Assembly: GCA_028710895.1 (NCBI GenBank)
Contig: JAQTTH010000016.1
Location: 1-64,000 of the forward strand
Reading direction: 5' to 3'
From: Paludibacter sp.
GTDB lineage: Bacteria > Bacteroidota > Bacteroidia > Bacteroidales > Paludibacteraceae
DNA: 64,000 nt
The translations under genes were made by a program, and so were the position numbers. This document shows, one piece after another, positions 1-64,000 of the stretch. The notes beneath the pieces are model-generated. The model saw only the letters and a list, made by a program, of their open reading frames with translations, was not told the origin of the DNA and did not search any database. Each line of letters begins with the position of its first letter. Position 1 is the first letter of the stretch.

Positions 1-23
1 ATTTATTCCCTTTTCTTGTAAAA

Positions 24-128
24 GTGGTCAGTATCCGCCGTATTGTCAGTAAAATCTTCTTATTTTAAACCAAAATTACGGTATCTTTGTTCCGGATTTA
101 GGTGGTCAGTATGCTCCGGTTTATCCAG
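24..128. repeat. Two direct repeats, possible IS21-type transposon end
   Basis: GTGGTCAGTATCCGCCG at 24-40 and GTGGTCAGTATGCTCCGG at 102-119 are direct repeats 78 bp apart, and the similarity extends weakly downstream. IS21-family elements carry several spaced direct repeats at their ends, and this motif resembles ends I associate with Bacteroidota elements of that family. No transposase is present in the window, so this would be only an outer end or a remnant; the rest would lie to the left. The assignment is weak. Confidence 0.3.
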
Positions 129-160
129 ATATATCAACCCGATTACTTGTAGTTCAATTT

Positions 161-388
161 AATAGGCTACCCAACTTAGTTAGCCACTTAGGCAACTTAG
201 CTAGCCTGCTAACCAGTGTAGAAATCCGGCTATCCATGTTGGAAAGCCTGCTAACCAGTATAGAAAGCCTGCTAAGCAACTTGCCCAGCCGGCTTTTCGG
301 TGCAGTTAGCCTGCTAACCAACTTGCTTAGCCTGCTTGGCAGTATAGAAAGCCTGCTGACTAACTTGCTTAGCCGGCTAAGCAGATGA
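161..388. repeat. 21-bp degenerate tandem repeat (about 11 units)
   Basis: Units of 21 bp begin at 161, 182, 203, 224, 245, 266, 287, 308, 329, 350 and 371; typical unit AGCCTGCTAACCAACTTGCT plus T. Because the period is seven codons, the tract is open in one frame on each strand: the minus strand reads a heptad SRLSxLV (79 codons, 393 to 154) and the plus strand reads SLLTNLL. The tract ends abruptly near 388. I see no promoter or conserved domain, and openness on both strands is a by-product of the repeat, so I list it as a repeat. A small coiled-coil peptide cannot be excluded. Confidence 0.75.
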
Positions 389-495
389 TTCAATCTGCTT
401 TATCAATATACGATTTGTTGCTAAATGTTTGATATTCAGATATTAATTGCGTTTTGTTCTGCTAATACTTAGTTTTTCCGATGGTTAGAGTTATA

Positions 496-1254
496 TCAAA
501 TTTCTGTTTCGCTGTCTTTTATTAAGCCCATTTTCTTTGCCAGCTCAATTCCTCTGTGGATATTCTCAAATCCATACTTCCCTGTAAGTGCTCTCCGGTG
601 GCGGTAAACAGTTTCAACCGAATTCCCTAATTTTTCAGCAATTTCATTTGTAGTCATATTTTTTTCTATTCCTTTCAGTACTTCCAGCCTCATTTTCGGA
701 AAGATGCATTTGCCAACCTTAAAAACAATGTTATCAGTCCGCAAATCGACCAGTTTGATACAATAGTTTGGTTTTTCGCCCATTTTTACTTCCATGGGTG
801 TAATATACACGATAAAGTTTCGGATAAAACCCTCCGGACCCAGCTGCAGAGCTGTGTATTGTAGTAGAATTAGCCTGTAATCGCCCTTTTCGACCTCCAC
901 AGGGCACTGAATCTCTACTTTGTGGTTTTGCAGATCGTCCGCTGTCATTTTCTGCCCCAGTTTAAAGGCTTTTAATTTACTTTCTGCTGCCTTTTCCCTT
1001 ACTTCGGGATGGATAAGCTGCAAGAGCGATTCGGCACATAAATTCCCCTCATTGGGCTTAATCTGGAATTTATAGGGCCATTTTAATGTCTCATATACAT
1101 CGTATTGGAGGTGGTAGATCATTTGACCGGAATGAATAAGCTTAACTGATTGAGCCAGTGTGGTTTTGTCGACTTCAACGGGTTGTAGCCCACTCAATTC
1201 TTTCTTCTGATAGACCTCAATCAGGTCCAGGTACTCTTTTTCATGATTTTTCAT
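496..1254 (-). CDS. LuxR-family transcriptional regulator with PAS-like N-terminus
   Basis: 252 residues. The C-terminal part (about 185-245) is a LuxR/GerE helix-turn-helix: a segment resembling LKGIEKNMTTNEIAEKLG is followed by the recognition helix SVETVYRHRRALTGKYG. The N-terminal 170 residues look like a PAS-type sensor fold, as in many Bacteroidota one-component regulators, but I see no decisive ligand motif. There is no receiver domain and no membrane segment, so it is probably a cytoplasmic one-component regulator. It is transcribed alone and away from the polysaccharide locus. Its target and signal cannot be read from the sequence. Confidence 0.8.
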   Translation of the reverse strand: MKNHEKEYLDLIEVYQKKELSGLQPVEVDKTTLAQSVKLIHSGQMIYHLQYDVYETLKWPYKFQIKPNEGNLCAESLLQLIHPEVREKAAESKLKAFKLGQKMTADDLQNHKVEIQCPVEVEKGDYRLILLQYTALQLGPEGFIRNFIVYITPMEVKMGEKPNYCIKLVDLRTDNIVFKVGKCIFPKMRLEVLKGIEKNMTTNEIAEKLGNSVETVYRHRRALTGKYGFENIHRGIELAKKMGLIKDSETEI

Positions 1255-1666
1255 AAGATTGTAGTCTTGTTTAATTAAATTTAACGTATTTTGAAGTTAT
1301 TTAAAGTAGGTGTTTTTTTACTGAATTCCTTCCTGTTTGTGAAACTACCTAAAATTGGTTATTTTTAGATAACAAAATTTTAGCTTATTTTGCAACGTAT
1401 CAATCAAAAGCAGCCGACAGGTATGTTTACAGTAAATATACAAAAAAATAATTTTGAAAAAAAGCAGGAAGAGACAGAGAAGAGTAAGGAGAAAAATGTA
1501 AAATGAAAAATGGAGAATTGAAAATGAAAAATGTAAAATGAAAAATGAAAACTCACCACTATCCATTGTCAACTCTCAATTATCAATTGAATAACTCAAT
1601 AACAGAATAACTATTAATCGAATAACTAATAACTAAAATTAATACTAACACTTAAAATTTAAAACT
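1255..1666. other. Intergenic, AT-rich low-complexity filler
   Basis: This gap separates divergent genes. Positions 1495-1555 are a run of GAAAAATG/GTAAAATG words and 1560-1590 a run of CAATTATCAATTG-type words, the degenerate intergenic filler common in Bacteroidota. The 75-codon minus-strand frame here is low complexity and not a gene. I found no clear TAnnTTTG box for either flanking gene. Confidence 0.6.
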
Positions 1667-2374
1667 ATGCCAAGTAATCCGCGCATGCCAAGAACATTCA
1701 CCGGAATGTACAATTACCTTTTTAAAACTGAAGCTCATTTATTAGCAGGAGATCCTGATCCTGTTTGGAAGAACCTGGGAATTACAGAAGAAGAGATGAC
1801 GCAATGGTCGGCATTCAAAGCAGAATACTCCGACTTGTACTTTCAGTACAGCGATGACACCAATACCCGTACGAAAGCAATACGTGATAAGATGCAAAAT
1901 GCGCTCGACAGGGTGGTAGAATTCGATCAACGTGCCCGATTTCTCGATCGGATAGCTGCTTCACGCGAAGTAACAATTGATGACCTGAAAATATTTAATA
2001 TCAAAAAAGGTCCGTTGCAAAAATCGATAAAAACTACCCGTATTATGTCAATCAGCGAAAATGTAACAGTAACTATGCAACCGCTCGGTGGTGGTATGGT
2101 AGGGGTGAAGTGTTACAGTATGTCGGGACAACGGGCCCATATTATTGATGATGCCGATTGTGTTCAGTATGCCTACATGGTAGGATTAACACCCCCGGCA
2201 GCAGTAACAGATGAAGGTATTATATTTGGTCTGTCATCGCGGGCTTCCTTTAATCTGAGCCTTGGAGCAAATCAGGCCCGAAACAACCTGTATATTTTCT
2301 TCAGATGGTTTAATACCCGCCATCCCAAACTCGCCGGTCCCTGGGGGCCTCTACAAAATTCGGTCATAATTTGA
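1667..2374 (+). CDS. Conserved Bacteroidota protein of unknown function
   Basis: 235 residues, no signal peptide or membrane segment. The N-terminal half (about 1-110) is charged and helical. The C-terminal half (about 120-235) looks like a beta-rich domain ending in FFRWFNTRHPKLAGPWGP. A C-terminal 'RW-NTR-GPWG' signature recurs in a family of roughly 200-residue Bacteroidota proteins of unknown function, and I place it there by resemblance only. It stands alone, with a strong terminator about 50 bp downstream. No function can be proposed. Confidence 0.7.
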   Translation: MPSNPRMPRTFTGMYNYLFKTEAHLLAGDPDPVWKNLGITEEEMTQWSAFKAEYSDLYFQYSDDTNTRTKAIRDKMQNALDRVVEFDQRARFLDRIAASREVTIDDLKIFNIKKGPLQKSIKTTRIMSISENVTVTMQPLGGGMVGVKCYSMSGQRAHIIDDADCVQYAYMVGLTPPAAVTDEGIIFGLSSRASFNLSLGANQARNNLYIFFRWFNTRHPKLAGPWGPLQNSVII

Positions 2375-2421
2375 TAGTGAGTAATCAGGTTTTGAGTTTT
2401 GAGTCCTGAGTTTGGGTACAA

Positions 2422-2455
2422 ACACCTGTTCCGTTTTTCGGGATGGGTGTTTTTT
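2422..2455 (+). terminator. Rho-independent terminator after the 1667-2374 gene
   Basis: A 12-bp stem (ACACCTGTTCCG pairing with CGGGATGGGTGT, with G-T wobbles), a five-T loop and a following run of T. Confidence 0.85.
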
Positions 2456-2456
2456 A

Positions 2457-2488
2457 TAATTCATAATTCATAATTCATAATTCATAAT
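2457..2488. repeat. ATAATTC short tandem filler
   Basis: Four copies of AATTCATA words in a row, typical intergenic low-complexity DNA in this group. Confidence 0.6.
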
Positions 2489-2594
2489 ATGTTATCTGAT
2501 AGTATATCACTATGAATTCAATGTGGTTGATTCTGCATTATAAAATACGACATTATTTCATTTCAGGTCGATATAATTGTAGCAATTAAGACCT

Positions 2595-2767
2595 CAGGGC
2601 TAACGCCCCTTAAAATTATTTTTCAACTCTTTCTACAAAGATATCAGGGTTAACGCCCCTCTTGTTGTTCTACGAAGATATCAAGACTACGCCTCTGTAG
2701 CAACATAGTTGTGTAATCTTCGTAGCAAAATAATACCAATTATCAAAAAGGGGCGTAGCCCTGACAT
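2595..2767. repeat. REP-like inverted and direct repeats (GGGCTAACGCCCCT family)
   Basis: CAGGGCTAACGCCCCTT (2595-2611) and CAGGGTTAACGCCCCTC (2645-2661) are direct copies, with a degenerate third copy at 2682-2697. AAGGGGCGTAGCCCTGACAT (2748-2767) is the same element inverted. Copies one and two can each fold on themselves, and either can pair with the inverted copy. The DNA between 2456 and 2930 has no other gene-like content. Confidence 0.65.
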
Positions 2768-2932
2768 CTAAAAGAATACGTTCTTTATGAAAAAAGACAC
2801 TATATATTTTAGACAGCATCTTGCAGGTATAAGATTAGCAATAACTTTTGTTCCTTTTGTGGTTTAACTCTCCAATCTTCATTTTCCATTATAAATTATG
2901 AATTGTCAATTATGCATTATGAATTAAATCTG

Positions 2933-2940
2933 TATATTTG
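2933..2940 (+). promoter_or_regulatory. -7 box TATATTTG
   Basis: An exact match to the Bacteroidota -7 consensus TAnnTTTG, 31 bp upstream of the ATG at 2971. No good -33 box at the standard spacing. The box covers the TTG at 2938 that an ORF caller would pick, which argues that translation starts at 2971. Confidence 0.5.
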
Positions 2941-2970
2941 CCACCCGGAAAAACACTATTGAACAAAGCC

Positions 2971-4155
2971 ATGCAATTGACTCCCGAAGACAAACTGATA
3001 CTTGCCAGTGTAAAAATACATCCAACGAATGAAGAGTTGGAAACCCTGAACAGCCTTATACCACAGATTCAAAACTGGGATTATCTGGCGCAAAATATTG
3101 TTGACAGGGGGATAGGACCCTTGTTTTTCAGAAAACTACCACAGCTTTCGAATCAGGAATTGGTCCCGGCCGATGTCAGAACAAAGCTGCAACAGGCCTA
3201 TTACAGGACCTTAAGCCGGGGGATGGTACTGTATGAGGCATTCAGGAAAATTGCCGAAGCATTTAATGCAAAGGATATACAGGTAATTGCATTAAAAGGA
3301 ATCTATCTGGCTGAAAACCTGTATAAGGATATTGCTTTGCGACAGTTTAGTGATATTGACTTGTTGGTAAAGGAAGAAGATGGGTTGAAATGTTTGGTTA
3401 TTTTACAGGAACTTGGTTACACAAGCCATGAAAGTAATGTGAGTGATTTTGGAGGTGCTCTGTCAGAAATCATACATTATCCGGCAATGGTTTGTAATGA
3501 TGTTTCAGTAGAAATACACATAAAACTTCACCGCAAGACTGAGAGGTATAATTTGGCATTAGCAGATTTATGGAATAATGCACTCCCGATTGTTATTCAT
3601 AAATCGCCTGTTTATACATTTGCGTTCAATGATTTACTAATTTATCTTTGTATACATTTGGACAAACATTTTCGTGTTGGTCACATACAATTTACCTGTT
3701 TTAATGATATAACGAATCTTCTGGACAGTAATTCCGAATCTATAGACTGGCATTATTTTATTGAATCGTGTGAAAAGTATAATTGTACAGATGTTGTTTT
3801 TAAATACTTAATTTTATGTAATATAAACTTTAATGCTCCTCTTCCCCCTGCTATCATGACTACCTATAGCTCCCTTTTGACAGAAGAAGATCAATCACTT
3901 TTTGAAAAGTATTTAGTTGGATATACAGGAGCCCGAAATAACATTACTTCGCATATAATTAATTTAAATCAACTTAATACTTTTTCTGCCAGATTTAGCT
4001 ATTTTGCTGAAGCATTATTTCCACCCAAATCTTTTATGATTGAAAAATACAATATTCAGCATCCTTCGTTGTTTCTTTTCTACTATCCATATCGATACTA
4101 TATTGGATTGAAAGGATTTGTATACATACTAAGGAATAGAAAGAGTAAAGAGTAA
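2971..4155 (+). CDS. Nucleotidyltransferase family protein (NTP_transf_5-like)
   Basis: 394 residues from the ATG at 2971; the upstream in-frame TTG at 2938 sits inside the promoter box. It resembles the uncharacterised nucleotidyltransferase family PF14907, often found in polysaccharide and lasso-peptide loci. The key segment is around residues 95-130: IALKGIYLAENLYKD followed by LRQFSDIDLLV, whose D-x-D pair fits the metal-binding acidic residues of the Pol-beta-type fold. The remainder is helical with no export signal. It opens the polysaccharide locus and probably modifies a sugar or carrier, but the substrate is unknown. Confidence 0.7.
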   Translation: MQLTPEDKLILASVKIHPTNEELETLNSLIPQIQNWDYLAQNIVDRGIGPLFFRKLPQLSNQELVPADVRTKLQQAYYRTLSRGMVLYEAFRKIAEAFNAKDIQVIALKGIYLAENLYKDIALRQFSDIDLLVKEEDGLKCLVILQELGYTSHESNVSDFGGALSEIIHYPAMVCNDVSVEIHIKLHRKTERYNLALADLWNNALPIVIHKSPVYTFAFNDLLIYLCIHLDKHFRVGHIQFTCFNDITNLLDSNSESIDWHYFIESCEKYNCTDVVFKYLILCNINFNAPLPPAIMTTYSSLLTEEDQSLFEKYLVGYTGARNNITSHIINLNQLNTFSARFSYFAEALFPPKSFMIEKYNIQHPSLFLFYYPYRYYIGLKGFVYILRNRKSKE

Positions 4156-4192
4156 AGAGTAAGGAATAAGGAGTAAGGAATAAAGAGTAAAG
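4138..4192. repeat. AGTAAAGAGTAAGGA short tandem filler
   Basis: Degenerate AGTAAAG/AGTAAGGA words repeated across the end of the preceding gene and the start of the intergenic space. Confidence 0.6.
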
Positions 4193-4311
4193 CTGTCGTA
4201 AAAAGTTTAATGCATGTGGCAATAAGTTGTAGTTTGCCTTAGTTTATACAAAATCAGTAAAAATGAATGGTTAAAAGTAAAGCGTGGATTTTTATTTTTC
4301 ATTTTTATTAT

Positions 4312-4319
4312 TAACTTTG
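4312..4319 (+). promoter_or_regulatory. -7 box TAACTTTG
   Basis: Exact TAnnTTTG match 66 bp upstream of the ATG at 4386. The -33 region is T-rich without a clear TTTG. Confidence 0.5.
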
Positions 4320-4385
4320 CTGTATTGATACGAAGGTTAACCGGTCTTTTCCATTTCTGAATAGTTTACAATATTTTGATTGCCT

Positions 4386-5759
4386 ATGAAATCACGTGAG
4401 AGCGAACTTGGAAATATCTTTATTATTATCGATGTTTTTTTACTCAATCTTTCTATCTTTTTTATTTCGTGGCTGCGTTTGGATGTATCGCTTTTCGACT
4501 ATCCCAAAATAGCATTGTATCTGCTGCATGCCAATCTCTCGTTGGTAGTAACCTATTATTTTTTCCACAAAAAGAGCATTTATACGAGCAACAGTATATT
4601 CAACTGGATTAAGAACCTGAGTATACGCATGGTCGATTTTTTGCTGATCTCCACTTTTATTGCATTTATATTTCAGGCCCGCGAGTTCTATTTCAGAACC
4701 ATGATACTCGAGTATTTTCTGACATTTTATTTTTTGCTGATTCTTGTTTATTCTTTTATATTTTATTTTTTTAAGTTTAAGTTTAAAGGTCTTGGCAATA
4801 CCAACCGGGTGCTTATTCTGGGCGAGAACCGAACGAGTGCTTCGCTTCGGAATATATTTGAAGCCAATCCGATACTTGGCTACGAATTTATCGAAAACAT
4901 AGGCGTAGACACAGAACGGGCAACAATTATTGAAACCGAATTAATTGTAGAAAAAATACGGGAGCTGAATATACAGGTTGTATTTGTTGTGGTTTCGATG
5001 TTTTATAACTACAAACGCTTGCGGGAGCTTATTCTCGTTTGCAACGAACTGGGGGTTCGCATATTTTTTGTACCCGAAAATTACAGATGGTTCAATAATA
5101 AGGCAAAATCGACAATGATAGGTGGGTTGACAATGATTAACCCGCAGCAAATTCCGTTGGACAGCATTGAATTGCGTGTGATTAAACGCTTATTTGATAT
5201 GGCGTTTTCATTTTTTATCATCCTGTTTATTATGTCGTGGCTTACTCCCCTGGTGGCATTGCTCATAAAACTGAGCTCAAAAGGGCCTGTGTTTTTTGTT
5301 CAGGAACGGACGGGTATCAACAATAAAACATTCAATTGCTACAAATTCCGAAGCATGGTTGTGAATCCGGATTCGGATAAGCTACAGGCAAGCAAAGACG
5401 ATAAACGCACAACCTGGATTGGTAGGTTTATCCGAAAAACAAATATTGACGAAATGCCACAGTTTTTCAATGTTTTTATGGGGGATATGTCGGTTGTTGG
5501 TCCCCGTCCGCACATGCTAAAGCATACCGAGAGTTATTCAAACCTGATAAAACATTATCTTGTTCGTCATTTTATTAAACCGGGTATTACCGGTTGGGCT
5601 CAGGTGAATGGCTACCGGGGCGAAACCGACGAGTTGTGGAAAATGGAGAAACGGGTAGAATTTGATTTAGACTATATCGAAAACTGGAATTTGTGGTGGG
5701 ATGTGAAAATTATATTTATGACGCTCTTTGGTAAGAATGCTCAGAAGAATGCCTTTTAA
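4386..5759 (+). CDS. Polyprenyl-phosphate hexose-1-phosphate transferase (WcaJ-type), copy 1
   Basis: 457 residues from the ATG at 4386 (an in-frame TTG lies two codons upstream). It would transfer a sugar-1-phosphate from a UDP-sugar to undecaprenyl phosphate on the cytoplasmic face, the first step of repeat-unit assembly. The N-terminal 130 residues hold about four membrane helices, about 140-250 is a nucleotide-binding-like fold, and the C-terminal catalytic part begins with a re-entrant helix near 275. Catalytic features are the basic KFRSM segment, the DE dyad in NIDEMPQFFNV, VVGPRPHM and KPGITGWAQVNGYRG. The C-terminus matches classical glucose-1-phosphate transferases. It has its own promoter and is separated from copy 2 by 424 bp. 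Confidence 0.88.
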   Translation: MKSRESELGNIFIIIDVFLLNLSIFFISWLRLDVSLFDYPKIALYLLHANLSLVVTYYFFHKKSIYTSNSIFNWIKNLSIRMVDFLLISTFIAFIFQAREFYFRTMILEYFLTFYFLLILVYSFIFYFFKFKFKGLGNTNRVLILGENRTSASLRNIFEANPILGYEFIENIGVDTERATIIETELIVEKIRELNIQVVFVVVSMFYNYKRLRELILVCNELGVRIFFVPENYRWFNNKAKSTMIGGLTMINPQQIPLDSIELRVIKRLFDMAFSFFIILFIMSWLTPLVALLIKLSSKGPVFFVQERTGINNKTFNCYKFRSMVVNPDSDKLQASKDDKRTTWIGRFIRKTNIDEMPQFFNVFMGDMSVVGPRPHMLKHTESYSNLIKHYLVRHFIKPGITGWAQVNGYRGETDELWKMEKRVEFDLDYIENWNLWWDVKIIFMTLFGKNAQKNAF

Positions 5760-6107
5760 TTGTTGTTTTAGCTGCTTCCTTCTACTTCTCTTTTTTATCT
5801 TTCCGATTTTAGAATCCTGTATTTTGCCCTCCTGAGCCATGCGGGGAAAAATAAACCGATTAATCCCAGGCTTTGTATTATTTTAATATGCAACTGTTTC
5901 GTTTTTATAGAATTGGTTTGTCTAACAAATAATATTGACGTTGTAGTATAAAATGCCACATAGCTTGTTCCTGAAATTCACAGAACAATTAGCTGTATTC
6001 CTTTGTTTATCGAATAGGACGTGAAATTTTGCAGAAAAATTGTATATTCTTCCGAAATTATTTTGGTTTGATATTTTTCTTTGGAATTATAAATTAAAAA
6101 ATAATAT
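5760..6107 (+). other. Intergenic, no gene seen
   Basis: AT-rich spacer between the two WcaJ-type genes. No convincing hairpin-T terminator or ORF was found. Confidence 0.5.
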
Positions 6108-6115
6108 TATTTTTG
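6108..6115 (+). promoter_or_regulatory. -7 box TATTTTTG
   Basis: Exact TAnnTTTG match 68 bp upstream of the ATG at 6184. A TTTG lies at 6080-6083, 24 bp upstream, slightly longer than the usual 19-21 bp. Confidence 0.45.
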
Positions 6116-6183
6116 TGTCGCAAAACCAGCGACCTTATTTTTTTGTGCAGTTTACAAATTTGCAGTACCGATAAACCAACCCT

Positions 6184-7587
6184 ATGATTACAAAAAGAGA
6201 ATCGAGATTATCAAATGTGATGATAGTAGTGCAGGTGGCACTCACTTTAGTCTTATTCTTATTGACGGCTTATATTTTTCCCAATCATAAACACAGGCTT
6301 GATAATACCCTCATATTGATGCTTCAGATTGCTATTGTATGGGGATTTTTTTTATACAAACTGAATTTGGGTGTTATTTTCAGAACAGATAGTATAGCCA
6401 GTATGCTTAGGGGTTATTTAGCGACTGTGTTTTTCGGATCATTTTTCTTGTTTGTAGAGATATTGGTTATTTCTCATTTTCGTTCCATTCGCTATAATCT
6501 GGAATATGTTCAGGTATTTGCTATCATTGATTTGATCGGGTTGATTGGATTTAAAGTGATTTTCCATCAACTTATGCTAAACCTGCGCAACAATGGATTC
6601 AATTCGCGCAATGTTATAATTGTAGCCGACTCAGCCGCTATTCCATTTATAAATTCATTCATAAAGGCCAAAGACTGGGGATATCACATTGTTTCAATAG
6701 TAACACCCGATAAACAATTGAAAAGCGGTGTGAAAAGAACACGCTATATGCCAAATCAGGATATGCTCAAAAGCTATATCCACTGCAACCCCATTGATGA
6801 TGTATTCTATTGTCTACCTGTGAGCGATACACAATATAATCTGGAACAGCTTATTACTTCGATGGACGAAATCGGAGTTACACTCCACATTATGCAGCGC
6901 GCCGAAATAAAAACAAGAAGTCTGTTTTTTAAAAGTAGTAGTAGGTTGAAATACAATTTTGTAACCCATCAGACTGTGAGCGATAAATATTTGAGCCTGA
7001 AAGTAAAGGAGTTGTTTGATTTGTTCTTCAGTGTTCTGGTTTTGTTTTCGGCAGCTCCCTTGCTGGCACTCATTGCCATTCTGATTAAAGCAGAGGATGG
7101 TGGGTCAATATTCTTTAAACAGGAACGAATTGGGCAGAATGGTCGCAGGTTTAAGGTGTACAAGTTCCGAACCATGGTGATGAATGCAGAGGATTTGCTG
7201 GCTCAACTGGCTGAAAAAAATGAGGCTGACGGACCGGCATTTAAAATTGCAAATGACCCCCGTATAACAAAGATTGGACGTTTTTTGCGTAAAACTTCTC
7301 TGGACGAGTTGCCACAGTTCTATAATGTGCTCAAAGGAGAGATGTCGGTTGTGGGTCCGCGCCCACCACTGCTCAAAGAAGTGCAAAAATATGAACGGAC
7401 ACAACAACGACGACTAAGCATGAAACCCGGAATTACCTGCTGCTGGCAGGTGTGGGGCCGGCATCATGTTACATTCAATGAATGGATGCAAATGGATCTG
7501 GATTATATTGATAACTGGTCGATTATGCAGGATATAAAAATTGTATTTGCCACAGTACTTGTTGTATTTAAAGCTGATGGTCAATAA
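6184..7587 (+). CDS. Polyprenyl-phosphate hexose-1-phosphate transferase (WcaJ-type), copy 2
   Basis: 467 residues with the same architecture as copy 1: N-terminal membrane helices (about 12-125), central nucleotide-binding-like fold (about 140-250) and C-terminal phosphoglycosyl transferase domain (about 275-467). It retains KFRTM, the DE dyad in TSLDELPQFYNV and VVGPRPPLL. It differs where copy 1 has GWAQVNGYRG, reading CCWQVWGR, and it carries a longer insert after KFRTM. These differences suggest a different sugar donor. It forms its own transcription unit, with a promoter upstream and a perfect terminator downstream. Confidence 0.87.
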   Translation: MITKRESRLSNVMIVVQVALTLVLFLLTAYIFPNHKHRLDNTLILMLQIAIVWGFFLYKLNLGVIFRTDSIASMLRGYLATVFFGSFFLFVEILVISHFRSIRYNLEYVQVFAIIDLIGLIGFKVIFHQLMLNLRNNGFNSRNVIIVADSAAIPFINSFIKAKDWGYHIVSIVTPDKQLKSGVKRTRYMPNQDMLKSYIHCNPIDDVFYCLPVSDTQYNLEQLITSMDEIGVTLHIMQRAEIKTRSLFFKSSSRLKYNFVTHQTVSDKYLSLKVKELFDLFFSVLVLFSAAPLLALIAILIKAEDGGSIFFKQERIGQNGRRFKVYKFRTMVMNAEDLLAQLAEKNEADGPAFKIANDPRITKIGRFLRKTSLDELPQFYNVLKGEMSVVGPRPPLLKEVQKYERTQQRRLSMKPGITCCWQVWGRHHVTFNEWMQMDLDYIDNWSIMQDIKIVFATVLVVFKADGQ

Positions 7588-7679
7588 CACAAAAGAAAAA
7601 CAATGGCAAATGTGTGTTAATTCGCATAGATGCAACTGTTTTTAAGTATAGGTGTACTTGTTTTTTTGTAAATAATTGT

Positions 7680-7713
7680 GAGCAAACAGGATACTGTTTG
7701 CTCTTTTTTTTTT
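7680..7713 (+). terminator. Strong Rho-independent terminator after WcaJ copy 2
   Basis: A perfect 10-bp stem GAGCAAACAG / CTGTTTGCTC with a GATA loop, followed by about ten T. Confidence 0.95.
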
Positions 7714-7737
7714 CTATTAAGGATTGTCATAAATTCA

Positions 7738-7767
7738 TTGTAAATTAAAAAAAAAATATTACTTTTG
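7738..7767 (+). promoter_or_regulatory. Consensus Bacteroidota promoter of the export/assembly operon
   Basis: TTG at 7738-7740, a 19-bp spacer, then TACTTTTG at 7760-7767. Spacing and sequence both fit the -33/-7 consensus. The start point should lie near 7772, leaving a leader of roughly 165 nt before the exporter gene. Confidence 0.75.
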
Positions 7768-7821
7768 CTTGAATTAGGCTTCAGGTAAATGTATTAAATG
7801 GCATGTCTGGATCTCTTTTAT

Positions 7822-7850
7822 AATCAAATATTTACAGTATTTGATTTTTA
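7822..7850 (+). promoter_or_regulatory. Leader hairpin, possible attenuator
   Basis: AATCAAATA (7822-7830) pairs with TATTTGATT (7838-7846) around a 7-nt loop and is followed by TTTATTA. It lies inside the untranslated leader between the promoter and the ATG at 7941. The stem is A/T-rich and the T run short, so if it terminates at all it is weak. Bacteroides capsule operons are regulated by antitermination in such leaders (UpxY, a NusG paralogue), but no upxY is in the window. Confidence 0.35.
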
Positions 7851-7940
7851 TTATGGTATTAAAGAATAGGCATAAACGATAATAATATAGGTTTTATTAC
7901 GTTAGTGACATTGAAAAATCAATAATTAGTTAGGTTTTAT

Positions 7941-10406
7941 ATGAAAAAGCTCAAATTTGTATTTTTGTCTTTTATAGTTGTAGGAAGTGCTTTAGCTCAA
8001 GATCTGAGCCGACTAAATCCTCAGCAGTTAGAGATGTATAAGAAATATATGGCCGGTAAAAGTGGTCAGAGTACAAACACAACTGCAACTAGCCCTGAAA
8101 ATGAAAATGAGTATGAGCGTGTTATAGAAGGGGATACTCTAAATAAGAAGCAGGTAAAGACTAAAACAATTACTTCTACCACTACCACAACCACTACTCC
8201 TTTAGATCAAAAGAAGGAAAAAGAGGAATTGAAAGTGTTTGGTTCTTATCTTTTTACTAATCAGAACCTTACTTTTGAACCTAAGTTAAACATACCTACA
8301 CCACCTAAATACGTATTGGGCACCAATGATGAACTTATCATTGATATTTCTGGTCTTTATGAAGCTAATTACAAACTAAAGGTGTCTCCGGATGGTGTTG
8401 TTCGTATTCCCAATTTGGGTCTCGTTAAGGTATCCGGTTTAACTATGGATATGGCATCAAATACAATTAAGAACAAGGTGTCTAAGATTTATATGGGTGT
8501 GTCTTCCGGCGAAACGAGAGTGAATGTTTCGCTTGGAAGTATTCGTAGCATACGGGTGACAGTTGTAGGGGAGGCAGAACGTCCAGGAACCTATACTTTA
8601 CCTTCTCTCGCAACAGCTTTTAATGCCTTATATTCTTGTGGTGGACCGAATGAAATCGGAACCATGCGCGATATCAAAGTGATTCGTGCAGGAAAAGTAA
8701 TAGCCAAACTTGATGTCTATCGTTTTCTTGTGGATGGTCTGTTAGGTGATAATGTTGCTTTGCAAGATGAGGATATTATTAAGATTGATCCGTATAAAGT
8801 ACGGGTGTATATGGATGGTGCCGTGAAGCGTAAGGCTATTTATGAAGGTTTGCAGGGAGAGTCATTGCAAAATTTATTACGTTATGCGGGTGGTTTTGCA
8901 GATAATGCGTATAGGGATATTTTGACAACGTACAGATATGCAGGTAAAGAAAAAGTGGTCATTGATGTAACTGCCAAGCAGATGAATGACTTTGTACTTC
9001 ATACAGGCGACTCGGTAGTGATTTCTAATACAATGCTGGATAAATTTAAGAATAGAATTGATATTACCGGAGCTGTAAAAAGACCCGGAATATATGGTTT
9101 TGAACCGGGGTTAACTGTGAAACAACTTATTGAAAAAGCAAACGGTGTAAGTGAAGATGCTTATTTAAAAATGGCATTTATTACAAGAAGAAGGGAGAAT
9201 CAACTTCCTGAAATTATGGGATTTAGCCTGGGTGATGTAATTACTGGAAAAGCTCAGGATGTGAATCTTCAAAAAAATGATTCTGTTGTTATTGGAAAAT
9301 TAAGTGATTATGTCGAAAAGCAATCTGTTGCAATATTAGGTGCAGTAAAAAAACCGGGTATTTATTCTTTTGTAGAAAATATGAATGTGAAAGACCTGAT
9401 ATATTTGGCAAAAGGATTCACTGAACTGGCATCAACAGATTCTGTAGAGCTTGTAAGGGTTATAAAGGATAAGGATGTGTTGATGAATACAAATAGAAAA
9501 ACCACAATCGAAAAATTTGCACTTGATAAGGATCTTAATTTCGTAAATGGTATTGGTGGTGATATTCTTCAGAATGGTGATCAGGTTATTATTCGAAGTA
9601 TTTCGGGTTATGAAGGTATTCGTATGGTAAGGGTAGAAGGAGAAGTAATTCATCCCGGAAGCTATAATATAAAAAACAAAGCTGAGCGAATATCTGATGT
9701 TGTTAAACGGGCTGGTGGTTTTACAAGCTATGCATATCCTACAGGAGCATTTCTAATTCGTTCGGAAAGTTCGAATGCAATAGAGCAAAAACTAAACAAG
9801 ATTATGCAGGAAAACTCAAAGAATCAACTTGAAACAAAAACGAATAAAAGTTTGGATGCCACTATGTTAAGACAATCGGGTGCGACATCGGTTCAGGGTT
9901 ATACGGCAATGGACTCTATACAAAAGAAACTCTCCGGATCAAGTGTTGTAGATAAATTGTTTGTTCAGGAGGGTGTTGTAGGATTAAATCTGAAAGATAT
10001 AATTGCACATCCGGGAGGTAAATATGATTTAAAGCTGGAAGAAAACGATATAATTTACATACCACGTGAACTACAAACTGTAAGGGTATTGGGTCAGGTT
10101 TTGTTCCCAACGATTGTGCGTTACGATTCAGATATGGGATTAAGAGGGTATATTAGTAATTCAGGTGGTTTTTCACTGAATGCAAACAGATCTAAAGTAT
10201 TTGTTTTGTATCCAAATGGTTCTGCTAAAAGTACTGAATCGTTTTTGTGGATGAGATTCTATCCAAAGGTTGAACCAGGAGCCCGCATTGTGGTACCTGA
10301 AAGAGCCGTGGAAATAAAGAACAAACTGACTCCGGCCGAAACTGTTGCAATCCTGACATCAATATCATCGGTTGTTGCACTTATGTATTCAATCTTAAAA
10401 AAATAG
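7941..10406 (+). CDS. Polysaccharide export outer-membrane protein (Wza-like, multiple SLBB)
   Basis: 821 residues, about twice the size of E. coli Wza. A signal peptide ends near VVGSALA-QD; there is no lipobox cysteine, so it is not a Wza-type lipoprotein. A Thr-rich linker (about 75-88) precedes the Poly_export domain (about 120-200). At least six SLBB-like motifs follow, near 205, 290, 373, 461, 560 and 712, several reading GAVKRPGIY or close variants. The C-terminus has a hydrophobic stretch (VAILTSISSVVALMYSI, about 802-818) that may be the membrane anchor. It would form the export channel for the polymer. The Wzz-like gene follows after 2 bp. Confidence 0.92.
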   Translation: MKKLKFVFLSFIVVGSALAQDLSRLNPQQLEMYKKYMAGKSGQSTNTTATSPENENEYERVIEGDTLNKKQVKTKTITSTTTTTTTPLDQKKEKEELKVFGSYLFTNQNLTFEPKLNIPTPPKYVLGTNDELIIDISGLYEANYKLKVSPDGVVRIPNLGLVKVSGLTMDMASNTIKNKVSKIYMGVSSGETRVNVSLGSIRSIRVTVVGEAERPGTYTLPSLATAFNALYSCGGPNEIGTMRDIKVIRAGKVIAKLDVYRFLVDGLLGDNVALQDEDIIKIDPYKVRVYMDGAVKRKAIYEGLQGESLQNLLRYAGGFADNAYRDILTTYRYAGKEKVVIDVTAKQMNDFVLHTGDSVVISNTMLDKFKNRIDITGAVKRPGIYGFEPGLTVKQLIEKANGVSEDAYLKMAFITRRRENQLPEIMGFSLGDVITGKAQDVNLQKNDSVVIGKLSDYVEKQSVAILGAVKKPGIYSFVENMNVKDLIYLAKGFTELASTDSVELVRVIKDKDVLMNTNRKTTIEKFALDKDLNFVNGIGGDILQNGDQVIIRSISGYEGIRMVRVEGEVIHPGSYNIKNKAERISDVVKRAGGFTSYAYPTGAFLIRSESSNAIEQKLNKIMQENSKNQLETKTNKSLDATMLRQSGATSVQGYTAMDSIQKKLSGSSVVDKLFVQEGVVGLNLKDIIAHPGGKYDLKLEENDIIYIPRELQTVRVLGQVLFPTIVRYDSDMGLRGYISNSGGFSLNANRSKVFVLYPNGSAKSTESFLWMRFYPKVEPGARIVVPERAVEIKNKLTPAETVAILTSISSVVALMYSILKK

Positions 10407-10408
10407 GA

Positions 10409-11491
10409 ATGGAAGAGAAAAAAATAAAGACTGTTCAGAAAAGCGAAGAGATTTCCTTGGCAGAAATGTTAGAAACTGTAAAAACTTACTGGACTTATTT
10501 GTCTAGCAAATGGCTTATAATTTGTATTTTTGGATTCGGTGGTGCTGCATTGGGATTAGTTACTTCTTTTCTTACAAAACCAACTTATACTGCAAGGCTG
10601 TCATTTGCTTTGATTGAGAAAAGTAATGGGGGAGGATTAGCAGATTTAGCTTCTTCGTTTGGATTTGGAGGGTTAAGTGGAGGTGGTAATGCATTTAGTG
10701 GTGATAATTTATTGGAAATTATTCAATCTAGATATGCAATAGAAAAAGTTTTGCTTACCCCAGTAAATTACAATGGAAGAACAATGAATCTTGTTGAAGC
10801 ATATATTGATTTTTCGAAACTAAGAAAGAGTTGGGCGGAAAATCCAAAATTATGTAATCTGAAATATCCAATTGGACAGAAACGGGAAACTTTTACACGT
10901 GTGCAAGATAGTATTTTAGGCACTTTTTTCAATGAAATTTCAAGTCCCAAAGCATTGAGTATAGTGAGAAAAGATAAAAAAATAAGTATTGTAAATATTG
11001 ATTTTAAGAGTGGCGATGAAGTTTTTTCAAAGCTTTTTGTTGAAAAACTAATGGAGCAAACATATAATTTTTATAAAGAAACAAAAACAGCCCAAAGCCG
11101 AGCTAATATTAATATGATGCAACATACTGCAGATTCTATTAAGGCCTTATATGAAGGTGCTTTATATAAAGGAGCCGGTTATTCGCAAGTAAATATAAAT
11201 CAAGCTCTTCAATTTGCTGCAGTTCCTCGGATTAAACAAGAAAATAATGCCCATTTATATGGAAGCGTTTATGCTGAGGTTCTAAAAAATTTAGAGACTC
11301 TGAAACTTGATATGGCACGAGAAACTCCGATTGCCCAGATAATTGATTCTCCACGTTTACCATTAAAAAAAGAACGATTAGGAAAAACTAAAGGAATTAT
11401 ATTAGGTGGATTATTAGGAGGGTTTTTGATATTCTTATTTTTTATGATCAAAAGGTTTTTTGAAGATTTAAAAAATCAATTAGTGAAATAA
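10409..11491 (+). CDS. Wzz-like chain-length / export co-polymerase
   Basis: 360 residues with the PCP layout: a first membrane helix at about 34-55 (WLIICIFGFGGAALGLVTSF), a periplasmic region, and a second helix near 330-350 (GIILGGLLGGFLIFLFFMI) preceded by the proline-rich PRLPLKKE segment typical of the family. No cytoplasmic tyrosine kinase domain is fused. It is translationally close to the exporter gene (2-bp gap), so the two probably act together in chain-length control and export. Confidence 0.88.
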   Translation: MEEKKIKTVQKSEEISLAEMLETVKTYWTYLSSKWLIICIFGFGGAALGLVTSFLTKPTYTARLSFALIEKSNGGGLADLASSFGFGGLSGGGNAFSGDNLLEIIQSRYAIEKVLLTPVNYNGRTMNLVEAYIDFSKLRKSWAENPKLCNLKYPIGQKRETFTRVQDSILGTFFNEISSPKALSIVRKDKKISIVNIDFKSGDEVFSKLFVEKLMEQTYNFYKETKTAQSRANINMMQHTADSIKALYEGALYKGAGYSQVNINQALQFAAVPRIKQENNAHLYGSVYAEVLKNLETLKLDMARETPIAQIIDSPRLPLKKERLGKTKGIILGGLLGGFLIFLFFMIKRFFEDLKNQLVK

Positions 11492-11513
11492 TTCATAATA
11501 AACAATTTTATAA

Positions 11514-12530
11514 ATGTTAAATTACAAGTCGGTTTTGATTACTGGTGGTACAGGTTCCTTTGGTAAGAAGTTTATAGAGACAATTTTGAGAGATTATCCC
11601 GAGGTTAAACGAATTGTTATCTATTCAAGAGATGAATTAAAACAATTCGAATTAAAACAAAAATATCCTGAAAGTAAATATCCTCAGCTACGTTTTTTTA
11701 TAGGTGATGTTCGTGATGGAGATCGTTTGAAGAGGGCTTGCGAGGGTATAGATGTAATTATTCATGCAGCAGCTATAAAGCAAGTAGATACTGCAGAATA
11801 CAATCCAGATGAATGTATTAAAACAAATGTGCATGGTGCACAAAATGTGATTGATGCTGCTTTAGCCACTGGAGTTAAACATGTTGTTGCTCTTTCCACA
11901 GATAAAGCTTGCGCTCCAATTAATTTATATGGTGCGACAAAATTATGTTCGGACAAATTATTCGTAGCAGCAAATAATATTAAGGGATCAAAAAATATAA
12001 AATTTTCAGCAGTACGATATGGAAATGTAATGGGTTCTCGTGGCTCTGTTATACCATTTTTTATTAGTAGAAGAGAATCAGGAGTACTCCCGATTACACA
12101 TAGGGAAATGACTCGATTCAATATATCTCTTCAGGCTGGTGTCGATCTAGTAATGTTTGCTATAAAGAATCATTTAGGTGGAGAGATATTTATACCAAAG
12201 ATACCTTCGTATAAAATTATAGATGTTGCTAAAGCAATTGCTCCAAGCGCAAAATTAGAAGATGTAGGTATCAGACCTGGCGAAAAATTGCATGAAGAAA
12301 TGATCACTTCAACTGACGCATTGAATACCATAGATTTAGGAAGATATTACGCTATACTTCCGTCAGTTTCATTCTCTCACACAAATGAAGACTATATTAA
12401 ACATCATAAAGCTGTTCCTGTTCCTTTTGGTTTTCACTATAGTTCAGACATAAATGCAGAATGGGAAACAGTGGAATCTTTGCGTGAAAAGATTGTTGAA
12501 TACTGTGATCCAAATTTCGAAGTAAAATGA
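11514..12530 (+). CDS. pseB: UDP-GlcNAc 4,6-dehydratase (inverting), PseB-type
   Basis: 338 residues, short-chain dehydrogenase fold. It converts UDP-GlcNAc to a UDP-4-keto-6-deoxy-L-sugar, the first step to pseudaminic acid. N-terminal nucleotide motif TGGTGSFGKKF, then YSRDELKQFE, FFIGDVRDGDRL, HAAAIKQVDTAEYNP, the catalytic STDKACAPINLYGATK, and RYGNVMGSRGSV. These match the soluble PseB group rather than membrane-bound PglF/LegB enzymes. FnlA/CapE-type enzymes share some motifs, but the next three genes support the nonulosonate pathway. The stop overlaps the next start by 4 bp. Confidence 0.88.
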   Translation: MLNYKSVLITGGTGSFGKKFIETILRDYPEVKRIVIYSRDELKQFELKQKYPESKYPQLRFFIGDVRDGDRLKRACEGIDVIIHAAAIKQVDTAEYNPDECIKTNVHGAQNVIDAALATGVKHVVALSTDKACAPINLYGATKLCSDKLFVAANNIKGSKNIKFSAVRYGNVMGSRGSVIPFFISRRESGVLPITHREMTRFNISLQAGVDLVMFAIKNHLGGEIFIPKIPSYKIIDVAKAIAPSAKLEDVGIRPGEKLHEEMITSTDALNTIDLGRYYAILPSVSFSHTNEDYIKHHKAVPVPFGFHYSSDINAEWETVESLREKIVEYCDPNFEVK

Positions 12531-13258
12531 ATATTGTTGCAATTATTCAAGCACGATTAGGTTCAACCCGTTTGCCAAAGAAAGTCTTCGCAGATTTAGC
12601 GGGGAAGCCTCTTATTTGGCATGTAATAAATCGTTTGAAATACTCGGATAGGATAAATAATATTGTGTTGGCTACCACCAATAGTTGTGTAGATGATGAA
12701 CTTGCCTATTGGGCTACTAAAGAACAAGTTAATCTTTTCCGAGGAAGCGAAAACAACGTTCTTGAAAGGTTTTATTTAGCAGCAAAACATTACTCTGCTG
12801 ATATAATTGTTCGTATAACAGCAGATGATCCATTTAAAGACCCAGCAATTATTGATAAAGTAATTGATAAACTTTTAGATGAAAATTTGGATTTTGCATA
12901 TAATAATAATCCTCCAACATTTCCTGAAGGATTGGATACAGAGGTGTTTACATATAATGCAATTGAGAAGGCCTATTTTCATTCAAAAGATGATTACGAA
13001 AAGGAGCATGTAACTCAATACTTCTACAGAAATAGTGAGTTATTTAAACAATCAAATTTTGAAAATGTAAATAACATATCAAATTTGCGTTGGACAATTG
13101 ATACTGAACTTGATTATGAAATGACAAAACAAGTTTATAATGTTCTTTATAAGAATGACTGTATTTTTCAAACGAATGATATTTTACGACTGCTTGATGA
13201 GAGACCCGAAATTTCTCGATTAAATATTAATGTTGCGAGAAGTGCAATGTACAAATAA
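12527..13258 (+). CDS. SpsF-type cytidylyltransferase (CMP-nonulosonate synthetase-like)
   Basis: 243 residues. Expected to activate a nonulosonic acid with CTP. The N-terminus IIQARLGSTRLPKKVF is the nucleotide-binding signature of SpsF/KdsB-like transferases; RITADDPFKDP carries the acidic metal-binding residues, and LRWTIDTELDYE is typical of the SpsF branch. It starts inside the end of pseB (ATGA overlap), which supports coupled translation. It is not a NeuA/PseF of the usual CMP-sialic acid synthetase type, so the assignment to the nonulosonate rests on context. Confidence 0.78.
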   Translation: MNIVAIIQARLGSTRLPKKVFADLAGKPLIWHVINRLKYSDRINNIVLATTNSCVDDELAYWATKEQVNLFRGSENNVLERFYLAAKHYSADIIVRITADDPFKDPAIIDKVIDKLLDENLDFAYNNNPPTFPEGLDTEVFTYNAIEKAYFHSKDDYEKEHVTQYFYRNSELFKQSNFENVNNISNLRWTIDTELDYEMTKQVYNVLYKNDCIFQTNDILRLLDERPEISRLNINVARSAMYK

Positions 13259-13265
13259 TAAGAAT

Positions 13266-14438
13266 ATGAAACGATTTACAGAATTAGAAAGAAAATATGT
13301 TTTGGATGTATTAGACAACGAGTTTAGTACTTCAAAGAATAGTATCTATAACAATAAGCTAGAAAAGTTGTTTGCGGAAAAATTCTCCGCGAATTATGCT
13401 ATAGGTCATTCTAATGGTACGGTAACAATGCACACAGCATTGGCTGCGCTTGGTGTTCAAGCTGGTGATGAGGTGATTGTGCCACCACTTACGATGAGTA
13501 GTACTAGTTTGGCTGTTTTGAATAATGGTTCAATTCCGGTTTATGCTGATGTCAATAAAGATACATTTAATATTGACGCAGCAGCTATTGAACGTGTAAT
13601 TACATCGAAAACAAAAGCTGTTATAACCGTAGCTCTTTATGGACTGTCACCTGATTATGATGAGATATTAAAGGTTTGCAAAAAATACAACATATATCTA
13701 ATTGAAGATAATGCTGAATGTTTTTATAGTACTTATAAAGGAAAACTTGTTGGACAGTTTGGTGATTTTGCAAGCTTTAGCTTTCAAGCTAGTAAGCATT
13801 TAACATGTGGTGAAGGTGGTATGTTAACGTGTACTAACGAAGAATTTGCAGATAATGCCCGCCGTTTTAATTGTTTGGGATACGCGGGTGTTAGCGCTAA
13901 GCAAGGTAAAATCACTCGAAACGATATTCAAGATCCCAATTATAGTCGCCACGTAGCTTTAGGCTTTAATTATCGTATGTCTGAACTTCAGGCAGCTGTT
14001 GCGTTTGGTCAATTGGAAAGAGCTGAAGAATTAATCCAAAATCGTATTGAAGTTGCCAAAATATTCGATAGTGTTATTATTGATACAAGTTTGTTGACTA
14101 GACAACTTGAACCGGATGGATATTTGAATTCTTACTGGTCTTATAGCTTGATTCTTAATACTGATAAACCCGAGATTGATTGGTACAAATTCAGAGATTT
14201 ATTTCAAAAAAATGGGGGTGACGGTTTCTATGCAGCTTGGAAATTATCCTATTTTGAACCTTTATTTTTAGAGTTGATTCAAAAATGGCCTGGTGTGTGG
14301 CAAAAGTATGAAAAAGGTTTATGTCCTGTATCCGAATATCTACAGCCACGTATGATTCAACTGAAAACGAATTATTGGGAACTAGGAGAAGCAGAGAGAC
14401 AAGCAGAAATTTTGTCAAAAACTATAAATCAATTCTAA
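13266..14438 (+). CDS. DegT/DnrJ/EryC1 aminotransferase (PseC-like role)
   Basis: 390 residues from the ATG at 13266; an in-frame ATG at 13230 lies inside the preceding gene and gives an unlikely N-terminus. PLP-dependent sugar aminotransferase: HSNGTVTMHTALAALGV, DEVIVPPLTM, the EDNAECF aspartate region and the Schiff-base lysine in FSFQASKHLTCGEGG. It would aminate a 4-keto sugar; placed between pseB and a NeuB-type synthase it most likely does the PseC step. Substrate is inferred only from context. Confidence 0.82.
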   Translation: MKRFTELERKYVLDVLDNEFSTSKNSIYNNKLEKLFAEKFSANYAIGHSNGTVTMHTALAALGVQAGDEVIVPPLTMSSTSLAVLNNGSIPVYADVNKDTFNIDAAAIERVITSKTKAVITVALYGLSPDYDEILKVCKKYNIYLIEDNAECFYSTYKGKLVGQFGDFASFSFQASKHLTCGEGGMLTCTNEEFADNARRFNCLGYAGVSAKQGKITRNDIQDPNYSRHVALGFNYRMSELQAAVAFGQLERAEELIQNRIEVAKIFDSVIIDTSLLTRQLEPDGYLNSYWSYSLILNTDKPEIDWYKFRDLFQKNGGDGFYAAWKLSYFEPLFLELIQKWPGVWQKYEKGLCPVSEYLQPRMIQLKTNYWELGEAERQAEILSKTINQF

Positions 14439-14439
14439 T

Positions 14440-15501
14440 ATGAAATCATTTTTAAAAGAAATTAAAATAGGTAATCGTTCCATTGGTAATGGTCACCCAA
14501 CATATATAATAGCCGAAATAGGAGCTAACTTTGACAAAGATATAAACAAAGCCAAAAGGTTAATCGATGCAGCTAAGGAGTGCGGAGCTGATTGTGCAAA
14601 GTTCCAAACATTCTCAACACAAAAAATTGTATCCGAAGGAGGTTTTTCAAGAATGAAGCTGGAAGGTGTACATGGTTCATGGGGGCGTACGGTGAGCGAA
14701 GTGTTTAAAGATGCTGAATTTCCAAGAGAATGGCATAAAGAGATTTCAGATTATTGTAAAAAAGTAGGAATCGATTTTTCTACATCTCCTTATGATTTCG
14801 AAGCGGTTGATTTATGTATGGAATTGGATATTCCATTTATAAAAATGGGTTCCGGTGATATCACGTGGTTAGAAATGCTAGCATATATTGCTAAAACAGG
14901 TAAACCTTTAATGCTTGCTACCGGTGATGCGACAATGGCTGAAATCGATGAAGCTGTTCGTACAATAGAAGCAACCGGAAATAATCAATTAGTATTAATG
15001 CAATGTATAACGAATTATCCTTCAAAGATTGATAGTGCTAATGTAAATGTATTAAAGACATATCAATCAGCATTTGATATATTAACCGGTTATTCAGATC
15101 ATGCTCCTGGGCCTGTTGTTGCTTTGGCTTCTGTAGTTCTTGGTGGATGTGTTATCGAGAAGCATTTTACCTTGAATAAAGCCGATAAAGGACCTGATCA
15201 TCCCCACTCAATGAATCCTACTGAATTCAAACTTATGGTAGATTACGTTCGTGAAGTAGAGCGTGCAATGGGTAGTACACGTAAAGAAGTAGTAGCAGAA
15301 GAGGGTGAAACTGTTTTTGTTCAACGTCGTTGTTTATACACAAAAAATAGCTTAAAAAAAGGTCAAGTGATAACAGAGTCAGATATCGATGTGTTAAGAC
15401 CAGCTTTGGGTATAGCTCCAAAGTTTAAGAGCATTATTATTGGTAAAACCTGCAAGATAGATATTGAAGCAGGACAACCGCTTTTTTGGGATAACTTCTA
15501 A
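14440..15501 (+). CDS. NeuB/PseI-family nonulosonic acid synthase
   Basis: 353 residues. It condenses phosphoenolpyruvate with a 6-carbon amino sugar to form a nine-carbon acid. The TIM-barrel domain (about 20-280) has YIIAEIGANFDKD, DCAKFQTFS, FIKMGSGDITW, MQCITNYPS, GYSDHAPGP and EKHFTLNK. The C-terminal SAF/antifreeze-like domain (about 295-353) has RRCLYTKNSLKKGQVIT. Sequence alone does not separate Pse, Leg or Neu synthases; the neighbouring PseB-type dehydratase favours pseudaminic acid or an isomer. Confidence 0.88.
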   Translation: MKSFLKEIKIGNRSIGNGHPTYIIAEIGANFDKDINKAKRLIDAAKECGADCAKFQTFSTQKIVSEGGFSRMKLEGVHGSWGRTVSEVFKDAEFPREWHKEISDYCKKVGIDFSTSPYDFEAVDLCMELDIPFIKMGSGDITWLEMLAYIAKTGKPLMLATGDATMAEIDEAVRTIEATGNNQLVLMQCITNYPSKIDSANVNVLKTYQSAFDILTGYSDHAPGPVVALASVVLGGCVIEKHFTLNKADKGPDHPHSMNPTEFKLMVDYVREVERAMGSTRKEVVAEEGETVFVQRRCLYTKNSLKKGQVITESDIDVLRPALGIAPKFKSIIIGKTCKIDIEAGQPLFWDNF

Positions 15502-15502
15502 T

Positions 15503-16087
15503 ATGGAACTACGGGAAAAGTTTATAGTTTTGGTTGATAATGACTTGATTCAAAAATCAGATGCTATAATTTTGCTTGAAGGAGATGGTTTAAATAGATA
15601 TTCTAGAGCTGTAGAATTATATAAGCAAGGTTTTGCTGACAGAATTGTATTTAGTGGTGATATCACAAATTATCCATATGGAAGTATTCCATTATTGGAA
15701 ATTTATCAACTTATTATCGAGTCTGGTGTTCCAGCTGAAGCCATAATTCATGAAAATAAATCATTAAATACCAGAGAACAAGCTATTGAGATAATCAAAC
15801 TTGCGAATAATAATGGCTGGACAAAACTAATACTTGTAGCATCTCATTATCATCAATATAGAGCTTACCTAACTTTTCTTAAAGAAGAAATAGTCACAAA
15901 AAGTAATATTGTTATATACAATGCTCCAGCAAAAGATCTTAAATGGTTTGAAGAATCCGGTTGGGGGCAAAGGTTCGATTTATTAGACCAAGAATTTGAA
16001 AGAATAGAACAGTATTCAAAATATAATCATTTGGCAACATATACTGAGGCCATTGCATATCAAAAATGGAAAGAACAACAAGTGTAG
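15503..16087 (+). CDS. YdcF/DUF218-like protein
   Basis: 194 residues from the ATG at 15503, one base after the stop of the NeuB-type gene (an in-frame TTG at 15464 is inside that gene). It fits the DUF218/YdcF fold: DAIILLEGDGLNRYSRAVEL, GFADRIVFSGD, SLNTREQAIEIIKLA and LILVASHYHQYRA, with His and Asp residues in the positions conserved in the family. No membrane helix, unlike ElyC/SanA. Its place inside the nonulosonate block hints at a role on that sugar or its precursor, but no reaction is known. Confidence 0.68.
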   Translation: MELREKFIVLVDNDLIQKSDAIILLEGDGLNRYSRAVELYKQGFADRIVFSGDITNYPYGSIPLLEIYQLIIESGVPAEAIIHENKSLNTREQAIEIIKLANNNGWTKLILVASHYHQYRAYLTFLKEEIVTKSNIVIYNAPAKDLKWFEESGWGQRFDLLDQEFERIEQYSKYNHLATYTEAIAYQKWKEQQV

Positions 16088-16695
16088 ATGAAGCAAGGAA
16101 GATAATGAGGGGTAACTTTATTGGATGCGAAGAATTGAAAAATATATCCAGTAGCTTCTCATTAAAAATTCCTACAATTTGTCCGGAAATACCTTATTCA
16201 AAAGAATATCTAATAGATAAAAAAGATGAATATTTATTGATTTTGGGAGTATCAGAGACGATAAATTTACAACCATTAAATTTACTTTTCTTGCGAGAAC
16301 TCTTTGGAACTAATCCAAACGTTTCGGAACCTTGCTTTTATAATCAGGATTGGTATATGAAAGAAGACTTTATGAACCTTTGCCTTGAAAATAGATGGTA
16401 TCTTATCAAAAAGACTGTATTTGAAGATTCTAGAGCGGAGTTACCTACGATATTACAAAATATGTATACTTTTCCAACGGCAATATTATGTGCATATTCT
16501 TTCTTTGCGTATTGGTTTCATGCAAATGAAATTCTTTGGAAATATGACTTTGTATGGTGTTCAGATAAAGATCATAGTGGCGATAGGATTTATATAGGTA
16601 AATACACAGATATAGATGGTGTAAACAAGAATGGGTTCAGTATTCATAGACATTTGGCACTTCGAATGAATTATGGTTGTGTTAATGAATTATAA
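16066..16695 (+). CDS. Unknown protein in the nonulosonate block
   Basis: 209 residues, overlapping the upstream gene by 22 bp, so it is translated with it. I do not recognise a domain. It begins with an EARKIMRGNFIGCEEL segment, has no signal peptide, and has a moderately hydrophobic aromatic stretch near 145-165 (FPTAILCAYSFFAYWF). C-terminal half is rich in aromatic, Asp and His residues (VWCSDKDHSGDRIYIGKYTD). It may be an accessory enzyme of the nonulosonate pathway, but that is context only. Confidence 0.55.
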   Translation: MERTTSVDEARKIMRGNFIGCEELKNISSSFSLKIPTICPEIPYSKEYLIDKKDEYLLILGVSETINLQPLNLLFLRELFGTNPNVSEPCFYNQDWYMKEDFMNLCLENRWYLIKKTVFEDSRAELPTILQNMYTFPTAILCAYSFFAYWFHANEILWKYDFVWCSDKDHSGDRIYIGKYTDIDGVNKNGFSIHRHLALRMNYGCVNEL

Positions 16696-16718
16696 TTGTT
16701 AAATAGTATAATTTCTTT

Positions 16719-17990
16719 ATGGATTATTTTTATTTATTGGAATATCTGAAGCAAAATACAGATATAGACAAATCAAAAATTGATTTGTTGAAATATCAAT
16801 TAGATCAAAGAATCTATTTTTTTGGACAACATTTTAAATATCCAAGGGAGAATGCAAATCGATTCAAGCTATTTCTACGTAATATTTTACAAGATGTAAA
16901 TGCATATAGCCTGTATTTAACTAAATGTATTTCTTCGGATAGTAAAAAACGAATAATATCAAATGCTTATTTCTCAACAAACTTCGAACTTGAAAAACTA
17001 AATTATAATGTTATTAGCCCAATACATGTTAAAAACAAGGCAAATTCATTGGTTGGGGATTTTAGTATATATAATAAGTTTAAGACAGTAAGGGATGTTG
17101 TTGATAAATGCAATTTTTATGATTTGAAGAGTGATGATTCGTTAAAAAAAATAGATGCCTTATTTTTAGAATTATATAATTGGTATAAAAAATCAAATAT
17201 TTCATCATTAATTGTGCCAAATGATATAGCTTTTTTTGAATTACTGAATATCAGAATTTTTAAACAACTTCAAAGACCTAGTTTTGTGTTTCTTCATGGT
17301 TTACCTTGTAGATATAATCCTTTAGATGAAAATGAAACCGATTATTTAATTGTTTGGGGAGATAAGATAAAGGAAAACTATGTTAATGCTGGGTTTTGCT
17401 CTGAAAAGATATATATATCTGGTCATCCATATTACAACAAGAAGATTGAGTTTAAATTACGAAATAGTTTGGATAATATATTAATTCTTACAAAATCAAT
17501 TGAGGGAGCGCAACATCGTGATAAGGTTCGTTTGGGAGATAGAGGTAACATAATATTATATCTTTATTCGATACAGAATGTTTTGAAAAGAAAGGGAGTT
17601 AAAAAAGTAAAACTTCGTCCTCATCCTTCAGAAAATGTAAATTGGTATTTAGAATTTTTAGATACAGATTTTTTTGAATTGGATAAACTTAATTTATCAG
17701 ATTCTTTAAAACAATCTACTTTAGTAATTGGACCTGCGTCAACTGTTTTTTTAGAGAGTCTATATTTTGGAGTTAATTACGTTGTTTATGAACCAACTAT
17801 AAATCATGTTGATTTAGTTGGCTTTATACCTGCACCTCCATTTGATGGTAATAACTCAAAAGTACCTGTAGCGAAAGACGAAAATGATTTGTTTGTTTTA
17901 ATTAATGATAAATTGTCTGTAGATTCTAGCATCTTTAATGATTACATTCAAACTCCGTTTGATATGGGTTTTATTAAAAAGTTAATTTAA
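16719..17990 (+). CDS. Putative GT-B glycosyltransferase (nonulosonate transferase candidate)
   Basis: 423 residues, no membrane segment. The C-terminal half looks like the nucleotide-binding lobe of a GT-B enzyme: [15 protein letters not shown] followed by [16 protein letters not shown] and NYVVYEP, a layout seen in capsule and polysialyl-type transferases (HP motif and S-S/E). The N-terminal half is poorly conserved. Next to the nonulosonate genes, it is the best candidate for using the CMP-activated acid, but PseG-like hydrolases also have a GT-B fold and cannot be ruled out by eye. Confidence 0.5.
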
Positions 17991-17998
17991 TTTTTTTT

Positions 17999-18625
17999 GT
18001 GTGGATAAGATTTATATATAAAAAATATAAATTACGATTGGAATCTTACAAACAACATATAACTGTAATTGTGATTATAAATATATTATTATGGCTTATT
18101 AAGGTATTTCCATCTTCATTGGGAGGTGTACAAATCCGTAAATTATTCTATTCAAGGTATTGGAAACATAAAAACTTTACAGTTCCTGAAAATGTTGATT
18201 TTGGCAATCTGAATAATATATCTGTTGGTCATTTTTTTAGGGTATGTCCTTGTGTTAAAATGTTTTCAGAAGAAAATGGTAAAATAATAATTGGATCTAA
18301 TTTCTTTGCAAATTATAATTGTTTTATTTATTCAAAAGAAAATGATATATATATTGGTGATAATTGTCTATTAGGTCCAGATGTTACAATAATTAATTCT
18401 AATCACTGTATAAATAAGAATCAATTAATTAGAGAACAAAGGGATATAAATCTACCAATTGTTATCGGTAACGATGTTTGGATAGGAGCCAAAGCTATTA
18501 TTTTGGCCGGAGTAACAATTGGTGATGGGGCCGTAATAGCTGCAGGAGCAGTTGTAACAAAGGATGTTGCAGCTTATACAGTTGTGGGTGGAGTTCCTGC
18601 AAAAAAAATTAAAGAGCGCGTATAA
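17999..18625 (+). CDS. Hexapeptide-repeat (LbH) acyltransferase
   Basis: 208 residues from a GTG start. Left-handed beta-helix acyltransferase of the WbbJ/maa type: hexapeptide turns run from about 80 to 195, with [15 protein letters not shown] carrying the catalytic-type histidine, then [20 protein letters not shown] and [20 protein letters not shown]. It likely acetylates a sugar of the repeat unit, or fills the N-acetyltransferase role missing from the nonulosonate block. A short hydrophobic N-terminal segment (about 20-35) may tether it to the membrane. The stop abuts the flippase start. Confidence 0.85.
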
Positions 18626-20157
18626 TGCAGAGTTCATACACAAAAAATTATATAAAAATTTATCTTTGGCAAGGAGTTTCATTAATACTAAATTTTCTTT
18701 CCATGTTTATTGTAATACCATATTTAACTTCTCAACCTGTTATTTATGGCATTTATACTGTTTGCATTTCCATCTCTATCTTTCTTGCTTATGCCGATTT
18801 AGGTTTTATGGGGGCTGGTCAAAAATATGCAGCTGAACATTTTGCGAGAGCTGAACACAAGGAGGAACTCAAAATAATAGGTTTTACAGCATTTATTTTG
18901 TTTGTTTTTTTATTTTTATTCTCTGTCGCATTCTTAGTTCTAAGTTTTCATCCTGAATTCATAATTAAAAACCTTGTGCAGGGCTCACAATCAACAATAG
19001 CCTCATCGCTATTCCTTATTTTGGCTATATTTACTCCGGTTACTTTATTACAAAGGGTACTACAATTGATTTTTGGCATTCGTTTAGAAGATTATATTGT
19101 TCAACGCTCCAATATTGTAGCCAGTCTATTTAAAATACTTTCTGTTTTCTGGTTTTTCAAAAATGGAACCTACAACATTGTAGGTTATTTTCTTTTTGTA
19201 CAAGTTGCCAATCTTTTAGCATCTCTGGTTACATTATTTATTGCCAGTAAACGCTACAATTATGATTTCAGGTTTTTACTTAAAGCCGTGAAATTTGATA
19301 AATTGGTTTACGATAAAACTAAAGGATTGGCTTTTACCAGTTTATACCTTACCTTTACATGGATTCTGTATTATGAACTTGATCCTACTGTAATCGGTAA
19401 GTTTTTTGGTGCTAATCAGGTAGCTATTTATGCCATTGGGCTTACAATTTTATCTTTTTTCAGGAGCACTTTGGGTATTCTTTTTTCTCCGTTTAATGCC
19501 CGGTTTAATCATTTTATAGGATTAAACGATGATAAGGGTCTCAAAGCATTGTATTTGAACGTAACTACATTGTTTGCTCCACTCGTTGTGATTCCTATTG
19601 TTAGTGTATATCTAATGGCATCACCATTAGTGCTTACCTGGGTGGGCGCTAAGTACACGGAGTCGGTGCAAGTAACTCAATTTTTGGTAGTATGTAATCT
19701 CTTTGCATTTATCACCTATCCGGCAGGCATATTTCTAATGGCAAAGCAAAGAATTAAAGAGATTTATTTTGTAAGTACGTTAATTCCAATTGTTTTTTGG
19801 TTAGGTGTAATATTAACTCATTCATTTTTAGGTGTTAAGTCATTTGCCGTGTTCAAATTTGTTGCATTTGCCGTTTCAGCTCTCTCATATCATTTGATAA
19901 TGATAAAATATCTGGAAATTAGTTTTCTTAAATCTATAAAGTCAATTATGGGTCTTCTGATTTTACCACTTTCGTTTTTGTTTGGAATGGCTTATTTGAT
20001 TATTGATTTTTTACCTCATGATAAATCCAAACCTAATTTGCTTATCGTGGCAGCAACAGTACTGTGTTTGATTGTCATTGCAGGTATTATTCAATATATT
20101 GTTTCTTTAAAACTTCGTATGACTGTGAAAAGTGTTCTATCCGGTATTCGTAGTTGA
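18625..20157 (+). CDS. Wzx-type polysaccharide flippase
   Basis: 510 residues, about 12-14 predicted membrane helices, MOP/MATE-like polysaccharide transporter. It begins with NYIKIYLWQGVSLILNFLSM, has ADLGFMGAGQKYAAEHFA near 50-70 (a conserved flippase loop), and alternating hydrophobic segments to the end. It would flip the undecaprenyl-linked repeat unit across the inner membrane. It starts at the stop of the acyltransferase gene (1-bp overlap). Confidence 0.88.
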   Translation: MQSSYTKNYIKIYLWQGVSLILNFLSMFIVIPYLTSQPVIYGIYTVCISISIFLAYADLGFMGAGQKYAAEHFARAEHKEELKIIGFTAFILFVFLFLFSVAFLVLSFHPEFIIKNLVQGSQSTIASSLFLILAIFTPVTLLQRVLQLIFGIRLEDYIVQRSNIVASLFKILSVFWFFKNGTYNIVGYFLFVQVANLLASLVTLFIASKRYNYDFRFLLKAVKFDKLVYDKTKGLAFTSLYLTFTWILYYELDPTVIGKFFGANQVAIYAIGLTILSFFRSTLGILFSPFNARFNHFIGLNDDKGLKALYLNVTTLFAPLVVIPIVSVYLMASPLVLTWVGAKYTESVQVTQFLVVCNLFAFITYPAGIFLMAKQRIKEIYFVSTLIPIVFWLGVILTHSFLGVKSFAVFKFVAFAVSALSYHLIMIKYLEISFLKSIKSIMGLLILPLSFLFGMAYLIIDFLPHDKSKPNLLIVAATVLCLIVIAGIIQYIVSLKLRMTVKSVLSGIRS

Positions 20158-20252
20158 ATTTTAATTGTTTGATATTTAATATATTAGAATTTTTGATTAT
20201 CAATATTGAGGATGGAATAAATCAATCCTAATTAATTTTTAAAAAAAAGTTT

Positions 20253-20260
20253 TATTTTTG
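20253..20260 (+). promoter_or_regulatory. -7 box TATTTTTG inside the locus
   Basis: Exact TAnnTTTG match 76 bp before the ATG at 20336, in the 178-bp gap after the flippase gene. No good -33 box. Possible internal promoter. Confidence 0.35.
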
Positions 20261-20335
20261 TTGTAATTAAATTTTATCAGAAATAGTTAGTTTTATTTAT
20301 AACTATTTGACAATGTTTTGTTTACGTGTATTTAA

Positions 20336-21592
20336 ATGAAAAAAAAATATAAAGTACTTATTTATTCGGATTGTTTTATTTTTGGAGGTAGTGAACGATT
20401 AATGGCATTCTTGCTAAAAAGTAAATTCATTCAGGTGGAATATGATTTGTACTTCTCATATAGAAGTCATAATTTATACCGTAGTGGTATAGAAAATGAA
20501 TATTTACCATTAGAAAGAAAAAATTTTACGGGATTATTTCTGTTTTCAAATGAAACTTTATTTTTTCAAATAAATTCTCTTAATATACCTGAACTGATAA
20601 AGAAAATTATCAAATTTCCAATTTGGATGATATTTAAAACAGGCGTTCTTGATATATTCAATGTTTTAATTCAATATTTTTTTCTGATATATCAACGACC
20701 TGACTTAATACACATAAATAATGGTGGTTACCCGGGTGCACGTTCTTGTCGATCAATGGTCGTAGCAGCTTGGTTGGCAGGTTGTAAGCGAATTGTTTTT
20801 CAGGTAAATAATCAGGCCAGTAAACCTAAAAATGGAATAAATAGGTTCTTTGATAAATGGTTAAGTTCGAAAGTCAGTTACTTTATTACAGCTTCAAAGT
20901 TAGCAATGGATGTTTTGTCAGAAAACAGAGGTTTTGAAACTTACAAAATTATTCAAATACCTAATACCATTAATAGTCAGGACATTACTAAGACTAAAGA
21001 GGAGGTGTATAAGGAATATAATATACCTGAAAATGCTTTTTTAATATGTGAGGTTGCTTTTTTAGAATATCGTAAAGGTCAACATTTACTTATTGAGGCA
21101 CTTGAAATCTTGAGAAACTCAAATCCTGATATTTTTAGTAAAACATATGTTTTGTTGGTAGGTTCAGGTGCAGATTTTAATTTGTTAATGGTTCAGGCAT
21201 CAGTGCATAAAGAACTAGAAAAGCATATTATTTTTACGGGTTATAAAGCAAATTCAGTGGATTATATCAATGCTTGTAATCTTTTTGCACTTCCATCCGT
21301 TGCGAATGAAGATATGCCACTTGTAGTGTTGACGGCTATGAGCTTGGGAAAAACCATTCTGGCAACATCATTTGCCGGAATTAAAGAGCAGATTGAAAAT
21401 GGGGTTTCAGGAATATTACTATCGCCTAATCCCGACACTTTACCACAGGAGTTAGCCGAAGTAATTGCTCAGCTGAATAATTTGAATGATAAAACGTTGG
21501 GAAAGAATGCTAAATCAAAATTTGATTCGGATTTTTCGGATGTGAAATATGCTGAACGGATAATTAGCCTTTATAAATTGATAGAGAGATGA
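20336..21592 (+). CDS. Family 4-type glycosyltransferase (GT-B)
   Basis: 418 residues. N-terminal Rossmann lobe with SDCFIFGGSERLMAFLL and RPDLIHINNGGYPG; C-terminal lobe with VAFLEYRKGQHLLIEAL, VLLVGSGADFNLL, HIIFTGYKA and the acidic segment NEDMPLVVLTAMSLGKTI. It transfers a sugar from a nucleotide donor to the growing repeat unit on the cytoplasmic side. Acceptor and donor are unknown. The stop overlaps the next start by 4 bp. Confidence 0.85.
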   Translation: MKKKYKVLIYSDCFIFGGSERLMAFLLKSKFIQVEYDLYFSYRSHNLYRSGIENEYLPLERKNFTGLFLFSNETLFFQINSLNIPELIKKIIKFPIWMIFKTGVLDIFNVLIQYFFLIYQRPDLIHINNGGYPGARSCRSMVVAAWLAGCKRIVFQVNNQASKPKNGINRFFDKWLSSKVSYFITASKLAMDVLSENRGFETYKIIQIPNTINSQDITKTKEEVYKEYNIPENAFLICEVAFLEYRKGQHLLIEALEILRNSNPDIFSKTYVLLVGSGADFNLLMVQASVHKELEKHIIFTGYKANSVDYINACNLFALPSVANEDMPLVVLTAMSLGKTILATSFAGIKEQIENGVSGILLSPNPDTLPQELAEVIAQLNNLNDKTLGKNAKSKFDSDFSDVKYAERIISLYKLIER

Positions 21593-22524
21593 AGAAAATT
21601 TTACTTTTAGGTGGATTTGGTTTTATTGGAACTAATATACTGAAATTTATTGACGAAAATTTTGAGGCTGATTTCAAAGTTGTTGTTTTTGATCGTTTTA
21701 AAGAGCATCCTAAAAATGTGAAATTTGAATGTGTTGAAGAAGTTTTTGATGGTGATTTTAGCGATACAGACTTGCTTCGTAAAATTTTTGTCAAGCACAA
21801 TTTTGATTTAACGATACATTCTATTAGTTCTACTGTACCCGCTACTTCACAGAATATCAGATACGATATAGAATCAAATCTTATTCCAACAATTGATTTG
21901 CTTAACCTGTTGATTGAGTTTGATAATAAAAATATTATATATATTTCTTCCGGTGGTGCAGTTTATGGGCAATCAATATTAAACCATAAACACAAAGAAA
22001 ATGATAATACCATGCCCTTAAGCTCATATGGAGTTGTTAAGTTGGCAATTGAAAAATATCTCTACCAATACCAACATCATTATGGACTTAATTCGTTAAT
22101 TCTGAGACTGGCCAATCCTTATGGTCCATATCATTTTTCAACGAAACAGGGAGTTATAAATGTTGCTTTACGAGCTGCTATTGAGAAAAAAGATTTCACT
22201 GTTTGGGGTGATGGAACTGCTCAGAAAGATTATATTTTTATTGAAGATTTTTGCAAAATATTACTTCAGTTAGTTGAAAACTCTGTCACTAACAGAACCC
22301 TGAATATTGGTAGCGGAAAAACTATTTCTATAATGGAAATTCTTGACAAAATCTTAAATATTTGTCCGGATTTTAAATGGGAATACGTTGCTGAGGAAAA
22401 CTTTGATGTGACTCATTTTGAATTAGATATTTCGGAATTAAATAAAGTTATTCCTAATTTAAGTTTTACTTCATTCGAAGCTGGTGTTGAAAAAACACAT
22501 CTATGGCTTGATAAACAATTATAA
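21589..22524 (+). CDS. NAD-dependent epimerase/dehydratase (extended SDR)
   Basis: 311 residues. Nucleotide motif LLGGFGFIGTNIL at 5-17, TIHSISSTVP, the catalytic serine region YISSGGAVYG and Tyr/Lys in SSYGVVKLAIEK, then RLANPYGPYHF and a C-terminal NIGSGKTISI segment. It fits UDP-hexose 4-epimerase-like or dTDP/GDP-sugar reductase-like enzymes. Position just before rfbF suggests a nucleotide-sugar job, but the substrate cannot be read. Confidence 0.78.
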   Translation: MKKILLLGGFGFIGTNILKFIDENFEADFKVVVFDRFKEHPKNVKFECVEEVFDGDFSDTDLLRKIFVKHNFDLTIHSISSTVPATSQNIRYDIESNLIPTIDLLNLLIEFDNKNIIYISSGGAVYGQSILNHKHKENDNTMPLSSYGVVKLAIEKYLYQYQHHYGLNSLILRLANPYGPYHFSTKQGVINVALRAAIEKKDFTVWGDGTAQKDYIFIEDFCKILLQLVENSVTNRTLNIGSGKTISIMEILDKILNICPDFKWEYVAEENFDVTHFELDISELNKVIPNLSFTSFEAGVEKTHLWLDKQL

Positions 22525-22534
22525 ATTTTATAAG

Positions 22535-23323
22535 ATGAAAACAGTAATTCTATGTGGTGGTTATGGTACACGAATTCGCGATGTAGCCGATAATATTCCA
22601 AAACCAATGATACCTATAGGCGATAAACCTATAATATGGCACATTATGAAAGCGTATGCTTACTTCGGTTATAATGACTTTATTCTTTGTATGGGATACA
22701 AAAGTGAGGTCATAAAGGATTTTTTTATCAATTATGATTTGCGCAGTTCAGACGTTATCTTGAGGTTTGGTGCAGGTGTTGAGAAAATAGTTTCTGACCC
22801 ACGGCATGATGAGGATGGTTGGCAGATAACTCTTGCCGAAACAGGAATTAATGCCATGACAGGCGCAAGAGTAAAGAGAGTCAAAAAGTACATTGGAGAT
22901 GATTCTATTTTTATGTTGACATATGGTGATGGTGTAGGTGATATTGATATCGACGAACTTGTAAAGTTCCACAAATCACATGGTAAAATGGTAACTCTCA
23001 CAGGAGTGCGACCACCCGGAAGGTTTGGAGAATTGGGAATTGACGAAGATGGCGTTACTATTACCGGATTTAATGAAAAGCCACAAGCCAGTGGTGGATG
23101 CATTAATGGTGGCTATTTTGTATGTAATCGTGAATTTCTGGATCTTCTCAACGATGATGAGGGCTTGGTTTTGGAGCAAGAACCAATGAAAAAATTAGTT
23201 GAAATGGGCGAGTTGCAGGTTTTTAAACACGACGGGTTCTGGCAGCCAATGGATACTTCACGCGAATATACATATCTGAATGATCTTTATAAAAATAATA
23301 AAGCACCTTGGGTTAAATGGTAA
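22535..23323 (+). CDS. rfbF: Glucose-1-phosphate cytidylyltransferase
   Basis: 262 residues from the ATG at 22535 (an in-frame TTG at 22484 is inside the preceding gene). It makes CDP-glucose from glucose-1-phosphate and CTP. Nucleotide-binding KTVILCGGYGTRI, then NIPKPMIPIGDKPIIWHIMK, MLTYGDGVGDIDI, LTGVRPPGRFGELGI, FNEKPQASGGCINGGYFV and DGFWQPMDTSREYTYLN match RfbF throughout. The next gene, rfbG, uses its product. Confidence 0.95.
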   Translation: MKTVILCGGYGTRIRDVADNIPKPMIPIGDKPIIWHIMKAYAYFGYNDFILCMGYKSEVIKDFFINYDLRSSDVILRFGAGVEKIVSDPRHDEDGWQITLAETGINAMTGARVKRVKKYIGDDSIFMLTYGDGVGDIDIDELVKFHKSHGKMVTLTGVRPPGRFGELGIDEDGVTITGFNEKPQASGGCINGGYFVCNREFLDLLNDDEGLVLEQEPMKKLVEMGELQVFKHDGFWQPMDTSREYTYLNDLYKNNKAPWVKW

Positions 23324-24432
23324 AAAATAAAATGTATGGCGATATTTATCGCAATAAAAGAGTCTTGGTTACCGGTAATACCGGATTTAAAGGTTCGTGG
23401 TTGTGTACCTGGCTTATAAGCTTAGGAGCAAAGGTATATGGAATCTCTAAAGATATACCGTCTCAACCATCTATGTTTGAGGAACTTGGATTGGCCAATA
23501 AAATGAAACACTATGTTGCAGATGTACGTGATCTTGATAGCATAACGAAAATAATTAATGAAATAGAACCTGAGTTTCTGTTTCATTTAGCGGCACAACC
23601 AATAGTTTCTTTATCCTATTCTGAGCCGTTGGATACTATTACTAGTAATGTAATTGGCACAGCTAATATTTTGGAAGTGTTGAGACACTATTCAAAACCA
23701 TGTACAGCAGTTATTATTACTAGCGACAAATGCTATGATAATGTAGAATGGATTTGGGGATATAAAGAATCGGACAATTTAGGAGGAAAAGATATTTATA
23801 GTGGAAGTAAAGGTGCTGCCGAAATAATATTTAAATCATATTTTCATTCATTCTTTAAAAAGGCTGATTGTCCTGTGAAAATTGTAACAGCCCGTGCAGG
23901 AAATGTTATAGGTGGGGGAGATTGGGCTTTAGATCGTATCATACCAGATTGTATGCGTTCGTGGAGCGAAGGTCAAATTGTTGAAATAAGAAGCCCTAAA
24001 GCCACAAGGCCCTGGCAACATGTATTGGAACCTTTAAGCGGTTATTTACAACTTGGTGAGCAATTGTATAAAAACCATACTTTAAATGGAGAAAGTTTCA
24101 ATTTTGGACCTCAGGCAGAATACAGTCATACTGTACAAGAAATCTTGGAGAAAATGAGTGCACGTTGGCACTTTAATAATCCTAAAGAAGCTTATCAAAT
24201 TACTGATAATATTAAATTTCATGAAGCCGGACTGTTAAAGTTGAATTGTGATAAAGCATTGTTTCATTTCCGCTGGATTCCAACGCTCGATTATCATACA
24301 TTGATTGAATTTACAAGTGATTGGTATTATGAGTTTTATAAAAATAAACCAGATATGTTTGCCTATACAATAAAACAAATTGAGGTTTATGAAGAATTGG
24401 CAACTAAAAAAAGTGTAGAATGGACAAAATAG
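23317..24432 (+). CDS. rfbG: CDP-glucose 4,6-dehydratase
   Basis: 371 residues, overlapping rfbF by 7 bp. It converts CDP-glucose to CDP-4-keto-6-deoxyglucose. NAD motif VTGNTGFKGSWLCTWL, then FHLAAQPIVSLSYSEPLDT, the catalytic TSDKCYDN and YSGSKGAAE (Tyr-x3-Lys), RAGNVIGGGDWALDRIIPD and ATRPWQHVLEPLSGY are RfbG hallmarks. No RfbH (3-dehydrase) follows, so the end sugar should keep its 3-hydroxyl. Confidence 0.95.
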   Translation: MVKNKMYGDIYRNKRVLVTGNTGFKGSWLCTWLISLGAKVYGISKDIPSQPSMFEELGLANKMKHYVADVRDLDSITKIINEIEPEFLFHLAAQPIVSLSYSEPLDTITSNVIGTANILEVLRHYSKPCTAVIITSDKCYDNVEWIWGYKESDNLGGKDIYSGSKGAAEIIFKSYFHSFFKKADCPVKIVTARAGNVIGGGDWALDRIIPDCMRSWSEGQIVEIRSPKATRPWQHVLEPLSGYLQLGEQLYKNHTLNGESFNFGPQAEYSHTVQEILEKMSARWHFNNPKEAYQITDNIKFHEAGLLKLNCDKALFHFRWIPTLDYHTLIEFTSDWYYEFYKNKPDMFAYTIKQIEVYEELATKKSVEWTK

Positions 24433-24863
24433 TAATAGATGGTTTATTACTCACACCTTTGAAGCAGATTTATCATCCAAAAGGTGATGTGTTTCATGCC
24501 ATGAAACAAAGCGATGCTGGTTTTGCTGGTTTTGGTGAGGCTTATTTCTCTACCATTCATTGTTCTGATATTAAGCCATGGAAAAAGCATCTTCGTATGA
24601 CACTGAATTTTATAGTTCCAGTAGGTGAAATACGGTTTGTAATATATGATGATAGAGCTGATAGTGCAACAAAAGGTGCCTTTTTTGATATAACATTGGG
24701 ATCAGGTAATTATAAACGAATTACGATTCCGCCAAATGTTTGGGTTGCCTTTTCCGGTATTGGTAAAGATTTAAATCTACTTCTAAATTTAGCAAATTTA
24801 GAACATGACCCTGCGGAAGTTGAACGTAAAGATAATTTAGACGAAATCGCATATATCTGGTAA
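24420..24863 (+). CDS. RmlC-like 3,5-epimerase family protein
   Basis: 147 residues, cupin-type fold, overlapping rfbG by 13 bp. It resembles dTDP-4-dehydrorhamnose 3,5-epimerases but is shorter (usual length about 180). GFGEAYFSTIHCSDIKPWK and RMTLNFIVPVGEIRFVIYDD occupy the core, and IPPNVWVAFSGIGKDLNLLL replaces the usual 'IPPGxxHGF' strand. Placed after rfbFG it most likely epimerises the CDP-4-keto-6-deoxyhexose at C3 and/or C5. Confidence 0.8.
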   Translation: MDKIVIDGLLLTPLKQIYHPKGDVFHAMKQSDAGFAGFGEAYFSTIHCSDIKPWKKHLRMTLNFIVPVGEIRFVIYDDRADSATKGAFFDITLGSGNYKRITIPPNVWVAFSGIGKDLNLLLNLANLEHDPAEVERKDNLDEIAYIW

Positions 24864-25807
24864 TGAAAAAAATACTTGTAACAGGTGGAAATGGGTATAT
24901 TGGGGCACGACTTTGTTTGCATTTGGCTAATGAAGGGTATGCTGTAACTCCTCTATGTTATCCTAGTAAACCGTCGGATGAGAATTGGTTAGGTAAAATG
25001 GATGACGTGCTTGTAGGAGACGTTCGAGATGATCATTTTCTTACAGAAATATCCGATAATGGATATGACGTGATTATCCATTTGGTATCTTTAGACCATA
25101 ATCAGTCTAATGGAAATCCAACATTTGTCGGTAGTGTTAATATTTCTCCGGTTTGGAGCATACTTGATATTTTTTCAAAGAAAGGACTAAACAAGTTTGT
25201 ATATTTTTCAACAATGCAGGTATATGGAGCACTAACTTCTGAAATTGTTACTGAAAAAAAGGAAACTGCTACTCTTAATGCTTATGCATTAACACATAAT
25301 GTTGGCGAGATGATTTGTAATTATTATAACCGTACGACCGCAACAGAGTGTCGTATTGTAAGACTTTCAAATAGTTATGGAGCCCCTATATTTGATGAAA
25401 ATAATTGTTGGTGGTTAGTAATAAATGATTTGTGTAAAAATGCTTATATGAATCATGAAATTGTACTTCAATCGGATGGTACGCCACAACGAGATTTTAT
25501 TCACGGATGGGATGTGTGTTGTGCCGTACAGACAATTATTGAAAGTTCTTCACCTGCTCTTACTTTTAATATTAGTTCAGGCAAGACATTGACCATTATG
25601 GATATTGCTTTAAAGGTTCAGGAAGTGTATAAAAGCAAATATAATATTGAATTACCAATTAAAGCTGCACCTTTAAAGTCCGACATAAAGAAGAAAAAAT
25701 TTCTTATAGATAATAGTCTTATTTGCAGTATTGGATTTGTACCGAAATGGACGCTTGAGCAGGGAATAGCTGATTTATTTACTTATTTTGAACGGAATAA
25801 TGGTTAA
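24863..25807 (+). CDS. NAD(P)-dependent sugar reductase/epimerase (SDR)
   Basis: 314 residues, start shares one base with the preceding stop. VTGGNGYIGARLCLHLA nucleotide motif, YFSTMQVYGAL serine strand, NAYALTHNVGEMICNYY (a Tyr is present but the usual Tyr-x3-Lys lysine is replaced: YALTH), RLSNSYGAPIF and QRDFIHGWDVC. By position it is the likely 4-ketoreductase that completes the CDP-6-deoxyhexose. The missing active-site lysine is odd and could alter the reaction. Confidence 0.75.
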   Translation: MKKILVTGGNGYIGARLCLHLANEGYAVTPLCYPSKPSDENWLGKMDDVLVGDVRDDHFLTEISDNGYDVIIHLVSLDHNQSNGNPTFVGSVNISPVWSILDIFSKKGLNKFVYFSTMQVYGALTSEIVTEKKETATLNAYALTHNVGEMICNYYNRTTATECRIVRLSNSYGAPIFDENNCWWLVINDLCKNAYMNHEIVLQSDGTPQRDFIHGWDVCCAVQTIIESSSPALTFNISSGKTLTIMDIALKVQEVYKSKYNIELPIKAAPLKSDIKKKKFLIDNSLICSIGFVPKWTLEQGIADLFTYFERNNG

Positions 25808-26687
25808 AAATCCTCTTTTTACAGTTGTTATACCAACCTATAATCACTCTCATTTGATAAAGAGATGTTTGGATAGCGTTATGGATCAAAGTATAGATAA
25901 TTGGGAAGCAATTGTGATTAATAATTATTCGAAAGATAATACCATTGAGGTGGTTGAATCTTACAATGATTCGCGGATTCGATTGATAAATAATTCGAAT
26001 AATGGAGTTATTGCAGTATCAAGAAATAAAGGAATTAGTGAAGCCAAAGGTGAATGGATTTGCTTTTTGGATTCTGATGATTGGTGGACACCGAATAAAT
26101 TAGAATCATGCTTACCATTTTTAAATGATTTTGATATAATATATCACGATCTTTTTATGTACAATTCAAAAGGGCAAGTGTATGGCCGAAAAATCCATGG
26201 CCGAAAATTATCAGCTAATATAACAAGAGACTTAATTGTAAATGGAAATGCTATACCGAATTCCAGTGTTGCAGTAAGAGCTGAATTTATACGTAAGATT
26301 GAAGGATTTTCAGAAAAAAAAGAATTAATTGCGGTTGAAGATTCAGATTGTTGGGTACGATTGTCAGAAATTACAAATAGATTTAAATACTTGCCCAGAA
26401 GTTTAGGATATTATTGGATAGGTGATAATATTTCAGTTTCTATTAAACAGATTGATCGGGAACTTGAACTTTTTAAACATCATACTACTAATATCAATAG
26501 TATGGAACAGAAAGATGCATTAAAGAATATATCTTATAAGCAAGCTAGAATATATCATAAATTGGGAATTAATAATAAGGCAAGAATAAAGTATAGAGAA
26601 TCATTAAGTATCAGATATTTTAAAAGAAGCATTTTTGCAATTTCTTTATTTTTAATTACATTCTTTTCAAATAGTAAACAAAACTAA
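25800..26687 (+). CDS. Family 2 glycosyltransferase (GT-A)
   Basis: 295 residues from the ATG at 25800, overlapping the previous gene by 8 bp (an in-frame TTG lies four codons upstream). FTVVIPTYNHSHLIKRCLDS begins the GT-A fold; ICFLDSDDWWTPNKLE carries the metal-binding DxD-type motif; VEDSDCWVRL is the likely catalytic ED motif. The C-terminus ends in a hydrophobic, basic stretch that may associate with the membrane. Sugar specificity unknown. Confidence 0.87.
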   Translation: MVKNPLFTVVIPTYNHSHLIKRCLDSVMDQSIDNWEAIVINNYSKDNTIEVVESYNDSRIRLINNSNNGVIAVSRNKGISEAKGEWICFLDSDDWWTPNKLESCLPFLNDFDIIYHDLFMYNSKGQVYGRKIHGRKLSANITRDLIVNGNAIPNSSVAVRAEFIRKIEGFSEKKELIAVEDSDCWVRLSEITNRFKYLPRSLGYYWIGDNISVSIKQIDRELELFKHHTTNINSMEQKDALKNISYKQARIYHKLGINNKARIKYRESLSIRYFKRSIFAISLFLITFFSNSKQN

Positions 26688-26762
26688 TGATTGTTTTATA
26701 ATAACAATGCAGTCTATATTTTTAATTGTGTTGGAAAATAATTCCAAAATAGAAATCTCAAA

Positions 26763-27875
26763 ATGAATAAAGCAACAAAAATATTAATACCCTTCTTGTT
26801 TTTTATCCAATATCTAGGTATTGGAGCTATTGCACAAGTATTAGTTATATTATTGTTTATTTTGGAGTTGTTAAGAGGTAAAGGTGTTTCGTTGTCATTT
26901 GCTGATAAATTTTTATTATATAGTTTATTGATTATTTGCACTGTAAAGTCATTCTACATACCTTTTGAAACGAACTTCTTAATGTTTAAATTCTATTGGG
27001 GTTTTATTGTTTTTTACTTTTACTTTAAAATTTCAAATTATCGATTCAATTATTTATTATTCTTGTGGTTAATAGCAATTGTAACTTTAATTGATTTTAC
27101 ATTAATAAATACATTTGTTTCGGTTGATGTTATGAAAAATATTCCCAAAGAGCATGCGGAATTTATTGATACAGAAATAGCAACTAAAGTGTCTTTTTTT
27201 AATCGAAGCTATGGTTTAGGAAGTAGTCCTACTGTTTCAGGTATAATCGTTGTAGGAGTTTTGGCGGGTTTGTTTTATCAACAACGTGAAGATTTTAAGG
27301 ATTATCACATGCTTGTTGCATTATTACCTCTAATTTTGATTAGTTCAGGTACTGGTTTTATTTTATTTCTCTGTTTTGTTTTTATACGCTATAACTTATA
27401 CCGGAGTTATAAATTGATATTTGGGGTTTTAGCACTTCTGTTGTTTATCTATTTTACTTCACAGAATAGTGTATTAGAAGAGGGAGCATTTAAAAGATTA
27501 TCAACTGAGTATTTTAGCTGGTTGGTTGAATACAAATCTGATCAGGTAGTTGAGGTATCAAATCATATTAATAGAACCTTCATTGAGTCTATGTTTGGGC
27601 TAAAATATGGAGAAACTGATGTTGTAAGAATTTTGTCTGATTTTGGTTGGATTGATATGTTAGAATGTTATGGATTTTTAGGTATTGTAGTTTTTGTAGT
27701 ATTTATTATGTTAAAAAAGAAAATGTCATTTATACCAATTACCATTTTACTTTTGAGCCTTATTCATTATCCGGCTATTGGTTCTATCCCCGGTCAAATT
27801 TTATTTGCAGCGTTGCTCATGCGACCACTGAAACTATATATAGATGAGTCTGATAACAAAATATTCTCAGTATGA
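26763..27875 (+). CDS. Probable Wzy-type polysaccharide polymerase
   Basis: 370 residues, about ten hydrophobic helices with a large polar loop around 225-300, the topology of O-antigen/capsule polymerases. These proteins have little sequence conservation, so the call rests on topology, length and the fact that the locus has a flippase, exporter and chain-length protein but no other polymerase candidate. The stop overlaps the next start by 4 bp. Confidence 0.72.
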   Translation: MNKATKILIPFLFFIQYLGIGAIAQVLVILLFILELLRGKGVSLSFADKFLLYSLLIICTVKSFYIPFETNFLMFKFYWGFIVFYFYFKISNYRFNYLLFLWLIAIVTLIDFTLINTFVSVDVMKNIPKEHAEFIDTEIATKVSFFNRSYGLGSSPTVSGIIVVGVLAGLFYQQREDFKDYHMLVALLPLILISSGTGFILFLCFVFIRYNLYRSYKLIFGVLALLLFIYFTSQNSVLEEGAFKRLSTEYFSWLVEYKSDQVVEVSNHINRTFIESMFGLKYGETDVVRILSDFGWIDMLECYGFLGIVVFVVFIMLKKKMSFIPITILLLSLIHYPAIGSIPGQILFAALLMRPLKLYIDESDNKIFSV

Positions 27876-28747
27876 TAGAAGTTCAAACATATAATTTAGT
27901 CTTTATATCGACTTTTATCGAAAGGAAATTTATTGACAACTTAATAAGATCTGTTGTAGATAATAGTTCTCTAACAATATATTTCATTATTGTTAACCAA
28001 ACTCTTGACAAACTTGAATTGCCAAATACTGATTTAATTAGTTTTCATCAACTTAATACTGAGAAATTGTCACTTTCTAAAGCTAGAAATTCAGGTATTA
28101 AATACTTAATAGAAAATGATATACATTTTGAATATATAATGTTTCCGGATGATGATTCTACTTTTGACAGCGATTTTTTCTATAATTTTAATAATGTTGT
28201 TGGTGAGAAGAAATTTAATTATTTAATTGATGTTTATGGACTGAATTCTAAAGATCTCTACATTGAAAATAAACTAGCTGATGGTAGGTTAGTTATATCG
28301 GATAAACCAAAGATGGTTATGTCGGTAAATATGCTTATAAATGAAAAATCATTCAGAGAAGTCGGCATGTTTGATGAAAAAATGGGAGTTGGTACAGAAT
28401 ATGGAGCTGGTGAAGATACCGATTTTTTCTTAAGATGTGTAACTGTTTCAGGTCCATTTATTTATACAAAAAAACTTTGGAACTATCATCCAAAGTTCGA
28501 AGATAAACACAAAAAATTCAAATTAAATCAGTTGATAAATAAATATAGAAATTATGGTAAAGGTGTGATATATTTGAATGTAAAACACAAGTTGTATTTT
28601 TCGGCAATAGAATTGTGCATTAACGCGCTAGGAGGTTCATTAATAGCACTTTTTAGTCTCGATTTTAAACTGTTTATTGCAAGATTATATGCTTTTTTTA
28701 TCCGTTTTTATACTTTTATATCTTTGATTATTCGAAAAATAGCTTAA
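27872..28747 (+). CDS. Family 2-like glycosyltransferase
   Basis: 291 residues. GT-A features: KLSLSKARNSGIKYLIEND then IMFPDDDSTFDSDFF with the metal-binding acidic run, and GAGEDTDFFLRCV as the distal ED motif. The N-terminus (YNLVFISTFIERKFIDNLI) diverges from the usual VSVIIPTYN opening. A hydrophobic C-terminal helix may contact the membrane. Confidence 0.8.
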   Translation: MIEVQTYNLVFISTFIERKFIDNLIRSVVDNSSLTIYFIIVNQTLDKLELPNTDLISFHQLNTEKLSLSKARNSGIKYLIENDIHFEYIMFPDDDSTFDSDFFYNFNNVVGEKKFNYLIDVYGLNSKDLYIENKLADGRLVISDKPKMVMSVNMLINEKSFREVGMFDEKMGVGTEYGAGEDTDFFLRCVTVSGPFIYTKKLWNYHPKFEDKHKKFKLNQLINKYRNYGKGVIYLNVKHKLYFSAIELCINALGGSLIALFSLDFKLFIARLYAFFIRFYTFISLIIRKIA

Positions 28748-28765
28748 CATTTAAATATATTTTGA

Positions 28766-29584
28766 ATGAAAATTACAGCCTCTATTGTAACTTATAAAAA
28801 TAAAATTGAAATTCTGAAACAAACTATTGATAGTTTTCTAAATACATCTTTAGATGTGAAATTATATATTGTTGATAATTCAAATCAAGAATCAATAAAA
28901 GAGCTATGTTCACAACTTAGTAGTGAAATAGAATACATTCCGATGAATAAAAATGTTGGATTTGGTGCCGCACATAATATAATTTTAAATGACATATCAA
29001 AACTTGGAATTTATCATCTTGTGCTAAATCCAGATATTCGATTTGAGCCTGGTGTATTAGAAGCATTGTTTAATTATATGGAGGACAATAAAAATGTTGG
29101 CAACATATTACCAAAGGTGCTATACCCAGATGGTTCCATTCAATATTTGTGTAAATTATTACCAAGTCCCTTAAATTGGGTTGGAAGGCTAATTATCCCA
29201 TTTAAATCAATTAAAGATAAAATGAATTATAATTTTGAAATGCGTTTTTCAGGTTATGATAAAATAATGGAAGTGCCATATTTATCCGGTTGTTTTATGT
29301 TTTTGCGTAAAGAGGCAATTGAAAAAGTTGGAATTTTTGACGAGGGAATATTTATGTATGGTGAAGAAACTGATTTAAATAGGCGAATTGGTAAATTCTA
29401 CAAAACAGTATTTTACCCGGAAGTTGAAATAGTACATGATTTTGCCAAAGGATCACATAAAGAATTGAGGCTTTTGATAATACATATAAAGGCTGCGATT
29501 TACTATTTTAATAAATGGGGGTGGTTTTTTGATAAAGAAAGGCGAACAGTTAACAGTAGAATATTAGCTAATCATAAATTATGA
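28766..29584 (+). CDS. Family 2 glycosyltransferase, rhamnosyltransferase-like
   Basis: 272 residues. ASIVTYKNKIEILKQTIDS, LYIVDNSNQ, NVGFGAAHNI, LVLNPDIRFEPGVLEAL, YLSGCFMFLRKEAIEKVG and MYGEETDLNRRIG are the ordered motifs of WbbL-like GT2 enzymes. The NPDI motif takes the metal-binding role. The donor is probably one of the deoxyhexoses made in the locus. Confidence 0.87.
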   Translation: MKITASIVTYKNKIEILKQTIDSFLNTSLDVKLYIVDNSNQESIKELCSQLSSEIEYIPMNKNVGFGAAHNIILNDISKLGIYHLVLNPDIRFEPGVLEALFNYMEDNKNVGNILPKVLYPDGSIQYLCKLLPSPLNWVGRLIIPFKSIKDKMNYNFEMRFSGYDKIMEVPYLSGCFMFLRKEAIEKVGIFDEGIFMYGEETDLNRRIGKFYKTVFYPEVEIVHDFAKGSHKELRLLIIHIKAAIYYFNKWGWFFDKERRTVNSRILANHKL

Positions 29585-30486
29585 AAACTCTATTATTCAC
29601 CGGTGCTTCCGGTTTTCTCGGTATAAATACTATTCCTATTCTTGAAAAATCTTTTTCAATAAAAACTCTTGGTCTGACACACGAAGATGATTATTGTATA
29701 AACATGGCCCATGAGGTTCCGAATTTGGATATGCATTTTGATATTGTACTTCATGCTGCAGGCAAAGCACATACTGTTCCAAGAACAGATATTGAGAAGC
29801 AATCCTTTTTTGATGTAAATCTAAATGGTACAATTAATCTTTGTTCAGCTCTTGAAAGATCAGGCATTCCAAAATCATTCATATTTATTAGTTCTGTAGC
29901 AGTCTATGGACTTGAAAGTGGTGAGAATATTACGGAAGAATATCCATTAAACGGTAAATCCCCTTATGCTCTTAGCAAAATTATGGCAGAACAGTTTCTT
30001 ACAAACTGGTGTCGTGAGCATAAAGTGATTTTGAGTATTATCAGACCATCACTTATAGCTGGTCCTAACCCACCAGGTAATTTAGGATCAATGATAAAAG
30101 GGATTAGTTCAGGTAGGTATTTTAGTATTGCCGGAGGTGAAGCTCAAAAGAGTGTATTGATGGTTGAGGATATTGCTAATCTGGTTCCATTACTTGCGCA
30201 AAAAGGAGGTATCTATAATGTTTGTGACTCGGAACAGCCTAAATTTAGTGATCTGGAGAAAACTATTGCTTTTCAGTTAAATAAATCGTTGCCAGTTACA
30301 ATTCCATTATTTTTTGCGAAAACCATTGCTTTGATTGGTGATATAATTGGAACTAAATCTCCCATAAACTCAGAAAAACTGGACAAAATTACTAAATCAT
30401 TGACTTTTTCAAACGCTAAAGCAATTTTTGAATTAGGGTGGAATCCATTAAATGTATTGGTCAATTTTAGAATCTTTGAAAAATAA
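29581..30486 (+). CDS. NAD-dependent epimerase/dehydratase paired with a WecA-type transferase
   Basis: 301 residues, 4-bp overlap with the GT2 gene before it. FTGASGFLGINTI nucleotide motif, DIVLHAAGKAHTVPR, FIFISSVAVYGLESG, SPYALSKIMAEQFL (Tyr-x3-Lys present), SIIRPSLIAGPNPPGN. HAAGKAH and the GPxxPGN strand are typical of the SDRs that precede WbpL/WecA-type genes and reduce or epimerise UDP-4-keto-HexNAc derivatives. With the next gene it could supply and attach an N-acetylated deoxyhexosamine. Confidence 0.82.
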   Translation: MKTLLFTGASGFLGINTIPILEKSFSIKTLGLTHEDDYCINMAHEVPNLDMHFDIVLHAAGKAHTVPRTDIEKQSFFDVNLNGTINLCSALERSGIPKSFIFISSVAVYGLESGENITEEYPLNGKSPYALSKIMAEQFLTNWCREHKVILSIIRPSLIAGPNPPGNLGSMIKGISSGRYFSIAGGEAQKSVLMVEDIANLVPLLAQKGGIYNVCDSEQPKFSDLEKTIAFQLNKSLPVTIPLFFAKTIALIGDIIGTKSPINSEKLDKITKSLTFSNAKAIFELGWNPLNVLVNFRIFEK

Positions 30487-30509
30487 TTTCATATTTAGAC
30501 CTTAAAACC

Positions 30510-31454
30510 ATGCTTTATTTTTTTATTCTTCTTTTTCTTTTTATAATAGAATTAGCATATTTTAAATTTGCCGACCACTTCAATATAATTGATAAACCCA
30601 ATCAACGCAGTTCTCACACTTCCATTACCTTGAGGGGAGGAGGGATAATAGTTTATTTTGGGATTTTATTCTATTTTTTGATTGAGGGGTTACATTATCC
30701 CTGGTTTTTCTTCGGACTAACACTCATTTCAATCATTAGTTTTGCAGATGATATTAAACCACAATCATCTAAAATTCGCCTGATAATTCATTTTATATCA
30801 TTGGCATTAATGTTTTACCAATGGAACTTATTTGAGCTTCCATGGTATTACACTATTATTGCTCTGATCTTTTGCACGGGTGTTCTGAACGCTTATAACT
30901 TCATGGATGGTATAAATGGAATTACAGGGGGATACAGCTTTGTTGTTGCTAGCGCATTGTGCTATATAAACCTATACCAGGTGAGTTTTGTTGATGCAAA
31001 TTTCATTTATTTTTTACTAATTGCCTTGCTTGTATTCAATTTCTTTAATTTCAGGAAAAAAGCTAAATGTTTTGCTGGTGATGTAGGGGCTGTTTCGATA
31101 GCATTTATTATAGTATACCTTCTTGGTTTGCTAATAATTAAGACTAATGATTTCGGATACATTATTTTACTAGCATTGTATGGAGTTGATGCTATATTGA
31201 CAATTATACATAGACTCATCTTGAAAGAAAATATTTTTGAACCTCACAGAAAACATTTGTATCAAATATTGGCAAATGAATTAAAATTACCACATTTGTT
31301 AGTTTCAACAATATATATGATTTTTCAAGTGGTTGTTATAATTGGACTGCTGTATACGCCATATAAATTAATATACTCTGTTGCTGTTATATTAATTATG
31401 ATAATTGTGTATATATTGTTTATGAGAAAGTATTTTCATTTGCATAGAGTATAA
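30510..31454 (+). CDS. WecA/WbpL-type polyprenyl-phosphate HexNAc-1-P transferase
   Basis: 314 residues, about ten membrane helices, MraY/WecA superfamily. IIDKPNQRSSHTSITLRGGG is the conserved cytoplasmic loop, ISFADDIKP and YNFMDGINGITGG hold the catalytic aspartates, and FAGDVGAVSIAF plus HRLILKENIFEPHRKHLYQ (the HIHH-like region) complete the set. It adds a HexNAc-1-phosphate to undecaprenyl phosphate. It is the third candidate initiating enzyme of the locus. Confidence 0.9.
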   Translation: MLYFFILLFLFIIELAYFKFADHFNIIDKPNQRSSHTSITLRGGGIIVYFGILFYFLIEGLHYPWFFFGLTLISIISFADDIKPQSSKIRLIIHFISLALMFYQWNLFELPWYYTIIALIFCTGVLNAYNFMDGINGITGGYSFVVASALCYINLYQVSFVDANFIYFLLIALLVFNFFNFRKKAKCFAGDVGAVSIAFIIVYLLGLLIIKTNDFGYIILLALYGVDAILTIIHRLILKENIFEPHRKHLYQILANELKLPHLLVSTIYMIFQVVVIIGLLYTPYKLIYSVAVILIMIIVYILFMRKYFHLHRV

Positions 31455-31721
31455 AAAAAAGATAGTTTTATTTCATTATTGTATTGTTTCCTTTTCTTTT
31501 TTATTATTTTTGCTAAGTCTATATATGACAAATTTCTGAGTGACTATAATCATTTGCATATACTTTTTTTAGTTTACTCAATCTCAATTGAATAAATTTC
31601 GTATATTATATATCTTTTTAGATATTCGATTTCGTTATATCGTAATATAGGTTTCGGTATCTATATTAAAACAATAAGTGTTCTACATACAGTTATCCTA
31701 AATGTTAAGGATAAGTAAGAA
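31455..31721 (+). other. Intergenic break inside the locus
   Basis: AT-rich, no ORF. A second TAnnTTTG word (TATTTTTG, 31505-31512) lies here, far from the next gene. I see no clear hairpin terminator. Confidence 0.45.
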
Positions 31722-31729
31722 TAACTTTG
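31722..31729 (+). promoter_or_regulatory. -7 box TAACTTTG
   Basis: Exact TAnnTTTG match 62 bp upstream of the ATG at 31792, in a 337-bp gap. A convincing -33 box is missing. It may start a separate transcript for the last five genes. Confidence 0.45.
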
Positions 31730-31791
31730 ATAATCACAAAACACACTTTTTTATCTACATACTAGCATTTAATGCAAAATGAAATCACAAC

Positions 31792-33009
31792 ATGAGAGTT
31801 GATTTTTCACCACCCTATATCGACCAATCTGTAGTAGATCAGGTCGTTGATACGTTGAAATCAGGTTGGATAACGACCGGAAATAAAGTAAAGTTATTAG
31901 AGTCAGAGATTAAATCATATACTGGTTCTCAATCAGTATTATGTGTAAACTCCTGGACTTCAGGAGCTATTATGATGCTAAGATGGTTGGGTTTGAAGCC
32001 TGGCGATGAAGTCATTATTCCAGCATATACATATGCTGCAACAGCTTTAGCTGTAATGCATGCGGGTGGAATTCCTGTGATGGTCGATATTTGTGATGAT
32101 TTTAATATTTCATTAACTGAAATTCGTAATGCAATAACACCAAAAACAAAAGCTATTATCCCGGTTGATGTCGCAGGACTGCCTTGTGATTATAAGGAAA
32201 TAATGCAGCTGGTTAACGAGTCAGAGGTAAAGGCTAAGTTTATACCAACCTCTAAAATACAAGAACAACTGAATAGAATACTTGTACTTATTGATGCAGC
32301 TCATTCATTTGGGGGTAAATACAATGATAAAAATATAGGTGTTGATGCAGACCTTACAATTTTTTCACTTCATGCGGTTAAGAATTTGACCACTGCAGAA
32401 GGCGGTGCGATATGTATAAATATGCCACTACCATTTGATAATAGCAATTTATATGAGGAACTTAGGTCGATGTCGATGAATTGTCAATCAAAGGATGCCT
32501 ATGCTAAATCTATTGCAGGATGCTGGAAATATGATATTGTTGGTTTTGGTATGAAAATTAATATGCCTGATGTAAATGCAGCGATAGGATTGGCACAATT
32601 ACGTAAGTTTATGAAATTGTTGTCTAAAAGAAAAAAAATTTCAAATCACTATCAAGAATCATTCTCCAAATATAAATGGGCAATTCTTCCAACTCAGTAC
32701 GATGCTGTAAAGGAATCTGCATATCATGTTTTTCCATTACGAATCAAAGATATAACTGAGGTACAACGTGATGAAATAATTAGTGAGATATCTAAACTGG
32801 ACATAGCTACAAATGTGCATTACATTCCTTTACCAATGTTTAGCTTTTTCAAAGAGAGTGGATATGACATCTCTAATTATCCAAATTCATATAAAAATTT
32901 TGCATGTGAAATATCACTACCGATTTATCCTCAATTGACCGAAGAAGAAGTTGATTTTGTAATAAAGAGTGTAAAAGAATCATATGAAAAAGTAGTTTTG
33001 AACCGATGA
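31792..33009 (+). CDS. DegT-family sugar aminotransferase (WcfR-like)
   Basis: 405 residues. It opens with VDFSPPYIDQSVVDQVVDTL and SGWITTGNKVKLLE, then SWTSGAIMMLRWLGLKPGD, VIIPAYTYAATALAV, LIDAAHSFGG and the PLP lysine in FSLHAVKNLTTAEGG. This resembles B. fragilis WcfR, which aminates UDP-4-keto-6-deoxy-GlcNAc for the first sugar of polysaccharide A. Its partner, a small phosphoglycosyl transferase, follows with a 4-bp overlap, as wcfS follows wcfR. It is clearly a different branch from the 13266 aminotransferase. Confidence 0.82.
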   Translation: MRVDFSPPYIDQSVVDQVVDTLKSGWITTGNKVKLLESEIKSYTGSQSVLCVNSWTSGAIMMLRWLGLKPGDEVIIPAYTYAATALAVMHAGGIPVMVDICDDFNISLTEIRNAITPKTKAIIPVDVAGLPCDYKEIMQLVNESEVKAKFIPTSKIQEQLNRILVLIDAAHSFGGKYNDKNIGVDADLTIFSLHAVKNLTTAEGGAICINMPLPFDNSNLYEELRSMSMNCQSKDAYAKSIAGCWKYDIVGFGMKINMPDVNAAIGLAQLRKFMKLLSKRKKISNHYQESFSKYKWAILPTQYDAVKESAYHVFPLRIKDITEVQRDEIISEISKLDIATNVHYIPLPMFSFFKESGYDISNYPNSYKNFACEISLPIYPQLTEEEVDFVIKSVKESYEKVVLNR

Positions 33010-33593
33010 TTCGATTTTGTGATATATTATTTTCATTTTTGGGAATCATTATTTTATTTCCGGTTTTTCTCTTGATTTATCTACTCATAATTATTGAATC
33101 CAGAGGAAGTGGATTGTATTTACAAAATAGAGTAGGTAAGAACGGAGTTGATTTTGTTTTGTACAAATTTCGTACTATGCGTATTGAATCAGACAAAAAA
33201 GGATTAATTACAATTGGAGATAAAGATCCAAGATTAACGAAAGCTGGTTTTATATTAAGGCGACTGAAATTAGATGAACTACCACAACTTTACAACGTCC
33301 TAAAGGGAGATATGAGTCTGGTTGGACCCAGACCCGAAGTTAGAAAATATGTGGATATGTATAGTTCAGAACAGCAAAAGGTTTTACAAGTACGTCCTGG
33401 TATAACTGATTATGCTTCCATTCAGTATATGAATGAAAATGAGATTCTTGGTAAGGCTTCTGACCCGGAAAGAGTATATATCGAGGAGATTATGCCTCAC
33501 AAAATCAGTTTAAACATGAGGTATATACAGAATATAAGTTTGAAAGAGTATTTTCATGTTATTTTCCTTACACTCAAAGCTATAATAAATTGA
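33006..33593 (+). CDS. Small monotopic phosphoglycosyl transferase (WcfS/PglC-like)
   Basis: 195 residues, catalytic domain only. A single N-terminal re-entrant helix (about 6-28) precedes LYLQNRVGKNGVDFVLYKFRTMR, the DE dyad in LKLDELPQLYNVLKGDMS, LVGPRPEVRKYV and RPGITDYASIQY. It lacks the N-terminal helices and nucleotide-binding fold of the two WcaJ-type proteins. With the preceding aminotransferase it should place an amino-deoxy sugar phosphate on undecaprenyl phosphate. It is the fourth initiating-type enzyme in the locus. Confidence 0.88.
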   Translation: MIRFCDILFSFLGIIILFPVFLLIYLLIIIESRGSGLYLQNRVGKNGVDFVLYKFRTMRIESDKKGLITIGDKDPRLTKAGFILRRLKLDELPQLYNVLKGDMSLVGPRPEVRKYVDMYSSEQQKVLQVRPGITDYASIQYMNENEILGKASDPERVYIEEIMPHKISLNMRYIQNISLKEYFHVIFLTLKAIIN

Positions 33594-33665
33594 GTGGTAT
33601 TTGATTCGTTCAAAGGACTAAACTCCATCAGAATTAATTCCCGAAAAAAGTATTGTCATTGGTTT

Positions 33666-34799
33666 ATGAAAAAGAAAGTTTTTGTTAGTGGTTGTTACGA
33701 TATGCTACATAGTGGACATGTCGCTTTTTTTGAAGAGGCAGCCCGATATGGCGATTTATATGTTGGTATCGGGTCTGATAGAACCATTAATAAACTTAAA
33801 GCACGTAAAACGATAAATTCAGATGCCGAGCGGCTATACATGGTGAAGGCATTGAAGGTGGTAAAAGATGCCTGGATAAATCAGGGAGGTGGTTTGCTTG
33901 ACTTTTTGGAAGAGTTGAATGTGTTACAACCCGATATATTTTTTGTAAATGCCGATGGACATACTCCCGATAAAGAGGCATTATGCAAGGAAATGGGAAT
34001 CGAATACGTTGTTAGTAAACGTGTTCCTCATGGAAATTTACCAGCCCGTTCAACTACAGCTTTGCGTCAGGAGTGTAAAATACCTTATCGTATTGATTTA
34101 GCAGGTGGGTGGATTGACCAACCTTACGTGAGTAAATATGCAAGTGGTTCTGTGTTGACTATTTGCATTGAACCGGATTATGAGTTTAATGATCGAAGTG
34201 GCATGTCGACCAGTAGCCGCAAAAAGGCTATCGAATTGTGGCAAACCGATATTCCTGATGGTGATAAAGAAAAGCTGGCTAAAACATTGTTTTGCTTCGA
34301 AAATCCTCCGGGAACTAAATATGTAAGTGGATCACAGGATTCACTGGGTATTACTACTCCCGGACTCAATAATTTCTATTACGATGGTGGTTATTGGCCT
34401 TCAGAAATTAAAAGCGTAACAGATTCAGATATTTTAACCTGGATTGAAGAGCGGATTTGGATGATTCCACTTTATCCACGCTTAGATAATTATGACGTTT
34501 TAGCAAATACTAATATTAATGAGTATAGTGCTGAGCGCCTGAGCGCTGCAGCTAGTAAATGTTGGGATGCATTGCTGGCAAAAGATGCTCAACTGGTTGG
34601 TGAAGCTATATCAGAGAGTTTTGAAGCTCAAATAGCCATGTTTCCAAATATGGTTACTCCAGAAATTTTGAGTCAAATAGAAGGCTTTAAATCGAATGTG
34701 CTGGGTTGGAAGATGAGTGGGGCAGGAGGTGGAGGATACCTGATTTTCTTTAGCGAAAATCCCATTGAAAATGCAATTCAGATTCGTATCAGAAGATAA
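33666..34799 (+). CDS. Nucleotidyltransferase (RfaE2-like) fused to GHMP kinase-like domain
   Basis: 377 residues from the ATG at 33666; an in-frame GTG at 33594 would add 24 residues with no domain content. Residues 1-135 are a cytidylyltransferase-like HxGH domain: KVFVSGCYDMLHSGHVAFFE, YGDLYVGIGSDRT, KARKTINSDAERLYMVKALK. Residues about 138-377 look like a GHMP kinase: RIDLAGGWIDQPYVSKY (motif 1) and KMSGAGGGGYLIFF (motif 3). The phosphate-loop motif 2 is weak, perhaps SGSQDSLGITTPG. The pairing suggests phosphorylation and nucleotide activation of one sugar, like FKP or HldE, but the sugar is unknown. Confidence 0.72.
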   Translation: MKKKVFVSGCYDMLHSGHVAFFEEAARYGDLYVGIGSDRTINKLKARKTINSDAERLYMVKALKVVKDAWINQGGGLLDFLEELNVLQPDIFFVNADGHTPDKEALCKEMGIEYVVSKRVPHGNLPARSTTALRQECKIPYRIDLAGGWIDQPYVSKYASGSVLTICIEPDYEFNDRSGMSTSSRKKAIELWQTDIPDGDKEKLAKTLFCFENPPGTKYVSGSQDSLGITTPGLNNFYYDGGYWPSEIKSVTDSDILTWIEERIWMIPLYPRLDNYDVLANTNINEYSAERLSAAASKCWDALLAKDAQLVGEAISESFEAQIAMFPNMVTPEILSQIEGFKSNVLGWKMSGAGGGGYLIFFSENPIENAIQIRIRR

Positions 34800-34824
34800 A
34801 TATTGAAACTATTAAACCCTAAAT

Positions 34825-35241
34825 ATGAAGATTGTTAATACTGATTTGTTGAATGAGGTAACCGGGAAGGCTCAAAGAAGTTCCAGATTACGAATGAACT
34901 TCAATTTTCATGAGTCGTTGGATGCAAAAGCTCAACGGCTGCTAAATGCTATGGAACCAGGGACTATTATGCCCGCCCATAGACATTTGAATACTCGTGA
35001 AACCTATGTATTGTTGCGTGGAAGCCTTAAAGTGATGTTTTATAATGATAATTGTGAATTGACTGATACTGTATTATTAGACCCTAAAACAGGTGATTTT
35101 GGTATTGATATTCCTGAAGGACAATGGCATTCGATCGAAGTGTTGGAATCAGGAACAGTAATTTTTGAAGTGAAGGACGGTCCTTATAGTCCACTTACAA
35201 ATGATGATATTTTGTGTTTAAAAGCTGACAATAAAGAATGA
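34825..35241 (+). CDS. WbuC-like cupin
   Basis: 138 residues. Cupin fold: MEPGTIMPAHRHLNTRETYVLLRG carries the metal ligands (two His and a Glu), and IPEGQWHSIEVLESGTVIFEV holds the distal His. It matches the WbuC family found at the ends of O-antigen and capsule loci, whose function is not established. It is the last gene of the locus, 26 bp after the fusion gene and just before the bidirectional terminator. Confidence 0.82.
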   Translation: MKIVNTDLLNEVTGKAQRSSRLRMNFNFHESLDAKAQRLLNAMEPGTIMPAHRHLNTRETYVLLRGSLKVMFYNDNCELTDTVLLDPKTGDFGIDIPEGQWHSIEVLESGTVIFEVKDGPYSPLTNDDILCLKADNKE

Positions 35242-35257
35242 AATTCACGAATAATTA

Positions 35258-35292
35258 AAACGCCTTCTTTAAAACTTAAAGAAGGCGTTTTT
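35258..35292. terminator. Bidirectional terminator between convergent genes
   Basis: A 15-bp stem, AAACGCCTTCTTTAA with TTAAAGAAGGCGTTT, three-base loop. A-rich on the left and T-rich on the right, so it serves both the polysaccharide locus (+) and the SPFH gene (-). Confidence 0.93.
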
Positions 35293-35304
35293 GCAGTATT
35301 AGAA

Positions 35305-37218
35305 TTATTTTTCTTTCACCGGAGGTTTATTTTCTGAACTTTTTTCCTTTAGTTCCTTCTTTTTCTCAGGATCCATCATTTCCATTAATTTAAGTCCAAG
35401 TAAGCCGTCTATAGCGGTACCACCGTTTCCATTGTTTCCACCAATGAGAATATCCGGAATGAGTTTAACGTTACCTTTCGACAGTTCCTCTGTAATTTTA
35501 TATCGCGTAAAGTTTTCACCACCCAAGGCTTTTACGGCCAGTTCGTACGCTTCAGCAGTAGATTTACCTACAGCAAGGATTCTACCGGCTTCGGCAGCAC
35601 CAGTAAGCGATATTTGTTCGGCCTGAGCGGAAGCTTTAACTTTAATAGCTTCTGATTCTGCTTCGGCCCGCATTTTAGTAGCAGCAGCTTCAGCACTAAC
35701 GGCCAGCTTCACACTAGCAGCATCTCCTTCCGATTTTTTGACTGTGGCATTGGCAATACGTTCGGCAATTTCCACACCTTGTTGCGCTTTCACAATCTCT
35801 TTCTGCATGTCGGCAATGGCAGTTTCTTTTTCCATTCCCTGACGCGTTTCCTGGGCTTTTTTCTCTGTTTCGTAAGTTACCTTTTGTTCTTCGGCAATTT
35901 TACGGTCAGTCAGTGTTTTCATTAATGAGTCCGGTGGTACAATGTCACCAATCAGCGTATCAACGGCATTTACATTGTATTCGTCGAGCACTTTTTTGAT
36001 ATGCTCTTTGGCTGATTCCTGACGTTCCTTACGGGTACTGAGGAATGCAATTACATCACTATCCTGAGCCGAGTTACGGAAATAGTTACCAATGGTTGGT
36101 TCCAAAACCTGCGATACAAGGTTAACCATATTTCCGAATCGGGCAATAACTTTTGGAGCTTCGGTTGTTGGCACATGGATAATTTGTGCAACATCTAAAT
36201 TAAATGGAAAACCATCTTTCGAACGCACAGTAATTGTTGATAAGTTCTTATCCAAATTGTGTGCTTCGCTGCGCGCCGATGCCCAGTTTAATACAAGGTT
36301 TGTAGTCGGCACAAGTTCCACTTTCATAATATAGGTGTTGATTGGATATTTTCCCGGTCCGAGTGGTTCAATCCAGACGCCTTTTTCGCCTTTATTCACG
36401 ATATTTCCATGCTTGAAATCAGAACCGGTCAAATCACGACCCTCTGTTCCAATAAACGAAATAACAACGCCTACAAACCCGATAGAAATTTCGGTCATAG
36501 GGATTTCTTCAACCTGTACGGCCCATGGATTTAGGTTGTAGGAACCTGCCAGAATAACCTGAGGCTGTAAACCGCGGTTACCGCCATTTTGCAGGAACAT
36601 ATCAAAATCCTGAAAATTATTATGTCCTTCGACCAATTTACCTGCAATTTGTCCGGCCTCGATTGGTTGCCCGTCGAGCGTTGTGATGATACCAACTTTA
36701 CTTTCCTGAATGCGAACCATGTCGGTAATAGAAACCTGAAAAAGCATGGTGTTGATACGGTACGAGCCGGTTGTGATGTATGCTCTTTGGCGACCGCGTT
36801 GTCCGCCGTTCAACAAAAACTTTTCGGCATCCTGAAAATTGTCGCAATCAACACTTTGTCCGAGGATATTACCCGTTGGAATAGGTGCACCATCTTTCGA
36901 CATTACCAATCCGATTTTACCTTCGGGAATCACCATAAACTGTTCCATCGTTACATCATACTGCCAAAACCACATGCCGAAATAAAGCCCCGGAGCCAAT
37001 GCTTTGGCCTGAAAACCGGCTTCACCTTTGGTGGCAATAATGCGACCATCGGGTAGTGATTTATCGGCACCAAACAAAACAAATTTTTTGGTAACCAACC
37101 CGATGCGATCCTCGGGTACGATAACCATTCCAAACAGGAAACGAAGAATGTACTTGTAAAGTACCAGGCAGACTACTATCAGCACTACCCACCAATAATT
37201 TAAAAAGATTTCAGCCAT
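35305..37218 (-). CDS. SPFH/flotillin-like membrane protein
   Basis: 637 residues. One N-terminal membrane helix (about 8-32, WWVVLIVVCLVLYKYIL), a band-7/SPFH region (about 40-390), an Ala/Glu/Lys-rich coiled coil (about 415-560) and a short charged tail. Residues near 125-160 and 190-225 are a tandem duplication: NFQDAEKFLLNGGQRGRQ and NFQDFDMFLQNGGNRGLQ, each followed by a GSY motif. It would form oligomeric rafts on the cytoplasmic membrane. Monocistronic. Function in this group is not established; no NfeD partner lies next to it. Confidence 0.85.
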   Translation of the reverse strand: MAEIFLNYWWVVLIVVCLVLYKYILRFLFGMVIVPEDRIGLVTKKFVLFGADKSLPDGRIIATKGEAGFQAKALAPGLYFGMWFWQYDVTMEQFMVIPEGKIGLVMSKDGAPIPTGNILGQSVDCDNFQDAEKFLLNGGQRGRQRAYITTGSYRINTMLFQVSITDMVRIQESKVGIITTLDGQPIEAGQIAGKLVEGHNNFQDFDMFLQNGGNRGLQPQVILAGSYNLNPWAVQVEEIPMTEISIGFVGVVISFIGTEGRDLTGSDFKHGNIVNKGEKGVWIEPLGPGKYPINTYIMKVELVPTTNLVLNWASARSEAHNLDKNLSTITVRSKDGFPFNLDVAQIIHVPTTEAPKVIARFGNMVNLVSQVLEPTIGNYFRNSAQDSDVIAFLSTRKERQESAKEHIKKVLDEYNVNAVDTLIGDIVPPDSLMKTLTDRKIAEEQKVTYETEKKAQETRQGMEKETAIADMQKEIVKAQQGVEIAERIANATVKKSEGDAASVKLAVSAEAAATKMRAEAESEAIKVKASAQAEQISLTGAAEAGRILAVGKSTAEAYELAVKALGGENFTRYKITEELSKGNVKLIPDILIGGNNGNGGTAIDGLLGLKLMEMMDPEKKKELKEKSSENKPPVKEK

Positions 37219-37442
37219 ACTAAAATTTTTAAGTTGTATAAAATATTAAGGGCGAAACTTGTCTTTAGAACCATTAACTATCATATATTCAAAACGATGA
37301 AAATGTATTTTCAGGACAATTTTAACCGCATAAATTTATGAATATATTTTGAATTTAAGTGAATTAATTCGATAAATTTATCAACAATGTTGAAAATATA
37401 TTTAACGTATTTATTTATAATAAGTTAAGTCGGCCTTTATTG

Positions 37443-37482
37443 AAAAAAAAACGGCTGAACTTCCATGAAGGAGGTTCAGCCG
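37443..37482 (-). terminator. Terminator after the J-domain gene
   Basis: Stem CGGCTGAACTTCC / GGAGGTTCAGCCG (13 bp, one wobble) with an ATGAA loop, followed on the minus strand by nine T. The same stem recurs at 39256-39281. Confidence 0.92.
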
Positions 37483-37511
37483 GGTAGGAGATATTAAATT
37501 TAGCTGTTCAA

Positions 37512-37949
37512 TTATGCAGCTTTCTTTGCTTTGCGATATAAATAGGAATTAAAAATGTTACGTTTAGCAAATCTCAACTGCTTATCGGCATTAATTAATC
37601 GGGTGAAGATATTTTTTGAAACGCCGAAATACTCATAGGTTGAACCGTCCATAAACGATACTTCCAACAATTGTCCTTTAAGTTTGAAATCGGCTATGCC
37701 CGAATCGGCCGAAGCAATGTGCTCTTCTTCGTTGGCAGCAATGGTTTCGGGGGCAATACTTACCAGAAAATGGTAGCCATCAATTATTTGGCGGCTTTTA
37801 TGTTCTGCTTCCAATGCCAGTTCATCATTGGCTGTAAATTTATCGGGGTGCCATTCTTTTACCAGGTTACGGTAGGTAGTTTTGAGGGTTTGCAGGTCGG
37901 TGCCGGGTTCAACATTAAATAATTTCTTGTATTCGTTAATACGTTTCAT
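37512..37949 (-). CDS. DnaJ-like J-domain fused to KTSC domain
   Basis: 145 residues from the ATG at 37949. A longer reading frame from a GTG at 38009 would start inside a -7 box and is rejected. Residues 1-60 form a J-domain with the diagnostic HPD in LVKEWHPDKFTAND, so it can stimulate an Hsp70. Residues about 85-140 form a KTSC-type domain (SFMDGSTYEYFGVSKNIFT). No Gly/Phe or zinc region, so it is a type III J-protein. Substrates are unknown. Confidence 0.82.
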   Translation of the reverse strand: MKRINEYKKLFNVEPGTDLQTLKTTYRNLVKEWHPDKFTANDELALEAEHKSRQIIDGYHFLVSIAPETIAANEEEHIASADSGIADFKLKGQLLEVSFMDGSTYEYFGVSKNIFTRLINADKQLRFAKRNIFNSYLYRKAKKAA

Positions 37950-38008
37950 AAATTGTTCGTTTCTGTCTGATTTAATTTGTATTTGCTTCGCAGCCTTTTT
38001 ATCGGGCA

Positions 38009-38016
38009 CAAAGGTA
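38009..38016 (-). promoter_or_regulatory. -7 box TACCTTTG for the J-domain gene
   Basis: The minus strand reads TACCTTTG, an exact TAnnTTTG match 59 bp upstream of the ATG at 37949. It overlaps a GTG that otherwise might be called as the start. Confidence 0.5.
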
Positions 38017-38044
38017 CACTTTTATAACTTTGAAAACGAATTAT

Positions 38045-38254
38045 TTAGTGATTTAATCCAGTCTCATCGGTATATCTTATCACGTCTACCGGGCAACTTT
38101 CCGAGGCATCTTTTATTTGTAATGAGAATTCAGCATAGTTTACGCCTTCAATTATTGTAGAAATGTCCTTGATTAAAAATACCTGTGGGCAAATACCTTC
38201 GCATATGCCGCATGAAGTGCAATCTTCTTCTATCCAAACTTTTGTTACTGACAT
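38045..38254 (-). CDS. 4Fe-4S ferredoxin
   Basis: 69 residues from the ATG at 38254; the longer frame from 38323 has an unlikely N-terminus. Cluster ligands in EEDCTSCGICEGICPQVF (C-x2-C-x2-C-x3-CP) and a single distal SCPVDVIRY, as in one-cluster ferredoxins. A soluble electron carrier; no adjacent redox partner identifies its role. Confidence 0.87.
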   Translation of the reverse strand: MSVTKVWIEEDCTSCGICEGICPQVFLIKDISTIIEGVNYAEFSLQIKDASESCPVDVIRYTDETGLNH

Positions 38255-38378
38255 GGTTTTCTGTTTTTTAGTGTTTATTTTTAGCGATATATCAATTCTA
38301 TTGTAGCTTAAACAATCTTTCATATTTCATTGTTCGCGTTTAGCAGGTTGGAGTTGTTTTGTGTTTTTGCAGGATACA

Positions 38379-38822
38379 TTACGTTGCAACAGCGCCTGTT
38401 TCTATATATTCTTTCAGTGCTGTGTGAATAATGTAATTCCAACCGATTATAAAATTGGAAATGGCTAAATCGGGATTATCTTTCGGAAAGCTATCAATAC
38501 CCTCGTGTGTGAACTTTAATAGGGTTTTACCATCCTGATTGAGTAGCTCAAAAGTAACAAGCGTAGTCCCCGGATATCCATCGTAACGCCAGCTATGTGC
38601 CAGTTTCTTTTCGGGAATAACTTCGGTAACTTCGCAAAGGTGCAGGTATTGATTTTCGGGGCTCGGCCCACCCCAAAATTGAAACTTACAGCCAACCTCG
38701 GGTATAAACTCTGCCAGATCGAAGTACCAGTTTTTCATTTCAAGCTTATCGGTAAGGGCTTTCCATACTCGCGAAGCAGGTGCATTTAGTAGTTGTTCTA
38801 ATGCAATAGTTTGATTCTCCAT
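38379..38822 (-). CDS. AHSA1/SRPBCC-family protein
   Basis: 147 residues from the ATG at 38822 (the frame is open to 38927 but upstream codons look non-coding). START-like fold: LEQLLNAPASRVWKALTD, FQFWGGPSPENQYLHLCEV, KLAHSWRYDGYPGTTLVTFEL, KFTHEGIDSFP and a C-terminal helix starting GWNYIIHTALKEY. This is the activator-of-Hsp90-like (AHSA1) branch that usually binds small hydrophobic ligands. No known partner nearby. Confidence 0.82.
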   Translation of the reverse strand: MENQTIALEQLLNAPASRVWKALTDKLEMKNWYFDLAEFIPEVGCKFQFWGGPSPENQYLHLCEVTEVIPEKKLAHSWRYDGYPGTTLVTFELLNQDGKTLLKFTHEGIDSFPKDNPDLAISNFIIGWNYIIHTALKEYIETGAVAT

Positions 38823-38969
38823 GTTGTTGATTTTATGTTTGTATAATAACAAGCTCCAAAACGGATTGTTTTCGGCACTTGTCTCCTTTTGCGTTACACA
38901 CCTGATTTGTTGGAAGTAAATTACCATTACTATTTATGTAATTATGTTTGCCCCATTATAGGTCGTGGT

Positions 38970-39256
38970 ACTAACTTCACTTTGCGGCAGCGCCGCAAGG
39001 GCGAAATAAATTGAAAGGGAGCATGCGCCCCGGCCGAAAAGGCAAAATTAGTTGGAAGGGAGCTTTCGCCCCGGCCGAAAACATGCTTTTATTTTCAGGG
39101 GAGCTTTCGTCCCGGCCGATTGCTTGCTTTGGTTTCATTTCTCGCTTCCGTCCCGGCCGATTGCATGCTTTTGTTTGACTTCATGCTTTCGGCCGGGCCG
39201 CAAGGGCAAATGTTATAAAGTAGTGCTATCGGCCGGGACGGTGGGATAAAAAAATG
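38970..39256. repeat. 41-bp tandem repeat array (seven units, core CCCGGCCGA)
   Basis: Units begin at 38970, 39011, 39052, 39093, 39134, 39175 and 39216, exactly 41 bp apart. The CCCCGGCCGA or TCCCGGCCGA core sits at 39028, 39069, 39110 and 39151; the last two units carry an inverted-looking CGGCCGGG core, and the first and sixth share GCCGCAAGGGC. The array is strikingly GC-rich against the surrounding DNA. Since 41 is not a multiple of three, the 65-codon plus-strand frame across it is not a conserved gene. The array ends directly at a terminator hairpin. Confidence 0.85.
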
Positions 39257-39281
39257 GCTGAACCTATGGGGAGGTTCAGCC
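39248..39281 (-). terminator. Terminator after the DUF4395 gene
   Basis: Stem GGCTGAACCT / AGGTTCAGCC with a six-base loop, followed on the minus strand by seven T. Nearly the same stem as at 37452-37482. Confidence 0.88.
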
Positions 39282-39310
39282 GGGGACCTTATTTCGATTG
39301 AAAATATATT

Positions 39311-39970
39311 CTATTTCACTGTCGCTTCTGTTTCACCAAACATTTTGTGAGGTTGTTTGCTGAAATCAGCTTTAAAAAGAAAACCTGTAAGAGCAATAAA
39401 GGCAATAAAACCGATAACAATTAATAGCTGTATGCCGGATGTTTTCTGAATTGGTTGTCTTGATTTTACATCGCACACTTCGCCGGGGCAGTACTGGGCC
39501 TTTTCTTTATAAATGAGCGAATATACTTTGCAACCCAGACATATGCCAAATACCGATTCGAAGAATAAGAATATCAGGCAAACGAGGCAGATAATACCTG
39601 TAGGAGGGCCATACGAATTGAAAAGTACCATGGCTACGAACATGGTAGTTGCCAATACCAATCCAATAATCCATGAAAACTTTTTTTGTTTTGCCCCAAC
39701 ATATTCAGGTGTTTGATTGCCAACTATCAATCGTCCGATGATTAATGTGGGCGAAAATTTGGGATTGATAAATATACGAATAATGAAATCAGTCAGAAAC
39801 AGCGTGATACCATACTTAATGTATACAAAATTTCCTTTGAACAGGATTTGCATTAAAGAGATAAACATCATTAGAAACAATATGCCGGCAGCAGCTCTTA
39901 CCTCACGTTCGTTTAATACAGGGATGTTGTAACCTTCAACATCTTCTCCAAATTTGATTATTTTTTTCAT
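39311..39970 (-). CDS. DUF4395 membrane protein
   Basis: 219 residues, four to five membrane helices. VPVLNEREVRA-like opening (IPVLNEREVRAAAGILFL), then FLTDFIIRIFINPKFSP and a Cys-containing segment GICLGCKVYSLIY, which fit the DUF4395 family. YCPGEVCDV adds another Cys pair on the loop after it. Inner-membrane protein of unknown function, often near thiol/sulfur genes in other bacteria; no such neighbour here. Confidence 0.75.
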   Translation of the reverse strand: MKKIIKFGEDVEGYNIPVLNEREVRAAAGILFLMMFISLMQILFKGNFVYIKYGITLFLTDFIIRIFINPKFSPTLIIGRLIVGNQTPEYVGAKQKKFSWIIGLVLATTMFVAMVLFNSYGPPTGIICLVCLIFLFFESVFGICLGCKVYSLIYKEKAQYCPGEVCDVKSRQPIQKTSGIQLLIVIGFIAFIALTGFLFKADFSKQPHKMFGETEATVK

Positions 39971-40060
39971 TTAAACTTTGTTTTTAGTTTGTCAGATAAT
40001 ACAATGTGTAGTTTTGTTGGCCGTAAAGATACTGATTTTCCTGAATTTATATCGAAAGAT

Positions 40061-40098
40061 AAAACAAAACAGCCGGTTACATGGGTGCAACCGGCTGT
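40061..40098 (-). terminator. Terminator after the carbamoyl-phosphate synthase gene
   Basis: Stem ACAGCCGGTT / AACCGGCTGT with a 10-nt loop, followed on the minus strand by a T-rich run (TTTTGTTTT). Confidence 0.85.
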
Positions 40099-40139
40099 TC
40101 TAAATTATGAATTGTGCATTATCAATTATGCATTACAAA

Positions 40140-43100
40140 TCAATATTCATCCCAGCTTTTAATCTTAATGTCTTCGAAACTCATGGTGCAGAAGGCATTG
40201 ATAAAGGCCGAAGCCAGGCGTGCGTTGGTGAACAACGGAATGTTGAAGTCGATAGCACCACGACGAATGATATAATCATTAGCCAACTCACGTTTAGTGG
40301 TGTTTTTCGGAATATTGATTACCAAGTCAAATTCTTTGTTGGAAATCATATTCTTCACGTTTAGTTCACCTTCTTCATCCGGCCAGTTCACAGCTGTTGC
40401 GTGTACGCCATTTTCTTTCAGGAACCGTTGTGTTCCGCGTGTTGCATACAATTCGTAGCCTTTTTTCTGAAGCAATGCGCAAGCATCCGACAGTTCCACT
40501 TTCGATTTTGCTTCTCCCGACGAAATAAGGATACTCTTTTTCGGAATACGGAATCCTACCGAAAGCAACGATTTCAAAATTGCTTCTGAGAAATCATCGC
40601 CAATACAACCTACCTCACCGGTCGAAGCCATATCCACACCCAATACAGGGTCGGCTTGTTGCAGACGGGCAAATGAGAATTGCGAAGCTTTGATACCCAC
40701 GTAGTCAAGATCGAAGGCCGATTTTTCAGGTTTCTCTACAGGTAGGCCAAGCATTACTTTGGTAGCCAATTCAATGAAGTTCAGCTTCAACACCTTAGAA
40801 ACGAATGGGAACGAGCGTGACGAACGCAAGTTACATTCAATAACCTTGATATAATTGTCTTTTGCCAGGAACTGAATGTTGAATGGTCCGGATATATTCA
40901 GTGACTTCGCGATTTCACTTGCAATTTTCTTGATTCGGCGAATTGTTTCCACATAGATTTTTTGTGGAGGGAATTGTGTGGTCGCGTCACCCGAGTGAAC
41001 TCCGGCAAATTCTACGTGTTCCGAAATGGCATACACCAAAATCTCACCATCTTTAGCCACTGCATCAATTTCAATTTCCTTACAGCGTTCAAGAAATTCC
41101 GAAATAACCACCGGATGTTTCTTCGAAACTTCGGTAGCCAGCTTCAGGAAGTTTTCCAATTGAGATGCATCGTGACATACGTTCATGGCGGCACCCGAAA
41201 GTACATACGAAGGACGAACCAATACAGGGAAACCTACTTCCTGAACAAATTCGTGAACATCTTCAAATGTTGTAAGTTCTTTCCAGCGAGGTTGGTCAAT
41301 TTTCAGCGTATCGAGCATTGACGAAAACTTGTGACGGTCTTCGGCGCGGTCGATATCCACTGCTTGTGTTCCAAGAATATTTACGTTTTCGCCAGCCAGT
41401 TTTAATGCCAGGTTATTTGGAATCTGACCACCGGTGGAAACAATCGTTCCCATTGGGTTTTCCATTTCGATAATATCCATCACACGTTCGAAGCTCAATT
41501 CGTCGAAGTACAGGCGGTCGCACATGTCGTAATCAGTCGAAACTGTTTCGGGGTTGTAGTTGATCATTACCGAGCGGAAACCTTCCTTGCGGATAGTCAT
41601 CAGCGCATTTACGCCACACCAGTCGAACTCAACGGAGGAACCGATACGATAAGCACCCGATCCAAGAACCACTACTGAGCGGTGGTCGCCAAGGTATTTT
41701 ACGTCGGTTGCTGTTCCGCCATAAGTCAGGTACAAATAATTTGTTTGTGCAGGATATTCGGCTGCCAGCGTATCAATTTGTTTTACAACAGGCACAATAC
41801 CGAGTTGTTTACGGTGATTGCGAGTCAGTTTTATTTTTTCATCTATTTCGTCGTTGCTGCATTTAGTAACCAACCGGGTAATCTGAAAATCGGAGAAACC
41901 GGTTAGCTTTGCTTCTGCCAACAATTCATTTGGTAATGTTTCCAGTGAATTGAATGTATGAAGTTTATGCTCCAATGCCACAATGCGTTCCAGTTTGTAT
42001 AAGAACCAGCGATCAATTTTGGTTAACTCATGTAAGCGATCGACAGAATATCCACCGTGAAGAGCCTGTGCCAGATAGAATACACGCTTATCGGTAGGCT
42101 GTGAGAGGGCAGTGTCCACATCGTCGGCAAACAAATCTTTGTTAGCCACAAATCCGTGCATTCCCAATCCGATCATACGCAACCCTTTTTGGAATGCTTC
42201 TTCAAAATTACGTCCGATAGACATAATTTCTCCAACCGACTTCATGCTCGATCCCAACTGACGGCTTACGCCCTGGAATTTTCCCAAATCCCAACGAGGA
42301 ATTTTACAAACAATATAGTCGAGTGCTGGTTCAAAGAAGGCCGAAGTATCTTTTGTTACCGAGTTTTTCAATTCAGGAAGTCCGTAACCCAAACCAAGTT
42401 TTGCAGCTACGAAAGCCAATGGATAACCGGTTGCTTTGGAAGCCAGCGCCGAAGAACGGCTCAAACGGGCATTTACTTCAATTACACGGTAATCTTCTGA
42501 AAATGGATCGAAGGCATATTGCACGTTACATTCACCCACAATGCCAATATGGCGGATAATGCGGATAGCCAGTTCACGAAGTTTGTGATATTCGCTGTTG
42601 GTCAATGTTTGCGAAGGTGCAACTACGATACTTTCGCCGGTGTGAATACCGAGTGGATCGAAGTTTTCCATGTTACAAACCGTGATACAGTTATCGTATT
42701 TGTCACGAACCACTTCATATTCGATCTCTTTCCAGCCTTTCAACGATTTTTCAACCAATACCTGCGAAGAATAAGCAAAAGCCTTTTCGACCAATGTTCT
42801 CAGTTCTGTATCATTGTCGCAAAATCCTGAGCCAAGTCCCCCTAATGCATAAGCAGCACGTACGATTACCGGATAGCCCAGTTCATTTGCTGCACGAACA
42901 GCGTTTTCAAGATCGCCTACTGCTTCACTCTTGATATATTTTACATCAATCTCAGATAGTTTCTGATTGAAGATTTCGCGGTCTTCGGTATCTATAATCG
43001 ATTGAACAGGAGTTCCAAGTACACGTACACCGTATTTTTCAAAAATCTTATCGCGATAAAGTGCCACACCACAGTTCAGCGCAGTTTGTCCACCAAATGA

Positions 43101-44510
43101 AAGGAAAACGCCATCCGGTTTTTCTTTTTCAATAACACGTTCTACAAAGTCAGGGGTTACTGGTAAGAAATATACTTTGTTGGCAATACCTTCCGACGTT
43201 TGTACGGTAGCAATATTGGGGTTAATCAAAATAGTTTCGATTCCTTCTTCTTTCAGAGCTTTCAGTGCTTGTGAGCCGGAATAATCAAACTCGCCTGCTT
43301 CACCAATTTTCAATGCACCTGAACCAAGCACCAATACTTTTTTGATTTCACCTTTTTCAGCTCCTTTGTAAACATGTTTAGTTACAAGGCGCGATTCCAG
43401 TTCCTCCTCAATCATTTGAGGAATTGGTTTCGAGAAATCTGTGAGTGTTTTGATGAATACGTCGAAAAGGAATTCGGTATCAGTTGGTCCCGAAGAAGCT
43501 TCCGGGTGGAACTGAGCCGAGAACCAGGGCATAGTTTTGTGTTGAATACCTTCGTTTGTTCCATCGTTCATGTTTACAAATAATGGTTCCCAATCGGCTC
43601 CGATTGTTTTATTATCAACGGCAAAACCGTGATTCTGAGAAGTAATAAAGGCGCGTTGCGTACCAACTAATTGTACGGGTTGGTTATGGCTACGGTGGCC
43701 GTATTTCAGTTTGTAAGTTTTAGCTCCACCGGCTACCGAAAGTAACTGGTTACCCATACAGATACCAAAGATTGGCTTTTTGGTAAGCATGGCAGTTTGA
43801 ATATGTCTTACAGTATCTTTTGCATATTCAGGATCTCCCGGGCCGTTCGAAATAAACAAACCATCAAATTCAATGTGATTGAAATCATAATCCCATGGCA
43901 CACGAATTACAGTAGTGTCACGTTTCAACAAACAACGGATAATGTTGTGCTTTACACCGCAATCTACCAACAGCACACGGTGTTTACCGTTTCCGTAAGT
44001 AATAACTTCATCGCAGCTAACCTTTGCTACCTGGTTTTCATCATCCGGATTGATAAATTCAATATCATCACCATCAGGGAAAACAAATTTCCCTCTCATC
44101 GTTCCCTTCTCACGAACCAGCTTTGTCAACTCACGGGTATCAACTCCAAAAATTCCGGGTACTTCATTTTCTACTAACCACTCGCTCAGGCTTTTTCCTG
44201 CATTCCAGTGGCTATATTCAAAAGAAAAATCGGAAATAATCAGGCCGGTAGCTTGAATTTTTTCCGATTCATAAAAAGTAGAAAGTCCGTTTTGGATGGT
44301 ATCATTCGGAACACCGTAATTACCAACTAATGGAAACGTTATTGCTAACAACTGACCGGCATAAGATGGGTCGGTCAAACTTTCGGGATACCCGACCATT
44401 GCAGTGTTAAAAACGACTTCGCCGGCAACCGGTTTTTCATAACCAAAGGATTTACCCTTAAAAACTGTTCCGTCTTCCAAAACTAAGTGGAGAGGCTTGT
44501 ACTTTTGCAT
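40140..44510 (-). CDS. Single-chain carbamoyl-phosphate synthase (CarA-CarB fusion, eukaryotic type)
   Basis: 1456 residues in one frame. It makes carbamoyl phosphate from glutamine, bicarbonate and two ATP for pyrimidines and arginine. Residues about 1-370 are the glutamine amidotransferase, with the nucleophile in FGICMGNQLLS and the His-Glu pair in QFHPEASSGP. A short linker follows; from about 393 comes the synthetase: first half VLVLGSGALKIGEAGEFDYSG, second half VVVLGSGAYRIGSSVEFDW, then an MGS-like allosteric domain (about 1320-1456). Standard bacterial CarA and CarB are separate. Many stretches (NPNIATVQTSEGIANKVYFL, CNMENFDPLGIHTGES, QNHGFAVDN) read like animal CAD/CPS1. No ATCase or DHOase domain is attached. 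Confidence 0.93.
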   Translation of the reverse strand: MQKYKPLHLVLEDGTVFKGKSFGYEKPVAGEVVFNTAMVGYPESLTDPSYAGQLLAITFPLVGNYGVPNDTIQNGLSTFYESEKIQATGLIISDFSFEYSHWNAGKSLSEWLVENEVPGIFGVDTRELTKLVREKGTMRGKFVFPDGDDIEFINPDDENQVAKVSCDEVITYGNGKHRVLLVDCGVKHNIIRCLLKRDTTVIRVPWDYDFNHIEFDGLFISNGPGDPEYAKDTVRHIQTAMLTKKPIFGICMGNQLLSVAGGAKTYKLKYGHRSHNQPVQLVGTQRAFITSQNHGFAVDNKTIGADWEPLFVNMNDGTNEGIQHKTMPWFSAQFHPEASSGPTDTEFLFDVFIKTLTDFSKPIPQMIEEELESRLVTKHVYKGAEKGEIKKVLVLGSGALKIGEAGEFDYSGSQALKALKEEGIETILINPNIATVQTSEGIANKVYFLPVTPDFVERVIEKEKPDGVFLSFGGQTALNCGVALYRDKIFEKYGVRVLGTPVQSIIDTEDREIFNQKLSEIDVKYIKSEAVGDLENAVRAANELGYPVIVRAAYALGGLGSGFCDNDTELRTLVEKAFAYSSQVLVEKSLKGWKEIEYEVVRDKYDNCITVCNMENFDPLGIHTGESIVVAPSQTLTNSEYHKLRELAIRIIRHIGIVGECNVQYAFDPFSEDYRVIEVNARLSRSSALASKATGYPLAFVAAKLGLGYGLPELKNSVTKDTSAFFEPALDYIVCKIPRWDLGKFQGVSRQLGSSMKSVGEIMSIGRNFEEAFQKGLRMIGLGMHGFVANKDLFADDVDTALSQPTDKRVFYLAQALHGGYSVDRLHELTKIDRWFLYKLERIVALEHKLHTFNSLETLPNELLAEAKLTGFSDFQITRLVTKCSNDEIDEKIKLTRNHRKQLGIVPVVKQIDTLAAEYPAQTNYLYLTYGGTATDVKYLGDHRSVVVLGSGAYRIGSSVEFDWCGVNALMTIRKEGFRSVMINYNPETVSTDYDMCDRLYFDELSFERVMDIIEMENPMGTIVSTGGQIPNNLALKLAGENVNILGTQAVDIDRAEDRHKFSSMLDTLKIDQPRWKELTTFEDVHEFVQEVGFPVLVRPSYVLSGAAMNVCHDASQLENFLKLATEVSKKHPVVISEFLERCKEIEIDAVAKDGEILVYAISEHVEFAGVHSGDATTQFPPQKIYVETIRRIKKIASEIAKSLNISGPFNIQFLAKDNYIKVIECNLRSSRSFPFVSKVLKLNFIELATKVMLGLPVEKPEKSAFDLDYVGIKASQFSFARLQQADPVLGVDMASTGEVGCIGDDFSEAILKSLLSVGFRIPKKSILISSGEAKSKVELSDACALLQKKGYELYATRGTQRFLKENGVHATAVNWPDEEGELNVKNMISNKEFDLVINIPKNTTKRELANDYIIRRGAIDFNIPLFTNARLASAFINAFCTMSFEDIKIKSWDEY

Positions 44511-44562
44511 ATATCTTTTTTTGATTGAATTGTCTATTTCGACTCAATTGTCCAAATTTGTG

Positions 44563-44594
44563 CAAAAGTACTGCTTTTTCTTCTATCTTGCAAA
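44563..44594 (-). promoter_or_regulatory. Consensus promoter of the carbamoyl-phosphate synthase gene
   Basis: On the minus strand TTTG (44594-44591), a 20-bp spacer, then TACTTTTG (44570-44563). The ATG is at 44510, giving a leader of roughly 45-50 nt. Confidence 0.75.
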
Positions 44595-44730
44595 CTCAAA
44601 ACAGTGAAAACAATCTTAAAATTGGGGATTTTGTACGAATGCCTATTTGTTTGTCAATAAATGAGTTGGAAAAGAATGGAAAGCGAATAATTATGCGAAT
44701 TGTTTGATTGCTCAAATTATTTGTTGCAAT

Positions 44731-44760
44731 AAAAAAGGACAGATTATTCTGTCCTTTTTT
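44731..44760 (-). terminator. Terminator after kup
   Basis: A 13-bp stem AAAAAAGGACAGA / TCTGTCCTTTTTT with a TTAT loop. A/T-flanked on both sides, so it could work in both directions. Confidence 0.92.
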
Positions 44761-44763
44761 ATT

Positions 44764-46722
44764 TTATAAAACGAGTTCTGCTCTTTTAATCTTGTTTTTG
44801 TGTTCTGTCTTTATTACCAATGGAACTGATTCAATATTTACATTACTTGTATCTAAACCATACGCTCTGGTATCAGTTATACCTAAATGTTTGATAATAT
44901 TGTAAAAATTCATTGTCAGACGTTCTTTTAGTTTAAAGCCCATGTTTTGATTATATACACGGTGAATAATTACAAAGCGAAAATCGCCCGGTATATGATG
45001 CTTTTTCAGCGCCGGATAATTACTTACCAAATCGAATTCTTTGTTTGCAACCAGTTCATCAATAATCTGGCGGAAATACAAATTGATTAAGGGTTGAACC
45101 TGAAATCCAATCTTTATATTAATACGATATAAAGTATCCGGAATAAGTTTCTCGAAAGTGTACTCCAACGTTGTTGGGTCATCCACATTATCGATATGAA
45201 GAATCCAGTAATTATCAGCACGTTTTGGCTGTTTATTTATTATTGAATAAATAATTTTTCCTTCAATATCTGTTTTCATATCTGCTTTACTCAGGTAAAC
45301 CAAATTGGTAGAGTATTTTGGAATGGTGTTATCGTCACGTATGTCCGACAGTATTTTGAAGAACGATTCTATTTTGAGAAATTGAAGATGTTTGTTTTTG
45401 ATAATCCGGGCATTGTACCATACAAGCATTACTGTGAAGATTGTGCCAGCTATAAGAATTGTTACCCAACCACCATGCATGAATTTGAACATGTTGGCTA
45501 TCAGGAACGAAAATTCTAATGAAAGGAAGAACCCAACGATTGCAACTACAAATGTCATGTTTAATTTCTTTGACTTCAGGTAGGAAGCCAGAAGCATCGT
45601 TGTCATTAACATAGTAATTGTTATTGACAATCCATAGGCTGCTTCCATTGCACTCGATGTTTGAAAAAACAATACAGTTAAAACGCAGAATGTGTACAAA
45701 AACCAGTTTACAAATGGGATATAAAGTTGTCCTTTTACTTCTGTAGGATATTTAATTCGTTGGCGTGGCCAGAAATTTAAGCTCATACCCTCGCTGAAAA
45801 TTGAGAATGAACCGCTGATAAGTGCCTGACTGGCAATGATGGCGGCTACAGTTGCCATAATAACTCCAAAAATAAGGAAGCTTTCGGGCATGATTGTATA
45901 GAATGGGTTTGTAGTTTCATTCACCTGATTCATATGTGTCAGAATCCATGCACCTTGTCCTAGATAATTCAGCAATAATGTTGATTTTACGAATATCCAG
46001 CTAACCCGTATATTTTTAATTCCACAATGCCCTAAATCAGAATACAATGCTTCAGCTCCGGTAGTACAAAGGAACACGGCTCCCATAATTAAGAACCAGT
46101 TCGGGAAATTTATCAATAAATGTATAGCATAATATGGGTTGAAAGCTTTGAGAATGGGGGTAAATTCGACAATTTGTCTCAAACCGAGAATACCCAACAT
46201 TGAGAACCAGATAACCATCATTGGTCCAAACGATTTTCCAATTACTTTTGTGCCGAATTGTTGAATGATAAATAAAGCGGAAATAATCAGGATGCTAATT
46301 GGAACTACCGGAGTGCTGGGGTTAATACCTCTTAAACCCTCAATAGCTGATACAACTGTAATTGATGGTGTAATGATACCGTCGGCAATCAAGGTACTGG
46401 CACCTATAATAGCAATTACATATAGCCACTTTTTCTTACTTTTACGAACTAAAGCATAGAGCGCCAAAATACCACCTTCGCCCTTGTTGTCGGCTCGCAA
46501 CGTTATAAGTACGTATTTTACTGTAGTTTGAAGCGTTATTGTCCATATAATACACGAAACTGCTCCGATAATGTAATCTGCATCAAAGTGAGCATTTGCC
46601 CCAATAATTGCTTTCATTACGTACAATGGCGATGTTCCAATGTCTCCATAAACAATTCCCAGGGTGACAATTACCCCCCAAAAACCAAATTTGCTTAAAT
46701 GCTCTGTTTTGTTAGCTTCCAT
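44764..46722 (-). CDS. kup: Kup-family potassium transporter
   Basis: 652 residues. A K+/H+ symporter of the inner membrane with about 12 membrane helices (residues 10-450) and a cytoplasmic C-terminal domain. GVIVTLGIVYGDIGTSPLYV is the family-defining first helix; GEGGILALYALVRK and ADGIITPSITVVSAIEGL follow. Monocistronic, with a promoter box upstream and a terminator downstream. Confidence 0.95.
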   Translation of the reverse strand: MEANKTEHLSKFGFWGVIVTLGIVYGDIGTSPLYVMKAIIGANAHFDADYIIGAVSCIIWTITLQTTVKYVLITLRADNKGEGGILALYALVRKSKKKWLYVIAIIGASTLIADGIITPSITVVSAIEGLRGINPSTPVVPISILIISALFIIQQFGTKVIGKSFGPMMVIWFSMLGILGLRQIVEFTPILKAFNPYYAIHLLINFPNWFLIMGAVFLCTTGAEALYSDLGHCGIKNIRVSWIFVKSTLLLNYLGQGAWILTHMNQVNETTNPFYTIMPESFLIFGVIMATVAAIIASQALISGSFSIFSEGMSLNFWPRQRIKYPTEVKGQLYIPFVNWFLYTFCVLTVLFFQTSSAMEAAYGLSITITMLMTTMLLASYLKSKKLNMTFVVAIVGFFLSLEFSFLIANMFKFMHGGWVTILIAGTIFTVMLVWYNARIIKNKHLQFLKIESFFKILSDIRDDNTIPKYSTNLVYLSKADMKTDIEGKIIYSIINKQPKRADNYWILHIDNVDDPTTLEYTFEKLIPDTLYRINIKIGFQVQPLINLYFRQIIDELVANKEFDLVSNYPALKKHHIPGDFRFVIIHRVYNQNMGFKLKERLTMNFYNIIKHLGITDTRAYGLDTSNVNIESVPLVIKTEHKNKIKRAELVL

Positions 46723-46767
46723 AATCTTTTTCTTTTTCTAAAACCGATACCCTTTATAAATTTGCCA

Positions 46768-46775
46768 CAAAAGTA
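46768..46775 (-). promoter_or_regulatory. -7 box TACTTTTG for kup
   Basis: The minus strand reads TACTTTTG, 45 bp upstream of the start at 46722. No clear -33 box. Confidence 0.5.
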
Positions 46776-46937
46776 ATATAAACCCGCAATAAATTTGTCA
46801 TTTTAATCTTAAATGCCTAAAATATCTTACAAAAATGTATGTTTTTGAACTAAATTACAGTAATTAGTGCTATTTGAAAGATATTGAAATTGTCATTATA
46901 CTTCAATAATATATCAATTCTCTAACTCGTTGGATAT

Positions 46938-48515
46938 TTAATATTCTGATGTGAAATGGAATTTGATATTTTTAAAATCATTTTGGGCCATCTGAAGCAC
47001 GTAACCGGAATCGGCTAAAAAGACATCGCGGCCTTCTTTGTCTTTGGCCATATATTGTGCTTTTCGCTTTTTAAAGTTTTCCAACTCATTGGCATCATCA
47101 CTTTCAATCCAACAAGCTTTGTAAAGTGATATTGGTTCCCAGCGGCCTTGTGCGCCATACTCGTGTAACAAACGGTATTGAATAACTTCAAATTGTAGCT
47201 GCCCAACAGTACCAATAATCTTACGACCATTGTATTGATTTATGAACAACTGAGCTACACCTTCGTCCATCAACTGGTTTACACCTTTGTCCAGTTGCTT
47301 GGTTTTCATTGGATCGGCATTCTCAATGTATTTGAACATTTCTGGCGAAAAACTTGGTATTCCTTTGAAATGGAGATTTTCACCACCGGTCAACGTATCA
47401 CCAATTTTGAAGTTTCCGGTATCAGGTAACCCTACAATATCTCCTGCAAATGCTTCATCAACTGTTTCTTTCTTTTGGGCCATAAAAGCTGTTGGCGAAG
47501 AGAATCGCATCATTTTGCCATGACGAATGTGTTTGTAGTTAACATTTCGTTCAAACTTACCGGAGCAAATTTTTACGAATGCAATACAACTCCGGTGATT
47601 TGGATCCATGTTAGCATGAATTTTAAAGATAAATCCAGAAAAAGCTTCTTCGTAAGGATTTACTTCTCGTTCAAGTGATTGAATTGGTCGGGGAGAGGGG
47701 GCAATTTCTACAAAACAGTCGAGTAACTCTTTTACACCAAAATTATTCAACGCACTACCAAAAAATACCGGTGCCAATTGTCCTGCAAGATATTTTTCGG
47801 TGTCGAATTCCGAATAAACGCCGTTAATCAACTCCATATCTTCGCGGAGTTTGTTGGCATCGTGCTCACCTACAAGCTTATCCAATTCAGGGCTTTCGAT
47901 GTCTGATAATTCTATAGATTCGCTGATTGATTGTTTGTTGGGCGTAAAAAGTTGTAGATTATTCTTGTAAATATTGTATACACCTTTAAATGCAAATCCC
48001 TGATTAATAGGCCAACTGAGCGGGCGAACCCCAATGCCAAGTTCAGCTTCCAATTCGTCAAGTAAATCAAAAGCGTCTTTACCTTCACGATCCATTTTGT
48101 TGACGAAAATCATGACAGGGGTGTTGCGCATGCGGCAGACTTCCATCAGTTTTCTTGTCTGGGCTTCAACCCCTTTTGCGGTATCTACAACAATAATAAC
48201 ACTGTCGACAGCTGTAAGAGTGCGATATGTATCTTCGGCAAAGTCCTGGTGACCAGGCGTATCAAGGATGTTGATTTTGTAATCACGGTATTCGAAGCCC
48301 ATTACAGAAGTAGCAACAGAAATTCCACGTTGCTTTTCAATTTCCATCCAGTCGGAAGTGGCTGTTTTTTTGATTTTATTCGATTTGACAGCACCGGCTA
48401 CGTGAATTGCACCACCAAAAAGTAAGAGCTTTTCAGTAAGTGTTGTTTTCCCTGCATCGGGGTGACTGATAATGGCAAATGTGCGTCGACGTTGTATTTC
48501 TGATTGTAAAGACAT
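46938..48515 (-). CDS. prfC: Peptide chain release factor 3
   Basis: 525 residues, the usual RF3 length. A translational GTPase that recycles RF1/RF2 from the ribosome. G1 [17 protein letters not shown], switch region [15 protein letters not shown]3 DTPGHQDF, G4 NKMDREGKD, then domains II and III with [17 protein letters not shown] and [15 protein letters not shown]. The initial [12 protein letters not shown] is typical of RF3 and separates it from EF-G and LepA. Confidence 0.97.
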
Positions 48516-48557
48516 TCTGTATGTTTTGCTTATTCGTAGCTATAGTTTTTGCGGGTG

Positions 48558-48588
48558 CAAAGGTAAGCTTTTTAGAGCAATTATCAAA
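48558..48588 (-). promoter_or_regulatory. Consensus promoter of prfC
   Basis: On the minus strand TTTG (48588-48585), a 19-bp spacer, then TACCTTTG (48565-48558). The start codon is 43 bp downstream of the -7 box. Confidence 0.78.
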
Positions 48589-48772
48589 TATTGATGCAAA
48601 TGATTCATTCATACCTTTAAATCCTTGAAAATAAATGAAATTGTAGTTTTTTCTGATTTGCTTTTAATTAGATTTTGATATACCTGAATTGCATTGTTTT
48701 TGAGTATATAAATTGCAAAGGTCGACTTTTCAGCCGACCTTTGTGCAAAATAAAAAACAATTGTATAATGTG

Positions 48773-50341
48773 TTAGAATTTAAATCCTAAGGTTACAACT
48801 ATATTGTTATTGGTAGTAATGATTGATGCAGGTGCAACTGCAAGCGTTGGATTTTTTGCCGCAATATTATTTGAGTTATATGGATAAAATGTTTCATCTA
48901 GTCTTTTGTTCATAAAAGCACAATCAATATACCAATTAGCTTCGCGATAACCAAGACCTGCAGTGAAGTAATCAGTTCTGTTGTTTCTGAAGTACTCTAA
49001 GTCAGTACGTAATGTATTAGATCTGATTTCCTTGGCTGCATTTAGCAATGTTGAAGCACCTGAATTTGCATAACCTGCACGTACAGCAAAATTCTTGGTA
49101 AGTTTGTATTCACCACCAACTTTTATTGTATTCACATTATTTATATTGGTTCTGATAGCGGTGTTTTCTAAATCAAAACTTTGCGCATCGCCTATATCGC
49201 TTCGAAGTCGCATTCCATTGTAATTGGCAAAGTCATATTCAATACTGATTAATCCTTTTTCTCCAGCAATGAAAGCGGCACTGGCATTGAATTGAAATGG
49301 ACTTTGAATTTGATAATTGCTGTACCCATCTCTGGGTGTTGTTATATAGCCTCTGTTAATTGTATTGAAATCAAGTTCCGAGTAATAATTGTCAGTTAAA
49401 ATTAAAATTGCTGGAGTGTGAACAGAAACTCCTAAACGAAGATAATCAGTAGGGCAATAAATAGCTCCCAATTTCAAATTAATTCCACTCCCTTTTGTGA
49501 TAATTGTATCTTTTAAACTCATTGAGCCACCATCGTTATTTCCGGTTCCATAAAAAGTTTCGGAGTAAGTACTAAATGCTGAATAACTTAATGATTTCAT
49601 GTTTAATGATGCTCCAAGAAATAATTCATTATCAAAATTGCCGGCCCATCCAAATGAATATTCATCAAGGTGTCCTTTTTCGAAAAGTTTATAGGTTGGG
49701 GTTACTGTTTCACCGATATTTAATATTGAAGACCATTGATTAATCCCTGATACAGGTGAAATTAAATCTCCTTCAACTGCTAGAATAGATAGCCACGGCA
49801 CATTTATGTTGTTAAATGGATTGTATGAATCTGTACCTTTAATATCGGATAGTGAAAGACCATTTGTAAGACCAGCTAAATAATCAGTCATTGAAGATGT
49901 TTGACTACTTCCTTTGATGTACATGCTCTTGTCGAAGTTCTTGAGTCGATTAAAGGAAATTGAGAAATTTGAACTCAACAATCCCTTATTACCATTTTCT
50001 GCATTTCTTGTAGGTAAAGCAATTACGTACGAAAAGTTATTGAACCCATTTTTGAATAAATCATCTACGCTACTACCCTTATTCCATGATGCAGTACTAC
50101 TTTGCATTAATGTGTTAAAAGTGCCTGTTAGTTCAGATCTACGATAAATCCCTAATCCTGCCGGGTTATCTTTTATCGCAGAAGCATCACCACCCAGCGC
50201 TCCAAATGCACCGGCCATACCGATATACCTTGCTGTTCCGTTTATATCTGTCTGAACGTATTTTAATGCATCAAATTCCGTTTGGGCTATTGTGTATGTG
50301 CAGCTAAAAAGCACAGCTATAGCAATTATACTCTTTTTCAT
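48773..50341 (-). CDS. Outer-membrane FadL/OmpP1-like protein
   Basis: 522 residues. Signal peptide ending near TYTIAQ-TEF; mature chain starts with ALKYVQTDINGTARYIGMAG and AFGALGGDASAIKDNPAGLGIYRRSEL, the N-terminal plug pattern of FadL/TodX-type channels. The rest is alternating beta-strands ending in VTLGFKF with a terminal aromatic, as required for barrel insertion. It may import a hydrophobic ligand. The gene for the Gly/Tyr/Ser-rich secreted protein lies 61 bp upstream on the same strand. Confidence 0.87.
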   Translation of the reverse strand: MKKSIIAIAVLFSCTYTIAQTEFDALKYVQTDINGTARYIGMAGAFGALGGDASAIKDNPAGLGIYRRSELTGTFNTLMQSSTASWNKGSSVDDLFKNGFNNFSYVIALPTRNAENGNKGLLSSNFSISFNRLKNFDKSMYIKGSSQTSSMTDYLAGLTNGLSLSDIKGTDSYNPFNNINVPWLSILAVEGDLISPVSGINQWSSILNIGETVTPTYKLFEKGHLDEYSFGWAGNFDNELFLGASLNMKSLSYSAFSTYSETFYGTGNNDGGSMSLKDTIITKGSGINLKLGAIYCPTDYLRLGVSVHTPAILILTDNYYSELDFNTINRGYITTPRDGYSNYQIQSPFQFNASAAFIAGEKGLISIEYDFANYNGMRLRSDIGDAQSFDLENTAIRTNINNVNTIKVGGEYKLTKNFAVRAGYANSGASTLLNAAKEIRSNTLRTDLEYFRNNRTDYFTAGLGYREANWYIDCAFMNKRLDETFYPYNSNNIAAKNPTLAVAPASIITTNNNIVVTLGFKF

Positions 50342-50352
50342 AATATTATATT

Positions 50353-50360
50353 CAAATTTA
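50353..50360 (-). promoter_or_regulatory. -7 box TAAATTTG before the FadL-like gene
   Basis: Exact TAnnTTTG match on the minus strand, but only 11 bp from the start codon and with a poor -33 spacing (27 bp). Weak. Confidence 0.25.
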
Positions 50361-50402
50361 ATATGAATTATTAGATAATATCCTTCTCAAATCATTGATA
50401 TT

Positions 50403-51833
50403 TTACCTTCTACTACCTGCTGAGCTTCCTCCTCCACCACCGGAGCTACTACCTCCACCGCCTCCGGAACTGCTGCTGCCACTGCTGCTTGAGCTTCCAC
50501 TACTGTAAGAAGGTGTGTATGATGGTGAGCTACTGCTATTGTAAGAAGGAGTGCTGCTAGGAGTGTATGACGAACTGCTTCTTGTTCCACTTCCACTACT
50601 GTAAGAAGGTGCTGTCCTGCTTCCTGAACCACTTACGCTTCCGCTACTATATGAACTACTACTTCTGGCTCCGTTATAAGAACTTCCCGAATTATACGTG
50701 CTGCTGTTGCTGCTACTTCGTGTTGAAGAATTGTTCGAATTTCCATTATTGAACGATGAACTTGTCCTGGGCTGTGTATTTACAGTTGTATAACCGGTTC
50801 TATTTGCTGTTGTAGGTCCATTGTAACTTTGATTGTAACTAGAGGTGCTACGTGATCCTGTATTTCGAACACTTCCGCTACCATTTACAGAGTTTTGTCC
50901 TGATCTGTAAGTAGTAAAATTAGAAGAATTTATTACCTGACGACTTCCTGAAACATTGCTATATGAGTTTTGTACGGTTCCTCTGCTTCCTGAACCACTA
51001 ACTACAGTGTAAGGATTCCGTGAACCACTATAACTGCCACTTACAATACTCTGTGAAGATCTTGAACCACCACCGCCACCATACCGGGTGCCGTTTGAAA
51101 TTTCATTACTAATTCCTCTGCGACTTGCTTCATTGTGACTTGGATCTGGTGTTTTTATTGTATTATACCAGCCTCCGCCTCCCCAATAATTATTATATCC
51201 GTAACCGTAGTAAGGGTATCCATACCCGTATCCATAATAGTCATACCCATAGTATGGATATCCGTATCCATAACCATAATAATCACCGTAAAATGGATAT
51301 CCATAACCAAATCCTCCATAGCCATAGAAATTATTATATCCCCATGGGTTGTTATACCAACCACCATAACCATAATACGGTGAGTTCCATCTGTTACCCC
51401 AACCCCAGTTTCCATAGTAATTGTTATTCCACCAGTATGGATCATTGTCATTCTGACTGATGTAAACTGTATCTATAAGGAGCACAGTGTCTTTCGAATT
51501 GTGAAATTGGCGAATTCGTTGTGCATACTCTAACTCAGATTCATTGACATTAGTAGTGTCCACGTTGCCTTGATGAGAATTCACTATACTGTCATTGATT
51601 TGAGCCAATATTTTTGCCGTTTTAGGTAAAACCTGAGTTTCCCGTTCAATATATACAATTTCCTTAGCTCCGTTTTTTACATTAGGCTTTACGCTGCTTT
51701 CGTGCGATTTAATCATTTTTGGGGCAGTACTCGGTTTAAAATAAACGTCATCGATAAATGCTCCCTGATTTTGACTTATTCCTGCGAGAGGTATAAGCAA
51801 AGCCAGCATACTGATAAAAGTGGATGTTTTCAT
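50403..51833 (-). CDS. Secreted Gly/Tyr/Ser-rich low-complexity protein
   Basis: 476 residues. Signal peptide MKTSTFISMLALLIPLAGIS-QNQ. Residues about 25-125 are ordinary, mixed sequence. About 130-225 is almost only Tyr, Gly, Trp, Asn and Pro (repeating YGYGYPYYGYG). About 240-476 is Ser/Gly/Thr/Arg-rich, ending in a poly-Ser/Gly tail and SAGSRR. No enzymatic domain. Composition suggests a disordered surface or matrix protein. Unusually for this window, AGGAGGT (51846-51840) lies 6 nt before the ATG. Confidence 0.8.
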   Translation of the reverse strand: MKTSTFISMLALLIPLAGISQNQGAFIDDVYFKPSTAPKMIKSHESSVKPNVKNGAKEIVYIERETQVLPKTAKILAQINDSIVNSHQGNVDTTNVNESELEYAQRIRQFHNSKDTVLLIDTVYISQNDNDPYWWNNNYYGNWGWGNRWNSPYYGYGGWYNNPWGYNNFYGYGGFGYGYPFYGDYYGYGYGYPYYGYDYYGYGYGYPYYGYGYNNYWGGGGWYNTIKTPDPSHNEASRRGISNEISNGTRYGGGGGSRSSQSIVSGSYSGSRNPYTVVSGSGSRGTVQNSYSNVSGSRQVINSSNFTTYRSGQNSVNGSGSVRNTGSRSTSSYNQSYNGPTTANRTGYTTVNTQPRTSSSFNNGNSNNSSTRSSSNSSTYNSGSSYNGARSSSSYSSGSVSGSGSRTAPSYSSGSGTRSSSSYTPSSTPSYNSSSSPSYTPSYSSGSSSSSGSSSSGGGGGSSSGGGGGSSAGSRR

Positions 51834-51839
51834 AATAAT

Positions 51840-51846
51840 ACCTCCT
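51840..51846 (-). promoter_or_regulatory. Strong Shine-Dalgarno site AGGAGGT
   Basis: The minus strand reads AGGAGGT then six bases before the ATG at 51833. It matches the 16S tail almost perfectly, whereas most genes here have none; it decides the start and suggests high translation. Confidence 0.75.
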
Positions 51847-52038
51847 ATAATTTGTCTTTTAAAGACTGTATTTTTTATTATATTTCAACAAGAATCGTGC
51901 CAATAGGCAGTTGCTCATTTGTTGATTTTTATTGAGAATTAGTGATTTGAAAGCGCTCAGTTTAAATTGAAATTACCTGAACTCTATATAAAATGTTTAT
52001 CGTTGAATTATTGACTAAAAAATGTATCAAAATTTCAG

Positions 52039-52046
52039 TACTTTTG
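52039..52046 (+). promoter_or_regulatory. -7 box TACTTTTG for prmA
   Basis: Exact TAnnTTTG match 66 bp upstream of the ATG. A TTG lies at 52011-52013, but the 25-bp spacing is long. Confidence 0.5.
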
Positions 52047-52112
52047 TTTCCCGGTTTGTTATATAGACAAATCTGAAATCACAACGTTTAATTTATTATT
52101 AATTACTAGTAT

Positions 52113-52955
52113 ATGAACTATACCGAAGTCCGTTTTTTTATCGAACCTTACGAAGAATATATTTCTGATCTGCTTGCTGAAGAGCTTGGCGAGATTGGTT
52201 TCGATAGTTTTGTGCCAACAGAAGAAAGCCTTGATGCTTACATTCTTGAAACGGCGTTTGATGAGTCGAAACTGATAAGTTTATTGACTGATTTTCCATT
52301 CGAGGTTTCTATTGAATACAAAGTTACGCAAATAGAATCAAAAAACTGGAACGAAGAGTGGGAAAAGAATTTTTTTGAACCTATTGTTATTGGAAATGAT
52401 TGTGTTATACATAGTTCTTTTCATAAGGATGTACCCAAAGCCAAATATGATATTGTAATTGATCCTAAAATGGCATTTGGAACCGGTCATCACGAAACAA
52501 CCAGTCTGGTTATTGGCGAATTGCTAAAAATGGATTTGGAAGATAAAACCTTGTTGGATATGGGTTGTGGTACTGCTGTATTGGCTATTTTGGCTGCTAT
52601 GCGTGGTGCAAAAGGTATTCTGGCTATCGATATTGATACCTGGTGTACCGATAATTCAATCGAAAATATTGCAATAAATAAAATTGATGGTATTGAAGTT
52701 AAGCTGGGTGGGGCAGAACTTCTCAATGGTTTACACTTTGATATTGTGCTGGCTAATATTAACCGTAATATTTTACTGGCAGACATGGAACAATATGCAG
52801 CTTGTTTATCATCCGGAGGGGAACTTTATATGAGCGGATTTTATAAAGAAGATATTCCATTAATTGAAGCTGAGGCAAATCGCAACGGATTGAAATTAAT
52901 CTCATTCAATGAAAAAAATAACTGGGTTGTCGTAAAGACTGTCAAAGAGCTATAA
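52113..52955 (+). CDS. prmA: Ribosomal protein L11 methyltransferase
   Basis: 280 residues. SAM-dependent methyltransferase that trimethylates L11. The N-terminal substrate-recognition domain (about 1-100) is followed by IDPKMAFGTGHHETTSLV, the PrmA signature, then the SAM motif LLDMGCGTAVLAILAAMRGA, AIDIDTWCTDNSIENI and IVLANINRNILLADM. Single-gene unit with its own promoter and terminator. Confidence 0.96.
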   Translation: MNYTEVRFFIEPYEEYISDLLAEELGEIGFDSFVPTEESLDAYILETAFDESKLISLLTDFPFEVSIEYKVTQIESKNWNEEWEKNFFEPIVIGNDCVIHSSFHKDVPKAKYDIVIDPKMAFGTGHHETTSLVIGELLKMDLEDKTLLDMGCGTAVLAILAAMRGAKGILAIDIDTWCTDNSIENIAINKIDGIEVKLGGAELLNGLHFDIVLANINRNILLADMEQYAACLSSGGELYMSGFYKEDIPLIEAEANRNGLKLISFNEKNNWVVVKTVKEL

Positions 52956-52966
52956 TACATTAAACG

Positions 52967-53003
52967 AAAAGCGCTACGAATTAATTTCGTAGCGCTTTTT
53001 TTT
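52967..53003 (+). terminator. Terminator after prmA
   Basis: A 14-bp stem AAAAGCGCTACGAA / TTCGTAGCGCTTTT with a TTAA loop and a following T run. Confidence 0.95.
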
Positions 53004-53066
53004 TGAATGAAAAAAGTTATTATTTAAACAGAAAATTTCCTGTTTAAATTGATTTTGAAATTAGTA

Positions 53067-54326
53067 CTAAAGGTTATTATCTAATTCAGATATTTCTTCT
53101 AATAGCAATTGTTTTTTGCTGCTTTTCTTTATTTGCCAGCGATATGCCCAACAAGTTGTTGCGAAGTAGAGTGCAGTTTGTATCCAAAGACTTACATACT
53201 CAAACGTAACACGATGTAGATCAGCTCCCATTGTATTTATTTTGATATATCCCTGAACTCCACAAGTCGACGGAAATATCCATGCAAAAGTTCTCCAAAA
53301 CCAATTTATGTTGGATTGTGGCCAGGAAACTCCGCTTAAAAACAAAAGAATAAGCGAGAAAAATAGAAATACGACCATGCCCGTTTCCCTGTGAGGTAGA
53401 AATACCGAAACCGTCATTGAAAAGAATACCACAGCCAGTAAATACGGTATCATAAACTTGATTATATCCAGCGGTAATCCAATATGCGGCAAATTGAATG
53501 CGCGTGGGATAACACCAAGTATAAAGAATGACCATGCACCATACATGAGCAGGTAGCAAATGCTTTTTCCAATAACTACCCGGATAGTTCTTCCACGATG
53601 TACGGTAGAATTTACCAATACATGAAACTTGTTTTCTCCACGTGAAGTCCCGGCAATTATTCCAATTCCGAGAAAGAGTGTTTGCTGAATAATGAGCATA
53701 AGAATAGCCGGCAGTAGAAAGCTTGCAAAACCTGCGCCTTCATTAAAAAGTATTTGCCCGTCAAATGGGATTGGATTTGAAATGATTTGAGCTGATTCTC
53801 CGGTAATACCAATTGCATTTAATCGTTTCACTTGTACCTGTTTGTTCATATCAATCACACAGTTGTTGCTTGCCTGATTGATAATGCGATAGTACATAAA
53901 ACTGCTAATATCACAATAAATGGAAATATTAGCCTGCTCGCCAGTATTAAGTTTTTTGCTAAAATCATTCGGAATATAGATTACACCATGAACCAGTTTG
54001 TTATCAAAGGCTTGTTTTGCTTCTGATAATGTCGAAAAATGACTTGTAATTTTCACATTTTGAGTTCCATCTAAATGGCGTAAAAACTCCCTGGATTCCT
54101 GACTTCTGGAACAATCAACTGCTGCAATCGGTACATCTGTCAGAGTTTCATTCAGGTATAAACTGCAATATAGAATAGGGTAGGCAAGTGGTGCCAATAC
54201 AAACATGATTACTACTCCACGATCCTTAAACATGGTTTTAAACTCATGTTTTACAACCAATAAAGTGTCGCTTATAACTGAAATCAGTGTTTTGAATATA
54301 GATGTGTTTTGTTGTTTTACACTCAT
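53067..54326 (-). CDS. ABC-2 type permease, second of two
   Basis: 419 residues. A cytoplasmic N-terminus, one helix at about 38-58 (GVVIMFVLAPLAYPILYCSL), a large periplasmic loop (about 65-185) and five C-terminal helices: the YhhJ/YbhR architecture. It is separated from the other permease by 8 bp. An ABC exporter needs an ATPase; none is encoded in the unit. Confidence 0.87.
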   Translation of the reverse strand: MSVKQQNTSIFKTLISVISDTLLVVKHEFKTMFKDRGVVIMFVLAPLAYPILYCSLYLNETLTDVPIAAVDCSRSQESREFLRHLDGTQNVKITSHFSTLSEAKQAFDNKLVHGVIYIPNDFSKKLNTGEQANISIYCDISSFMYYRIINQASNNCVIDMNKQVQVKRLNAIGITGESAQIISNPIPFDGQILFNEGAGFASFLLPAILMLIIQQTLFLGIGIIAGTSRGENKFHVLVNSTVHRGRTIRVVIGKSICYLLMYGAWSFFILGVIPRAFNLPHIGLPLDIIKFMIPYLLAVVFFSMTVSVFLPHRETGMVVFLFFSLILLFLSGVSWPQSNINWFWRTFAWIFPSTCGVQGYIKINTMGADLHRVTFEYVSLWIQTALYFATTCWAYRWQIKKSSKKQLLLEEISELDNNL

Positions 54327-54334
54327 TTCGTATT

Positions 54335-55513
54335 TTATTTAATTGGAAAGTTCTGATTAATAGCTGCTTTCTTTAATCTATTGTACACAAAAAATGGTAA
54401 AATAATAAATGAAAGCAGAAATAGAAATGATATAAGGGAGTTGGAAATTGCTACTCCGTTTAATGCCTGATTCACGTAGATATTGAAGTAGTGGTGAATC
54501 GGAAAGAAATCGCTGAATATCCGGACTCCTCTTGGCATTTGTTCAATAGGGAAAGTAGAGCCGGCAAATGTGACTCCAAGCATTCCAAACACTCCTCCAA
54601 GTGTTACCGCATCGCGTAAAACAGGTGTTATTCCGATTAATAGTACTCCAATAGCTTGTGAGGCCACCACAAACATAAATGTAGTCAGGTACATCCAGCC
54701 AATACTCGAATTCATTGGGTAATGCATGTATTTGTAAAGTAACATGTTGCAAATGATTCCCAGCGCAGTAAAAACAACAGTAAATGGCAATAATTTACCT
54801 GTAACAGCAGCAAACATTGAATTGTTAGCAGTAGCCATCCATTCCCGCGATGTTCGTTCCTTTAACTCAACTCCAATTGAAAAAATAGTCATAAGCAATA
54901 CCATTAATTGTAGTATGCCCGGTAGAATAACATTTAGTAAATACGTGCCGTAATTGGCCCAGGCATTTCCAATAAGATGCGTGTTTAAAACAACCGGTTG
55001 TATAATTCCCATAATGCGACTTTCATCCATGCCTTTAGCTCTAAGGACTTTGCGTTGCATGCCAATAGATGTTGCTGCACTCATATAAGTAATGTCTTTG
55101 AGTAGGAGCGAACCGGCAATCAAATAACTATCATTTATATAGAAAGTTATTGATGGACGACGGTTGCTGATGGCATCTGAGGCAAAATTGTGTTTTATCT
55201 CTACAAAAGCATAGATATTTCCTTCCTGCATTTCCTCCCGTGCTTCTTTATGACTGCCGGGATACATAACGATTTGTGCTTGTTGCGTTGTTTCCAGATT
55301 TCGAACAAACTGTCGCGATAATGCCGAATTATCCAGATCAACAATTCCAATTGGCATTTTATTGGGTTGTCCTTCGTTGAAAAATGTAAAGAAGAAAACA
55401 TAACAAAAAGCCATTGTCAACACAGAAGATATGAAATAAATAGGTCGACTAACCATTCGTTTCATTTCACGGTTTAGTGTATTTAATATGTTTGTGAAAA
55501 GTTTGTTTGACAT
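54335..55513 (-). CDS. ABC-2 type permease, first of two
   Basis: 392 residues, same architecture as its partner: helix at about 24-44 (PIYFISSVLTMAFCYVFFFT), a periplasmic domain, then a C-terminal membrane bundle with FGMLGVTFAGSTFPIEQMPRG. Resembles YbhS/YhhJ-type permeases that act with HlyD and TolC proteins. The stretch PIGIVDLDNSALSRQ opens the periplasmic domain, as in this family. Confidence 0.87.
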   Translation of the reverse strand: MSNKLFTNILNTLNREMKRMVSRPIYFISSVLTMAFCYVFFFTFFNEGQPNKMPIGIVDLDNSALSRQFVRNLETTQQAQIVMYPGSHKEAREEMQEGNIYAFVEIKHNFASDAISNRRPSITFYINDSYLIAGSLLLKDITYMSAATSIGMQRKVLRAKGMDESRIMGIIQPVVLNTHLIGNAWANYGTYLLNVILPGILQLMVLLMTIFSIGVELKERTSREWMATANNSMFAAVTGKLLPFTVVFTALGIICNMLLYKYMHYPMNSSIGWMYLTTFMFVVASQAIGVLLIGITPVLRDAVTLGGVFGMLGVTFAGSTFPIEQMPRGVRIFSDFFPIHHYFNIYVNQALNGVAISNSLISFLFLLSFIILPFFVYNRLKKAAINQNFPIK

Positions 55514-55611
55514 GATATAACATCAACTCCCAATGGAGTAAATTCTAAAAATGATTAATGAGCCAATTCATAAAAAGTAATCTTAATTTCCCCTTTGTGG
55601 ATTAAGGGGTC

Positions 55612-56604
55612 TTATTTCACGGTTTCTTCGAACAAAGCTGTCATGCCCGGACGTAAATCAGCTACTTTTGAAGTTGGACGCGCACGAACTTCAAATGTTT
55701 TTACGTCGAACTGGCCTGTTGTTTTAGTTGCTTTCCAGGTTGCATACGAAGCTAATGCCTTAATATAATTTACTTTTACTTCAATTACCTGATTGTTTAG
55801 TGCCGGAACTTTTACTTTGAAAGTTTTGCCCATTTTCAGTTCTCCCAACAAATCTTCACGTACATTGAAAGTGAACCAGATATCATTCAGGTCAACAATA
55901 CTCATTATGGGAGCTCCTGTTCCAACCAATTCACCGCGTTTTGGGTATATCTCAGTCACCTCACCGCTAATCGGCGAAGTCAGCGTAATTTCTTTTAAAT
56001 AAGATTTCACCTCATTTACAGCTCCTTTTGCCCTATCTACCAAAGCCAAGGCTGCTTCTTTATCTTCACTCTCAGCACCATTTAAAGCCATATCATATTG
56101 CGATTTAGCGCCGTTGGCTGTAGCTAAAGCCGCTTTATATTGAGCTTCAGCTTCATCCCGTTTTTGAGCGGTAATAACCCCTTTATCGAATAAATGTTGA
56201 ACACGGTCGTATGATTTTTTGGCGATATCAACACCAACCAATGCCTTTTGCCACATTTCGTAAGCTCCCAAAATCTGTTCTTTACGGGCACCTTTTATCG
56301 CTTTTTTGTTTTGCGCCTGAGCTGCATTCTCTGCTGCATTAGCTTGTTCCAGTTTGGCTGCAAGTTCGGGACTGTCAATTATTACGAGCGTATCTCCGGC
56401 TTTTACTTGTGTGCCTTCTTCAGCCAAATACTGTTTAATTCGTCCGGGTACTTTGCCCGAAATACGAATCTCTGAAGCATCAGCTTCTCCCTGAATAATG
56501 GTTGGTTCAGGTTTATTTACAATTAAACCTATTATAAAAATGATAATGATAACTACTATCAGGGCAAATAAGCCTGTTCTCAAATCTTGATTTTTCTTTT
56601 TCAT
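55612..56604 (-). CDS. HlyD/EmrA-type membrane fusion protein
   Basis: 330 residues. N-terminal membrane anchor (about 12-30, LFALIVVIIIIFIIGLIV), a biotinyl-lipoyl-like half-motif ISGKVPGRIKQYLAEEGTQV, an alpha-helical hairpin (about 80-185), and the second half ITLTSPISGEVTEIYPKRGE followed by a beta-barrel ending DLRPGMTALFEE. It bridges the inner-membrane permeases to the TolC channel. Gap to the first permease is 98 bp. Confidence 0.92.
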   Translation of the reverse strand: MKKKNQDLRTGLFALIVVIIIIFIIGLIVNKPEPTIIQGEADASEIRISGKVPGRIKQYLAEEGTQVKAGDTLVIIDSPELAAKLEQANAAENAAQAQNKKAIKGARKEQILGAYEMWQKALVGVDIAKKSYDRVQHLFDKGVITAQKRDEAEAQYKAALATANGAKSQYDMALNGAESEDKEAALALVDRAKGAVNEVKSYLKEITLTSPISGEVTEIYPKRGELVGTGAPIMSIVDLNDIWFTFNVREDLLGELKMGKTFKVKVPALNNQVIEVKVNYIKALASYATWKATKTTGQFDVKTFEVRARPTSKVADLRPGMTALFEETVK

Positions 56605-56644
56605 TGTTCTGTATCTTAGTATATTATAATTTTATATGCACATA

Positions 56645-58135
56645 TTAATTCTTAGCTTTTACTTCTGTATTAAGTGTTCCCAAAGATTTAGCCAGGTATA
56701 AATCACATAGTTTTACATCAATTTTTGCATCAATGTTTTCAGATTTTGCCGACAACCAGGCCGTTTGAGCACCTAATAAATCGGTGGAAGTGATTACCCC
56801 AGCGCTAAATCCTTCACTTGCATAGCGTAAATTTTCTTCAGCATTATCAATGTTATGCTGTGTGGCAGCTTTCTTTTTGATGCTTTCAGCCATTTTATAG
56901 GAGCATTGCTTAATTTGAAGCTGCATTTTCTCTTTTGTTTCCTCCAATTGCAACGTGGCAATTTTGTGTTGCGATTTTGCAGCGTTTAACGTATGAAACT
57001 TGTCTCCAAAATGGAACAGCGGTATATTGGCAACAACGCCAACGCTGAACATTCCGCCGAATTCATTTTTGAATCCATCAAAGGAATTCGGATTTGTTAC
57101 AATGTAATTACCGGCTAAACCAATGTTCGGCATAAAGCGCGACAGCATTATTTTTTCGTTTGACTTTGCAATGTTTTCTACCTGTGTAAGTGCCTTTATT
57201 TCAGGGCGATTGGCTAATGCCTGATCAATTGGAATCAATTTAGTGCTTTGCTCTTTTTCCAAATCAGCATCTGCCAACGTATATATATCGTCTAATGACA
57301 TGCCACATAATTGATTTAATACCATTTTCGAAAGATTAAGACCATCTTCAGCTTTAGTTACCGTAATATCAGCTTCATTCAGCTTTACTTTAATTTTCAA
57401 TGCCTCCGATTTAGTTGCAACACCTTCTTCAATCATTACAGCTATGTTAGTATCAACTTTTGCAATCAAATTACGGTAATCTTTTGCCAGATTTACTTTG
57501 TTTTCAAGCGATACAACGCGCCAGTATGCTTCATCAACTTCCAATAGCATTTCAGTTATTTTGTTTTCCTGTTGAGCTTGTGCCAGATTTTCTCCGTATT
57601 TTGCAATGTGGTATAATTCAAGGATTTTACCTCCCATAAATATAGGTTGCACAAATCCGATTGTTCCGGCAAATACATTGTGAATATCAAACTCCATGGC
57701 ACTTTTAGGAAGTAAAGCATACCCCTTCCACTGAATCTTTTCAGGATTCGTTTTCGGATTGAATGGAACATTGTTAGCATCCAATGGAACAGGTTGACCG
57801 TTTAGCAACGTCCATTTGTTTGAAATCTGATCGGCCGTAAATCCAAATGACCCATCAGCCATTTTAGTTCCAACAGGGAGCATTGCATCTTCAGATAGTA
57901 GCGAAAGATTTTTCTCGTTCCATGTGTAAGTTCCGTTAGCTGAAAAATTTGGAAGAAACTGCGTAAATGCTGCTTTTTTCATTTCACGGGCTGCATTAAC
58001 GCTTTCCTGAGCCATCTGCAGTGTTTTATTGTGGGAGAGAGCCATTTGTCTACAATCTCCTAATTGCAAGATTTTCTGCGAATATAATTGTATAGAGGCA
58101 ATTATAGCAAAAATTAGTAATCCATTTCTTTTCAT
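56645..58135 (-). CDS. TolC-family outer-membrane efflux protein
   Basis: 496 residues. Signal peptide ends around SIQLYSQ. Long helical OEP domains with the repeats expected for TolC: LGDCRQMALSHNKTLQMAQES and YWRVVSLENKVNLAKDYRNLI in the first half, RPEIKALTQVENIAKSNEKI and RYASEGFSAGVITSTDLLGAQ in the second. Outer-membrane duct of the efflux unit. Confidence 0.93.
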   Translation of the reverse strand: MKRNGLLIFAIIASIQLYSQKILQLGDCRQMALSHNKTLQMAQESVNAAREMKKAAFTQFLPNFSANGTYTWNEKNLSLLSEDAMLPVGTKMADGSFGFTADQISNKWTLLNGQPVPLDANNVPFNPKTNPEKIQWKGYALLPKSAMEFDIHNVFAGTIGFVQPIFMGGKILELYHIAKYGENLAQAQQENKITEMLLEVDEAYWRVVSLENKVNLAKDYRNLIAKVDTNIAVMIEEGVATKSEALKIKVKLNEADITVTKAEDGLNLSKMVLNQLCGMSLDDIYTLADADLEKEQSTKLIPIDQALANRPEIKALTQVENIAKSNEKIMLSRFMPNIGLAGNYIVTNPNSFDGFKNEFGGMFSVGVVANIPLFHFGDKFHTLNAAKSQHKIATLQLEETKEKMQLQIKQCSYKMAESIKKKAATQHNIDNAEENLRYASEGFSAGVITSTDLLGAQTAWLSAKSENIDAKIDVKLCDLYLAKSLGTLNTEVKAKN

Positions 58136-58162
58136 ACCTATTTATATTTGATTAATTAAACA

Positions 58163-58182
58163 ATAGTTGTATATGCAACTAT
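58163..58182. promoter_or_regulatory. Candidate MarR operator upstream of the TolC gene
   Basis: ATAGTTGTATATGCAACTAT: 7-bp inverted arms (ATAGTTG / CAACTAT) around six bases, in the 60-bp gap between marR and tolC. The arms match the second site at 58649-58662 (GTTG, six bases, CAAC). Confidence 0.6.
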
Positions 58183-58195
58183 ATAAATAAAAAAA

Positions 58196-58630
58196 TTATT
58201 TCAAGTTAGCCAACACTTTTTTTAGAAAAATTCTACTCATGTTGAGTTCTTCTTCCGTAATGCCATTTAATGTTTTTTCTGCAATACGATGAACCAGTTC
58301 TGATGCTTTTTGTTCTAGGGCAGCTCCGGCTTCGGTTAGATGAATGAGATTAATTCTTCTATCAGAATGATCTGAAACCCGGGTAACAAGATTTCGCTTC
58401 TCCAGCTTATCAATTAGTCTTGTCATACTTGGTTTGTCTTTTGCAGTTAGTGTACAAAGTGTTTGTTGAGTAACCTTATCTTTGTTCCAAAGACATGCCA
58501 ATACTGACCATTGTTCGGTAGTAATTTCAATTCCTTCGTTTGAAAAGGTTCTCAAAAAGGTTCTGTTTATAGCTGTAGAGATCTTACCAACCAGAATGTT
58601 AAAAACCTCGTCGTTTTGTAATTGTATCAT
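58196..58630 (-). CDS. MarR-family repressor
   Basis: 144 residues, winged-helix dimeric regulator. TTEQWSVLACLWNKDKVTQQTLCTL and DKPSMTRLIDKLEKRNLVTRV form the recognition region, and SDHSDRRINLIHLTEAG the wing. It leads the efflux unit on the same strand and probably represses it and itself, released by an exported toxic compound. Two matching palindromes flank it. Confidence 0.9.
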   Translation of the reverse strand: MIQLQNDEVFNILVGKISTAINRTFLRTFSNEGIEITTEQWSVLACLWNKDKVTQQTLCTLTAKDKPSMTRLIDKLEKRNLVTRVSDHSDRRINLIHLTEAGAALEQKASELVHRIAEKTLNGITEEELNMSRIFLKKVLANLK

Positions 58631-58648
58631 ATAGTTGAAACTTCAATG

Positions 58649-58662
58649 GTTGCATAAACAAC
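58649..58662. promoter_or_regulatory. Candidate MarR operator at the marR promoter
   Basis: GTTG, six bases, CAAC: the same spaced arms as 58163-58182. It lies between the -7 box (58667-58674) and the marR start, where a bound repressor would block transcription initiation. Confidence 0.55.
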
Positions 58663-58666
58663 TTTG

Positions 58667-58674
58667 CAAAAGTA
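58667..58674 (-). promoter_or_regulatory. -7 box TACTTTTG for marR
   Basis: Exact TAnnTTTG match on the minus strand, 36 bp upstream of the ATG at 58630. No clear -33 box. Confidence 0.5.
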
Positions 58675-58765
58675 CAACGAATATTTGAAATATATTCTCA
58701 GTTTTACATTATTTAACCCGGAAATTATGTTTTACAGCAGAAATGTTCTTCTTGGTAAATAAACA

Positions 58766-58799
58766 AAAGCCTGTTACTTCAATTGAAATAACAGGCTTT
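58766..58799 (-). terminator. Terminator of the oxidoreductase operon
   Basis: AAAGCCTGTTA pairs with TAACAGGCTTT around an inner TTCAATTGAA palindrome, one mismatch between. On the minus strand it is followed by CTTTTGTTTATTT-like T-rich DNA. Confidence 0.8.
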
Positions 58800-58819
58800 C
58801 GACAAACAAATTGAATTGT

Positions 58820-59365
58820 TTAATTTACTTTTTTAATCAGATCCATGCCAATGTGTATTGCTTTTTCGTTAACAGTAAGCAGGTGATGGTGACGCTCTGG
58901 CAACGATTTCTTTAATCCATTTAACACATTTTCGACAAGAACAATAGGTCTAACCTTAAGCAATCCACCCAGGATTATCATATTCATTGTCTTGGCTGAA
59001 TCGTTAGCATTGGCATATTCGGTAGCATCGATCCGATATACATTGATATCAGTGCGTGTTGGGAATTTGTGAAATCCGTTTCCATCAAAAATCAACGTTC
59101 CTCCTGGCTTCACTTTGCTTTCAAAGCGCTCTAACGAAGGTTGATTTAGCACTATAGCGGTATCGTAGGTATTCAAAACCGGGGAGCTGATGCGTTCGTC
59201 GCTAAGAATAACGGTAACATTAGCTGTTCCTCCACGTTGCTCCGGACCATAAGATGGCATCCAACTCACTTCCTGTCCCTGCATTAATCCTGAATATGCT
59301 AAAATCTTTCCCATCGAAAGGACACCTTGTCCTCCAAATCCGGCTATAATTATTTCTTCTTTCAT
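58820..59365 (-). CDS. korC: 2-oxoacid:ferredoxin oxidoreductase, gamma subunit
   Basis: 181 residues from the ATG at 59365 (an upstream in-frame ATG at 59389 gives eight extra residues in AT-rich DNA). EIIIAGFGGQGVLSMGKIL is the gamma-domain signature, with SYGPEQRGGTANVTVILSD and INVYRIDATEYA. It helps CoA-binding and electron transfer in the complex with the alpha, beta and delta subunits encoded upstream. Last gene of the operon. Confidence 0.9.
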   Translation of the reverse strand: MKEEIIIAGFGGQGVLSMGKILAYSGLMQGQEVSWMPSYGPEQRGGTANVTVILSDERISSPVLNTYDTAIVLNQPSLERFESKVKPGGTLIFDGNGFHKFPTRTDINVYRIDATEYANANDSAKTMNMIILGGLLKVRPIVLVENVLNGLKKSLPERHHHLLTVNEKAIHIGMDLIKKVN

Positions 59366-59442
59366 GTTTTTCAATTTAATAATTATCAATTTCCAATTTC
59401 CAATTATTAGTTTGAATTGGGAATTGAAAAATCGGAAATTAG

Positions 59443-60204
59443 TTATAAGTTTTTCAAATCACCCATTGGAAATACCGGGAACATGTTTTCAACCATCCAG
59501 TCATTTGATGCCTCCGGTGTCATTTTCCAACCGGAGTTACAAGTTGAAACGATTTCCACTACCGAAGTACCTTTACCTGCCATTGAATTTTCGAATGCAA
59601 GACGAATAGCCTTCTTCGTTTTACGCACTGTTCCTACTGTATGAACACTTTGACGCGTAACATAACAAGTTCCATCCAATTGAGCCAGTAATTTGGTTAT
59701 ATCAAGTGGGTGACCATTCAATGGTACAGTACGTCCGTTTGGTGAGGTAGATGATTTCATACCCATCAATGTTGTAGGAGCCATTTGTCCGCCTGTCATA
59801 CCATATATACCGTTGTTGATAAAGATGATTGCAATGTTTTCACCACGGTTGGCTGCGTGTATTGTTTCCGCAGTTCCAATAGCAGCTAAATCACCATCGC
59901 CCTGGTAAGTGAATACCAAGCGGTCGGGCAAAAGACGCTTCACGGCAGTAGCTAAGGCCGGTGCGCGACCATGAGCTGCTTGTTGCCAGTCGATATCGAG
60001 ATATTTGTAGGCAAAAACAGCACATCCAACGGGAGCAATTGCAATTGTTTTTTCCTGAAAATCCATTTCTTCAATTATCTCAGCAATGAGTTTATGTACC
60101 ACACCATGACTACAACCAGGGCAATAATGCATTGGTACGTCATTCATAACCTTGGTTTTTGCGTAAACAAGATTAGCCGGGTTTATTATATCGTTTATTG
60201 TCAT
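59443..60204 (-). CDS. korB: 2-oxoacid:ferredoxin oxidoreductase, beta (TPP) subunit
   Basis: 253 residues. Binds thiamine diphosphate: HYCPGCSHGVVHKLIAEI, IAPVGCAVFAYKYLDIDW, and the TPP/Mg motif TYQGDGDLAAIG...INNGIYGMTGGQ. Decarboxylates a 2-oxoacid and passes electrons to ferredoxin. It follows the alpha gene after 57 bp. Whether the substrate is 2-oxoglutarate or a branched-chain 2-oxoacid cannot be decided by eye. Confidence 0.92.
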   Translation of the reverse strand: MTINDIINPANLVYAKTKVMNDVPMHYCPGCSHGVVHKLIAEIIEEMDFQEKTIAIAPVGCAVFAYKYLDIDWQQAAHGRAPALATAVKRLLPDRLVFTYQGDGDLAAIGTAETIHAANRGENIAIIFINNGIYGMTGGQMAPTTLMGMKSSTSPNGRTVPLNGHPLDITKLLAQLDGTCYVTRQSVHTVGTVRKTKKAIRLAFENSMAGKGTSVVEIVSTCNSGWKMTPEASNDWMVENMFPVFPMGDLKNL

Positions 60205-60261
60205 AACGTTAAATTTATAATTTAATCACTCTAATTATACTACTCGTATGAAACGAATGTA

Positions 60262-61368
60262 TTATCGATTAATAATTTTAGTTTTTAAAGCTTCCAGTAC
60301 TTCGTCAGGTGAAGGTACAATGCCCCCCAAACGACCAAAATGTTCAACAGGAACACGACCACAGGAAGCAAGACGAACATCTTCAACCATTTGACCTGCA
60401 TTCATTTCAACCGTCAACATACCTTTCGTGGTATGTGAATAGTGACAAATCCGATCAACAGGGAATGGATATAGGGTAATTGGGCGTAAAAGACCAACTT
60501 TAATTCCTTCTGCACGAGCCATTTCTACTGCTTTTTGGCAAACACGCGCCATTGTTCCAAATGCAACAACGAGGTATTCGGCATCTTCGCATTGAAATTC
60601 TTCGTATCGAACTTCATTTTTTTCAATTTCACGGTAACGGCCCTGAAGTCGAAGATTTACTTCTTCCATTTCTTCAGCCAGCAGTTGCAGTGAATTAATT
60701 ACATTTGGTTTGCGGCTTGCAGGTTTACCCAAAGTTGCCCAGGGACATCTCTCTGCAATTTCGGCTTCTGTCATACGTGGTTGATAGGGTGGTAAAACAA
60801 CTTTTTCCATCATTTGACCAATAATACCATCGGCTAACACCATGGCAGTAACACGGTATTTAAATGCTAAATCGAATGCCAAAACTGTATGATCAGCCAT
60901 TTCCTGCACGGAAGCAGGAGCAAGGGTTATTAGCTTATAGTCGCCATGACCACCACCTTTTACCGTTTGGAAATAATCGGCCTGACTTGGCTGAATAGTT
61001 CCAAGGCCGGGACCACCACGCATTACGTTGACAACAACTGCTGGTAGTTCGGCACCGGCAAGATAGGATAGTCCTTCCTGCATTAAGCTAATGCCCGGGC
61101 TCGAAGAACTTGTCATAGCTTTTTTGCCACAACCGGCAGCTCCATAAACCATATTGATAGATGCTGTTTCACTTTCTGCCTGCAATACCACCATTCCGGT
61201 TGTATTCCATGGCTCAAGTTCCATCATCGTTTCCATTATTTCAGATTGAGGGGTAATAGGGTAGCCAAAATAACCATCGCATCCGCAACGGATGGCAGCA
61301 TGAGCTATTGCCTCATTTCCTTTCATGAGTTTTACCTCTTCCTCATTATGTTTTTTTGTATCGTTCAT
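60262..61368 (-). CDS. korA: 2-oxoacid:ferredoxin oxidoreductase, alpha subunit (KorA/VorB type)
   Basis: 368 residues. LMKGNEAIAHAAIRCGCDGYFGYPITPQSE-type opening (key GNEAIAHAAI and YPITPQSEI), AGCGKKAMTSSSSPGISLMQEG, VNVMRGGPGLGTIQPSQADY, and a C-terminal transketolase-like domain (about 255-368) with VVAFGTMARVCQKAV. It completes the catalytic core with the beta subunit. Similar proteins are annotated as VorB or KorA, so the substrate is uncertain. Confidence 0.92.
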   Translation of the reverse strand: MNDTKKHNEEEVKLMKGNEAIAHAAIRCGCDGYFGYPITPQSEIMETMMELEPWNTTGMVVLQAESETASINMVYGAAGCGKKAMTSSSSPGISLMQEGLSYLAGAELPAVVVNVMRGGPGLGTIQPSQADYFQTVKGGGHGDYKLITLAPASVQEMADHTVLAFDLAFKYRVTAMVLADGIIGQMMEKVVLPPYQPRMTEAEIAERCPWATLGKPASRKPNVINSLQLLAEEMEEVNLRLQGRYREIEKNEVRYEEFQCEDAEYLVVAFGTMARVCQKAVEMARAEGIKVGLLRPITLYPFPVDRICHYSHTTKGMLTVEMNAGQMVEDVRLASCGRVPVEHFGRLGGIVPSPDEVLEALKTKIINR

Positions 61369-61402
61369 TGTTTTTAATTTTAAATAAAATGAAAATCTGC
61401 TA

Positions 61403-61627
61403 TCAGATTCGTACTTTGTAGACTGTTATACATGCATCGGGGCAAACAAGTGCACAAGCTGCACAGCCTACACACGAATCGGCATCTACCATTGCACTAT
61501 AATTGTATCCTTTTGAATTTGCCTCTTTATTCAGGGCTAAAACGTTAGATGGACAAGCTACTACACATAAATTACAGCCTTTACAACGTTCAACGTTGAC
61601 AACAACTGCTCCTTTAATTTTTGCCAT
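61403..61627 (-). CDS. korD: Oxidoreductase delta subunit, 2x[4Fe-4S] ferredoxin
   Basis: 74 residues. Two C-x2-C-x2-C-x3-CP motifs: NVERCKGCNLCVVACPSNVL and DADSCVGCAACALVCPDACI. First gene of the operon (then korA, korB, korC). It carries electrons from the TPP subunit to the soluble ferredoxin pool. Confidence 0.93.
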   Translation of the reverse strand: MAKIKGAVVVNVERCKGCNLCVVACPSNVLALNKEANSKGYNYSAMVDADSCVGCAACALVCPDACITVYKVRI

Positions 61628-61652
61628 TATATTATAATTTAAAATTGACCTA

Positions 61653-61660
61653 CAAATGTA
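61653..61660 (-). promoter_or_regulatory. -7 box TACATTTG for the oxidoreductase operon
   Basis: Exact TAnnTTTG match on the minus strand, 25 bp upstream of the ATG at 61627. No clear -33 box. Confidence 0.5.
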
Positions 61661-61767
61661 ATAAAAATAAGTAAAACACAGTTTTTATACTCTCTATTTT
61701 TATTCCATTTTTCGTCAGAAATTTTATTTTTATTTGTTTCTATTAGTTATGTTGTTGTGAATCAGAA

Positions 61768-62445
61768 TTATTTGTTTTGAGCAAATAACCATTTTAAAAA
61801 ATCCGGTTCAGCAAAAGCTGATGTCCAGCTATCGTGCCCAACTCCCGGGAATTCGATATGTTGAACATTTTTTGCCCCATTTGCTTTCAATTTGATATAT
61901 GCACTGCGAGAATAGTCAGGTGATACAAGATTGTCATTACCACCATTATATATTCTAATGCTTATTTTACGGGCTTTATGGAGCCTTTCGACGTTCACAC
62001 CTCCACAAATTGGAATGGCTGCAGCAAAGGTTTTTGGATAGCGACATATCAAATCGAAAGTGCCCATTCCGCCCAGTGATAGTCCAAGAATATAGACTCT
62101 TTTACTATCTATAGCTTCATTTTTTTGATAGCTGTCAATCAATTTTTTGACCAATAAAAGTGCTTTTGTTGGTTGTTTAGTATCGATAATATCAAATTTA
62201 TCGTTCGGCATTTCGTTGAGTGTTACCCATGAATCATTTCCCCGTTCGCCGGAGCCATGCAGAAACACAACTAAAGGATATTTGATGGAGCTGTTGTAAT
62301 TTTCGGGAAACATTACCCGATATAGAAGAGTATCCCCTTTGCTGATAAATTCTTTTTTCTGATAAAGGGAATTTTGGGCGTTTGATGAAAAGCTAATCAA
62401 TAGGAGTATTACCCAAATTATATGTATTTTTTTCATTTGTAACAT
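61768..62445 (-). CDS. Secreted alpha/beta hydrolase (esterase/phospholipase-like), shortened
   Basis: 225 residues; start could be 62445 or the ATG at 62436. Signal peptide ending near SFSSNAQ. Catalytic residues are visible: nucleophile in LGLSLGGMGTF, Asp in YNGGNDNLVSPDYS, His in GVGHDSWT. LVVFLHGSGERGND gives the oxyanion strand. Relatives usually have about 35-40 more residues between the HGSGERG strand and the helix before the nucleophile (a YPAIVVFPQC-type strand); here that part is missing. It may be inactive or have altered specificity. Confidence 0.8.
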   Translation of the reverse strand: MLQMKKIHIIWVILLLISFSSNAQNSLYQKKEFISKGDTLLYRVMFPENYNSSIKYPLVVFLHGSGERGNDSWVTLNEMPNDKFDIIDTKQPTKALLLVKKLIDSYQKNEAIDSKRVYILGLSLGGMGTFDLICRYPKTFAAAIPICGGVNVERLHKARKISIRIYNGGNDNLVSPDYSRSAYIKLKANGAKNVQHIEFPGVGHDSWTSAFAEPDFLKWLFAQNK

Positions 62446-62697
62446 TCAGATTTTTCAATCAGCTTAAACACGCTGAAATTGAACTTGTGTTTTTCAGTTT
62501 TACGAATGCAAAGTAACTACCTTAATCGATATTCAACAAAACTTAGGGAAATAATGATTGTAATTGGTATAAAACCCTTGTATTAGGGATAAAATAGATA
62601 ATATAGGGATAAAATACAGTCTGTTTTTTTGAGTTTATCTGTTATTTTTGTTTGAATTCGATTGTATGCAAAACGTTTTGCTCATACAAATAGTTGA

Positions 62698-63171
62698 TTA
62701 TTGTTCCCATTTAGTAAATGGTTGTTTGCTCAAAAACGAGTTATTATAACACTTTTGTTGGGTAACTTCTTCGCCCAACCAGTCTGGTTTTGAGTATATT
62801 GTATCCTCAGACTCCATTTCCAGTTCGGCAACAGTTAAACCTTCATTTTCACCATAAAATTCGTCAACTTCAAAGGTTTGACCTTCAAAAATAACTTCGT
62901 AACGGGTTTTATCAATTATAGTTGGTTTGCACAACGAAAGTAGTTCTCTGGCTTCATCTACAGGGATTTCCTTTTCCCATTCGTACCGGCTTAAACCCGA
63001 TTCACTTCTTCTTCCTTTGATAGTAAGATACCCTTTATCACCCTTTATCCTGACGCGAACTGTTCTACCGGATGCAGTTGACAGGTATCCTTGAGCTATC
63101 CTGTAACTTTTGGATGCAAGGTGTTTATATTCTCCTTTCACGAGGAATTTTCTTTCGATTTCTAATGGCAT
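62698..63171 (-). CDS. CYTH-domain protein (inorganic triphosphatase-like)
   Basis: 157 residues. EIERKFLVKGEYK is the ExExK signature of the CYTH fold, followed by RVRIKGDKGYLTIKGRRS (basic triphosphate-binding strands), EWEKEIPVDEA, DKTRYEV and AELEMESED (the acidic metal-binding strand). Bacterial members of this length usually hydrolyse inorganic tripolyphosphate. The downstream gap at 63175-63235 is a GATGATGTG-type low-complexity stretch. Confidence 0.88.
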   Translation of the reverse strand: MPLEIERKFLVKGEYKHLASKSYRIAQGYLSTASGRTVRVRIKGDKGYLTIKGRRSESGLSRYEWEKEIPVDEARELLSLCKPTIIDKTRYEVIFEGQTFEVDEFYGENEGLTVAELEMESEDTIYSKPDWLGEEVTQQKCYNNSFLSKQPFTKWEQ

Positions 63172-63175
63172 ATAT

Positions 63176-63238
63176 TAATGTGATGATGTGATGATTTGTT
63201 AATGTGATAATTAGATGATGTGGTGATTTGATAATCAG
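63176..63238. repeat. GATGATGTGATGATTTG low-complexity filler
   Basis: Degenerate TGATGATGTG words repeated between two minus-strand genes; the same type of filler as elsewhere in the window. Confidence 0.55.
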
Positions 63239-63247
63239 CAGAATTTT

Positions 63248-64000
63248 TTATTTATTACAAACCCCGATATACGGGCAGTACTGACACACTTTTACGTTTT
63301 CAGTTTGTACAAAAGGTATTTCGGGATTAAAAATATCTTCCAGACAATTGGACAAATGTGACCTGAATTCAGATTCATATTGACTAAAATCAGTCACTTT
63401 CTCCTTCAATTCCTTGTCATTCAGTTCAGTGTCAAATTCTTCTTTAAATACGTCGCGGATATAGTAAATACCTGGAGTAATGGGCTTTCCTGTTGCATTT
63501 TCTTTATAGAAGATACCATACAAGAACGTTTGTAAAACAAATTTAGGACGGTTGTCTTTGTTGTGTTCAAACACCTCATCCAGATTTTTAAATTCCAGTT
63601 TTCCACTCCCGGTTTTATAATCGAGAATACGAATATGCCCTTCTTTTTCGTCAATACGGTCGATAAATCCTTTCAGGTTTACATTTATTGATCCGTTTTG
63701 AATTGGATACTGAATACTACAACGCTCCTCAGAGCTAATGTATCGGAATGGAGCATGCTTTTTATCTACTTTTAGTACTTGTAGAATGTATTTTCGGAGT
63801 ACACTTGCAATAAGTAGGTTATTCCCTTCGAGTGGAATTAACGTACCGGATTTACGTTTAAAGTACTCTGAGTTGAATGCTCGCAGTATTTCATTGTCGA
63901 TTTGCAGGGTGTTTTTTATCAGTTGATCAAAATCATCCGACTGGATTATATGACCTTTGTACGGCAAATATAGATTCTCCATAACCTTATGAAACAGGCT
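63248..64000 (-). CDS. AddB-like helicase-exonuclease subunit, C-terminal part (runs off window)
   Basis: At least 250 residues are visible, and the frame is open through 64000 with no stop upstream of the ATG at 63982, so this is probably the C-terminal end of a much larger protein. It carries a PD-(D/E)XK nuclease core: LKGFIDRIDEKEGHIRILDYKTGSGK, with the D and DYK residues, a Gln in VLQTFLYG, and a C-terminal cysteine cluster CQYCPYIGVC as in Fe-S-stapled AddB-type nucleases. It would process double-strand breaks. The identity beyond 'AddB-like' needs the missing part. Confidence 0.75.
   Translation of the reverse strand, partial: SLFHKVMENLYLPYKGHIIQSDDFDQLIKNTLQIDNEILRAFNSEYFKRKSGTLIPLEGNNLLIASVLRKYILQVLKVDKKHAPFRYISSEERCSIQYPIQNGSINVNLKGFIDRIDEKEGHIRILDYKTGSGKLEFKNLDEVFEHNKDNRPKFVLQTFLYGIFYKENATGKPITPGIYYIRDVFKEEFDTELNDKELKEKVTDFSQYESEFRSHLSNCLEDIFNPEIPFVQTENVKVCQYCPYIGVCNK

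What the first reader, a model, noticed from the sequence alone, without database searches (positions are those of the whole stretch)
31792..33593. WcfR/WcfS-like pair at the end of the locus suggests a zwitterionic polysaccharide
Seen: a DegT aminotransferase overlaps a 195-residue phosphoglycosyl transferase by 4 bp, near the end of a Wzx/Wzy locus. Known: in the B. fragilis polysaccharide A locus, WcfR and WcfS make and attach a 4-amino-trideoxygalactose as the first sugar. The same locus here also encodes a nonulosonic acid, which is negatively charged. Inference: the polymer carries both free amino and carboxylate groups and could act like an immunomodulatory zwitterionic polysaccharide.
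Basis: partly seen in the sequence, partly recalled or inferred. Interest (0 to 1): 0.5.

Follow-up and report, generated by a model that had tools for sequence, protein, structure and literature searches.

The report
WcfR/WcfS amino-sugar starter gene pair
Two overlapping genes closely resemble the pair that makes a positively charged amino sugar and starts a capsule with it in the gut bacterium Bacteroides fragilis; such pairs are common in related bacteria, and whether this polymer really carries both charges or affects immunity is unproven.

Summary
A 405-residue DegT aminotransferase (31792-33009) overlaps a 195-residue phosphoglycosyl transferase (33006-33593) by ATGA. Against the B. fragilis NCTC 9343 PSA operon they are 64% identical to WcfR and 68% to WcfS, nearly end to end. 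The DegT has both Spr1654-type insertions and its cofactor and substrate residues and shares a supported clade with WcfR. A PglF-like dehydratase lies elsewhere in the genome, as in B. fragilis. Synthesis and lipid-linking of AATGal is therefore well supported, and ordinary: a WcfS-like gene accompanies the DegT in 24 of the 29 best class loci and 64 of 80 named loci. 'Zwitterionic' is only plausible: a NeuB-type synthase is present, but PseG was not found, and the locus holds three further phosphoglycosyl transferases. A related locus (G221) keeps much of the polymer-building block with a different PGT/aminotransferase. Immunomodulation is unsupported. Side finding: some WcfR-like genes have a GNAT acetyltransferase beside them that could mask the amine; none was found here.

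The parts
31792..33009 (+). WcfR-like DegT aminotransferase (405 aa), predicted UDP-AATGal synthase
33006..33593 (+). WcfS-like small monotopic phosphoglycosyl transferase (195 aa), predicted AATGal-1-P:undecaprenyl-phosphate transferase
33006..33009 (+). ATGA start/stop overlap of the two genes
31455..31791 (.). 337-bp gap before the pair without an ORF of 90 aa or more; no promoter evidence
33594..34799 (+). cytidylyltransferase-like plus GHMP-kinase C-terminal gene, also directly after the pair in L178 and L075 (75-76% identity); likely start is a later ATG than the listed GTG (inference)
34825..35241 (+). WbuC family cupin protein
30510..31454 (+). GT4/WecA-type phosphoglycosyl transferase, rival starter enzyme
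29581..30486 (+). NAD-dependent SDR epimerase/dehydratase-like protein next to the WecA-type gene
4380..5759 (+). long Bac_transf phosphoglycosyl transferase (459 aa), rival starter enzyme
6184..7587 (+). long Bac_transf phosphoglycosyl transferase (467 aa, CoA_binding_3), rival starter enzyme
11514..12530 (+). PseB, inverting UDP-GlcNAc 4,6-dehydratase
   Evidence: 526.4 bits, cut-off 407.75
12527..13258 (+). CTP_transf_3 cytidylyltransferase, possible CMP-nonulosonate synthetase
13230..14438 (+). second DegT aminotransferase (LegC/PseC-like, below cut-offs)
14440..15501 (+). NeuB/PseI-family nonulosonic acid synthase (below both cut-offs)
16719..17990 (+). orf423, GT-B-fold candidate, possible nonulosonate transferase (weak)

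Best explanation
The two genes are a WcfR/WcfS pair. The DegT protein is predicted to move an amino group from L-glutamate (PLP-dependent) onto C4 of UDP-2-acetamido-2,6-dideoxy-xylo-hexos-4-ulose, giving UDP-AATGal (= UDP-FucNAc4N) with a free 4-amino group. The 4-keto substrate is predicted to come from the PglF-like UDP-GlcNAc 4,6-dehydratase encoded elsewhere in the genome, as in B. fragilis. The small monotopic phosphoglycosyl transferase is predicted to transfer AATGal-1-phosphate to undecaprenyl phosphate, starting a lipid-linked repeat unit that is flipped and polymerised by the Wzx/Wzy-type machinery of this locus. Shown here: similarity to WcfR and WcfS, active-site and insertion residues, clade, neighbourhood, presence of the dehydratase gene. 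Inferred: substrate, stereochemistry at C4, free amine in the finished polymer, and that this pair (not the other three phosphoglycosyl transferases) starts the polymer that would carry the nonulosonic acid. A zwitterionic polymer follows only if those inferences hold.
For: DegT vs WcfR 256/403 identical, PGT vs WcfS 132/194 identical. The reference operon was identified by the contig length 5205140, given for B. fragilis NCTC 9343 in a table of PMC2798158 (passage), and by its gene order. Best PDB match of the DegT is Spr1654 (6EWJ, E 1.4e-101), against 1e-50 for ArnB and 1e-32 for 2fn6, H. pylori PseC. Residues equivalent to Spr1654 Tyr84, Asp170, His196, Lys199, Glu205, Gln234, Lys257, Asn342 and Tyr345 are Y81, D168, H194, K197, E203, Q232, K255, N341 and Y344, and both Spr1654-specific insertions are filled (148-162, 210-215) (the numbering was carried over by me from the alignment). 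In a 104-row tree (quick method, no bootstrap) window DegT and WcfR share a 39-row clade with SH-aLRT 96 and a 44-row clade with 99. The stretch before the LDELPQL motif, which I take for the substrate-specific mobile loop of PMC12550135 (passages), is alike in window PGT and WcfS and different in the five other PGTs aligned. A PglF-like 645-aa dehydratase is in the genome, 49-50% identical to two 634-aa B. fragilis homologues. In 8 of 45 same-strand downstream genes a PglF-like dehydratase is the next gene. PglF+WcfR+WcfS made bactoprenyl-linked AATGal in E. coli (PMC13063421, passages).
Against: No enzyme assay. NCBIfam's best model for the DegT is PseC (272.6 bits), though below its cut-off of 423.5, and the locus also encodes PseB, whose product differs at C5 (recalled). 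Spr1654's action on the keto sugar was itself said to remain to be determined (PMC5936713, passage). Three other phosphoglycosyl transferases in the locus could start the same polymer. G221 keeps much of the block and a WecA-type gene but is not among the genomes listed with a DegT match at E 1e-60 (where mostly four candidates per genome were scored), and has another PGT (41%) and another DegT (25%). In 14 of 80 named loci the DegT has no WcfS-like gene within 650 bases downstream (two of these loci end too soon to tell), so the pairing is not universal.
Confidence: 0.82

Rival explanations
1. The pair is WcfR/WcfS but serves a different glycan from the one with the nonulosonic acid: the locus polymer is started by the WecA-type or a long phosphoglycosyl transferase, and AATGal goes into a second polymer or a glycoprotein, so no single polymer is zwitterionic.
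For: Two long Bac_transf genes, a GT4/WecA-type gene and the small PGT coexist. The pair is set off by a 337-bp gap. G221 keeps the block and a WecA-type gene (47%) without a WcfR/WcfS pair. In same-genus G416 a WecA-type gene (67%) also stands upstream of the DegT with a gap of about 500 bases.
Against: The pair sits in the same gene run and strand as the block; in 7 of 9 same-genus or same-family loci a WcfS-like gene (60-72%) directly follows the DegT in varied polysaccharide loci, as in PSA. G221 also has a small PGT, so a starter swap is equally possible.
Confidence: 0.35
2. The polymer contains AATGal but is not zwitterionic because the 4-amine is acetylated, or because no acidic sugar enters the repeat.
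For: A GNAT gene stands directly beside the DegT in some loci, partial 4-N-acetylation of FucNAc4N is reported for a Fusobacterium O-antigen (PMC8517482, passage), a hexapeptide acetyltransferase of unknown target is in the locus (17999-18625), and PseG was not found.
Against: The DegT-linked GNAT was not found in the own genome; the hexapeptide protein has no PglD-type domain; NeuB-family synthase, cytidylyltransferase and a possible transferase are present.
Confidence: 0.35
3. The DegT is a PseC-type enzyme acting on the PseB product of the same locus, and the PGT is unrelated to it in substrate.
For: PseC is the top NCBIfam model (272.6 bits) and PseB is encoded in the locus.
Against: PseC cut-off of 423.5 not met; 64% to WcfR, Spr1654 far ahead of PseC in the PDB search, both Spr1654-specific insertions present; the locus has its own other DegT beside PseB and NeuB.
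Confidence: 0.06

Closest known systems
WcfR/WcfS of the B. fragilis NCTC 9343 polysaccharide A operon (L155)
   Same: Adjacent DegT and small PGT near the end of a Wzx/Wzy-type locus, 64% and 68% identity, dehydratase encoded elsewhere.
   Different: Here the genes overlap by 4 bp and are followed by two more same-strand genes; the locus has Wza/Wzc, three other PGTs and NeuB-type genes; I saw no pyruvyltransferase family among the window proteins scanned (not every window gene was scanned).
Spr1654 of Streptococcus pneumoniae teichoic acid synthesis (PDB 6EWJ)
   Same: Both specific insertions and the named active-site residues.
   Different: More distant than WcfR (343 bits over 400 residues); teichoic acid rather than a Wzx/Wzy-type capsule (PMC5936713, passages).
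PglC/PglD/PglE bacillosamine enzymes (general)
   Same: Same superfamilies: small PGT (8e37 is the best PDB match of the PGT, E 8.7e-26) and DegT.
   Different: No PglD-type gene adjoins the pair; the PGT is much closer to WcfS (68%); a loop of the PGT follows WcfS.
   Same: PseB, cytidylyltransferase, NeuB, orf423, hexapeptide protein, Wzx, GT1, CDP-sugar genes and a WecA-type gene (34-82% identity).
   Different: Another PGT (41%) and another DegT (25%), with a PglF-like gene read as two ORFs close by.

Membership tests
WcfR (AATGal synthase) | High similarity to B. fragilis WcfR over the full length | tested here: met
   64% over 403 residues, one gap
WcfR (AATGal synthase) | Spr1654-type insertions and PLP/substrate residues | tested here: met
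   alignment, residues printed, list from PMC5936713 passages
WcfR (AATGal synthase) | Groups with WcfR in a tree | tested here: met
   39-row clade SH-aLRT 96, 44-row clade 99 (quick method)
WcfR (AATGal synthase) | Aminates the PglF product to UDP-AATGal with galacto configuration | not testable with these tools
   needs enzyme assay and NMR
WcfS (AATGal-1-P transferase) | Full-length similarity to WcfS | tested here: met
   68% over 194 residues, no gap
WcfS (AATGal-1-P transferase) | Gene next to a WcfR gene | tested here: met
   4-bp overlap
WcfS (AATGal-1-P transferase) | Uses UDP-AATGal as donor | not testable with these tools
   needs assay
Zwitterionic polysaccharide locus of the PSA type | Source of a free amine without a linked N-acetyltransferase | tested here: inconclusive
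   WcfR/WcfS present and the DegT-linked GNAT not found in the genome, but other acetyltransferases were not searched genome-wide
Zwitterionic polysaccharide locus of the PSA type | Source of a negative charge in the same repeat unit | tested here: inconclusive
   NeuB-family synthase below both cut-offs; PseG not found; transferase only suspected
Zwitterionic polysaccharide locus of the PSA type | Alternating charges and immunomodulation shown on purified polymer | not testable with these tools
   needs polymer chemistry and cell assays
PseC | NCBIfam TIGR03588 over its cut-off | tested here: not met
   272.6 bits against 423.5

The most novel reading that the evidence does not exclude
The locus is an evolutionary module swap that turned an acidic polymer into a zwitterionic one: a WcfR/WcfS starter pair (free-amine AATGal) has replaced or joined the starter enzymes of a nonulosonic-acid plus CDP-deoxysugar polymer block that in G221 carries a different PGT/aminotransferase, so that the finished repeat unit pairs AATGal's amine with a nonulosonate carboxylate instead of the pyruvate of PSA. 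In other loci a GNAT gene beside the DegT would switch the positive charge off by N-acetylation.
Probability: 0.25. Interest if true: 0.5.

Novelty: new member of a known kind. Interest (0 to 1): 0.3.

Why it matters
WcfR homologues have been used as genomic markers of putative immunomodulatory zwitterionic polysaccharides (the screen is described in PMC10167101, passages). This case shows what such a marker does and does not say: it predicts an AATGal starter well, but the charge of the finished polymer depends on other genes. The GNAT acetyltransferase found beside the DegT in some loci is a concrete, testable reason why a WcfR-bearing locus might not give a free amine; partial 4-N-acetylation of FucNAc4N is documented in the Fusobacterium nucleatum ATCC 51191 O-antigen (PMC8517482, passage). 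The different starter modules of two otherwise related loci (window and G221) are a natural experiment on how the first sugar is chosen.

Tried and rejected
Considered and rejected as best reading: a PseC-type aminotransferase (top NCBIfam model, but below its cut-off, and far behind Spr1654 and WcfR); a PglC/PglD/PglE bacillosamine set (no PglD-type gene at the pair, PGT and DegT closest to WcfS and WcfR).

Led nowhere or stayed weak: the sigma-70-type promoter scan of 31300-35500 found no more sites than shuffles (17 against a mean of 20.2). The Bacteroidetes-type promoter pattern (consensus recalled) gave 4 matches in the window against 2.67 expected, none in the 337-bp gap. PseG (TIGR03590) gave only 13.2 bits at E 0.11 in the own genome, cut-off 153.55; the same search rang in 10 of 14 control genomes, over the cut-off in 2. 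For orf423 (16719-17990), which I suspected to be the nonulosonic-acid transferase, Pfam gave nothing and phmmer against the PDB nothing better than E 0.4; an AlphaFold2 model of low confidence (mean pLDDT 64, 3 sequences) matched GT-B folds, best UDP-GlcNAc 2-epimerases including NeuC; I saw no entry named sialyltransferase among the 50 rows shown by each search. Only its place between a NeuB-type gene and the flippase in G047 and G221 speaks for that role. Paper searches: (acetyltransferase, zwitterionic capsular, aminotransferase, Bacteroides together) found 0 papers; (zwitterionic and nonulosonic terms) found 93 papers, of which I saw the 12 listed and passages of three; none of what I saw describes a GNAT linked to WcfR or an AATGal-plus-nonulosonate polymer, which is a limit of these searches. 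Neff et al. 2016 (PMC5113727) is not held and was not read. The Shigella sonnei WbgX/WbgY genes (recalled) would be another comparator; I did not fetch them because they lie on a virulence plasmid. An earlier count said 26 of 29; the correct count is 24 of 29 (corrected).

Full report
What is there. Upstream lie Wza- and Wzc-like genes (7941-11491; names are my reading, supported by 65-67% identity to the genes that open the same-genus locus L174), a PseB-type dehydratase (11514-12530, 526.4 bits over a cut-off of 407.75), a cytidylyltransferase (12527-13258, Pfam CTP_transf_3), another DegT (13230-14438), a NeuB-family synthase (14440-15501; 311.6 bits to NeuB_NnaB and 301.6 to PseI, both below cut-off), CDP-sugar genes and glycosyltransferases (my reading), an SDR protein and a GT4/WecA-type transferase (29581-31454). 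A cytidylyltransferase-like/GHMP-kinase gene and a WbuC cupin gene follow the pair, then a convergent Band_7 gene.

Direct comparison with WcfR and WcfS. A search of 119 genomes of the genus of G510 (the genome of a Bacteroides propionicigenes locus) found DegT matches at E up to 1e-90 in 22. One of them, G592, has a contig of 5205140 bases, the length given for B. fragilis NCTC 9343 in a table of PMC2798158 (passage). Its matching locus (L155) has the order expected of the PSA operon: two short genes in the place of upaY/upaZ, a flippase-like gene, a UDP-galactopyranose mutase-like gene, glycosyltransferase-like, polymerase-like and pyruvyltransferase-like genes, then WcfR and WcfS (my reading of the translations, gene names from PMC13063421 and PMC10167101 passages). 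The window DegT is 64% identical to WcfR over 403 residues with one gap; the PGT is 68% identical to WcfS over 194 residues without a gap.

Function of the DegT. Among solved structures its best match is Spr1654 of Streptococcus pneumoniae, the proposed AATGal aminotransferase; its paper (passages) shows aminotransferase activity but says the reaction on the keto sugar remained to be determined. It names two insertions, residues 150-164 and 212-217, that set Spr1654 apart from other sugar aminotransferases; both are filled here, and the residues named for PLP, glutamate and sugar binding are kept (alignment, letters printed, numbering carried over by me). For WcfR itself, passages of PMC13063421 report that PglF, WcfR and WcfS together gave bactoprenyl-linked AATGal in E. 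coli. Against: the best NCBIfam model is PseC, below its cut-off.

Substrate supply. The own genome has one PglF-like dehydratase of 645 residues outside the window (396.8 bits; apart from PseB, at 330, the other 11 matches score 55.6 bits or less), about 49% identical to each of two 634-residue B. fragilis homologues. In B. fragilis the dehydratase gene is also outside the PSA operon (PMC13063421). In other genomes it is directly linked: in 8 of 45 same-strand genes that follow the pair the next gene is PglF-like.

Distribution. DegT matches at E up to 1e-60 occur in 194 of 395 genomes of the class, own included, and in 25 of 119 relatives: 9 of the same genus (own included), 5 of the family, 11 of the order. 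Two more named loci (L125, L133) have it about 570-590 bases away with no ORF of 100 aa between. Of the other 14 named loci, L124 and L138 end too soon to tell; in the rest other genes follow, so the DegT also occurs without this partner. The tree of 104 DegT rows (quick method, SH-aLRT only) puts window, same-genus copies, Bacteroides, Prevotella, Capnocytophaga and one Pasteurellaceae copy (Rodentibacter) in one 39-row clade with WcfR at 96. The pair is thus a widely shared but patchily distributed module near the end of variable loci.

Is the polymer zwitterionic? For: AATGal would bring a free amine; no PglD-type gene adjoins the pair; the DegT-linked GNAT was not found in the own genome or in B. 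fragilis nor in the window; a NeuB-family synthase and a cytidylyltransferase are present, and orf423 keeps its place between a NeuB-type gene and the flippase in G047 and G221, which suggests a transferase. Against or open: PseG was not found in the genome, so the route to a nonulosonic acid is incomplete as read; the orf423 model is poor and gives only a GT-B fold; a hexapeptide acyltransferase of unknown target is in the locus (17999-18625); other acetyltransferases were not searched genome-wide; and three further PGTs could be the starter.

A telling relative. In G221 a locus shares with the window PseB (66%), a cytidylyltransferase (38%), NeuB (34%), orf423 (42%), the hexapeptide protein (63%), Wzx (59%), GT1 (43%), an SDR (44%), RfbF (82%), RfbG (80%), a cupin (73%), another SDR (65%), two GT2 genes (59% and 41%) and a WecA-type gene (47%). 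Where the window has WcfR/WcfS it has a 191-aa PGT (41% to the window PGT), then 1960 bases without an ORF of 100 aa, a DegT of another type (25%) and a PglF-like gene read as two ORFs. G221 also has genes that the window block lacks, among them an SDR/nucleotidyltransferase group before its WecA-type gene. So the starter module differs while much of the building block is kept; which enzyme starts the polymer in either locus cannot be told from sequence.

A caveat for genome screens. A GNAT acetyltransferase of about 200 residues (Pfam Acetyltransf_1 for the L179 copy) stands directly upstream of the DegT in 5 of 80 named loci (L075, L076, L094, L100, L114; E 1e-25 or better), in 1 of 12 loci of the Bacteroides genus (L165; in L157 it is about 1.1 kb away), and in 2 of 9 same-genus or same-family loci (L179, and L176 with an internal stop). 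A more distant GNAT (26%) is upstream in L133, and weak or partial matches lie elsewhere in L106, L109, L125, L131, L135, L156, L159 and L161. Pfam counted Acetyltransf_1 in 5 of 67 upstream genes. That such a GNAT N-acetylates the 4-amine is my inference; partial 4-N-acetylation (60%) of FucNAc4N is reported for a Fusobacterium O-antigen (PMC8517482, passage).

Verdict. The pair is a new member of a known kind. The zwitterionic polymer is a fair hypothesis (I put it near 0.4); immunomodulation is untested.

Noticed in passing
L075:3980-4573, L076:1556-2161, L094:9399-9998, L100:5112-5714, L114:9396-10001, L165, L176, L179:10962-11564: A GNAT acetyltransferase of about 200 aa directly upstream of the WcfR-like DegT in some loci; could N-acetylate the 4-amine of AATGal and so remove the positive charge. 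The L176 copy has an internal stop.
   Followed up: partly
L083, L109, L113, L116, L127, L131, L135, L142: A PglF-like UDP-GlcNAc 4,6-dehydratase is the next gene after the DegT-PGT pair, giving a compact three-gene set.
   Followed up: partly
window 33594-34799; L178:9361-10497; L075:6451-7584: A cytidylyltransferase-like/GHMP-kinase gene, 75-76% identical, directly follows the pair in three loci; function unknown.
   Followed up: no
window 11514-15501: PseB, cytidylyltransferase, DegT and NeuB genes stand together but PseG was not found in the genome, so the nonulosonic acid and its route are unclear.
   Followed up: partly
window 4380-5759 and 6184-7587: Two long polyprenyl phosphoglycosyl transferases close together before the Wza-like gene, besides a WecA-type and a WcfS-like enzyme: four candidate starters in one locus.
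   Followed up: no
window 40140-44510 (-): One 1456-aa ORF holds both the small (CarA) and the large (CarB) chain domains of carbamoyl-phosphate synthase.
   Followed up: no
L083 (Rodentibacter caecimuris): A Pasteurellaceae genome carries a WcfR-like DegT (62%) and WcfS-like PGT (60%) inside the Bacteroidota clade of the tree, suggesting horizontal transfer.
   Followed up: no
L191:13962-15921 (G221): About 2 kb between the PGT and the DegT without an ORF of 100 aa and with visibly repeated translated stretches, perhaps decayed or repeat DNA.
   Followed up: no
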